From: a bacterium
GTDB taxonomy: Bacteria > Auribacterota > UBA3054 > JAAYZF01
Direction of reading: 5' to 3'
Assembly (NCBI GenBank): GCA_012514975.1
Contig: JAAYZF010000080.1
Span: 1 to 40,065 of the forward strand
DNA: 40,065 bases
A program made the translations under genes and the position numbers. The notes beneath the pieces were generated by a model that was not told the DNA's origin, made no database searches, and was given only the letters and a program-made list of their open reading frames with translations. How positions within the stretch are numbered: the stretch's first letter is position 1; the number at the start of each line of letters is the position of its first letter. Positions 1 to 40,065 of the stretch are shown here, piece by piece.

Positions 1-327
1 CGGTACTCCGAACATCGGCCGTGCATGCCGCGCCAACTGCCCGCCTGAAGGCGGTACTCCGAACATGGGGCCGTGCACGCCGCGCCAACTGCCCACATGT
101 TGGGAGTACCCGCTTCAGCGGGGCCGTGCGCGCCGCACCAACTGCCCGCCTGAAGGCGGTACTCCGAACATCGGCCGTGCATGCCGCACCAACTGCCCGC
201 CTGAAGGCGGTACTCCGAACATCGGCCGTGCATGCCGCGCCAACTGCCCGCCTGAAGGCGGTACTCCGAACATGGGGCCGTGCATGCCGCGCCGACTGCC
301 CGCCTGAACGCGGTACTCCGAACACGT
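1..327. repeat. Tandem array of ~51-bp units, core CCCGCCTGAAGGCGGTACTCCGAACAT plus a near-constant spacer CGGCCGTGCATGCCGCGCCAACTG
   Basis: CGGTACTCCG recurs at 1, 52, 157, 208, 259 and 311; the slot near 103 holds the same core in inverted orientation (97-122). Each core contains the stem CCGCC-TGAA-GGCGG. The array begins mid-unit, so it probably extends left of the window. Confidence 0.93.
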
Positions 328-3300
328 TCACGGCTCGATGATCTCGACCGGCACGAGGCGCTGCCACCCGGTGGTCTTCCCAGGATCTCCGCGCACGAGC
401 ACGAAGCCAAGCAGATTGTTTGTGACCGCCCCTCCCGCTGCGCCGGCAGACATCATCACATTTGTGGGCGGCGTGATGTACACCATGTTCGTAGCGAGCA
501 TCGGCGCCCACATCTTGTAGACAAGCCTGTTGACCTTCTTCCCCGAGACATAGACGATCTTCGCGTCCTTCACGGCCCCTTTTGCCGGCTTGTACTGCCA
601 TTTCCTGAGTGACGCGCCCTTGCCGGCCATGCGGAACGGCCCGCTGAAATTGGTGACGGTCTGAGCATCGAGCGCGGCCATGCCGATGCGCCAGTTGTTG
701 GCGAAGAACGCTTCGAGCTGCGGGATGATCTTCTTGCCGACGAGCACGTCGACTTTCCTCCTGTGTTTGTATTTCCAGATGCCGCCGTCTTCTGAGACGA
801 CGGTGAGGAGGAGATACGCCAGCGTGTCCGCCGTTGCGGGCGCCGCCTCGATGTTGCCCACATTATCGCGGGCAACGGAGTAGAATGCGTAGAACCGTTC
901 GAACTCGCCCGTGAAGAACGCCGACGTGTTCGTCGTCTGCTCGAGCCACGGGGCAAACGGCCCGCCGTCAACCGAGACAAGCACGTCATACGACGCGATG
1001 CCCGAGCCGGCATCACTGCCCGCCCACGAGACGCGGAACGTCTGGGTGCGAACGACATCGGGAAGGCTGGCGACCGCGCTGAGAGGCGCGGTGGCATCGA
1101 TCGTGTTGACCGCGGCGGGCGTATCCATGAACTCGTTGTAGTCGAATATGATGCGCGCCCAGTTGGTGATGACGTCGCCAGTGACGAGCCCGGGCTTCGG
1201 CCTGATCGTGAACGTGACATATCCCTCGCCGATCCGGTTCGTCGTATTGGGCGGGAGGAACCCGGCGAGCGGATCTTCCGGATCGCCACCCGTGACAGGA
1301 TCGACTGATGCCATGCGCCACGAGAGCGTGTTGGTCTCGCTGGCGAAGCCGGCGGAGATGTCAACGGGATTCGGGTCGGTAGAGACGTCAGCGCGGCCTT
1401 TGAACGACGTGATCCGGGCGGGAAGGGCAACGTCGACGTTATTGAACCCGAGCTGGCCGAGGCAGAGCGTTGAGCCATCGAGCCGCGCATCGAGCTTGTC
1501 CGTTACGAGGACGACAGCGGCGGGCGCGGTGGCAGTGGGGACGTTTTCATAGTGGACCGTGTAGAGGATGGTGTCGCCCGGGCGAATCCATCCCTGGGGG
1601 CCGAATCCGACGGTGATCTTGTCATTGGGGTCGCCGCCGGCATTGCTGCCGCCGCCCCCGCCGTCAACGGGGCCGGGAGGATTGGGCGGATTGGGCGGCG
1701 GGTCGGGCCAGTTGTCATCGCCGGTCTTGCAGTCGGCGATGGCGCCGTTTAGTTTCGCGTACGCATAGTGCAGCGCGCGGAGCGCATCGAGCCAGTGCTG
1801 CTGCTGGCGGAGGTAATGGAAGCAGTTGTCCGCCAGCTCCATGTTCATGTTCTTGCACGCATCAAGGAGGTCTGTCACGCCGATGCCGGTGCTGATGAGT
1901 TTGTTGATGCGGAAGGCGATGCTTACAGGCAACTGGCCCTGGCTGCCATAGAGTGTGTTTTTCATCAGGGTGAGCATGCCGCTCCACTGACTGCCGACGT
2001 ACTTGAGCGTGTTGAGGATATTGCCGGGCTGCATGTTCTTGATGTGCGAGTAGGAAAGGCGGGCCTGCATCCCCACGTCCTCGAACATGCGTTGGAAGCT
2101 GGGATACTTCACAAAGAAGCTCGGGTCGGATTTGAGGACGTTGTAGAGGTTTGCAACGCCTTTGGCGAACGACCAGATGTTGTAGGCCAGTTTGGCGGAC
2201 TTCCAGAGGACGTCCTGGACGTTCTGCGCGTTCTCGCGTTTGAGCTTGTCATAGATGAGCTTCCAGGCCTTCATGGCGCGATCCATCTGCGCTTCGGCCG
2301 CGGCGCACTCCTGATACGCCTCGAACACTCCATTGCAGATGCGGTCCGCTTCGTACGCCCTGAAGTAGGCGTCGCGGAAATCGTACTGGTCCGGATTGAA
2401 CGAGTCCTCGATCACCTTGGGATCCTCGACGCCATAGGTGAAGCCGAGCCAGCTTATGGTGAACCTCGAGGCGCTGCCTGAGCCGGCGCGCATGGACGCA
2501 CTCGCGGCCGACGGCTCCTCTTCCCACAGGGCGAACGCGATGGGCTGCGCTAGATCGAATACGCAGTCCGCCTGCGCCACGCCGGCGGAGACAGTGATCT
2601 GCTGGCGCAGTGCGGCATACCCGTCGGCGCAGACGCAGAGCGTGAACGTTCCGCCGGGGCAGCCGCGGAGGGCGAACGCGCCGTCGCCGCCGCTCGCGGT
2701 GATGGCCACTGCAACGCCCGCGGCCGTTTTGAGCGAGATGAGCGCGCTGGCGACAGCGTTGCTTTGCGCATCGACCATCCTGCCGCTGATCGCCGCGCCA
2801 GGCCCGGGCACGAGCACGAAATTGCGCTGGAGACCGCTGTACGCCGTCGTGTCGAGATTGGTGGACAAGCCTGTGACATAGCCGTCGCCCGCCACGGCAG
2901 CCACGTCGAACACGCCGGCCGGGAGTGACGGCATCGCATATGCCCCGGCATCGTCGCCAGATGTCGAGATGATCTCGCCATCGCGCGCGGACGCTGCCGA
3001 GACGATGGCGTTGGCAATGCCCGATGCGTTCGACAGAACCGAGCCGTACACACTGCGTTCAGGCTCGAGCACAATCGCGAGCGCGGCGCCGCCCGAAACC
3101 GCGGCCACGCGCTGCGTGTACGCCCAGCCCTCGGCCATGGCGGTCACCCGGTACTCACCCGCCGGCACGTGAACGAACGAGCACGCGCCCGATTCGCCGG
3201 TGAGCTTCGAGACGAACAGCGTGTTCGACGTTGGATCGCACAGGGCGCGAATGGTGACGAGAGCGTTCGATATCGGCGCAGGCGGGCCGGACTGCGTCAC

Positions 3301-6300
3301 CGTCACGTCAAGCGAATCGCCCTGCGCGGTGAAATCCTGGCCGGAGAGATGCTGGCCGGATGCGACCATGACATTGGTGCGCGGCGGGAAGATCGTGTCG
3401 CCTGAAACCGCGTGAATGGAGAATGCGCCGGATTCGAGCACGGCAAAGGTGTATGCGCCCGTTGCGCCCGAGAACGCCGTTGCCACGACGTCGCCTCCCT
3501 TGACAAGGTAGACGCTTGCATCGGCCAGCGTCGCGGCGGCGCCCGGCGCGAACACGACGCCGGTGATGAGCGTCGCGTTGGTCATCTCGAGGTCGTACAA
3601 CACGTGCCGTTTGGCGGACGAGATGGTGAACAAGTGGCTGGCGAGGACCGGGCCGGGCGTTGCGCCCATGGTGATGCGGTACTGGCCGTCGCCAAGCCCG
3701 TCGATCACGTAGCTCCCCTGCGCGTCGGTCGTGGTTTCAGCCACGGCGTTGTCCTGCAGCCACAGCCGCGCCGTCATCCCTGGCAGCGGCTGGCCGGCGG
3801 CGCTCACATGGCCATGGACGGAGCCGAGCGGCGCGAGGTCGATCGTGACCGTGGCGAGCGCAGACGTGATCAGGATGTCAAGCGTGGACGGGACATATCC
3901 GCTGGCTGCCGCGCACACGGTGTTCAGCCCGCCGGGCACGCCGCCAAAGAGGAACTGGCCCGCCGCATCCGTGTGCTGCAGTGCACGGTCGAACGCGCCC
4001 GCATCAGCGGTGACCGTTGCCCCTGCAATGGCGGCATCCGTGTCGGCATCGGCAACCGTGCCTTGCAGCACATAGCCGGGGGAAAGGACGAGATCAACCA
4101 CGAGACGGTCGGTGTACGCGGACACCACGATGTTCGTGGGCAGCGAGCTGCCGTAGCCGGGCTGCATCGCGGCGACCGAGTACGTGCCGGGAATGAGCCC
4201 GCCAAGCGCGTAGGCGCCCGAATCGCCCGCCGCAACGGTGCCGCCGTACCACGCGCCCCAGTCCGCGCCGAGCGCGAGAGGCATCGCACCCACCTGGGCA
4301 TTCGTCGCCACGCCGCCGCCGGAGATGGTGACGGCGCCGGTGATGGTTGCGCCGCGCACGAGCGTGAACGACTGCACCATTGACTGCCCGGGCGAGAGGG
4401 CCACGCCGCGCGATGCGGCAGGCGCCCATCCTTCGGCGCCCGCGTCAATGACGTACGCTCCGCCGGGCAGGCGGATTTCATACTCGCCGTTCGTGCCTGC
4501 ACTGCCGTGATACGAACGTCCGCCAACACTGTCACGCGCGGCGACAACAGCGCCGAGCACTCCCCTCCCGTCCGCGTCGCCGCACACAAAACCGCTGACG
4601 CGCGCAACAGGCGACGAGACCACGGCAACAAGCCCCTGCACCGGCGCGCTGACGGAGACATGCAGCACCTCATCCGGCTCGTATCCGTCTATGCCGAGCG
4701 AATACGCGCCAGCCTGCACGCCGCGGATGCCGAATGTGCCATCGTACCATGCAGCCGTCGCATAGACATTGGTCGAAAACTCATTGGTGTCCTTGAGAAG
4801 CACGAGCACATTGCCGAGCGGATGGTTCGTGTCCCCGAGATAGACCGTGCCGCGAACGACGGCGTCCTGCACCGCCTCATCCGCCTCGCGCATCATAAAG
4901 CCAAGAATGTCGCGCTCGCTGAGGAGATCGAGGCCGAAGGACTTCGCTCGCGTGGCAGCTCCGCCGAGCCCGCTGACATACGTGCCGCGCAACGGCCCGC
5001 ACTCCGAGACAACGTACTGCCATGCGCTTGCCCAGAGCGGATGCGGGTTCGCCGGTGTGATCGCGGCGTACAACGCAGCGTAGTCCATCGCAACAGTGTC
5101 GTTCGTCGGGATGGGCGACACACGGACATAGTACGCCCCGACGCCCAGCGTTTTTGCCTCGAAGGCTATGGTGTAGGAGGAACCCGGCCTGAGCACGGCG
5201 GGCAACGGGTTGTCCTGCGCGACGCCAAGATAGCTTAGCGACTGCGCAAACGCGCCGGGATCGCCCAACTGCCTGAACTGCACGCTGCCCTGCGTCGCGC
5301 GCAGAATAAGCAGCGGAGATGAAATGTCCGCATCGCCGTCGTTCCCGTACGTGAGATAGCCGGTGAACGGTCTGCCCACGCGGACATTCGCGGGCACGCT
5401 GGTGTGAATCATCAGACGGCCGCCAGTGCCTGTGGCAACCGTGAACGCATTGGGCAGTGCGCTCGAAGCGCCATCGAGCGTCGCGACGACGCTGTAGATG
5501 CCGGGCGCAGCGCCGTGCAGATCGAACGCTGCGAGGGCAAGCGTCGCGTCGGCAATGGTGACTTCGCTGGCGATGATCTGCCCCGCGCCGCTCTCCAGGC
5601 GCACGCTCATGCCCGGGGCGAAACCGCCGCCTTCCAGCGGGACAGTTGCCCTGCCTGCATTGCCCGCCCGGGCCAGCAGCACGCGGCTGAGGGCAAAGCC
5701 TGTTGCTTCCGCGGAAAGAATGAAGACCGGCGAGTCTCCCAATGCCTCCGGCATGAGCAGCAGATAGCCTGTGCGCGCCTGTGCAGCGCCTGAGAGCCCG
5801 ATGCGTGCGTCAGGCTCGTTGAACGCGCTGCTCCGCGCATCAAAGTGCGAAACGGACGGCATGCGGTCATAGCCCGCATAGATGCGGCATACGCCGTTTG
5901 TCATCGCAGAATCCAGCACGACTGTCACGTTCTGTGTCACCGCAACGGGCACTTTGAACCACGAGGGCTCGTTCACGCCCGCGTAGACGCCAGGGATCGA
6001 CGAGCCGACGGCAAGTGCCGGCACTGTCAGCAGCGATGGCGCTGCGGCCTCGGTCGTGTTGTTGTACGCGTTGCGCCCTTCGAATACTTCGCCCCGGGCA
6101 TTGGTTTTCACCTGCCAGCGCCACTCGCCCTCGGTGCCGCCGGGCACGCGAACGATGGCGGTGAATGCTTCCGTCTTGTTCGGCCCGAGCACGGCTGACG
6201 AGAGCGCCTCGCCCGCGGCGTGCGTTTCATCCCACGTGCCCGGCGAAACCGGCGATAGAGCGATCACATCGTGCCATGAGCCTGAGACGGCGATGCTGCC

Positions 6301-9300
6301 GATGTTCCTGACGACCCAGGACACCACAGCAGTGCCGCCGGCGGCGATGTCCGCAGGCCCGTTTACTTCTTCGACGATCAGATCGTAGGGCGATTCGGCG
6401 TTCTCGACAAACTCGAACGCGCCGATGTCGGCGTACGCGCCGCCAGGAGCGGGAACGCCCGTGTGAGGCGAGCGGGGGTCGGTGTAGCGCGGCGCGCCCA
6501 TGAAATCAGCGGGCGGGGCGATCGTCCCGTCAGCCGCGTCAATGCATGGAGAGCCAAAGTTGAGCTGGTAATTGCCCGCATCAGCATTCCTGAATCTCGG
6601 ATCGGCGGAGATGTTGCCGTTGACGCCGGGCGTGAACGACCCGTTGTTGTTCGTCGCCGACCACACATCGCAGTAGCGGATGATGTTCGCGCCTTCCACC
6701 GCTATCTGCGCGCTGCGGCTGATGATCGAGTTGTGGATATTAATCGTGCCGCCGTGCGGGCGGAGGCCGATGCGGTTGTTGTCGAGCGTGCAATTGACGA
6801 TCTTCACGACGGCGCCATCCGCGTTGATCGCACGGTCGGTGTCCGTGATCACCGTGTTCGAGATGGTGACGGCACCGCCGCCTGTGCAGTGGATGCCCTC
6901 ATAGATCGCCGCACGCACAAGGCTGTTCGCCATCGAGAGCACGGCGCCGCCGCTCGTACGCAGCGCGCCGGCGCCCCAGGCATATCCGCCACCCGTGCCC
7001 GCGCCGTACAGGATGGAGACATGGTCAAAATGTCCCGCGCCGCCGTTGATGAAAATGGTCGCCCAGTCGCCGGGAGCGGGCGCGGACTGTGCCCCGTCGC
7101 CGTTCGTGTCGCCGCCAATGCTGTCGTCATTCACGGACGTGAACACGATGGGTTGCGCCGCGGTGCCGCGCGCGGCCAGCGTGCCGCCCGCGTTGACGAC
7201 AAGGTTCTTCAGGCTGTCAAACTTGACCACGGCGCCGGGCTCGATCGTCAGCGTACTGCCGTCCGGCACGGTGACGTCGCCCGTGATGCGGTGAAGATAG
7301 CCGCCGAGCCAGGTCTCGCTGCCCGAAAGCGTGCCGGCATGCGCCGTGAGAAGGTAGCGCAGCTCGACGAACTCGTTGTGGTTGAACGCGCCGGTGCCCT
7401 CGATGCCAATGCCATACCAGTCGCCCGCTTGAGGAACGGACTGGTTGCCGTCCATGTTCGAGTCCCCGCCCGCGGCATCGTCGCGCAGGGATGTCATGAC
7501 GACGGGATGCTCGTTCGTGCCGAACGCATCGAGATTCGCTCCCGTGGCGACAACGATGCGCGTGCCGGGCGCGAACTTGACGACGGCATCCTGCGCGACC
7601 GTGACACGCGCGCCGCTCGAGACGATCGCGTCGCGCTCGACGACGTGGACGCGGCCGGCGCTCCAGGTCTCGTTGGTCGTCACGGCGCCGCTGTGCCACG
7701 CGACGGAGTTGTTGACGAGGATGGTGCGCACGAGCTCGCCTGCGACGACACCGGTCACACGGTCGCGCAGCACGACACGCAGTTCGTACACGCCGTCGGC
7801 AAGCGCGCGCGTGTCGAAGCTGATGCCTTCGTATGCCGGCGCGCCCGTGGCGATTGCGGTTGTCTGGCCGTTGCGCGACGCTGTCACGTCCGCAACGACG
7901 TCATACGCGTTCATGCCGAGCACGACCCAGCCGATCTGCTCGATGTCGTGGCAGAGGTCCAGGTCCGTATCCCACAGGAAGGCCGGCGCGTTGGTGATGA
8001 CGACGGTGCCCCATTCACCCGTGCGCGTTTCGCCGCCGGCGACGAGCATGTTCGACTGAGCGAACGACACGGCAGGGCAGTACGCCGCTATCCGCCCGCC
8101 GCCGCCTGCGCCGGCGTAGGGCGTCCCGTTGCCGCCGGCGGAGGTGATCATGCTGGTGCCGCTGAGGCTGTCCGCGCTGAGCAGCAGCGAGCCGCCCGAG
8201 CCGCCGGCAACGTCGTTAGGCACGCCGTTGGCGCCGTTGGCGGAGACCACGCCGTCGATGCGCATCCCGCCGTTGGCGATCAGCATGATCGCGCCGCCGC
8301 CATGCGCGGTCGCCGTGCCTTCATCGCCCGCGCCGCCCGCGGAGCCGAGGTCGGCCGGCAGGTCGGGCGAACCGTACGGTGCGCCGCCCGCGCCCTGGGC
8401 GCCGGCGCCGCCCGCGCCGCCGTATCCGCCGCCGCCGCCGCCGCTGCCGTAGCCGCGCGCACCGCCGCCCGGCCCGCAGCCCTGCTGGCCGAGGCCGTTG
8501 ATGGTGTAGCCCAGGCCGTCGGCGCTGATGCACGATCCCGCGTCGACAGTGATGTTGCTTGCGGCGATGCGGACGCCCTTGCCGGCCCAGAGGTCGTTGA
8601 CCTTTGCCGAGCGGTTCTTGCTGAGGCAGTAGACCGCGCAATTGCTGCCGGCCAGCGTGAAGTCCCCGTACGTCCTGATGATCGCGCCGCCGCCGATGGT
8701 CATCGTGGCTGCGTCATCGAGCGTCACCGTGCCGAATGTGGGCTTCGCGTCCTGCGGGAACACGAAGTTCTCGTAGACGAACATGCGGTTGCTCGATACC
8801 GACGTGTCGAAAAAGGCGATCGTGCCCGTCGCGCCGACGCGGGGCGAACCGGTCGCGGTCGTGCAGTTGGTGAACCGCTGGAACGAGCTGCTCGCGAAGT
8901 ACACGGCCACACGCCCGCCGCCGCCCGCGCCTGCATACGGCGTGCCCGCGCCGCCGGTGGCGGAGAACGTGCCGCTGCCGGCGAGCGTTTCCGTGCGCAC
9001 GAGGATCGAGCCGCCCGAGCCGCCGGCGCAATCGTTCGGCGTGCCATTCCCGCCGTTGGCGCTGATGGCGCCGTCGAGCGTGAGCGCAGCGTCGATGTTG
9101 AGGATGATCGCGCCGCCGCCGTGCCCCGTGGGCGTGCCTTCATCGCCACAGCCGCCGCCCGAGCCGAGATCTGTCGGCAGTTCGCCGGAGCCGTACGGTC
9201 GGCCGCCTTCCCCGTCGGCGCCGTTGCCGCCGTTCCCGCCGTAGCCGCCGCCGCCGCCGCCCGAGCCGTACCCGCGCGCGCCGCCGCCGGGGCCGTTGCC

Positions 9301-12237
9301 GCGCGTGCCGCGCGCGCCGCTGGTGTAGCCTTGCGCATCAGCGTTGATCGCGCTGCCGGCGTCGACCGTGAGCGCGCCCGCGCTGATCGTCACGCCTGCG
9401 CCAGCCCATGCGCCGTTCACCATGCCCGTCGTGCTCCTGCCCTTCAGCACCATGGTCGATGACTGCGTAACGTGAATCAGCCCGTTGACGTTGATGACCG
9501 AGCCGCCGCCGATGATGAGCGTTGCGCCGTTCTCCACCGTGAGCGCGCCGAGCGCCATTGCCGTGTCATCGTCAAGCACGTAGTTCTGCATCACCCGCAG
9601 ATGCATGTCGCCGACCGAGGTGTCGTAGAAGGCTATCGTGCCGACCGCGCCCGGCCGCGTCGTTCCACCCGACACGGTCGAGTTCGTGAACCCCGTGAAA
9701 TCCTCTGTCGCGTAATACACGGCGATGCGCCCGCCGCCGCCCGAGCCGGCATAGGGCGTCCCATCGCCGCCGTTGGCAGTGAAGCGTCCGCCGCCGTTCA
9801 GCGTTGCCGTGCGCACATAGATCGACCCGCCCGCGCCGCCTCCGCAGTCGTGCGCAGTCCCATTCCCGCCGTTGACGCTGATGAGGCCGTCGAGCAGAAG
9901 CGTGTCGGCCACGCTCAGGATGATCGCGCTGCCGCCGTGGCCTGTCGGCGTGCCTTCGTCGCCGCAGCCGCCGCCGGAGCCAAGGTCAATGGGATGGTAC
10001 TGCGAGCCGTACGTCACACCGCCCAGCCCGTCGGCTCCGTTGCCGCCCACGCCGCCATACCCGCCGCCGCCGCCGCCGCTGCCAAAGCCGCGCGCGCCGC
10101 CGCCAAGGCCGCAGCCTGCCGTGCCATGGGCGGTCGAGCGATAGCCTTGTGCGTCGCCGTGCATGCGCGAGCCGGCGCTGATGGTCACATTGCTCGCGCT
10201 GATGACCACGCCGGCGCCGAGCCAGTTGCTGTTGACCATCTCACCGGCATGCCGCCCACCGCAGATCATCGTCGCATTCGAGCCCGTCAGAGAGAGCGAC
10301 CGGGCGACCGTCATTGTCGACCCGCCGCCAACGAACAGCGTGCCCGCGGCAGCCACGGTGATGTCGCCCGCGGTGATGAGCGAGCTTGCCGCGAGCTCGA
10401 CCGAGGCCGTCAGCGGCGCGCCGGCAATGCCGGCCGTCAGGCTCTCGAGCGTCACGACCGAGCCAGTGCCGTAGTCAAACCGGTACGACGGCACGAGCAG
10501 GTGATACTTGCCCGCGCCGAGCGCTGTGTTGAAGAAGCCCAGCGTGCCCGCCTGGCCGTTTCGGCTCAGCGCCCCGCCCGCGCTGGCCGAGTTCGTGAAG
10601 CCGCTGAACGATCCTGTTTCATAGTACACCGCCACACGGCCACCCGAGCCCGCGCCGGCATAGGGCGTGCCGTTGCCGCCGTTCACGCTGAAGCGGCCTG
10701 CGCCGGCAAGCGTCTTCGTATGCACGAGGATCGAGCCGCCCGAGCCGCCGCCGCAATCGTTCGCCGTCCCATTGCCGCCATTGGCGCTGATGACGCCGTC
10801 GAGCGTCAGCGCGCTGCCGACATCAAGGATGATCGCACCGCCGCCATGCCCCGTGGGCGTGCCTTGATCACCGCACCCACCGGCGGAGCCAAGGTCGGCG
10901 GGGAACTCGGACGAACCGTACACGCCGCCGCCGATGCCATCCGCACCGTCGCCGCCGCGGCCGCCATACCCGCCTCCGCCTCCGCCACTGCCAAAGCCCC
11001 TCGCGCCGCCGCCCGGCCCGTTGCCCCGCGTGCCGAGGCCGGCGCTCGTGTAGCCCTGCGCATCAGCGCTCATCACGCAGTTCGTGTCGATGACGATGCT
11101 TCCCGCGTTGATCGTCACGCCCACGCCGGCCCACGCGCCGCTCACCATGCCCGCTGCGTCCCTGCTTTGCAGAATGATGCTCGACGATTCCTTGACATGA
11201 ACCAGCCCGTTGACCGTGATGACCGAGCCGCCGCCGATGGTGAGCGTTGCGCCATTCTCCACATCGAGCTCTCCGAGCGTCAGCATCGTGTTCTCATCCA
11301 TCACATAATTCTGCGTGATGCGCATGATGCCGTTGCTGACTGACGTGTCGACGAACGTGATCGTGCCGACAACGCCCGGCCGCGTGCTGCCGGCCGACAC
11401 CGTCGAGGTGTCGAACCCGGTGAAACTCTCCGCGCCGTAGTACACCGCGATGCGTCCGCCGCCGCCCGCGCCGGCATAGGGTGTCCCGTTGCCGCCGTTG
11501 GCCGTGAAGCGCCCGCTGCCGTTCAGCACCGCCGTGCGCGCGTAGATCGAGCCGCCCGCACCGCCTCCGCAGTCGTGCGCAGTGCCGTTCCCGCCGTTCG
11601 CAGTGACCGTACCGTCGAGCGTGAGCACGCTGCCAACAGTGAGGTTGATCGCGCCGCCGCCATGCCCGGTGGGTGTGCCCTCGTCGCCACAACCGCCGCC
11701 CGAGCCAAGGCCAACCGGCTGGTACTGCGAGTCGCATGTTCCGCCGCCCGCGCCATCCGCACCATCGCCGCCGCGGCCGCCGTGCCCGCCGCCACCGCCG
11801 CCGCTGCCATACCCGCGCGCGCCGCCGCACGGCCCGTTGCCCCGCGTGCCGAGCCCGGCGCTCGTGTACCCTTGCGCATCAGCCGAAATGCGCGACAGCG
11901 CCGACACGGTCACCGTGCCCGCGTTGATCACGACGCCCGCGCCGGCCCACACGCCGCTCACCATCCCCGTCCGGTTCTTCCCCTGGCACAGCACCGTCGT
12001 GTTGCTGCCGGTGACGATGAACGTGCCTGACACGTCAACCGTCGAGCCGCCCGCGATGGACAGCGTCGCACCGTCCTGCACGGTGAGCGAGCCGAGCACA
12101 TAGGTTTCCTCAGCCCACGCCGAGTTCGTGGCAACCACGACCGCGCCGTTCGTCACGTCGCCAACAGCGCTACGCGGCAGAAATGCATAGAGGAATGCGA
12201 ATGCGACAAACAGCAGCACATGACGCACAGGCTTCAT
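328..12237 (-). CDS. Giant secreted protein (~3969 aa): five glycine-rich beta-solenoid-like repeats, right-handed beta-helix-like region, CARDB-like domain, multiple carboxypeptidase-regulatory-like domains, helical insert, DPNDK-type domain, novel C-terminus
   Basis: ORF 328..12264. ATG at 12237 (MKPVRHVLLFVAFAFLYAFLPRSAVG signal peptide) is preceded by GGAGG and is preferred over the ORF-track start. GSGGGGGGxGG motif occurs five times; DPNDKITVGFGPQGWIRPGDTILYTVHYEN near the C-terminus. Confidence 0.9.
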   Translation of the reverse strand: MKPVRHVLLFVAFAFLYAFLPRSAVGDVTNGAVVVATNSAWAEETYVLGSLTVQDGATLSIAGGSTVDVSGTFIVTGSNTTVLCQGKNRTGMVSGVWAGAGVVINAGTVTVSALSRISADAQGYTSAGLGTRGNGPCGGARGYGSGGGGGGHGGRGGDGADGAGGGTCDSQYQPVGLGSGGGCGDEGTPTGHGGGAINLTVGSVLTLDGTVTANGGNGTAHDCGGGAGGSIYARTAVLNGSGRFTANGGNGTPYAGAGGGGRIAVYYGAESFTGFDTSTVSAGSTRPGVVGTITFVDTSVSNGIMRITQNYVMDENTMLTLGELDVENGATLTIGGGSVITVNGLVHVKESSSIILQSRDAAGMVSGAWAGVGVTINAGSIVIDTNCVMSADAQGYTSAGLGTRGNGPGGGARGFGSGGGGGGYGGRGGDGADGIGGGVYGSSEFPADLGSAGGCGDQGTPTGHGGGAIILDVGSALTLDGVISANGGNGTANDCGGGSGGSILVHTKTLAGAGRFSVNGGNGTPYAGAGSGGRVAVYYETGSFSGFTNSASAGGALSRNGQAGTLGFFNTALGAGKYHLLVPSYRFDYGTGSVVTLESLTAGIAGAPLTASVELAASSLITAGDITVAAAGTLFVGGGSTMTVARSLSLTGSNATMICGGRHAGEMVNSNWLGAGVVISASNVTISAGSRMHGDAQGYRSTAHGTAGCGLGGGARGFGSGGGGGGYGGVGGNGADGLGGVTYGSQYHPIDLGSGGGCGDEGTPTGHGGSAIILSVADTLLLDGLISVNGGNGTAHDCGGGAGGSIYVRTATLNGGGRFTANGGDGTPYAGSGGGGRIAVYYATEDFTGFTNSTVSGGTTRPGAVGTIAFYDTSVGDMHLRVMQNYVLDDDTAMALGALTVENGATLIIGGGSVINVNGLIHVTQSSTMVLKGRSTTGMVNGAWAGAGVTISAGALTVDAGSAINADAQGYTSGARGTRGNGPGGGARGYGSGGGGGGYGGNGGNGADGEGGRPYGSGELPTDLGSGGGCGDEGTPTGHGGGAIILNIDAALTLDGAISANGGNGTPNDCAGGSGGSILVRTETLAGSGTFSATGGAGTPYAGAGGGGRVAVYFASSSFQRFTNCTTATGSPRVGATGTIAFFDTSVSSNRMFVYENFVFPQDAKPTFGTVTLDDAATMTIGGGAIIRTYGDFTLAGSNCAVYCLSKNRSAKVNDLWAGKGVRIAASNITVDAGSCISADGLGYTINGLGQQGCGPGGGARGYGSGGGGGGYGGAGGAGAQGAGGAPYGSPDLPADLGSAGGAGDEGTATAHGGGAIMLIANGGMRIDGVVSANGANGVPNDVAGGSGGSLLLSADSLSGTSMITSAGGNGTPYAGAGGGGRIAAYCPAVSFAQSNMLVAGGETRTGEWGTVVITNAPAFLWDTDLDLCHDIEQIGWVVLGMNAYDVVADVTASRNGQTTAIATGAPAYEGISFDTRALADGVYELRVVLRDRVTGVVAGELVRTILVNNSVAWHSGAVTTNETWSAGRVHVVERDAIVSSGARVTVAQDAVVKFAPGTRIVVATGANLDAFGTNEHPVVMTSLRDDAAGGDSNMDGNQSVPQAGDWYGIGIEGTGAFNHNEFVELRYLLTAHAGTLSGSETWLGGYLHRITGDVTVPDGSTLTIEPGAVVKFDSLKNLVVNAGGTLAARGTAAQPIVFTSVNDDSIGGDTNGDGAQSAPAPGDWATIFINGGAGHFDHVSILYGAGTGGGYAWGAGALRTSGGAVLSMANSLVRAAIYEGIHCTGGGAVTISNTVITDTDRAINADGAVVKIVNCTLDNNRIGLRPHGGTINIHNSIISRSAQIAVEGANIIRYCDVWSATNNNGSFTPGVNGNISADPRFRNADAGNYQLNFGSPCIDAADGTIAPPADFMGAPRYTDPRSPHTGVPAPGGAYADIGAFEFVENAESPYDLIVEEVNGPADIAAGGTAVVSWVVRNIGSIAVSGSWHDVIALSPVSPGTWDETHAAGEALSSAVLGPNKTEAFTAIVRVPGGTEGEWRWQVKTNARGEVFEGRNAYNNTTEAAAPSLLTVPALAVGSSIPGVYAGVNEPSWFKVPVAVTQNVTVVLDSAMTNGVCRIYAGYDRMPSVSHFDARSSAFNEPDARIGLSGAAQARTGYLLLMPEALGDSPVFILSAEATGFALSRVLLARAGNAGRATVPLEGGGFAPGMSVRLESGAGQIIASEVTIADATLALAAFDLHGAAPGIYSVVATLDGASSALPNAFTVATGTGGRLMIHTSVPANVRVGRPFTGYLTYGNDGDADISSPLLILRATQGSVQFRQLGDPGAFAQSLSYLGVAQDNPLPAVLRPGSSYTIAFEAKTLGVGAYYVRVSPIPTNDTVAMDYAALYAAITPANPHPLWASAWQYVVSECGPLRGTYVSGLGGAATRAKSFGLDLLSERDILGFMMREADEAVQDAVVRGTVYLGDTNHPLGNVLVLLKDTNEFSTNVYATAAWYDGTFGIRGVQAGAYSLGIDGYEPDEVLHVSVSAPVQGLVAVVSSPVARVSGFVCGDADGRGVLGAVVAARDSVGGRSYHGSAGTNGEYEIRLPGGAYVIDAGAEGWAPAASRGVALSPGQSMVQSFTLVRGATITGAVTISGGGVATNAQVGAMPLALGADWGAWYGGTVAAGDSGAYALGGLIPGTYSVAAMQPGYGSSLPTNIVVSAYTDRLVVDLVLSPGYVLQGTVADADTDAAIAGATVTADAGAFDRALQHTDAAGQFLFGGVPGGLNTVCAAASGYVPSTLDILITSALATVTIDLAPLGSVHGHVSAAGQPLPGMTARLWLQDNAVAETTTDAQGSYVIDGLGDGQYRITMGATPGPVLASHLFTISSAKRHVLYDLEMTNATLITGVVFAPGAAATLADASVYLVKGGDVVATAFSGATGAYTFAVLESGAFSIHAVSGDTIFPPRTNVMVASGQHLSGQDFTAQGDSLDVTVTQSGPPAPISNALVTIRALCDPTSNTLFVSKLTGESGACSFVHVPAGEYRVTAMAEGWAYTQRVAAVSGGAALAIVLEPERSVYGSVLSNASGIANAIVSAASARDGEIISTSGDDAGAYAMPSLPAGVFDVAAVAGDGYVTGLSTNLDTTAYSGLQRNFVLVPGPGAAISGRMVDAQSNAVASALISLKTAAGVAVAITASGGDGAFALRGCPGGTFTLCVCADGYAALRQQITVSAGVAQADCVFDLAQPIAFALWEEEPSAASASMRAGSGSASRFTISWLGFTYGVEDPKVIEDSFNPDQYDFRDAYFRAYEADRICNGVFEAYQECAAAEAQMDRAMKAWKLIYDKLKRENAQNVQDVLWKSAKLAYNIWSFAKGVANLYNVLKSDPSFFVKYPSFQRMFEDVGMQARLSYSHIKNMQPGNILNTLKYVGSQWSGMLTLMKNTLYGSQGQLPVSIAFRINKLISTGIGVTDLLDACKNMNMELADNCFHYLRQQQHWLDALRALHYAYAKLNGAIADCKTGDDNWPDPPPNPPNPPGPVDGGGGGSNAGGDPNDKITVGFGPQGWIRPGDTILYTVHYENVPTATAPAAVVLVTDKLDARLDGSTLCLGQLGFNNVDVALPARITSFKGRADVSTDPNPVDISAGFASETNTLSWRMASVDPVTGGDPEDPLAGFLPPNTTNRIGEGYVTFTIRPKPGLVTGDVITNWARIIFDYNEFMDTPAAVNTIDATAPLSAVASLPDVVRTQTFRVSWAGSDAGSGIASYDVLVSVDGGPFAPWLEQTTNTSAFFTGEFERFYAFYSVARDNVGNIEAAPATADTLAYLLLTVVSEDGGIWKYKHRRKVDVLVGKKIIPQLEAFFANNWRIGMAALDAQTVTNFSGPFRMAGKGASLRKWQYKPAKGAVKDAKIVYVSGKKVNRLVYKMWAPMLATNMVYITPPTNVMMSAGAAGGAVTNNLLGFVLVRGDPGKTTGWQRLVPVEIIEP
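7950..12140 (-). repeat. Five in-frame ~815-910-bp repeats encoding GYxSxGLGTRGNGPGGGARGYGSGGGGGGYGG...DLGSGGGCGDEGTPTGHGGGAI units
   Basis: Glycine tracts near 11790, 10970, 10065, 9250 and 8430; each unit continues with NGGNGTxxDCGGGxGGS and GAGGGGRIAVYY. Confidence 0.85.
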
Positions 12238-12292
12238 GGAACACCTCCTACGGCACCTGCACACAGGATGGGATACTCAACGCAACAGCACT

Positions 12293-12321
12293 AGTATAGC
12301 GCGCGAATCAGCGGATGTCAA
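12293..12321 (-). promoter_or_regulatory. Sigma-70-type promoter for the giant CDS: TTGACA-17 bp-TATACT
   Basis: Reverse complement: TTGACA (12321-12316), 17-bp spacer, TATACT (12298-12293); about 55 bp upstream of the ATG at 12237. Confidence 0.8.
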
Positions 12322-12330
12322 ATCCCAGTC

Positions 12331-12366
12331 CAAATCTGTTGCGCAGACGACCGCGCAGCAGATTTG
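12331..12366. promoter_or_regulatory. 14-bp-arm inverted repeat immediately upstream of the giant-gene promoter
   Basis: CAAATCTGTTGCGC - AGACGACC - GCGCAGCAGATTTG; 13 of 14 pairs match and the exception can be a G-U pair in RNA. Confidence 0.6.
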
Positions 12367-12528
12367 AGAGCCGGGCAGGAGGCGCGTGGGCCTGCGGCAA
12401 CACTGCGTCGGCATAGGGGCGCGCGACGGGCAGCAGGCCGCGACTGCAGTCGTGGCCACCCGCCGCGTCAAGGTGTCAGCATGCATGCTCAGCCCGTATA
12501 TCGGAATCTCATCCCACGTGATGCACGC

Positions 12529-12557
12529 TTGACTTTTCGGCCGCAAGCTAGTATATT
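12529..12557 (+). promoter_or_regulatory. Sigma-70-type promoter TTGACT-17 bp-TATATT
   Basis: TTGACT 12529-12534, 17-bp spacer, TATATT 12552-12557; locally AT-rich; upstream of the CDS at 12614. Confidence 0.7.
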
Positions 12558-12613
12558 ATAATGTACCTTCAAGCGGTGCACCGGTGTACGATAACCATCT
12601 GCCAAGGACGTCC

Positions 12614-15301
12614 ATGAGTACGCTTCATCCCCTCGCAATCGCCAGCACTGTGCTTGTTGCCTGCTCGCTTCCTCTCTGGGCCGATCCTTCCGGCGCCCTG
12701 CATCCGCCGCAGGCGAAACTCTATGTCTCGCCTTCAGCAGGCTATCTTACCACGCAGCCCTCGGTCATGATGTCCATCCACCTCTACGGCGGTGCAACGT
12801 CGGAAGTGCAGATCACCGTGAACAGCATTCCCGTCGCGCCGACCAACGGCATGTACCGCTGCACCGCGGCACTCGAGCCGGGCACGAACACGTTCGCCGT
12901 GCTCGCCTCGACGGCAGCCGGCCCGATCGCGTCGCAAGACGTCTGGTATGTCCGCGTGGCCGCATACGGGCGCGACACCAATGCGCCGACGCTGACAGTC
13001 ACCGTGCCTGACGACAGCCTTGTGACGCCTGAAGCATCGGTGCGCGTTGCCGGAACGGCATCTGATGACTCCGGGTTCGTCGGCGTGTTCGTCAGAGGCG
13101 CCTACGCCGGCGGCGAGGCATTCGAGGCGGATGTGCCCGTGTGGATAGGCACAAACACCATCGACATTTTTGCGGTCGACCCGTGCGGGAACAGGGCGCA
13201 TGTGCGCCGCGCGGTTGTCCGCTTCATCCCGCCGCCCGTCGATGTCGCCCCGCCGGTCATCGTGAACATTGGCCCCAAGAGCGGATACGTGAGCCGGCAG
13301 GAAGCCGTGCGCATGTGGATGAGCGTGACGGACGACGTCGGGGTCGCCAGCGTGACGGTGAACGGCGATGCGGCAGCGTACTCGGGCGCCTGGGTCTACA
13401 CTGCGCTGCTCGCGCAAGGCACGAACACGTTCGACGTGGTCGCCACGGACAAATCCGGCAAGACCGCCGCGCAGTCGGTCTGGTATCTTCGCTACACGCC
13501 GCCTCCGCGCGATACCAATGCCCCTGTGCTCACCGTCGAGGCGCCCGAGGACCTGCTCGTAACGTCCAACGCGTCATGCCTCGTCGCCGGCACTGCCGTT
13601 GACGACTCGGGCATCGCGCTCGTGTACGTAAACGGCAGGCTTCTCGGCACGAATGACTTCGCGGGCTCGCAGCAGCTCTGCATCGGAACGAACACAATCA
13701 CCATCCATGCGCGCGACCTCGCGGGCAACATGGCAAAGGACTTCCGCCGCGTCATCCGCGTCTACGTGCCCGAGCCGGACGTGACGCCGCCAACCGTGCG
13801 CGTCCATCCGGAAAGCGGCCATGCAACCATGATGCCCACGGTGCTCATGAGGATCAGCGCATGGGACAATCGCGGCATCGCGGGCGTCACAGTCAACGGC
13901 GCGGCGGCGGTGCAGAGCAACGCGCTGTGGCTCTACACAGCCGTGCTCGCACCCGTGTCCAACATCTTCGAGGTCATCGCCGCGGACACGAGCGGGAACA
14001 ACGCGACACAGAGCGTGCTCTATCTCTACTTCAACCTCCCGCTGCGCGAGACGAATCCCCCGGTGCTCAACGTCACCGCGCCCGCGGACTGGCTCGAGAC
14101 GCCTGACCGCGTGGTGAGAGTCCAGGGCACCGCGTCGGACGACTCGGGCCCGGTGACCGTCTATATTAGTGGTGTCTCAGCAGGCACGTTCGCCTTTGAC
14201 AGGGAAATGCCTCTGCGCCCGGGTACGAACATCTTCACCATCATCGCGCGCGATGTGTTCGGCAACTGGGCCCGCGAGGTGCGCCGCGTGATATGCGCAT
14301 ACGATGGGCCGCCGACGCTAGCCATCCTCAACACGGACCTGCCGCAGGCGATTCTGGGAAGGTATTACAAGGCCGTGTTAGCCGCAACAGGCGCGGTTGG
14401 CCAGGTGCGCTGGAGAATCACTGATGGCGCGCTGAGCACAGGGCTCGTCTTCATGGCCAACGGGTACATCTACGGCGCGCCGCGCGAAGCAGGCTCGTTC
14501 CCCTTCACCGTCGAGGCGAGCGACTGGTGCCAGACGGCGTCGGCGTCATTCGTCCTTGCCGTAGTGCCCGCGCCGACGAATCCGCACATCGCGAGAACGT
14601 TTTGCGTCGACGGCGCCAGGGCGGCGCCGTACAGCGCCGCGCTCGCGCTCGGCGGCATCAGTGACGCATCGGCATGGACGTTCAGGTCGATTGATCCACT
14701 CCCGCCGGGTATGGCGCTCAGGCAGGACGGCATGATTGAGGGCACACCGTCCGTGCCGGGCGATCACACGATCGCCATGGCGGCGGAGGGGCCTGAAGGC
14801 ACTGCGCGCGGTACAGTGTCACTCCGCGTGGCGGACAGGGCGCAGGACGAACTTGCCGATGTCACGATCCGTTCCATTCGCGCCAGGTGTGGAAGGAAGA
14901 ACTGGATGACGGTGGTCCTGACGTTCACGGCGCCGCTCGATGACGATCCCGGCGCAGGCCCCTGGGCGGTCGGCGTCGGCAACGCAAGCATGACGTTCAC
15001 TCCGCGCGCGTTGCGCGGCTGGGCCGGCGCGTTCCGTTTCTGCGCGCCCGCGGCCTGCGAGCAAGGCGCGAGCGCATGCGGCTGCGCGTACCAGGCTGAC
15101 GATGGCACCGTCAGACTCGCGGTCACAATGTCCGGCGCACAGCTTGCCCGCGCGCTCGGCGTCGATCGTGACGGCGGCACGGCGCCCGCTGCGCTGCCCA
15201 TCGAGATCAACGTCAACGGCCGCATCGGCCATGGCAGCGCCGCCGTCCGGGCCGTTGCGCGCCCCGGCCGGAGCGTGCGGCTGAAGACTGTGGCGCGGTA
15301 G
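12614..15301 (+). CDS. Secreted Ig-like repeat protein (glucodextranase-B-like/bacterial Ig repeats plus He_PIG-like domain), ~895 aa
   Basis: ATG at 12614 (MSTLHPLAIASTVLVACSLPLWA signal peptide) with AAGGA upstream. Three ~540-bp repeats with ASDDSGxVxVxV...GTNxxxIxAxDxxGN; He_PIG-like text 'PPGMALRQDGMIEGTPSVPGDHTIAMAAE'. Confidence 0.85.
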   Translation: MSTLHPLAIASTVLVACSLPLWADPSGALHPPQAKLYVSPSAGYLTTQPSVMMSIHLYGGATSEVQITVNSIPVAPTNGMYRCTAALEPGTNTFAVLASTAAGPIASQDVWYVRVAAYGRDTNAPTLTVTVPDDSLVTPEASVRVAGTASDDSGFVGVFVRGAYAGGEAFEADVPVWIGTNTIDIFAVDPCGNRAHVRRAVVRFIPPPVDVAPPVIVNIGPKSGYVSRQEAVRMWMSVTDDVGVASVTVNGDAAAYSGAWVYTALLAQGTNTFDVVATDKSGKTAAQSVWYLRYTPPPRDTNAPVLTVEAPEDLLVTSNASCLVAGTAVDDSGIALVYVNGRLLGTNDFAGSQQLCIGTNTITIHARDLAGNMAKDFRRVIRVYVPEPDVTPPTVRVHPESGHATMMPTVLMRISAWDNRGIAGVTVNGAAAVQSNALWLYTAVLAPVSNIFEVIAADTSGNNATQSVLYLYFNLPLRETNPPVLNVTAPADWLETPDRVVRVQGTASDDSGPVTVYISGVSAGTFAFDREMPLRPGTNIFTIIARDVFGNWAREVRRVICAYDGPPTLAILNTDLPQAILGRYYKAVLAATGAVGQVRWRITDGALSTGLVFMANGYIYGAPREAGSFPFTVEASDWCQTASASFVLAVVPAPTNPHIARTFCVDGARAAPYSAALALGGISDASAWTFRSIDPLPPGMALRQDGMIEGTPSVPGDHTIAMAAEGPEGTARGTVSLRVADRAQDELADVTIRSIRARCGRKNWMTVVLTFTAPLDDDPGAGPWAVGVGNASMTFTPRALRGWAGAFRFCAPAACEQGASACGCAYQADDGTVRLAVTMSGAQLARALGVDRDGGTAPAALPIEINVNGRIGHGSAAVRAVARPGRSVRLKTVAR

Positions 15302-15323
15302 ATGCGATCGGGTGGATTGTTCA

Positions 15324-15360
15324 CAGCGCGGCAGGGCTGCCTGCCGCGCTGTTCTTTGTT
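15324..15360 (+). terminator. Rho-independent terminator of the Ig-like repeat CDS
   Basis: CAGCGCGGCAG-GGCTGC-CTGCCGCGCTG followed by TTCTTTGTT, 22 bp after the TAG. Confidence 0.85.
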
Positions 15361-15388
15361 GCGTGCCCTGTTCTGACGCGCATGCGCA

Positions 15389-15460
15389 GTGCGGCCTGCC
15401 GCGCAGGCAATGGAGGGCGGCCGTACTCGGCCGCCGCGGTGCGGCCTGCCGCACGGGCAA
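15389..15460. repeat. Two ~22-bp direct repeats GTGCGGCCTGCCGC(G/A)C(A/G)GGCAA, 50 bp apart, flanking an 8-bp-arm palindrome
   Basis: Copies at 15389-15410 and 15439-15460; palindrome GGCGGCCG-TACT-CGGCCGCC at 15416-15435. Confidence 0.75.
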
Positions 15461-15512
15461 CCGGCAGGCGCGTACGCCTTCCCTCCAGACGGCGACAGGC
15501 GCCGCTCCTGGG

Positions 15513-16937
15513 TCAGCGAGCCGTCGCCGCGCTGTGGTAACCGGCGTTCTTGTACCCGGTATCCGCCTTCGGGCCAAAGCCGAGTTCAGCCACTCGAATG
15601 CGGAACTGCGTGACGATGGCGGCATGCTGCCTGTCGTTGATCGCGTTGCGCAACTCGCCCGGGTCGCGTTCGAGATCGAAGAGCACTTCAGGAACATCCT
15701 CGCCGTAATACTGGTATTTCAGCGCGCCCCACTTGATCATGAGGTTCACACCGCCAAACTGCGTGACGGCCTCATCGCGCCACGCCACGTCGCCGCCTCT
15801 CAGCAACGGCACAAGAGAGCGGCTGTCCAGCCCCGCCGGAATGGGCAGCCCGGCCAGGTCGCACAGCGTGGCAAACAGGTCGCACGAACTTACATTGCGC
15901 GACACGACGCGCCCGCCGTCGAACCCGCGCGGCCAGCGGATGATGAGGGGCACGCGGGCGCTGCCCTCGAAGAATTTCTGCTTTTCCCAGATCGCGTGCT
16001 CGCCCAGCATCTCGCCATGGTCGGTCGTGTATACAATGATCCAGTCATCAAGATCCTGGCCGGCAGCCTCAAGGCGGGAAAGGATGCGGCCATAGCGCCG
16101 GTCGCATGCCTCGATGTTCGCATAGTACGCCGCGGTGGCGCGACGGACTTCGCGTTCAGTCACGTCGCCGTCAGGGCCGATGCTGACGATTCCCGGCATG
16201 AAGGGCGATTTGCCCAGCCAGGGATGGTCGAACCGCGCCTGGTTGATGAACGGCCGCACGCGCGGCAGATAGTACTCGAACAATTCCTCCTGCGCCAGGT
16301 ACGGATAATGCGGGTTGCTCAGCCCGAGGTAGAGAACATGGGGACAATGGCCCTGCGGCCTGTCATAGTACGGGTCCGTGAAATACTCGCGGATGGCGTG
16401 CTCCATTCCTGTCGTGGCGTACTCGTCCCACACTTCTGTATGGGGCCCAACGCCGACGCCCGCGCGTCTGATTTCCTTGGCGTCCGACCATTTGCCCTCA
16501 CGCTCCGGGCCGGGCGTGCAGCGGTCGAACTCGGCCTGCACTCGCCCGTCGATGAACCGTGACTCATGGATCAACATGTCGTCCATGCCGATGCGGCGGC
16601 GCCAGCCCTGCATCTGGTCCGCGCCCATGTGATGGAGCTTGCCGCACGCGGTGGTGATGTACGCGTGCTGCGAGAACACGCGCGGCCACGTCATGTAGCC
16701 TGGCGCAAGATCATCGCCATAGCGTTCGCAACGGCACGTGCGCGGCAGTTGGCCGGACATCATAGCCTGGCGGCCGGGCACACAGATCGGCGAAGCGCAG
16801 TACGCATTGCTGAAAACGACGCCCGTCGACGCGAGACGGTCAAGCACGGGCGTGCGTACAATGGCATTGCCCGCGAACCCGGCAACATCAGCGCGGTGCT
16901 CGTCGGACATCAGGAAAAGGATGTGTGGTCGTTTCAC
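15513..16937 (-). CDS. Sulfatase (type I, formylglycine-dependent; choline-sulfatase/arylsulfatase-like)
   Basis: MKRPHILFLMSDEHRADVAGFAG N-terminus; CVPGR fits the CxPxR formylglycine motif; YTTDHGEMLGEH. GTG start at 16937 preceded by GGGAGAG. Confidence 0.93.
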   Translation of the reverse strand: MKRPHILFLMSDEHRADVAGFAGNAIVRTPVLDRLASTGVVFSNAYCASPICVPGRQAMMSGQLPRTCRCERYGDDLAPGYMTWPRVFSQHAYITTACGKLHHMGADQMQGWRRRIGMDDMLIHESRFIDGRVQAEFDRCTPGPEREGKWSDAKEIRRAGVGVGPHTEVWDEYATTGMEHAIREYFTDPYYDRPQGHCPHVLYLGLSNPHYPYLAQEELFEYYLPRVRPFINQARFDHPWLGKSPFMPGIVSIGPDGDVTEREVRRATAAYYANIEACDRRYGRILSRLEAAGQDLDDWIIVYTTDHGEMLGEHAIWEKQKFFEGSARVPLIIRWPRGFDGGRVVSRNVSSCDLFATLCDLAGLPIPAGLDSRSLVPLLRGGDVAWRDEAVTQFGGVNLMIKWGALKYQYYGEDVPEVLFDLERDPGELRNAINDRQHAAIVTQFRIRVAELGFGPKADTGYKNAGYHSAATAR

Positions 16938-17137
16938 TGTTTCTCTCCCGCCTCACGCACAACGGAATTGAGCGGAGGCCTTATACGCACATAGTATAGC
17001 AGAAACCGAAACAGCCGGATGAACTTTCTTCTGCCTCGGCACACGTCTGATCCTTCTGTTCGACACGATTTCGTATGTGTCGTAGCCGTTCGCTCCGTGC
17101 CATCCGTGCCATCCGTGTACGGAGCCCGCTGTGCGCT

Positions 17138-17166
17138 TTGACTTCATGGTGCGACTGTGCTACAAT
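17138..17166 (+). promoter_or_regulatory. Sigma-70-type promoter TTGACT-17 bp-TACAAT
   Basis: TTGACT 17138-17143, 17-bp spacer, TACAAT 17161-17166; upstream of the flavodoxin-like CDS. Confidence 0.7.
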
Positions 17167-17274
17167 TGGGTGGCGGACCCGGCAGGCGTTCCCTGCGCAC
17201 GCCTCGATTGATCGGCGATCCCGGCGAAAAGAAGTCCGGCCCGCACCTCGTAATCATCCCGACCCGGAGACACC

Positions 17275-17736
17275 ATGAAACGGATCCTCATCGTCTACCA
17301 CTCGCAGGAGAAAGGCAACACGAAGCGCATGGCGGAGCTCGTCGCGCAAGGCTGCCGGAAACAGCCCGGCATCGACGTCGAGCTCGTGAATGTCAACGAG
17401 AAACGCGTTGACATGGATGCGGCGGAGAAAGCCGATGCGTACGCACTGGGCAGCCCCGATTACTTCACGCTCATGGCCGGCGGCCTGAAGCAGTTCTTCG
17501 ATGACATCATGCTGGCAAGCTGGCACAAGAAGCAGACACTCGGCAAACCGTACGTCGCATTCCTCACGCACGGCGGCGGCGGCGGCGCGATCAAAAGCAT
17601 CGACAAGCTCGCCGATGCATGCAAGCTCGTGAGAGTGGCGGACAACGTCGTCTGCAAAGGCGCGCCGGAGAAGCCCGCGGACGTGAAGTGCGCCATCGCG
17701 CTCGGCGAAGCGCTCGCCGCGCACGTCGCGCGGTAG
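17275..17736 (+). CDS. Flavodoxin-family / FMN-binding NAD(P)H oxidoreductase-like protein (153 aa)
   Basis: N-terminal MKRILIVYHSQEKGNTKRMAELVAQG phosphate-binding loop; GSPDYFTLMAGGLKQFFDD; THGGGGG segment. Confidence 0.9.
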   Translation: MKRILIVYHSQEKGNTKRMAELVAQGCRKQPGIDVELVNVNEKRVDMDAAEKADAYALGSPDYFTLMAGGLKQFFDDIMLASWHKKQTLGKPYVAFLTHGGGGGAIKSIDKLADACKLVRVADNVVCKGAPEKPADVKCAIALGEALAAHVAR

Positions 17737-17783
17737 ACGCCGCACGGCGTGCGGCGCGCGGATAACAGCATGGATGCACCTTG

Positions 17784-18863
17784 ATGACGAACGAACTCAT
17801 GATTCTGATTGTCGAGGCGATGTCGGTGTACTTCCTCGTGCTCTGGGCGCATTCGCTCAGAAGCCGGTTCGGCCTTGCCCATTTCTACGCGCTGATCGGC
17901 GGGCTGACGGCGATCATGTCTTGGGTGACGGACGCGGGGGTGAAAGTCGAGGTGGCCGGGATCACGTTCATGGTCGGCTCGACGGTGTTCTACACCTCGC
18001 TGCTGCTCGCGGTGTTTGTGGTCTACGTGTTTGACGGGCCGCGCGCCACGCGGATTGCCATCTCGACCGTCGCGGGCGTGTCGGCGATGGTGCCGTTGAT
18101 CGCCGTGGCCCTGCATTTCCAGATGAAGCTCGCGGGCCATTCGGAACTGGGCTTCGTGCCGACACCCAGCCTGCGGATCAATGCGGCGTCCGTGCTGGCA
18201 ACGGTGGCCGACCTCGTGTTCCTGGGCATGGCGTGGGAATTTCTCGGCAAGCCAAAGCTGCGGCTGCAGCTCTGGCTCCGCGCCTATCTCACCCTGCTCG
18301 GCGTCATGTGGCTCGACGTCTTCCTGTTCGCCACCGGCGCCTTCATCGGCGCGCCCGACTACCTGGGGATCATGAAGGGCACGCTGCTCACGCGGCTCAT
18401 CGTTTCGGCGTTCGCCTGCCCGTTCCTCTACCTCTACCTCGAGTGGCAGAACAAGGTGAAGGGCATCATCATCGAGAACAGGCCCGTCCTCTCCATCCTC
18501 AAGGAAGTCGCCGAAGTCCGCCTCGAGCTCTCGCTCGCCCAGCAGGAAATCGAACGCAGGAAGAAGGCCGAACGCGAGAAGGAGGAGCTGATCAGGAAAC
18601 TCGAGAAGACAATCGCGCGCGTCAAACGCCTCGAAGGCCTCCTCCCTGTCTGCTCAGGCTGCAAACGCATCCGCCTGGACGCGGAAGACCCGGACACGCC
18701 CCCCCGCTGGGTCACCCTCGAAGAATATGTCCGGGATGAAACCACCGTTACCTTCTCGCACGGCATGTGCATCGAGTGCGCGCGACGGATGTTCCCGGAA
18801 ATAAGCGAGGAGGACCTCGCGGACGCCGAACGCCGGAGCCGCGGCCGGTGGCGCAAGACCTGA
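17784..18863 (+). CDS. Multi-TM protein with VUT (queuosine-precursor-transporter)-like N-terminus, coiled coil and C-terminal CxxC...CxxC module
   Basis: Several predicted TM segments (SVYFLVLWAHSLRSRFGLAHFYALIGGLTAI...), charged coiled coil, then LLPVCSGCKRIRLD...TFSHGMCIECARRMFPE. The ATG at 17784 is preferred to the TTG at 17781. Confidence 0.7.
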   Translation: MTNELMILIVEAMSVYFLVLWAHSLRSRFGLAHFYALIGGLTAIMSWVTDAGVKVEVAGITFMVGSTVFYTSLLLAVFVVYVFDGPRATRIAISTVAGVSAMVPLIAVALHFQMKLAGHSELGFVPTPSLRINAASVLATVADLVFLGMAWEFLGKPKLRLQLWLRAYLTLLGVMWLDVFLFATGAFIGAPDYLGIMKGTLLTRLIVSAFACPFLYLYLEWQNKVKGIIIENRPVLSILKEVAEVRLELSLAQQEIERRKKAEREKEELIRKLEKTIARVKRLEGLLPVCSGCKRIRLDAEDPDTPPRWVTLEEYVRDETTVTFSHGMCIECARRMFPEISEEDLADAERRSRGRWRKT

Positions 18864-18907
18864 CACGCGCTGCATCTGCCTGCGACTGCATCCGGGACAT
18901 CAGGATA

Positions 18908-21115
18908 TCAGGCGCTGCGCGCACGGCGCCGGCCTGCCCCGCCAGCTAACAGGAACGCAAGCGCCGCCGCACCGCCCTCCGGCACGCCGATCACGGTGAT
19001 GGTGTCGCCCGCAATGTTCCCCACCGTGTTGCTGCCATACACATGAAAGACGTTGGTGAACGCCGGAAGAGCCACTGGCGCGGAAACCCACGACTGCGAG
19101 GCGGCGAACGAGACGCATTCACCGTTCGCCGCGTTCGATATCCACATCATTCCCGTCACGAACGCGTTGTTCGTGCCCGCGAGCACAAACGAAGGCGTCG
19201 TGTGCGCCTGCGCGATCTCGTTCGTGATGTCGACGAACGGCATGCCTGCCACGACGGGCGGCTCCTGCCGCATGGCGGGGTCGCCCAGCAGCGTCATGCC
19301 GAAATAGCACCAGCGATACGGCATGTCGCCCGTTGTCTCGACGCTGCCGATCAGTGCTTCCTTCGAGGCCTGGTTGGCGACCGCAAGGGCCGTGCAGCCG
19401 CCCGTAAGCAGGCCCTCGTAGAAATTGCGGAGGAACTCGCCGCTGTATCTCCATTCCTGCATTTCGTCATACCAGCCTTCGCGCGTATTGGCAAGCGTTG
19501 CCCATGCGGCTGCATCGTTGCGGACGACGAACGCCTCGCCGATGCAGTCCGGGCCGAACTGGTTGTCGAACGCGCCGACGTCGCATCCGGCGCTGTAGAA
19601 AAGGAACGGAGGCGCGTTGGTCAGGTAATCTATGTCGCCCTCGTAGAGGCGCATCGCGGTGGTCTCATCCGAATGGCCGTAATGGGCAATCATGCGCGGT
19701 GACGCATTGAGCGCGGCGATCGCGTTGACGAATGTCCATGTATCGTAGTAGTTTGGCCGGTCGTCGAGCCAGCTCACCGTGCTGTAGCTGCCGGTGAACG
19801 CGGGGAGCGTGGGGTCGAGCCCGTCGCCTCCCTGCGCGGCGCCGCCGAGGTACTCGGCGACGAACAGGGAGTTGACCGGAGGCTGGTTGCGCGTTGCCGC
19901 GTCAATCACCTTTGCCACGAATCGCGCGGCCTGCGCGGGCGTATCGACCGGCGCGCGGCCCACGCACACCTCCGCCAGCATGTCCACATCGCCGCCGCCG
20001 TCGCCATCGTCAGGCTCGCCATAGATGCCGTCGCCGTCGCCATCCCATGTGCCGTCAAGACACGCGAAGTAGAGATCACACGGCATCGCGTCGAATGTGA
20101 CGCCGCTGCACCGCGCATACGCCCCGCGCCATGGCACCACGCCGATGTCGCCGCCGAGCAGGACGTACCGGACGCCCCAGTTGGTGTACGCGTGACGAAT
20201 GTGGTTGCGCAGCTTGTCCGCCGCGTCAATCCCGTTGGTCGAGGAGACAACGTTCTCGATGGACGCGGTCAGCACGCTCAGCCCTTGCGCGGAGTGATAC
20301 GCGATCAGCGGCTGGAACGACACGAAAAGGTTGGTGCTCGTGACGAGCAGGTAGTCGTGTGTTGACGACGGTCCGAGGCCCTCGGGCGGCAGCTCGGCGC
20401 TGTATTCGTCGAGCATCTCCGGGTTGTCGACAAACGAAGGCAGCACGGCGGAAGCATGCCGGTCAACGCCATGCCGAGTTCCCGCGCGGTGCGCCGCGGC
20501 GCGGCGACCCGCCCCGCCCGCGACTGGCGCGCTCGATGCATCGTCACTCTCGACGCCGATTTCGACCCGCAGCACGGGCGTGAACGTCACGCGGCCCGAC
20601 GCCGGCATGTACTGCAGTGGGTAGACGCGCAGGACAGCGATTGCGTACCCCTCCATGTGCTGCACGGAAACAAGTTCCACCTGCGAGGCCGGATAGCTGC
20701 CTGGGGAGTTGTAGAGCGAGGCATCCGGCGTGGTGATGGAGCGCCCGGCGTCGGTGCGGCGCACCCGCAACGGAAGAGGATGACGCCCGTAGTCGATCTT
20801 CCACACGCCGTCAAGCGTTACGGGAGGCGAAACCGCATGCAGGGAAACGCCCGTGACGCGCATGCCGGGCGGCAGGAGGACGCGCAATGGCCTGAACGGC
20901 ATCAGCGGCTCGCCGGGCCGCTGGCGCACTGTGCATCCATCGAGTGCGACGCGCGAATACCCGGCGCCGGCCGCGGAGAACCGCGGTGAGTCAAACCGGC
21001 AGGTCAGTGATATCACCCGCTGCCCGCCGCCGGGCGCGGCATGAGCCGCGCGAGCCGCAAAGAACACGCACGCGCACACTGCCGCCGCAACCGCCTGTAT
21101 CCATCTGAACCGCAT
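18908..21115 (-). CDS. Secreted C25-family (gingipain-like) cysteine peptidase with PEP-CTERM-like C-terminus
   Basis: Signal peptide; MIAHYGHSDETTAMRLYEGDIDYLTNAPPFLFYSAGCDVGAFDN (catalytic His/Cys segment); C-terminus VPEGGAAALAFLLAGGAGRRRARSA. Confidence 0.88.
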   Translation of the reverse strand: MRFRWIQAVAAAVCACVFFAARAAHAAPGGGQRVISLTCRFDSPRFSAAGAGYSRVALDGCTVRQRPGEPLMPFRPLRVLLPPGMRVTGVSLHAVSPPVTLDGVWKIDYGRHPLPLRVRRTDAGRSITTPDASLYNSPGSYPASQVELVSVQHMEGYAIAVLRVYPLQYMPASGRVTFTPVLRVEIGVESDDASSAPVAGGAGRRAAAHRAGTRHGVDRHASAVLPSFVDNPEMLDEYSAELPPEGLGPSSTHDYLLVTSTNLFVSFQPLIAYHSAQGLSVLTASIENVVSSTNGIDAADKLRNHIRHAYTNWGVRYVLLGGDIGVVPWRGAYARCSGVTFDAMPCDLYFACLDGTWDGDGDGIYGEPDDGDGGGDVDMLAEVCVGRAPVDTPAQAARFVAKVIDAATRNQPPVNSLFVAEYLGGAAQGGDGLDPTLPAFTGSYSTVSWLDDRPNYYDTWTFVNAIAALNASPRMIAHYGHSDETTAMRLYEGDIDYLTNAPPFLFYSAGCDVGAFDNQFGPDCIGEAFVVRNDAAAWATLANTREGWYDEMQEWRYSGEFLRNFYEGLLTGGCTALAVANQASKEALIGSVETTGDMPYRWCYFGMTLLGDPAMRQEPPVVAGMPFVDITNEIAQAHTTPSFVLAGTNNAFVTGMMWISNAANGECVSFAASQSWVSAPVALPAFTNVFHVYGSNTVGNIAGDTITVIGVPEGGAAALAFLLAGGAGRRRARSA

Positions 21116-21145
21116 TGACTGTTCTGGCGCCGGAGCCGGGAAAAC

Positions 21146-21766
21146 TCACTGCACCGTCAGGCCCTCGACGCGGAAATCACCGATGACGACGGTCACTTTG
21201 CTCCCGGATTTGACTTCCTTGGCCGGGTTGGCAAAGAGAACGAAATACACTTTGTCCGGCTTCAACTGCGTGGCAGACTGGCGGAGCGGCCCGATCTTCG
21301 GCGTGGTAGGCACACGCAACGTCGTCCCGCTCACGTGGTCAACAAGGTACGGCCTGTTCTCAGGAGAGCCGAGCGTGGCAGCCTTTGCCGGATCGAGAAC
21401 CCTGTAACGGAAATCGACAATGTAGCCCGCCTGTGACATGCGCAAGCTGTATATCTCGACTCCCCACTTGTCGCGGAGGACGGCATTCTGCTCAGCGGTC
21501 GCCGGGCTTGGAAATGCAGCAGCGGGAAGGACCGCCGGCGCGGCGGCAGCGGCTTCTGCCGCACCGGCCTCCCCTGCCGGCGGTGCGGCCTCGACCGGCC
21601 GCCACACCGTTTCCGGCGGAGAGCCGGCGGCGGCCGGCGCGGCGCTCCGCGTCGCGCATCCGGCGATGATGATCACCGTGGCCAGCGCTGCCACGAGGGC
21701 TGCCGTGCGGCGTTGCCGGCATGTCGCACCGGCATCCTGCCGGACGGAATGGTGTGTGATCTGCAT
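21146..21766 (-). CDS. Putative lipoprotein, conserved C-terminal domain of unknown function
   Basis: ATG at 21766 (MQITHHSVRQDAGATC...) with GGGAG upstream; lipobox IIIAGC; Ala/Pro-rich linker; globular C-terminus KWGVEIYSLRMSQAGYIVDFRYRVLDPAKA. Confidence 0.75.
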   Translation of the reverse strand: MQITHHSVRQDAGATCRQRRTAALVAALATVIIIAGCATRSAAPAAAGSPPETVWRPVEAAPPAGEAGAAEAAAAAPAVLPAAAFPSPATAEQNAVLRDKWGVEIYSLRMSQAGYIVDFRYRVLDPAKAATLGSPENRPYLVDHVSGTTLRVPTTPKIGPLRQSATQLKPDKVYFVLFANPAKEVKSGSKVTVVIGDFRVEGLTVQ

Positions 21767-21809
21767 GTGGGTGCTCCCGGTTCTGCGCGTCCCTGCCCGC
21801 CCGTTATCA

Positions 21810-21825
21810 TGGTATTTACATACCA
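21810..21825. promoter_or_regulatory. Operator-like palindrome TGGTAT-TTAC-ATACCA
   Basis: Perfect 6-bp arms, abutting the -10 box of the lipoprotein promoter on its downstream side. Confidence 0.55.
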
Positions 21826-21853
21826 GTATACCCTTTCGACCGCGGGATGTCAA
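21825..21853 (-). promoter_or_regulatory. Sigma-70-type promoter TTGACA-17 bp-TATACT for the lipoprotein/C25 pair
   Basis: Reverse complement: TTGACA (21853-21848), 17-bp spacer, TATACT (21830-21825). Confidence 0.8.
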
Positions 21854-21854
21854 A

Positions 21855-21885
21855 CAAAGCCGTTGCGCGATGCGCAACGGCTTTG
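21855..21885 (-). terminator. Perfect 14-bp-arm hairpin, likely terminator of the upstream (-) operon
   Basis: CAAAGCCGTTGCGC-GAT-GCGCAACGGCTTTG; on the minus strand the stem ends ...GGCTTTG followed by TTTGACA (short T-rich tail). Confidence 0.75.
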
Positions 21886-21977
21886 CGATGACAACGCGGA
21901 TGCGACCCTTGTCCCGGCCGGCTCTCCTGGGCGCTGCGCAACACGTTCAGGGCATCACCCCGCGACATGTCTCAACG

Positions 21978-22009
21978 GTTGATGGCAGACCTCGAGGCCT
22001 GCCATCAAC
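21978..22009. other. Inverted repeat GTTGATGGCAG-A-CCTCGAGG-C-CTGCCATCAAC downstream of the PEP-CTERM gene
   Basis: 11-bp perfect arms around a CCTCGAGG palindrome, 47 bp beyond the stop codon at 22056; no T-run. Confidence 0.65.
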
Positions 22010-22055
22010 TGTCTATCCCGTGCCCGGCCTTCCATCCCAACTTCCACCCTTGCCT

Positions 22056-22961
22056 CTACAATGCCCTGCGCAGCATGCTTGCCACAGGCGCCAGCAGCAT
22101 CGCACCGGTTGCCAGCGGCTCAGGCACCGGCACGACCACCGGATACTCAGCGCTCACCGGCAGGCCCGGCCTCGGCGTGTTCGCATCCTTCACCCGCGCC
22201 CGGAGGTAGAGCTGCCGCGGGAACGGGCCGGGCACTTCACCCGTGAACGTCCCGTCCGGATTGACCGTCGCCTGGAGCGTCTGCCACGTGTTGCTCGCCT
22301 GGTCACGGTACTCGACCAGGAGGATCGAGCCGGGCAGCTCGTTGTTCCCCGCGCCAACCGCCACCGTGCCCGCAATGGTCGCGTTGACCGTCTGCGTCGG
22401 CGGCGGCGCGATGAACGGGATGCTATAGGCCGGGTTGACGCTCGACACCACCGGGTCGGCCGACCATTGATACACGTCCACCGCGTTGTTCAACGCGCGG
22501 CCAGCCGTTGCGCCGAGCGTGTCTCCGTAATAGGCGCTCAGCGGGATCGCCGTGCTGGAGAACGTGCGCAGCCAGCCCATGCGCGTCGCGTCGGAAGAGC
22601 CGATTGTGCCGCTCACCTGCCCGGCCTTGAGGATGGGAAACGCGACGCCGGCGTCGTCATCGCCCATCCTGCACGTGCCGACCTGGTATTCCTGCACACC
22701 TGGGGGAAGGTAGTTCGTGTACGCATCTCCCGAGGTCGCCCAGCCCCAGTTTGTCGGTGCGGCAAGGTCGTCGGCGCCGGCCGTGCCCGAGATGCATTTC
22801 TGGACATACAGCCCAGTCGGCGCGGGCGTCAGGTCTTTCATGCGCACCAAATGCTGGTCCGTGCCCAGTTCATCGGTGACATAGAACGCCTTGGTGGCGG
22901 CCGGGGCAAGGCCGGCGATCAGGCAGACACAACACACAGCGGCAAGCGTTTTGCTTTTCAT
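22056..22961 (-). CDS. PEP-CTERM sorting-domain protein (302 aa)
   Basis: ATG at 22961 with GGGAGAG RBS; signal peptide MKSKTLAAVCCVCLIAGLAPAA; C-terminus VPVPEPLATGAMLLAPVASMLRRAL (VPEP + hydrophobic stretch + RR). Confidence 0.88.
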   Translation of the reverse strand: MKSKTLAAVCCVCLIAGLAPAATKAFYVTDELGTDQHLVRMKDLTPAPTGLYVQKCISGTAGADDLAAPTNWGWATSGDAYTNYLPPGVQEYQVGTCRMGDDDAGVAFPILKAGQVSGTIGSSDATRMGWLRTFSSTAIPLSAYYGDTLGATAGRALNNAVDVYQWSADPVVSSVNPAYSIPFIAPPPTQTVNATIAGTVAVGAGNNELPGSILLVEYRDQASNTWQTLQATVNPDGTFTGEVPGPFPRQLYLRARVKDANTPRPGLPVSAEYPVVVPVPEPLATGAMLLAPVASMLRRAL

Positions 22962-23005
22962 CGTACTCTCCCTTTGATGGATAGACATCGTTATGTTCAT
23001 TGCGG

Positions 23006-25477
23006 TCAGTATGGTTTCGGCACGTTCCAGTTCGTCGTCGCGCCGGTATGCAGCGGATTGATGTAGATGATGTAGCCTTTGCCCGCCTGCAGGTTCGTCG
23101 CCGATGCGTCGTCGTAGAACCATGCGCCAAGGCCGCGCGACGCGGTGAACGTGTTGCCGCCCACCGGCTCCTGGCTCTGCACGCGGTCGCGGTTGATCAG
23201 GAACCCGGCCTGGTCGGTCAGCACCGATGCCACCGCGCCCTGGTCGAACGACGCCTCGTACGGATACGGGTACGCCACCCAGTTCTCACGGAACGTCACG
23301 CCGTCGGACTGGACGATGCCGCCGACCGTGTGCGCCGGGTCGTTGCGCACCTTGCCGACGAACGTCAGAGGCTTGTCCGGCCCGGTGTGCAGCGGGTTGA
23401 CCAGGATCGAGTACATCTTGTTCGCGTACCAGTTCGTGGCGATCGGCGAATCCATGAACCACGTGTTGCTTCCGCGCGACGCGGTGAACGTGTTGCCGCC
23501 GATCGGCTCCTGCGCCTGGACGCGGTCGCGCTGGTTCAGGAATCCCGCCTGATCCGTCAGGCATGCTGCCACGCCGATTTCGTCGAAGGACTTGAACGCG
23601 ACGGTGTTGCCGCTGGCATCGAGCAGGTCGAACGGGCAGGACACCCAGTTCTCTCCGAACGTCACGCCGTCGGACTGCCTGATCTTCATTGTGTAGGCGC
23701 CCACGGCATACGCGCTCGTGTACGGCCCGCTGGCGATGAGGTAGTAGACCGCCGGGTAGTTCGTCGACTCGAGGTCCGTCCAGGGCGACGTCACGCCTTG
23801 CGCGAGCACGAGCCAGTCGGCGGCGTTCGAGGAGAAGTAACGGTTCGTGCATGCGAGCACTCCGACGGTGCCGTTGCTCCACGTCAGGTTGATCACGCCG
23901 CCGTCCATGTTGATGCTGAACTGCTCGACGTCATACGGATTGACCGGCGTGAGGCGCGTCACGAGCAGCGTGTCGACACTCTCCGCGCCAACGCTGTTCG
24001 TGCCGGCGACGGTGATCACGTTGAGGCCGTAGACGAGGTTGCTGATGGTCGCCTGCCACGAGGCCGCCGCGGGCACGCTGCCCGAGTCGGTCATGATGCC
24101 GGCGATGCTGTTCGAGTAGCATTCGTAGACGAGGCTGCCCGCGCAGTAGAGGCTCGTGCCGCCGATGGTCACGCTCGACACGCCGCTCGCCACGACGAAG
24201 TCGGCATTGGTAATGTCAACGAACGGCGGGGCAATGTACGTCACGTCGTGCGTATCACTCGCCACGTCGCCCGCGATGTTCGACCCGTACACGGCAATCG
24301 TGTTCAGGCCGGGAACGAGCGCCACTGGGTCGCCCCACGCGAACGCGGCTGCCACGCCGCCCGCGGCGGCGTTCGAGACCCAGAGCGCTGCTGTGTAGAT
24401 GCTGTTTGTGCCGAAGATGTCAACGGAGGCTGTGAGGACGCTCTGCGGCGCCGCATTCGTTATGTCCACGAACGCCGGGCCGGGAGGCGGCGCGGACGCC
24501 ACGAGCAGATGCCTCAGCATTCCGCCCGGCTCATTCGCGCCGTTGTACAGGCCGAGCCGCCGGTCGAACAACGCATACACGTTCGATGCGGCCGGCGTGA
24601 ACACGCCGTCGGCAGTGTTGAGCGGCGCGATGGTGGTGGCATAGGTGTCGCGGGGATACGCCACCGGCTGGCCGTTCTCCGCCACGAGCGTGAACAGGGC
24701 ATCGTTGATCATCGGGATGTGATAGTCGATACCCGCGTTGATCATGCGCAGGAGGACGCGGCTGCCGGCAATGCCGACGTGGATGGGCGGCAGGCCGTTG
24801 GTATAGGACACGCCATTGATCATGAAATACCGCGGAGCATACTTGAGCGTGCTCGTGACGCCGAGGCCGGGCCCGTAGTCGTTCGAGGCGACGGCATCAT
24901 GGAGGTCTGGATCGATCTCACTGAAGAACAGCGTGATGTCCTGGTCGATCGGCACGCCGGGATACGCCCCGTCCGCGGTTTCGAGCTTGGTAAGCGCGCC
25001 ATAGAGGCCCATCTGCACCTGCAGCGCGGGATGCGAGCCGCTGTGATAGACATGCGTGCCCGCCTGGACGTTCGTCCAGAGAAAATCAGCTCCGCCGCCC
25101 GGCGCCGCCTCGTGCGTGAACGACCGCGCGCGCCCGTCGCCATTGCGGACGGGATCGCCAATCGAGGACGCCAGGCCGGGGACGACGATCGACACGGGCT
25201 CAGGGAGCTCGTTGGTAAGATGGATCAGCAGGTCCTGCGCGCCGGCGTCAAGGGCGATCGCCGGGCCGGGCACGGTGACGGCGCCGTCCTGGCTGCCCGG
25301 GCCCGAGTCCTGGGCGAAGCCCCACATGAGCACCGTTCGTCCGTCGGCCATGGTGTTCGTGACCGTGGCCGCGCGGAAGTAGAGCTCAGTCAGGGCGGCC
25401 TGGCACGTGCCCGCGGCAACCAGGCAGACTCCCAAGATGAGCATCCGCAATCCCGTATTCGTACTTGAACATTTCAT
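23006..25477 (-). CDS. Exported cupredoxin/MCO-like protein with Ig-like 'FVDITN' domains and a duplicated C-terminal domain (~823 aa)
   Basis: ATG at 25477 with GGAG; signal peptide MKCSSTNTGLRMLILGVCLVAAGTCQA; GTHVYHSGSHPALQVQMGLYGAL; PFVDITN...GTN repeats; two SDGVTFxENWV...LTDQAGF...RDRVQxQEPxGGNTFTASRG units. Confidence 0.8.
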   Translation of the reverse strand: MKCSSTNTGLRMLILGVCLVAAGTCQAALTELYFRAATVTNTMADGRTVLMWGFAQDSGPGSQDGAVTVPGPAIALDAGAQDLLIHLTNELPEPVSIVVPGLASSIGDPVRNGDGRARSFTHEAAPGGGADFLWTNVQAGTHVYHSGSHPALQVQMGLYGALTKLETADGAYPGVPIDQDITLFFSEIDPDLHDAVASNDYGPGLGVTSTLKYAPRYFMINGVSYTNGLPPIHVGIAGSRVLLRMINAGIDYHIPMINDALFTLVAENGQPVAYPRDTYATTIAPLNTADGVFTPAASNVYALFDRRLGLYNGANEPGGMLRHLLVASAPPPGPAFVDITNAAPQSVLTASVDIFGTNSIYTAALWVSNAAAGGVAAAFAWGDPVALVPGLNTIAVYGSNIAGDVASDTHDVTYIAPPFVDITNADFVVASGVSSVTIGGTSLYCAGSLVYECYSNSIAGIMTDSGSVPAAASWQATISNLVYGLNVITVAGTNSVGAESVDTLLVTRLTPVNPYDVEQFSINMDGGVINLTWSNGTVGVLACTNRYFSSNAADWLVLAQGVTSPWTDLESTNYPAVYYLIASGPYTSAYAVGAYTMKIRQSDGVTFGENWVSCPFDLLDASGNTVAFKSFDEIGVAACLTDQAGFLNQRDRVQAQEPIGGNTFTASRGSNTWFMDSPIATNWYANKMYSILVNPLHTGPDKPLTFVGKVRNDPAHTVGGIVQSDGVTFRENWVAYPYPYEASFDQGAVASVLTDQAGFLINRDRVQSQEPVGGNTFTASRGLGAWFYDDASATNLQAGKGYIIYINPLHTGATTNWNVPKPY

Positions 25478-25518
25478 GACTGTCTCCTGGTTGTCAGAGA
25501 GCACTATGCGCCGTTAAG

Positions 25519-26832
25519 TCAGGGCGTGGCCATGGGCATCATGTTGGTCATCGTGTACGCTTCGACCATGGCCATGGTGAGCATGCCGCCTGGGAAGATG
25601 TCGTTGTTGCAGATTTCCTTTTCATTGTGGGAGTGCCACATGAACATGAACGCATTGTTCGGATTGAACCCGCCGTCGCCCGGGGGAAGGGTGCCGGGCG
25701 TGCCCAGGAACGGGCTGCCGCCGAAGTGCTGGCCGAAGGTGAGCTGCTGGTCGTTGGGCAGGGACACGGGGAAAGGCTTCCCGTGGTCGGGCTCATACTC
25801 GAACGGCGCGAGCGGGTCGTTCGTGCTCATGTGCCCATACGCGTCCCACCCGAGTTTCTCGCCCGTCCACCAGAACAGTGAATCGTATGTTTCACCAGGC
25901 ATGACGGGGATGGTAAAGACTGACCGGCCGACATCAGCGCCGGCGCCGGGCGCGCTTCCGAGCATGCGGCCGTTGCGCGCGATGATCAGGCTGTTGTTGC
26001 CGTGGTGGTGCAACGGGTGCGGGTCGCGCCCGCCGCCGATCACGCGCATCAGGACGCGCTGGCCGGGATTGAACATCGGGACGCAGTTGTACGGCTGCGT
26101 GGGCAGCCAGGGCACGTTGGCATCAATCATCGTGTCAGGCCCCGTGCGACCGTTCATGAACCAGTAGACGGGCCAGTACTTCGCCATGTCGATCTCGTCC
26201 ATCCTGTTCTGCTCGACCAGGTCGTGTATGGTTTCATCCATCTCGGTGAGCAGGAAGAGGAACTCGGTGTCATACGCCGTGTTCGTATGGCCGTACGCCT
26301 GAGTCATGCCCATCATGGTATTGGTGGGGCGGACGATGAACGCGCCGACGATGCCCATCTCGATCTGCAAGTCGGGCCGCGTGCCGCTGTGATAGAGATA
26401 CGTCCCCGGCTCGCGCGCGGTGAAGGTGTAGGTTACCGTGCCGGTGCCCGGCGCAACCTCGCGTGTGATGGCCCCCTGAATGCCGCCCGAGGCGGTGACG
26501 CCAACCTGCCCTGGAAACACCAGGGACACCGGCACGGATAGTTCGCTGGCGAGCGTGATGTTCATCTGCGCGCCCTGCATCACGGTGAACGTCGGAGCGG
26601 GATACTGCACCTGGCCGCCGCCGGCCGCGAGGCCCCAGATGTAGATGCTGTTGCCGTCGCCCGTGCTGATGTGCCCCTCGCGCGCGGTCAGCGTGACCGT
26701 CGTGTTCGAGATGCCGTCAATCACGTGCAGCATGCCCATGTGCTCTGCCCGGGCGGTTCCCGCGGCAAAGAGGGCGGGCATGATCACTCCGGCCAGGATG
26801 GCGTTGAGAGCGTTCCACGGATGCGTGTTCAT
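25519..26832 (-). CDS. Exported multicopper-oxidase-like cupredoxin protein (437 aa), no HCHxxxHxxxGM type-1 motif
   Basis: Signal peptide; GTYLYHSGTRPDLQIEMGIVGAFIV; HPLHHHGNNSLIIARNG (HPxHxHG); FMWHSHNEKEICNNDIFPGGML. Confidence 0.85.
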   Translation of the reverse strand: MNTHPWNALNAILAGVIMPALFAAGTARAEHMGMLHVIDGISNTTVTLTAREGHISTGDGNSIYIWGLAAGGGQVQYPAPTFTVMQGAQMNITLASELSVPVSLVFPGQVGVTASGGIQGAITREVAPGTGTVTYTFTAREPGTYLYHSGTRPDLQIEMGIVGAFIVRPTNTMMGMTQAYGHTNTAYDTEFLFLLTEMDETIHDLVEQNRMDEIDMAKYWPVYWFMNGRTGPDTMIDANVPWLPTQPYNCVPMFNPGQRVLMRVIGGGRDPHPLHHHGNNSLIIARNGRMLGSAPGAGADVGRSVFTIPVMPGETYDSLFWWTGEKLGWDAYGHMSTNDPLAPFEYEPDHGKPFPVSLPNDQQLTFGQHFGGSPFLGTPGTLPPGDGGFNPNNAFMFMWHSHNEKEICNNDIFPGGMLTMAMVEAYTMTNMMPMATP

Positions 26833-26875
26833 TGCGGTTCTCCGTTCGTATGATCGAAAGATAAGGTGCCTGAGG

Positions 26876-29800
26876 CTACTGGATTCTGATCTCGGTCATC
26901 ATGCCGCCGTAATCCTCGGTGTCGTTGCTCAGGTGGTTGAGCCGCGCGTCGTAGAGGAAATACGTCCCGGGCGCCACGCCCGTGGTATCGAGGATCGCGT
27001 CATACGCCTCGCCGCCGCCGAGAGTGATGGTGTGCGTCCGGTAGTAGAGGTTCGAGCCGTTCGCCCCTCGCAACAGGCGCGCATCCTTGCCCACCACCGT
27101 CATCGGGATGCCGAGCACGGTGATCGAGTGGAAGTCGGCGACTGACAGGTTCGAGATGCGGAGCAGGATTTTCTGCCCGGCGGTCGCGGTGACAAGCGCA
27201 TTGATCTTCTGCGAGTAGTTGTCGGCGGAGGCGTTGTAGATCCAGTTCGTGCTGATGGTCTCCGGATAGCCGCGGCCGTTGATCATCGGGTAGCTTTCGT
27301 CGAGCGACCAGAAGGGCAGCGGCTGCACGGCGATATGCTGCTCGTGGAAGTACCGGTCGAAGCCCGTCACCTGGATCGGGAAGTCGACATCGTAGTGGGT
27401 CGACCCGTCGCCGTCATTGTAGGCATAGGTGTAGCCCGCATGATGCGTGAAGCCGTTGAGATCGGTTCCCTCAGGCAGGTTGTTCTGCTTGGGCAGCACG
27501 TAGAGGTTGCCCAGCATGCCCATCTCCATGTGCTCGGTCGCTTCGACGTGGCAGTGATACATGAACGTGCCCGGCTCGACGATTTCATAGTAGTAGCGGA
27601 GTGTCGAGCCCATGTTGACCGAGATCGATCCCATCGGCTCGCCGTCGAATATCGGCGCCGCGTTCGGGAAGCCGTGGAAGTGCACGGTGTGCGGGTCGAA
27701 GAGGTCGGGCCGCATCATCATGCCGACGTTGGCCAGGTCGAGATAGACGCGCTGTCCTTCCTTGAAGACCATGGTGGGCGCGCTGAACTCGGCCTTGAGC
27801 ATGCCTTCCATCATGATCATGGGCGGCGTGATGTGGCCGTGGCCGCCGTCGCCGTGCTGCAGCGCAATGTCCGTCATGTCGGAGAAGCCGAAGCAGTAGA
27901 GCTCATTGCCGTCGGCCATCTTGACGAAGCCGTCGCTGGCGGCGAGCATGACGTACTTGACGTCGTTGCTCACGTCGCCGTCGCCGTCCGTGTCGATGTT
28001 GTCGGTATCCTTGGGATAGGTGCTGGGAATCATCCGTGTCGAGTGGACATAGCCTGCCAGGGCGTAGCCCGCGGCGAGGCCCTGCTCGTTGCCGTAGCTG
28101 AAGTGGATGCCGCCCCAGACCCGCTCGACGCCGGCCTCGTTGGCAGCTTCGCTGAAGCTGCCATAGTAGCGGACCATGTTGGGGTTCATGTACTCCTGCA
28201 CGGCGAACACGAAGCTGTCCGTGCCGAAGAACCCGCTGAGGATGCCCGCGGCAGCAGCGCTGAACGAGCTGTGCGCGCTGACGTACTCGGGGAAGGCGGG
28301 CGTCGTGACGAACGGCGTCCAGCCGGCGTCCTGCACCGTGTCCGGATTGCCGTCAGTGTCAGCCTCGCGTATCGCGGCAATGGGGCGCCAGCGGTTGTAA
28401 TGGTATTTCGCGTCCCATGCCATGATGCCCGCGTCAGCCTCGGCGACGTTGAGCAGTGCGAACAGCCTGGCGTTCTCATAGAGTGAGTTCGTCCGCGCCG
28501 CGGCGGCGAAGCGCGCGATCTGGTTCCACCTGCCGGCGGTCGTGATCGTGCCGGGCATGTCGGTCCAGAACATCACGGTCTGCGTCTGACCCATGGTGCG
28601 GTTGGTGCTGGCGAGCGCGCCGATGGTCTGCACCTCGTTGACTGATGCCGCATACTCCGCGCTGTCAAGCTCCGGAGGCGCGGGCGGGCGGAACTGCATC
28701 ATGTGCATCATGGCAAACGGCTCGGCCATGCCCCAATGCGGCATCATCGGCGGCAGATACCCCGGAGGCGTCGGACGCCAGTCGCCCGGATCGACGCCCG
28801 GCGTGTAGTTGGTCATCATCATCTGCATCATGTCGCCGGCGCGCCATGCAAGCATCTGGTCGGCGATCTGCGCGCCGAGATTGATGCCGTTCGTCTTCGC
28901 AATCCCGTCGGGCACCATGGCGAGCAGATTGGTGAGCGAGACATTCAGGTAGCCCACGTACCCTGTGTAGACTCCTGCAAGCACCCTGTGCGCAGCCGCG
29001 GCAACCGCCGCATCAGGCGAGCACGGGTAGCCCGGATTCATGGAGACGCGGTACGGGTTGTATTCCTTTTCGATCGAGTTGACCGCGTCGAAGCCTGCGC
29101 CGTGCACCATGGCGAGCGTGCGGGATGCGACGGGCGCCATCTGCATGTTGGTCTTCACCATCTGCAGGGCGATCAGGTTCCACATCGTCACCATGTCCTG
29201 CGCGATGAACATGCCGTTGGTGAGTGTGCCCTGCAGGGCCGGCGTGCCGTCATAGCGGACGACGAGATAGGGCAGTGTGCGCTGGTTGTTGTTCTCGTTC
29301 TGCTCCGCGGCGCCGCCCGTCGAGTCGGCGAACGCGCGGAACGTCGGCGCGAACTGGTTGTCGCCCGGCGCCGGGATTGGCGGCGCGGCGAGCGCGTTGA
29401 ACACGACGGTCGTTATCCCACCGGCGGGAAGCGTGCCGAGGATGGCGAACGCGTCTTCCGGCGTGGCCGGCGGGACATCGGCGCCCGGCCGGTCGAGCCA
29501 GATCGAGAGCCGCGCGCCGGCGCCGGTGGCGGCGCCCTGGTTCCAGACGGTCACGAAGGCATTGAACGTCCCGCCATTCGTCACCACGGCCGGCACGAGG
29601 CTGATCTCCCTCACGGTGTACTCGGGCGCGGGAGGAGCGACGGTGATGGTGACGACGGCGATGCTGCTGGTCGCCTTGCTGTCCGCGGCCATGTAATAGA
29701 AGGTATCAACGCCATCGAACCCGTTGTCGGGCGTATACTCGAACGAGCCGTCAGGGTTGAGGGTCAGCGCGCCGTCGCTCGTGCCGGAGAACAGCACGGC

Positions 29801-32800
29801 CGTGAGCGGCTCGAAGTCTCTGTCCGTGTCATTGATGAGCACGCCGGGCGCGGGCACGGTGAGCGTGGTCTGATAGGCCGTGTCGTACGCGTCATCGACG
29901 GCCACCGGCGGGTCGTTCACCGGCTGGACCACAAGGAGCACTTCCGCCGGAGTGCTGCGCGCGGCGTTGTAGCGCGCACGGTAGGTGAACGAGTCAACGC
30001 CGTAGAAATTGCTCTCGGGCCGATAGGTGATCGAGCCGTTTGACGCAAGGGTCAGCACGCCGTGGCCGGCAGTGGTATCGAGCTGGGCAGTAAGCGCGCC
30101 CGGCCCGCTGTCGTTGGTGAGCACGCCGGGGGCGGCAACGACGAGAAGCGTGTCCTCGGTCGCCGCGTAGATATCGTTGGTGGCGAACACGGTGGTCACG
30201 GAGTATTCGTCCGCGCCGATGTCGGGATCACCGCTGTACGGCCTGTACTGCGTGTCAAAGTCGCCGCGCAGGACGGGATAGGTGTTGAGGAAGCTTGATT
30301 CGGCCTCGTCACGCGCGGGCGATCCGCTCGGGATGTGGTAATTCCCCTGCGCGCCCGTGGGCTCGAAGCGGACGTTGATGTTGTTGCCCGCCTCGTCGAT
30401 AACGGCCGATGCCACGAGGTAGTTTGTGTAGCCTGCGATGAATTCAGGATCGTCGGCGATGTTGGATGAATGATAGCCTGCCGCACTCGACAGGAGGCAG
30501 TACCGCGCGTTGAGCACCGGCTGGCCTGACGGCGACTGCAGATCCTTGTAGAACGTGCCCGGCGCCGGCGCGAGCGACTGGGTGGCGCGGCTGTAGTAGT
30601 ACGACCGGTTGTGCCAGATGATGCTGTCGTAGAGCGTCGGGTTCGAGTACTCCTGGCCCGATGCGGACTGGAGGGCGTCCGTGTGCGGGAACGAGGCGAT
30701 GCCCGCGCCCTGCGGCGTGGATTCATTCTCGCCTGCCTGGAACGCGGATTGCGAGGTCGCCGAGCTGTCGTTGTGCGCGATCGTGTTGTGAATGATCGTC
30801 ACGCGCGCCGCATCGGACATGGAGATGCCGCCGCCCGCGTACCCGGCCACGTTGTTGACGATGACGTTGTTGAAGATGTTGACGGCGTACCAGTCGAGCG
30901 GATTGGGGCTGGCCTGCACGTCGACGCCGTTGACGCCGCTGAGACAAATGCCGCCGCCGCTGCCCGAGCCCGAAAGGTTGCCCTGGATCAGGTTCCCGTC
31001 TATTGTCACGCTGCCCGAGCCGCTGCTGAGCGCCGCACCGCCGCCGGCAGCGATTGCTTCGCCGCCGATGAAGATGCCGCCGCCGTCGCCGCCGACGATG
31101 ATGCCGTAGAAGACTTCATTGTTGCGGATGATGTTGCGGGCGATGAGGCCGCCGTCGCTGAGGCCCTCGTGGCCGATGCCGCCGCCGCTGCCGCGGCAGA
31201 AGTTGCCGAGGATCAGGTTGTCAAGGATGCGGTAGCCCGCCGCGCCGGTGTAGACCGCAATGCCGCCCGCGCCGTTCACGCCGCCGTTCTTCAGAATCTG
31301 GTTGCCCTGTATCACCACGTTCGAGTTGTAGAACACGGTGCCCGCATTGTCCAGCTGGCCAAGGGAGATGCCGCCGCAGTACGTGCCCTGGTTGCCGTCA
31401 ATGCGGTTGTTGCTTATGCGGAGATTGTGGGCGTGCATGTACACCTGCACGCCGCCGCCGGCGATCGAGCTGCGGATGGCGAACCCGTCGATGCGCGACG
31501 CGTGCTCGGTGAAGTCCGTCGGTTCCACGCCAAAGACGGTGAATCCCGAGTTCTCACTTGCCGGGAACGGATCGCTGCCCAGGACCGAAACCACCTTCGC
31601 GTGCCATGCCGACAGGCGCGACGAAGGCGAGGGATTCGCATTGATGACCGTGCCCGCGCCCGCGCCCTGGACGCGCACGGGCTTGTAGATGATCGGATTC
31701 TCGTAGTAGATGCCCGGGCCCACGAGGATCAGGTCGCCCGGGTTGGCTGCGTCAACCGCCTCCTGTATCGGGTCGGGCAGCGGGTCGCCGCCCGTGGCGG
31801 CGCGCGGGACGACCTGGTGGACGGCGCCGGCGCCGGCGCCGTACGTGAGCGTCACGCCGATCGGCGTCGTCAGACCGCTGTCACCGCGCGTGACCATCAG
31901 CCGGCCCTCGGAACCGACGGGGAGCGTCGCGGGAATGCGCGCAAGGATCGAGTTGCTGCTCCACGAGACGATCGGCATCGCCATGCCCTCGAACGTCACC
32001 GAGCCGGCCGTTGCGCCGAACGAGTAGTCGCGCGTGATCAGGTTCGAGCTCCCGAACAGCAGGTCCGGGTTCGGCACAAGCGTCATGCCCATCGAGGTGA
32101 TCTCGATCACCTGCGAGGTGCTCGTGACGAGCGGGCCGACGAAACCGGTCGTCCGATTGGTTACCAGGTTGATGACCGGCGTGTGGTCGGCCGGCTCGGC
32201 ATCGAGCTGGTTGTTCGGATAGCCGACAAAGCCGGCGATCGGCACGATCGGCGTATCCGCGTAGAGCATCATGCCGGGATAGTACTGCAGCGTCCACGGC
32301 GTGGTGCTGAAATTCGGATTGTAGTGCGGATCGGGTATGCGCCGCTTGCCCGTCGGGTCCGTCGGGTCAGCCATGGTCGGGTCGTTGAGCAGAATCGTCA
32401 GCATGTTCGGCGCGACGCCGCTCGGAGAGGGGACATTGACGGTGTAGGTGGAGGGCACGAGCGCGTTGTACGTGCCGTACTCATCCGAGTAGACGTGGGC
32501 GACTTCGTTGCCGGCCCAGTCGCGGACGGAGATGGGGAGCCAGCCGGGCGAGCCTTTCTCGCCGTAGATCGGGCTGAAGGCGTTGAACTCGGCCGTCAGG
32601 TCATTGAGCACGAACCCGATGAGGCGGGTCGCCTTCGGCACTTCGGTGTACATGTGGAAGTCAGCCGCGGCATTCCTGCCGCCGGCGACGCGCACCCACT
32701 TCATGTCGGCCAGCGGGCGCATCTGGCCTGCGAACGGCGCGGGAACCTGCTGGTCGGGGAACAGCGTCAGGTACGGCGGAACGATGTGGAGCGGGTCGCC

Positions 32801-35221
32801 GTTGTTCGTCGTGCCGACGCACTCGGGCAACAGGGCCAGCTTGCTCGGCTGGTAGGCGTCGCCGAACACGACGTTCACGCTCTCTTCCTTCTGGATTTCA
32901 TAGCCGGTGGGCGGAACGGCCTGGACGATGTACATGCCCGGAGGCAGGCCATCGACTTCGTTCGTCCCGTTCGCCATGCCGCCGGGGAAGTACGAGGTGA
33001 ACGCATAGCCGCCGTCAAACACGGCCGGGCAGATCTGGTTCCACGTGCCGTAATTATCGCTGCCGATGATCGCCTTTCCGAGCACGACCGGCGGGTTTGT
33101 CTGGATCGAGCCGACGGGCTTGTTGTCGTCCCAGCTGTCAGTCCAGGAGATGTTGAGCGCATCGCCGGGGTCGAACACACCGTCATTGTTGTGGTCAATG
33201 TCTTCCGGCCCTTTGGTTCCGCCATCGGCCCAGCCGAGAGGCCAGTTGTCCACATCGGCCTGGGTGACATCGCCGCTGCCATCAAGATCGTCAATGATCT
33301 TGTCGGCGTTGCTGTCGGCGTAGAGGATCATCTGGACGCGGGGGATGCCGGGCTCCCATCCGTCACCGACAGCCTGGCGCGGGTCTTCCTCGGCGCGCGT
33401 GGTGCAGTAGAAGGCGATGCCTGAGATGCCGCCGTTCTCGCCCTCGGGATACTCGACCTTGCCCCAGTCGATCCGGTTGTTCTGGTTGAGGAAGAGGTGC
33501 ATGGCCTCCGTCAGCACAGGCCCCGTCTCCGTACGGCTCCAGTGGTTGCCCGTGTTGGGATTGTCGATGGGGATGGGCGCGCCGCTCCCGTCGGTCAACA
33601 CGACGCCTGTGACGGGATCGGTTTCGTACTGCCCCTGCGGGTTGCGCACATTGTCGGACGGCATGTTCCAGCCGTCGTCCGGCGGGATGAATCCGCCGTC
33701 ATCGACGACGGCCGTCATGCCGCTTGCCTTGTAGCGCGCGAAATCGACTTCCGCGACGAGCCACTTGAAGAACGGGAACACCTCGCTGAGCTGGTACTCG
33801 CCCGCGAGGTCGGTAATGGTTGCCTGGTAGACAGAACCGTCGCGGAAGCGGAGGTTGACGGCCTGCTCGGGAATGCCTGGTTCGCCCTCGTCCTTGAACC
33901 CGTTTTCATTCTCGTCGTAGAAGACATTGCCTTCGAACGTGCCGAACCAGCGGTACGACAGCACGTTGCCCAGGTTGACGACGCCGTCCTCGCCCTCGCC
34001 CACGTTGATGGTGTTGAAGCCGAACAGCGCGTCGAGCGGCGTGTCCCACGTCACAAGCTGATAGGTGCCCGGCGGGACATTGGTGATCTCGAACGCACCG
34101 CTGTCATCGCACGGCGCGGCATACAGGCCCGCGCCCGGCACATTCATCGCGCCGATCTCATTGAGCCCGATCCATGCTTCGCCCACCGGCGGGCCGGGCG
34201 CGAATTCCTGGTTGTTCGGCGGGCGGCCGAAGTGGTTGAAGATGTTTGTGCCGCGCACGATCACGTTGTCCGCGGAATACGGCGGCGGATTCGATGCCCA
34301 GACCAACTGTGCCGGATCGACGAAGCCGAAGAACGCGTGGTAGAACCCCGGGCCGAATCCCTCGATGAACAACGGCGACTCGTTCGCCGTCACCCATGCA
34401 TCCACTGTAAGCGTGCCCTCGATCGTCGCCGTCTGATGCCAGACGCCCTGGACGTTCGCGCCGCCATGCGCGCCCATCCAGTGGCTGCCCGATGGCGGGA
34501 CGACCGTGACGCCGTATTTGCCCATTGCGAGGAACTTGATCGTGGCGAGCCCGTTGGTGTCGCTAAGGATTTCGCCGCTGCCCATGGTGTCAACGACGTA
34601 GTTGCCGTCATCGTCAGTGAGGTACTCCCCCATCGAGTTCGTGGCGTACGTCGTGCCCAGCGGGTTGGCGAACACGTCCTGCATGATCGGCCCGCCGCCG
34701 ATGTCGGCGAGATTGATCTGGAATCCGGCAAGCCCCTGCTCCGTCGCGTCAGGCACATTGTTGATCGAGTTGTTGTCATGGAAGACAAAGACCGATATCT
34801 GCGCCGTCGGCAGCGGATGCTTGTTAAGGATGACCACGACGTTCGTCTGGCCGGCGGCAACGCCGGCGCCGCCAGTGGCGTATCCGTCGGCAAGCACCGA
34901 GATCACGTAGCGGTTGCTCGCGTCAGGCACCGTCACCTCGGCCGTGTGCGACGCGCTCCCGTTCGTCTGGACCACGGGTGCATGGCTGTCGTGTATGACG
35001 AGCGAGATGCTGTCATTCGTCGGCACGCCGGGAATGGTGAGCGTCGTGTTATCGAGCTCGAGCATCCAGCGTATGCCGTTCGTCACCGGGTTCGCGTCGG
35101 CATCGAGCACGTTGAGGGTAAACGCGCTGGCCGCCGCGCCTGGAAGGAACGCGGCAAGTGCGCACACGAGGATGATGACATTGAACCGGGCTCCCTTCGG
35201 GCGCGAGTATGATGTGTTCAT
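26876..35221 (-). CDS. Giant exported fusion protein (~2781 aa): SdrD-B-like, IPT/TIG-like, right-handed beta-helix, VCBS/cadherin-like and CARDB regions, then vanadium-dependent haloperoxidase and multicopper oxidase domains
   Basis: ATG at 35221 (MNTSYSRPKGARFNVIILVCALAAFLPGAAASA signal peptide) with AAGGAC upstream; the ORF-track start at 35455 lies upstream of the predicted sigma-54 promoter. Haloperoxidase motifs KYHYNRWRPIAAIR, PEYVSAHSSFSAAAAG, RVWGGIHF; copper motifs HTVHFHG and YHCHVEATEHMEMGM. Confidence 0.9.
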   Translation of the reverse strand: MNTSYSRPKGARFNVIILVCALAAFLPGAAASAFTLNVLDADANPVTNGIRWMLELDNTTLTIPGVPTNDSISLVIHDSHAPVVQTNGSASHTAEVTVPDASNRYVISVLADGYATGGAGVAAGQTNVVVILNKHPLPTAQISVFVFHDNNSINNVPDATEQGLAGFQINLADIGGGPIMQDVFANPLGTTYATNSMGEYLTDDDGNYVVDTMGSGEILSDTNGLATIKFLAMGKYGVTVVPPSGSHWMGAHGGANVQGVWHQTATIEGTLTVDAWVTANESPLFIEGFGPGFYHAFFGFVDPAQLVWASNPPPYSADNVIVRGTNIFNHFGRPPNNQEFAPGPPVGEAWIGLNEIGAMNVPGAGLYAAPCDDSGAFEITNVPPGTYQLVTWDTPLDALFGFNTINVGEGEDGVVNLGNVLSYRWFGTFEGNVFYDENENGFKDEGEPGIPEQAVNLRFRDGSVYQATITDLAGEYQLSEVFPFFKWLVAEVDFARYKASGMTAVVDDGGFIPPDDGWNMPSDNVRNPQGQYETDPVTGVVLTDGSGAPIPIDNPNTGNHWSRTETGPVLTEAMHLFLNQNNRIDWGKVEYPEGENGGISGIAFYCTTRAEEDPRQAVGDGWEPGIPRVQMILYADSNADKIIDDLDGSGDVTQADVDNWPLGWADGGTKGPEDIDHNNDGVFDPGDALNISWTDSWDDNKPVGSIQTNPPVVLGKAIIGSDNYGTWNQICPAVFDGGYAFTSYFPGGMANGTNEVDGLPPGMYIVQAVPPTGYEIQKEESVNVVFGDAYQPSKLALLPECVGTTNNGDPLHIVPPYLTLFPDQQVPAPFAGQMRPLADMKWVRVAGGRNAAADFHMYTEVPKATRLIGFVLNDLTAEFNAFSPIYGEKGSPGWLPISVRDWAGNEVAHVYSDEYGTYNALVPSTYTVNVPSPSGVAPNMLTILLNDPTMADPTDPTGKRRIPDPHYNPNFSTTPWTLQYYPGMMLYADTPIVPIAGFVGYPNNQLDAEPADHTPVINLVTNRTTGFVGPLVTSTSQVIEITSMGMTLVPNPDLLFGSSNLITRDYSFGATAGSVTFEGMAMPIVSWSSNSILARIPATLPVGSEGRLMVTRGDSGLTTPIGVTLTYGAGAGAVHQVVPRAATGGDPLPDPIQEAVDAANPGDLILVGPGIYYENPIIYKPVRVQGAGAGTVINANPSPSSRLSAWHAKVVSVLGSDPFPASENSGFTVFGVEPTDFTEHASRIDGFAIRSSIAGGGVQVYMHAHNLRISNNRIDGNQGTYCGGISLGQLDNAGTVFYNSNVVIQGNQILKNGGVNGAGGIAVYTGAAGYRILDNLILGNFCRGSGGGIGHEGLSDGGLIARNIIRNNEVFYGIIVGGDGGGIFIGGEAIAAGGGAALSSGSGSVTIDGNLIQGNLSGSGSGGGICLSGVNGVDVQASPNPLDWYAVNIFNNVIVNNVAGYAGGGISMSDAARVTIIHNTIAHNDSSATSQSAFQAGENESTPQGAGIASFPHTDALQSASGQEYSNPTLYDSIIWHNRSYYYSRATQSLAPAPGTFYKDLQSPSGQPVLNARYCLLSSAAGYHSSNIADDPEFIAGYTNYLVASAVIDEAGNNINVRFEPTGAQGNYHIPSGSPARDEAESSFLNTYPVLRGDFDTQYRPYSGDPDIGADEYSVTTVFATNDIYAATEDTLLVVAAPGVLTNDSGPGALTAQLDTTAGHGVLTLASNGSITYRPESNFYGVDSFTYRARYNAARSTPAEVLLVVQPVNDPPVAVDDAYDTAYQTTLTVPAPGVLINDTDRDFEPLTAVLFSGTSDGALTLNPDGSFEYTPDNGFDGVDTFYYMAADSKATSSIAVVTITVAPPAPEYTVREISLVPAVVTNGGTFNAFVTVWNQGAATGAGARLSIWLDRPGADVPPATPEDAFAILGTLPAGGITTVVFNALAAPPIPAPGDNQFAPTFRAFADSTGGAAEQNENNNQRTLPYLVVRYDGTPALQGTLTNGMFIAQDMVTMWNLIALQMVKTNMQMAPVASRTLAMVHGAGFDAVNSIEKEYNPYRVSMNPGYPCSPDAAVAAAAHRVLAGVYTGYVGYLNVSLTNLLAMVPDGIAKTNGINLGAQIADQMLAWRAGDMMQMMMTNYTPGVDPGDWRPTPPGYLPPMMPHWGMAEPFAMMHMMQFRPPAPPELDSAEYAASVNEVQTIGALASTNRTMGQTQTVMFWTDMPGTITTAGRWNQIARFAAAARTNSLYENARLFALLNVAEADAGIMAWDAKYHYNRWRPIAAIREADTDGNPDTVQDAGWTPFVTTPAFPEYVSAHSSFSAAAAGILSGFFGTDSFVFAVQEYMNPNMVRYYGSFSEAANEAGVERVWGGIHFSYGNEQGLAAGYALAGYVHSTRMIPSTYPKDTDNIDTDGDGDVSNDVKYVMLAASDGFVKMADGNELYCFGFSDMTDIALQHGDGGHGHITPPMIMMEGMLKAEFSAPTMVFKEGQRVYLDLANVGMMMRPDLFDPHTVHFHGFPNAAPIFDGEPMGSISVNMGSTLRYYYEIVEPGTFMYHCHVEATEHMEMGMLGNLYVLPKQNNLPEGTDLNGFTHHAGYTYAYNDGDGSTHYDVDFPIQVTGFDRYFHEQHIAVQPLPFWSLDESYPMINGRGYPETISTNWIYNASADNYSQKINALVTATAGQKILLRISNLSVADFHSITVLGIPMTVVGKDARLLRGANGSNLYYRTHTITLGGGEAYDAILDTTGVAPGTYFLYDARLNHLSNDTEDYGGMMTEIRIQ
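26879..27990 (-). other. Multicopper oxidase (cupredoxin) region of the giant fusion
   Basis: MLAASDGFVKMADGNELYCFGF...HTVHFHGFPNAAPIFDGEP...GTFMYHCHVEATEHMEMGMLG...LNHLSNDTEDYGGMMTEIRIQ. Boundaries approximate. Confidence 0.85.
28020..29255 (-). other. Vanadium-dependent haloperoxidase (VCPO-related) domain of the giant fusion
   Basis: K-x6-R (KYHYNRWR), S-A-H (VSAHSSF) and R-x5-H (RVWGGIH) match the spacing of the vanadate ligands of fungal chloroperoxidase. Boundaries approximate. Confidence 0.85.
30200..31800 (-). other. Right-handed parallel beta-helix region of the giant fusion
   Basis: Repeated N-N-x-I/V-x-N/G-N motifs: 'HNLRISNNRIDGNQGTYCGGISL', 'NSNVVIQGNQILKNGG', 'NIFNNVIVNNVAGYAGGGISM', 'HNTIAHNDSS'; DPEF/IGADEY end. 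Confidence 0.8.
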
Positions 35222-35325
35222 GCAGTCCGTCCTTGTTTGATGAGCTGCTTCCTTTAGGATTCCGCTGTCGGCGTTTCGCTGCGAACGTCCCACTCCACGC
35301 ACGACCCATCCGTATGTCCAACAGA

Positions 35326-35340
35326 GCAAGGCACGTGCCA
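35326..35340 (-). promoter_or_regulatory. Sigma-54 (RpoN) promoter of the haloperoxidase-MCO operon: TGGCAC-GTGCC-TTGC
   Basis: Minus strand CGTGGCACGTGCCTTGCTCTG: -24 TGGCAC (35340-35335), 5-bp spacer, -12 TTGC (35329-35326), T at the next base. Matches YTGGCACGNNNNTTGCW. About 105 bp upstream of the ATG at 35221. Confidence 0.85.
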
Positions 35341-35472
35341 CGTACGAATTCGCAGTGCGGGGCGGCAGCGCGCATTCCCCAGGAACCAGCCCGCAATGCG
35401 GCTTTCCAACAGGCTGCCACGCAACGCACAGTGTTGAATCCGCATGGCCCGGCACTGTAACCGCGCCCCGTT

Positions 35473-35511
35473 CATGACGCCAGTGTCATGCCGCATGACC
35501 GCCACGTCATC
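35473..35511. promoter_or_regulatory. Tandem enhancer-like palindromes CATGAC-N6-GTCATG and CATGAC-N6-GTCATC
   Basis: CATGAC GCCAGT GTCATG (35473-35490) and CATGAC CGCCAC GTCATC (35494-35511); centres 21 bp apart; roughly 165-190 bp upstream of the predicted sigma-54 start site. Confidence 0.75.
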
Positions 35512-35553
35512 CCGCGCTGCCGCTCACGCTGCGAGATGCCTTCAGGCGGAAAC

Positions 35554-35591
35554 AAAGGATCGCCGGCGCGCATAGCGACCGGCGATCCTTT
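35554..35591 (-). terminator. Terminator downstream of the hybrid histidine kinase
   Basis: AAAGGATCGCCGG-N12-CCGGCGATCCTTT, perfect 13-bp arms; the minus-strand tail reads CCTTTGTTTCC. Confidence 0.8.
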
Positions 35592-35701
35592 CCTCCCAGG
35601 CGGCCCCCTGTCGGGCTTCCCGTTCCGTCATCCTGACATTGCTGCCTTGTCTCAATCGTCCATGACAGTGATGAGGTGACCTGTGTGCAGACGCATATTT
35701 G

Positions 35702-38338
35702 TCAAGCGTGGCTCGCGCCGACGGCCGATACGGCCATGCCGGCGTGCGCGTGCCCGTTGCTTAGGAGTTCCTTGACCGCGCGCAGAAGCGCGGTCACACG
35801 GTACGGTTTCTGGATGATGCGGTACCCGCGTTCGCGGATCACGTCCCATGATGCCCGGTCCTCGGCGTAGCCGGTCACAAGAAGGACGGGCAACGCGTTC
35901 TTTCTCGCGGCGAGGTGCGTGGCAAGATTGAGCCCGTTGCCGTCAGACAGGAGCAGATCGGCAATGAGCATGTCCGCGCGCCCCTGATGTTCGTCAAAGA
36001 GGCGGAGCGCCTCGCGCACCGTGCCGGCGCGCAGGACGGAATAGCCATGTGTGCCGAGCACGCGCCTGGTGAGATTGCTTGTCCCGGGATCGTCCTCGAC
36101 GAGGAGGATTGTCTGCCCGTCTCCCACGAGCTCTTCGCGCGCGGACGGGCCGTCATTCTCCGCGGCGGCGCCGTTGGCCTCAAGATCGGCAGGCATGTAC
36201 ACACGGAAGGCGGCGCCTGCGCCGGGCTCGCTCTCGCCCGTAATCCAGCCGCCATGCTTCGTGGCGATGCCGTAGCAGGCTGCAAGGCCGAGGCCCGCGC
36301 CATAGCCCGCGCCTTTCGTCGAGAAGAAAGGCTCGAAGATGTGCTCCTGAACGTCCGGCGCGATGCCGACTCCCGTGTCCAGGACGGCAAGGCAGACGAA
36401 CGATCCTTCGCGCGCAGGCTCGACGATCCTGTGGCCGCCGGCGTTGCGGAACTCCGCGTTTGCGGTGGAGATGGTGATAACGCCGCCACCGGGCATGGCC
36501 TCGCGCGCGTTGGTCACGAGGTTCATGATGATCTCCTCGATCTGGCCCTGGTCGGCCTTGACGGGCCAGAGCGCCGGCTCGAGGTCCATCTCGAGCGATA
36601 TGCCGTCGCCAATGATCCTGCGGACCATGGGTTCCATGCGCATGACCAGCTCGTTGAGGTGCATGCGGCGTAGTTCGTATGCATGGCTGTGGCTGAAGGC
36701 GAGAAGATGGCGGGACATGGCGCCGGCGCGGTGGGCGGCTTCCTGGATCGCCAGCGCATCGGCCCGTTTCCCATCGTCCTCAGGCAGTTCGAGCAGCAAC
36801 GCCTCGCTCGACCAGGTGATGACCTGGAGAAGGTTGTGGAAGTCGGCGGCGATGCCGCCGGCGAGGCGGCCGACGGTTTCGAGCTTCTGCGAGCGCATGA
36901 GGTGCTCGCGCAGCGCGTTGTCGTGCGTGACATCATGCTCGACGGCGACATAGTTGACCGTGCGCCCCTCGCCGTCTTTTACCGGCGTGATCGTCGCCTC
37001 GACCTGGAAGAGCGTGCCATCCTTGCGCCGGTTGGTCAGGTATCCTGACCAACTGCCGCCGGCGCCCAGCGTCGCGTGCATCGTCTCGTAGAACGCGTCG
37101 TCGTGCGCGCCGCTCTGAATCATGTGCGGCGTGTTGCCCACCGCTTCGTCCCGTGTGTATCCCGTGATGTGCTCGAACGCATTGTTCACATACTCGATAC
37201 GACGGTGCGCATCGGTGATGACAATCGCCTCGGCCGCCTGGTCGATTGCCGTTGCAAGCAGGCTGATCTTGCCGGCAGCCGTGCGGCGCTCGGCGTTGTT
37301 CCTTCGCACCAGCGCGAGGCGGGCGCGCCTTTCTTCGAGACGCGAGCGGAAGAACGCCGCCTTTTGCCGCTGCCCAACGTATGCAAGGACCACGGCAGCC
37401 ACTCCCATCAGCCCGGCCACCAGCGCCGCCGTCCAGAACACGTGGGTGCGAAACGGCGCCATCGCCTCCTCGCGGTCGATCTTCGATATCACGTTCCAGG
37501 GCGAATCCGCGACACGGCGGGCGGCGGCAAGGACCGGCACGCCGCGATAATCGCAGCCGCGCACCGTGCCTTCCGCACCGCGCAGCACCATGGCTGATAC
37601 AAGCTGCTCGTTGGTCACCGGCAGGCGCAAGGCGCCGCCATCGCGACCCGCCGGCCCGGCGACGTAGAACACTTCATCCCCGTCGCGCGTTACGAGCAGC
37701 GTTTCAGCCGAACGGCTCTGCCGCGGCCACTCGCGGACAAGCGGATTGAGCACAGTGCCTGCGTCAATCCGCTCCGCCAGCACGCCCGCCGGCGCGTTCG
37801 ACCCATCGACTACAGGCACGAGAATATCAAAGTGCGGCATGCCGGCAGAGCCCGCCGGGCTGCAATCCGACAGGATCGGCGTCCGTGTGCGCAGCGCTTC
37901 CGCAATGCTCGATCCGTACTCCCCGTGGACGCTCTGCACGTCGCACGGGGACGCAAGCAAGACCGTGCCGTTCGTATCGAGCAGCAGCGAGCAGCAGTAG
38001 TCGTCCATGACGTGTACCGATTCGAGCCATGCACGCACATCCGCTTCATTGCCGCCGCGCGCCGGAAGCCGCAGATACGCCGCGGCATGCCGCATAATCA
38101 GCGTGTTCGCCTGCGTGGCGCGCGCGTCGTTCAGACGCTCGCGCCGCCATGTCTCAACTCTTTCCTGGACCGACCGGGCGACGGTATCGAGCTCGCCCAC
38201 CGCGCTCCGCTCGACGAGCTGCTTGTCGCGGACGGTCATGACATAGGCAGCCAGCATGATCCAGCTCGCAAGCACGAGGTACAGCACGGGATATGTCCAC
38301 CTCTTGATACGCATTGTACGGTGCACCGCCGGGAACAT
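35702..38338 (-). CDS. Hybrid sensor histidine kinase: TM-flanked Cache-like sensor, PAS, H-box/HATPase, C-terminal receiver (non-canonical H-box)
   Basis: ATG at 38338 or 38314. TM segment VLYLVLASWIMLAAYV; LLLDTNGTVLLASP; PAS 'AIVITDAHRRIEYVNNAFEHITGYTRDEAVGN'; N-box NLVTNAREAMPGGG; G-boxes DTGVGIAPDV, GLGLAACYGI; receiver LLVEDD...IADLLLSDGNG...QKPYR. Confidence 0.9.
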   Translation of the reverse strand: MFPAVHRTMRIKRWTYPVLYLVLASWIMLAAYVMTVRDKQLVERSAVGELDTVARSVQERVETWRRERLNDARATQANTLIMRHAAAYLRLPARGGNEADVRAWLESVHVMDDYCCSLLLDTNGTVLLASPCDVQSVHGEYGSSIAEALRTRTPILSDCSPAGSAGMPHFDILVPVVDGSNAPAGVLAERIDAGTVLNPLVREWPRQSRSAETLLVTRDGDEVFYVAGPAGRDGGALRLPVTNEQLVSAMVLRGAEGTVRGCDYRGVPVLAAARRVADSPWNVISKIDREEAMAPFRTHVFWTAALVAGLMGVAAVVLAYVGQRQKAAFFRSRLEERRARLALVRRNNAERRTAAGKISLLATAIDQAAEAIVITDAHRRIEYVNNAFEHITGYTRDEAVGNTPHMIQSGAHDDAFYETMHATLGAGGSWSGYLTNRRKDGTLFQVEATITPVKDGEGRTVNYVAVEHDVTHDNALREHLMRSQKLETVGRLAGGIAADFHNLLQVITWSSEALLLELPEDDGKRADALAIQEAAHRAGAMSRHLLAFSHSHAYELRRMHLNELVMRMEPMVRRIIGDGISLEMDLEPALWPVKADQGQIEEIIMNLVTNAREAMPGGGVITISTANAEFRNAGGHRIVEPAREGSFVCLAVLDTGVGIAPDVQEHIFEPFFSTKGAGYGAGLGLAACYGIATKHGGWITGESEPGAGAAFRVYMPADLEANGAAAENDGPSAREELVGDGQTILLVEDDPGTSNLTRRVLGTHGYSVLRAGTVREALRLFDEHQGRADMLIADLLLSDGNGLNLATHLAARKNALPVLLVTGYAEDRASWDVIRERGYRIIQKPYRVTALLRAVKELLSNGHAHAGMAVSAVGASHA

Positions 38339-38389
38339 GACTGAGCGGCAGTTTTGATTCAGAGCCAAGAAGACCTCGCGTGTGAGGGA

Positions 38390-38404
38390 GCAAGACGCAT
38401 GCCA
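38390..38404 (-). promoter_or_regulatory. Sigma-54 promoter of the hybrid histidine kinase: TGGCAT-GCGTC-TTGC
   Basis: Minus strand GATGGCATGCGTCTTGCTCCC: -24 TGGCAT (38404-38399), 5-bp spacer, -12 TTGC (38393-38390), then T. One mismatch to consensus. Confidence 0.75.
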
Positions 38405-38478
38405 TCCGCACGCGGGCCGCCGTTGCGCGGAAAACACGGCATTCCGCCGCGCCACACGAGGGAAATGGCGGGAGACCT

Positions 38479-38517
38479 CCTGACGCGCCTGTCAGGCGGC
38501 ATGACCGTCATGTCATG
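38479..38517. promoter_or_regulatory. Tandem enhancer-like palindromes CCTGAC-N6-GTCAGG and CATGAC-N6-GTCATG
   Basis: CCTGAC GCGCCT GTCAGG (38479-38496) and CATGAC CGTCAT GTCATG (38500-38517), both with perfect arms; centres 21 bp apart, the same layout as 35473-35511. Confidence 0.75.
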
Positions 38518-38541
38518 GAAATGGCCGCGGCCGGGCAGGAA

Positions 38542-39909
38542 CTACTGCCGCGGATTCTCTTCGTCCGCCAGCTCGGCCTGGAGAAGCCGGTAGAGGTGGC
38601 GCTCGCTGATGCCAAGCATCTCGGCCGCGCGCTTGCGGTTGCCCTCGCACTGTTCGAGGACGGTGCGCACGTGGCGGGAGCCTGCGCCCTTCAACGTCGT
38701 CGCGACGGGCCGGTCCTCGCGCGGCGAAAGCACAAGGCCGAGGTGATGCTCCTGGACTTCACCGGCGCCCTGGGACCGCGCGGTGAACGCGGCGCGCTCG
38801 ATCGTGTGAAGGAGCTCGCGCACGTTCCCCGGCCAGGCGTACGCAAGAAGCGTTTCGCGGGCGTCCTCGCTCAGCGCCATGGGCTGCCCGCCGGCATCGG
38901 ACAACCGCGCAAGGAAGGCGTGGGCAAGGGGCATGATATCCTCCACCCGGTCGCGCAGGGGCGGGATGTTGACGCGCAGGACGGCCAGGCGGTGATACAG
39001 GTCGTCGCGGAATTTCCCCTCGGCCATAACGTGGTCGAGGTTCCTGTTCGACGCGGCGATGACACGGGCGTCCACGGTCTTCTCGGCGCGGGCGCCGACG
39101 CGGCGGAAGATGCCGCGCTCGAGGAAGCGCAGCAGGCGCGTCTGCACGGCCATCGGGATGCTCGCGATTTCATCGAGGAAGAGCGTGCCGCCGTCAGCCA
39201 CTTCAAGCATGCCGGCCCGCGAGTCGGTGGCGCCGGTGAACGCGCCCTTCTCGTGCCCGAAGAGCTCGCTGTCGATCAATGTCTCGGAGAGCGCGCCGCA
39301 GTCGAGCACCACGAGCGGCGCCTCCTTCCTGCCGCTGTTCGCGTGGATGAACTCGGCGATGAGCTCCTTGCCCGTGCCCGTCTCGCCCTCGATCAGCACG
39401 GGCATCTCGGCCATGGCATACCGCCCGGCCATATCGAGCACCTTGCACATCGCGGGCGACTGCGCGATCATTTCACTCGCCAGCCGTGCGCCGCGCCGCG
39501 CCTGCACGTCACGATACGCGCTGTTCTGCCGTTTCAGCAGCGTCAGCTCGGCGGCGCGCATCACCACGGGCTCGAGCTCGGCAAGCTTCACCGGCTTCGT
39601 CACATAATCATACGCGCCCGCGCGCATCGCCTCGACGGCGGATTGGACGCTGCCCTTGCCGGTGACCATGATCACCTGGATGTGCGGATCGATGGCCTTG
39701 ATCTGCCGGAGCACGTCGAGCCCGCCCATGCCGGGCATCACAAGGTCGAGCACGACGGCGCTGATGCGTTCCGACTCGATCACTTCGAGCGCCGCGGCGC
39801 CCGTCTCGGCAGTGTGCGTCGTGAAGCCCCGCGCCGCGAGATACTCGGCGACGTTCTCGCGCAGGTCCTGTTCGTCGTCCACCACCACTACGGCGGCCTT
39901 ACGTTTCAT
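38542..39909 (-). CDS. NtrC-family sigma-54-dependent response regulator (receiver-AAA+-Fis-type HTH)
   Basis: VVVVDDEQD...[12 protein letters not shown]...[11 protein letters not shown] Walker A; GAFTGA; LFLDEI Walker B; C-terminal [26 protein letters not shown] helix-turn-helix. Confidence 0.97.
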
Positions 39910-40065
39910 GCGTTCCTCCCGGCAGCCAGACGCGGAACAGCGTTCCCGCGCCCTCCTTGCTCTCGACGCTGATCTTTCCGCCGGCCGTCGTCACCAGCTT
40001 GTGGCAGATGTAGAGCCCGAGCCCCGTGCCGCCCTGCCCCTTCTTCGTCGTGTAGAACGGCTCGA
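39899..40065 (-). CDS. C-terminal fragment of a sensor histidine kinase (HATPase domain), truncated by the window edge
   Basis: Minus-strand translation ...[54 protein letters not shown], stop at 39899-39901; overlaps the response-regulator start by 11 nt. Not in the supplied ORF track. Confidence 0.9.

Follow-up and report, generated by a model that had tools for sequence, protein, structure and literature searches.

A probable pseudo-histidine kinase with alanine at the phospho-acceptor position, encoded beside an NtrC-type regulator

We analyzed a hybrid histidine kinase gene in a window of 40,065 nucleotides (the whole stretch of DNA studied) and found that the encoded protein carries an alanine in place of the phospho-acceptor histidine, and that its gene and a nearby operon for exported oxidases share a sigma-54-like promoter and tandem-enhancer layout, which is the new observation here. 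Very likely the protein does not act as an ordinary autokinase on the usual residue. The reading that we favor, to which we assign a probability of about 0.45 for the model as a whole, is that it would exert negative feedback on its own circuit as a kinase-dead phosphatase, as a phosphate sink, or as both.

Gene layout and variant H-box

The open reading frame of the hybrid kinase comprises 917 codons on the minus strand (35702–38455). Because the GTG codon at 38455 sits upstream of the sigma-54-like promoter described below, the true start is probably the ATG at 38338 or the one at 38314, and we annotate the gene as 35702–38338. From the N- to the C-terminus, Pfam recognizes a PAS domain, the HATPase_c (CA) domain (36188–36553, minus strand) and a receiver domain (35774–36109, minus strand). 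A Pfam search of the N-terminal sensor region returned no match, and this membrane-flanked region appears from its sequence to be Cache-like. The same sensor also occurs, at 28–35% identity, ahead of kinases of other types in the same and in related genomes. We class the protein as a membrane-bound HDFNN kinase resembling CckA, which is also its nearest sequence in the PDB. The source genome amounts to 4.1 Mb in 484 contigs and is approximately 76% complete; one of these contigs makes up the entire window.

The H-box of this protein (36824–36859, minus strand) is encoded by GGC GGC ATC GCC GCC GAC TTC CAC AAC CTT CTC and reads GGIAADFHNLL. The phospho-acceptor histidine that an active HisKA kinase of the HDFNN class needs is thus an alanine (codon 36847–36845), a histidine is found at +3 (codon 36838–36836), and the Asp at +1 and the Asn at +4 are kept. 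The original prediction had given exactly these codons and positions. It had also stated that the acceptor is normally the His of AHDFNN and that Asn is usual at +3, which agrees with an alignment of 107 homologous cores taken from this and related genomes, from other phyla and from viral contigs. In it, the acceptor histidine is invariant (107/107), and the +3 residue is Asn in 105 of the 107 and His in the remaining 2. The prediction had proposed to look for conservation of ADFHN in homologues; it was present in none of these (0/107), no close orthologue was found among them, and ADFHN is known from one genome.

Motif scans gave the same picture. Across 44 genomes of the phylum, we counted 119 instances of the canonical pattern (G-x-A-H-D-F-x-N and then 2 hydrophobic residues) and a single acceptor-less one, which lies in the hybrid kinase gene. 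In 189 genomes of another, histidine kinase-rich phylum, the acceptor-less DFNN motif was found 0 times, with approximately 158 canonical motifs in only 38 of those genomes; the acceptor-less pattern leaves out codons starting with C (Gln, Arg, Leu, Pro), and variants of that kind are missed by these counts. The kinases recovered by motif patterns from IMG/VR contigs all retain the acceptor histidine. A protein search of the genome contigs produced a single match, which is distant, and a literature search for AHDFNN found nothing. In all, the hybrid kinase is the one acceptor-less kinase found across the several hundred genomes scanned, and DivL is the sole natural case found in the literature searched. 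Natural histidine kinases lacking the acceptor histidine are rare.

The assembly is fragmented, which could raise the suspicion that the variant H-box results from a sequencing or assembly error. This explanation is scarcely credible, given that relative to CAC and AAC there are 3 in-frame substitutions in 2 codons, the neighbouring codons are intact and the frame is open throughout; the original prediction had likewise considered a read error unlikely.

A different explanation is that the +3 histidine serves as a new phosphorylation site, so that the kinase functions with an acceptor shifted by one helical turn. The histidine lies on the same helix, beside the intact Asp (+1) and Asn (+4), and the CA domain is intact. 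However, in HisKA domains one and the same position must be reachable by both ATP and the aspartate of the regulator, and rotation and rise of the helix would take the +3 side chain off that position. The +3 residue has, moreover, a role of its own in DivL, where R553 belongs to the regulator-docking surface and is needed for docking of DivK (PMC4211667). Scanning approximately 630 genomes for G-x-A-x-D-F-H-N yielded 7 matches, namely the hybrid kinase, 2 AHDFHN kinases (L042 and L046) and 4 unrelated proteins. In the last 4, DFHN is preceded by A, V or I, and from their sequences they appear to be class V aminotransferases and a D-Ala-D-Ala carboxypeptidase of the VanY-like kind rather than kinases. 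Viral-contig scans for xDFHN and for acceptor-less H-boxes yielded no kinase, so that no kinase with the relocated arrangement appeared in the genome, phylum or viral-contig scans. Because L042 and L046 both keep the canonical histidine, the change of Asn to His at +3 appears to be a tolerated substitution rather than a replacement acceptor. The simplest history suggested by these sequences has the +3 residue changing either before the loss of the acceptor or independently of it. Relocation of the acceptor to +3 hence seems unlikely, and we give it a little less than one chance in ten. The interpretation offered in the original prediction survives in part: the half that proposed a kinase-dead protein fits the absence of the acceptor and the retention of the CA domain, the receiver and the DxxN motif, but the half that proposed a moved acceptor is not supported, there being no ADFHN homologue and the kinases with histidine at +3 keeping their acceptor.

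Kinase core, receiver and phosphatase motif

Compared with the 107 homologues, the CA and receiver domains are ordinary, unlike the DHp domain. Alignment shows that the CA domain has what an active HisKA kinase requires of it, namely the N-box (N139), the G1 box (D183-G185-G187), the F-box and the glycines of the G2 box, and that the receiver keeps its acidic pair, phospho-acceptor Asp and Lys (D278, D323 and K373; core numbering in all cases). Pfam and the alignment thus bear out the earlier statement that the N-box, G-boxes and receiver residues look intact.

The DHp domain (36692–36922, minus strand) is predicted to form a helical hairpin (α1-α2) that includes the variant H-box. Pfam HisKA gave no match to it, and the 2 homologues tested score 31–32 bits. 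Besides the H-box, the domain departs from the consensus at G38W, L70M, T71S and R79H (core numbering). Of 23 conserved DHp columns, 6 are changed, the fourth highest number among 108 sequences. AlphaFold2 nevertheless models the DHp and CA core as helices at residues 2–46 and 52–78 followed by a normal CA domain, with a mean pLDDT of 82.5, and the top structural match of the predicted DHp-CA unit is CckA (5idj), DivL (4q20) also scoring high. Together with the alignment, this predicted fold gives the definition of a pseudo-histidine kinase, a kinase fold in which the acceptor residue is replaced, and the hybrid protein is probably one.

The changed DHp columns, in a protein known from one genome only, could also be early lesions in a hybrid kinase gene that is losing its function. 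Such decay is improbable: the frame of 2.6 kb is uninterrupted, the codon-position G+C pattern is strong throughout, CA and receiver are intact, and the gene is preceded by a promoter whose paired enhancers are particular to the kinase/regulator circuit.

In the second half of the DHp domain and the linker that follows (36626–36748, minus strand; core residues 60–100), His and Met make up 24% of the residues compared with an average of 3.9%, a content that none of the 107 homologues reaches (0/107). The enrichment may reflect metal binding, given the co-regulated copper oxidases described below, or may be incidental. On the first possibility, the His and Met residues of both DHp helices would bind copper or another metal and thereby control a catalytically idle receiver protein. 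This is a long shot; the enrichment is one of composition, and several of the His and Met residues fall past the point where the helix is predicted to end. That the catalytic helix has been rebuilt in either way, with the acceptor at +3 or as a metal-responsive His/Met bundle, would be chemistry undescribed for HisKA domains, and we put this at around one chance in ten.

Because the acceptor residue is alanine, the hybrid kinase would be unable to autophosphorylate at the normal site. We infer the absence of autokinase activity by analogy with CrdS, in which the single acceptor substitution H371A abolishes kinase activity and merely reduces phosphatase activity (PMC3510030). In that protein, the kinase reaction uses the acidic residue at +1, and the phosphatase reaction uses the Asn at +4 (PMC3510030). 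The phosphatase motif of HisKA transmitters, defined as E or D at +1 and T or N at +4 (PMC11502775, PMC3510030), is present here as Asp28 and Asn31 of the core. A hybrid protein unable to autophosphorylate can act in this way, as illustrated by RetS, whose receiver serves as a sink and whose DHp motif serves as a phosphatase, both against GacS (PMC5992135). The kept motif is, however, no proof of activity, because DivL is inactive both as a kinase and as a phosphatase (PMC4211667).

The protein could instead have been repurposed in the manner of DivL, its core having neither kinase nor phosphatase activity and serving as a docking or sensing platform that binds the phosphorylated regulator, or heterodimerizes with another kinase, and tunes it allosterically. 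DivL, in which Tyr replaces the acceptor, acts without catalysis when it binds DivK-P and controls CckA, and since its docking requires the +3 residue R553, the altered +3 residue here could mean altered docking (PMC4211667). Likewise, a ChrS pseudokinase with a frameshift in its CA domain raises signaling through HrrS, and ChrS-HrrS heterodimers have been shown (PMC9491836). The departures of the DHp from the consensus at G38, L70, T71 and R79 would also fit such a role. Against it, the hybrid kinase retains the DxxN motif, an intact receiver and all CA boxes, the latter two needless for a pure docking platform. We regard this alternative as somewhat unlikely, at roughly one chance in four.

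DivL is the best-studied kinase without the acceptor histidine. Like DivL of Caulobacter (PDB 4q20), the hybrid kinase has lost the acceptor naturally and kept the DHp-CA fold, but it has Ala instead of the Tyr found in the DivL family, its receiver is intact, its DxxN motif is retained, and it shows no sign of orthology to DivL. CckA (Caulobacter/Brucella, PDB 5idj), its closest solved relative in sequence and fold, has the same PAS, HDFNN-type DHp, HATPase and receiver; however, CckA is bifunctional and has both the acceptor His and the Asn at +3, which the hybrid kinase lacks, and the hybrid kinase scores 344 bits, far below the CckA equivalog cut-off of 1000 bits. RetS of Pseudomonas aeruginosa resembles it in being a hybrid that has receiver(s), carries a phosphatase motif, cannot autophosphorylate and acts on the pathway of another kinase, but RetS keeps the histidine and has its lesion in a degenerate ATPase domain, the reverse of what we find here. 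CrdS/CrdA and NtrC-family two-component systems also pair a kinase with a sigma-54 activator, and their HisKA kinase and phosphatase residues have been mapped; the difference is the extra hybrid pseudokinase, under a promoter that is probably part of the activator's own regulon. The hybrid kinase is a variant, seen in one genome, on a kind of protein already represented by DivL and RetS. It combines a cleanly lost acceptor with retention of the ATP site, the phosphatase motif and the receiver.

Sigma-54-like promoters and neighbouring genes

Directly upstream of the hybrid kinase gene lies the gene of an NtrC/AtoC-type response regulator (38542–39909, minus strand), in which Pfam and NCBIfam recognize a receiver domain, a sigma-54 AAA+ domain and a Fis-type HTH; the translation contains the GAFTGA motif, and the AAA+ GAFTGA and the Fis-type HTH are those of a sigma-54 activator. 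On its other side, an ordinary histidine kinase (39899–40063, minus strand) overlaps the regulator start by 11 bases and is represented by a C-terminal fragment with the G2 box, recognized in the translation and cut by the contig end. Two contigs, C7 and C236, were considered as carriers of the missing part of this kinase and were rejected, since they join each other. Their starts overlap inside another AHDFNNLL kinase, which makes them genome neighbours.

Between the activator gene and the hybrid kinase gene, a sigma-54-like -24/-12 element, TGGCATGCGTCTTGCT (38389–38404, minus strand), has 1 mismatch to the consensus. With 1.5 matches of at most 1 mismatch expected, a single match of this quality is not significant alone. 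Upstream of it is a tandem enhancer (38481–38515) of 2 TGAC-N6-GTCA palindromes spaced 21 bp from center to center. The same arrangement is found upstream of the gene of a giant exported protein, where a sigma-54 element without mismatch, TGGCACGTGCCTTGCT (35325–35340, minus strand), is preceded by a second TGAC-N6-GTCA pair with identical 21-bp spacing (35475–35509). The window contains 5 copies of the single palindrome compared with 0.64 expected, a number that no shuffle reaches. The tandem pair occurs exactly twice in the 4.1-Mb genome, both times before these sigma-54-like promoters, and was found in none of 43 other genomes of the phylum. By sequence match, -24/-12 promoter elements with upstream enhancer palindromes are present, and the two tandem pairs have what reads as the layout of a sigma-54 enhancer. 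Their location and uniqueness suggest that the neighbouring NtrC-type regulator is the likely activator binding them, and the two promoters probably mark a two-promoter regulon of this regulator. Downstream of the kinase gene, at 35559–35586, an inverted repeat, ATCGCCGG...CCGGCGAT, is followed by a TTTGTTT-like sequence and resembles a terminator; the kinase operon is therefore probably transcribed separately from the oxidase operon.

The giant exported protein (2781 amino acids; 26876–35221, minus strand) combines cadherin/Ig-like, SdrD_B, β-helix, PAP2/vanadium-haloperoxidase-like and multicopper oxidase domains in Pfam, and its gene is a likely target of the same NtrC-type regulator. The next gene encodes a multicopper-oxidase-like protein (25519–26832, minus strand), and a second Cu-oxidase_3 protein was identified by Pfam at 23006–25504 (minus strand). 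Met-rich stretches (MMQMMM and MMHMMQ) occur in the giant protein, and the window also encodes a protein of 735 amino acids of Peptidase family C25 (gingipain-like fold; 18908–21115).

A candidate negative-feedback circuit

The sequence changes, the integrity of the domains and the layout of promoters and enhancers form the observed part of the feedback model, to which we add by inference the binding of the regulator, the sign of the feedback and the enzymatic activity. In this model, the ordinary partner kinase would phosphorylate the NtrC-type regulator, which in its phosphorylated form would turn on both the exported-oxidase operon and the pseudokinase gene. The pseudokinase, unable to feed phosphate in, would then lower the signal as directed by its own Cache/PAS sensors. 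It could do so by dephosphorylating the regulator through the DxxN motif, by drawing phosphoryl groups off the partner kinase onto its own receiver, as RetS does with GacS, or in both ways. The outcome would be negative feedback that carries a separate sensory input. The presence of promoter and enhancer sites at the hybrid kinase gene fits a brake built into the circuit better than a moved active site. The regulon is small and well marked, with 2 promoters, which makes the feedback model directly testable. If it is true, the organism would have a self-limiting circuit, the brake of which is a kinase able only to remove phosphate.
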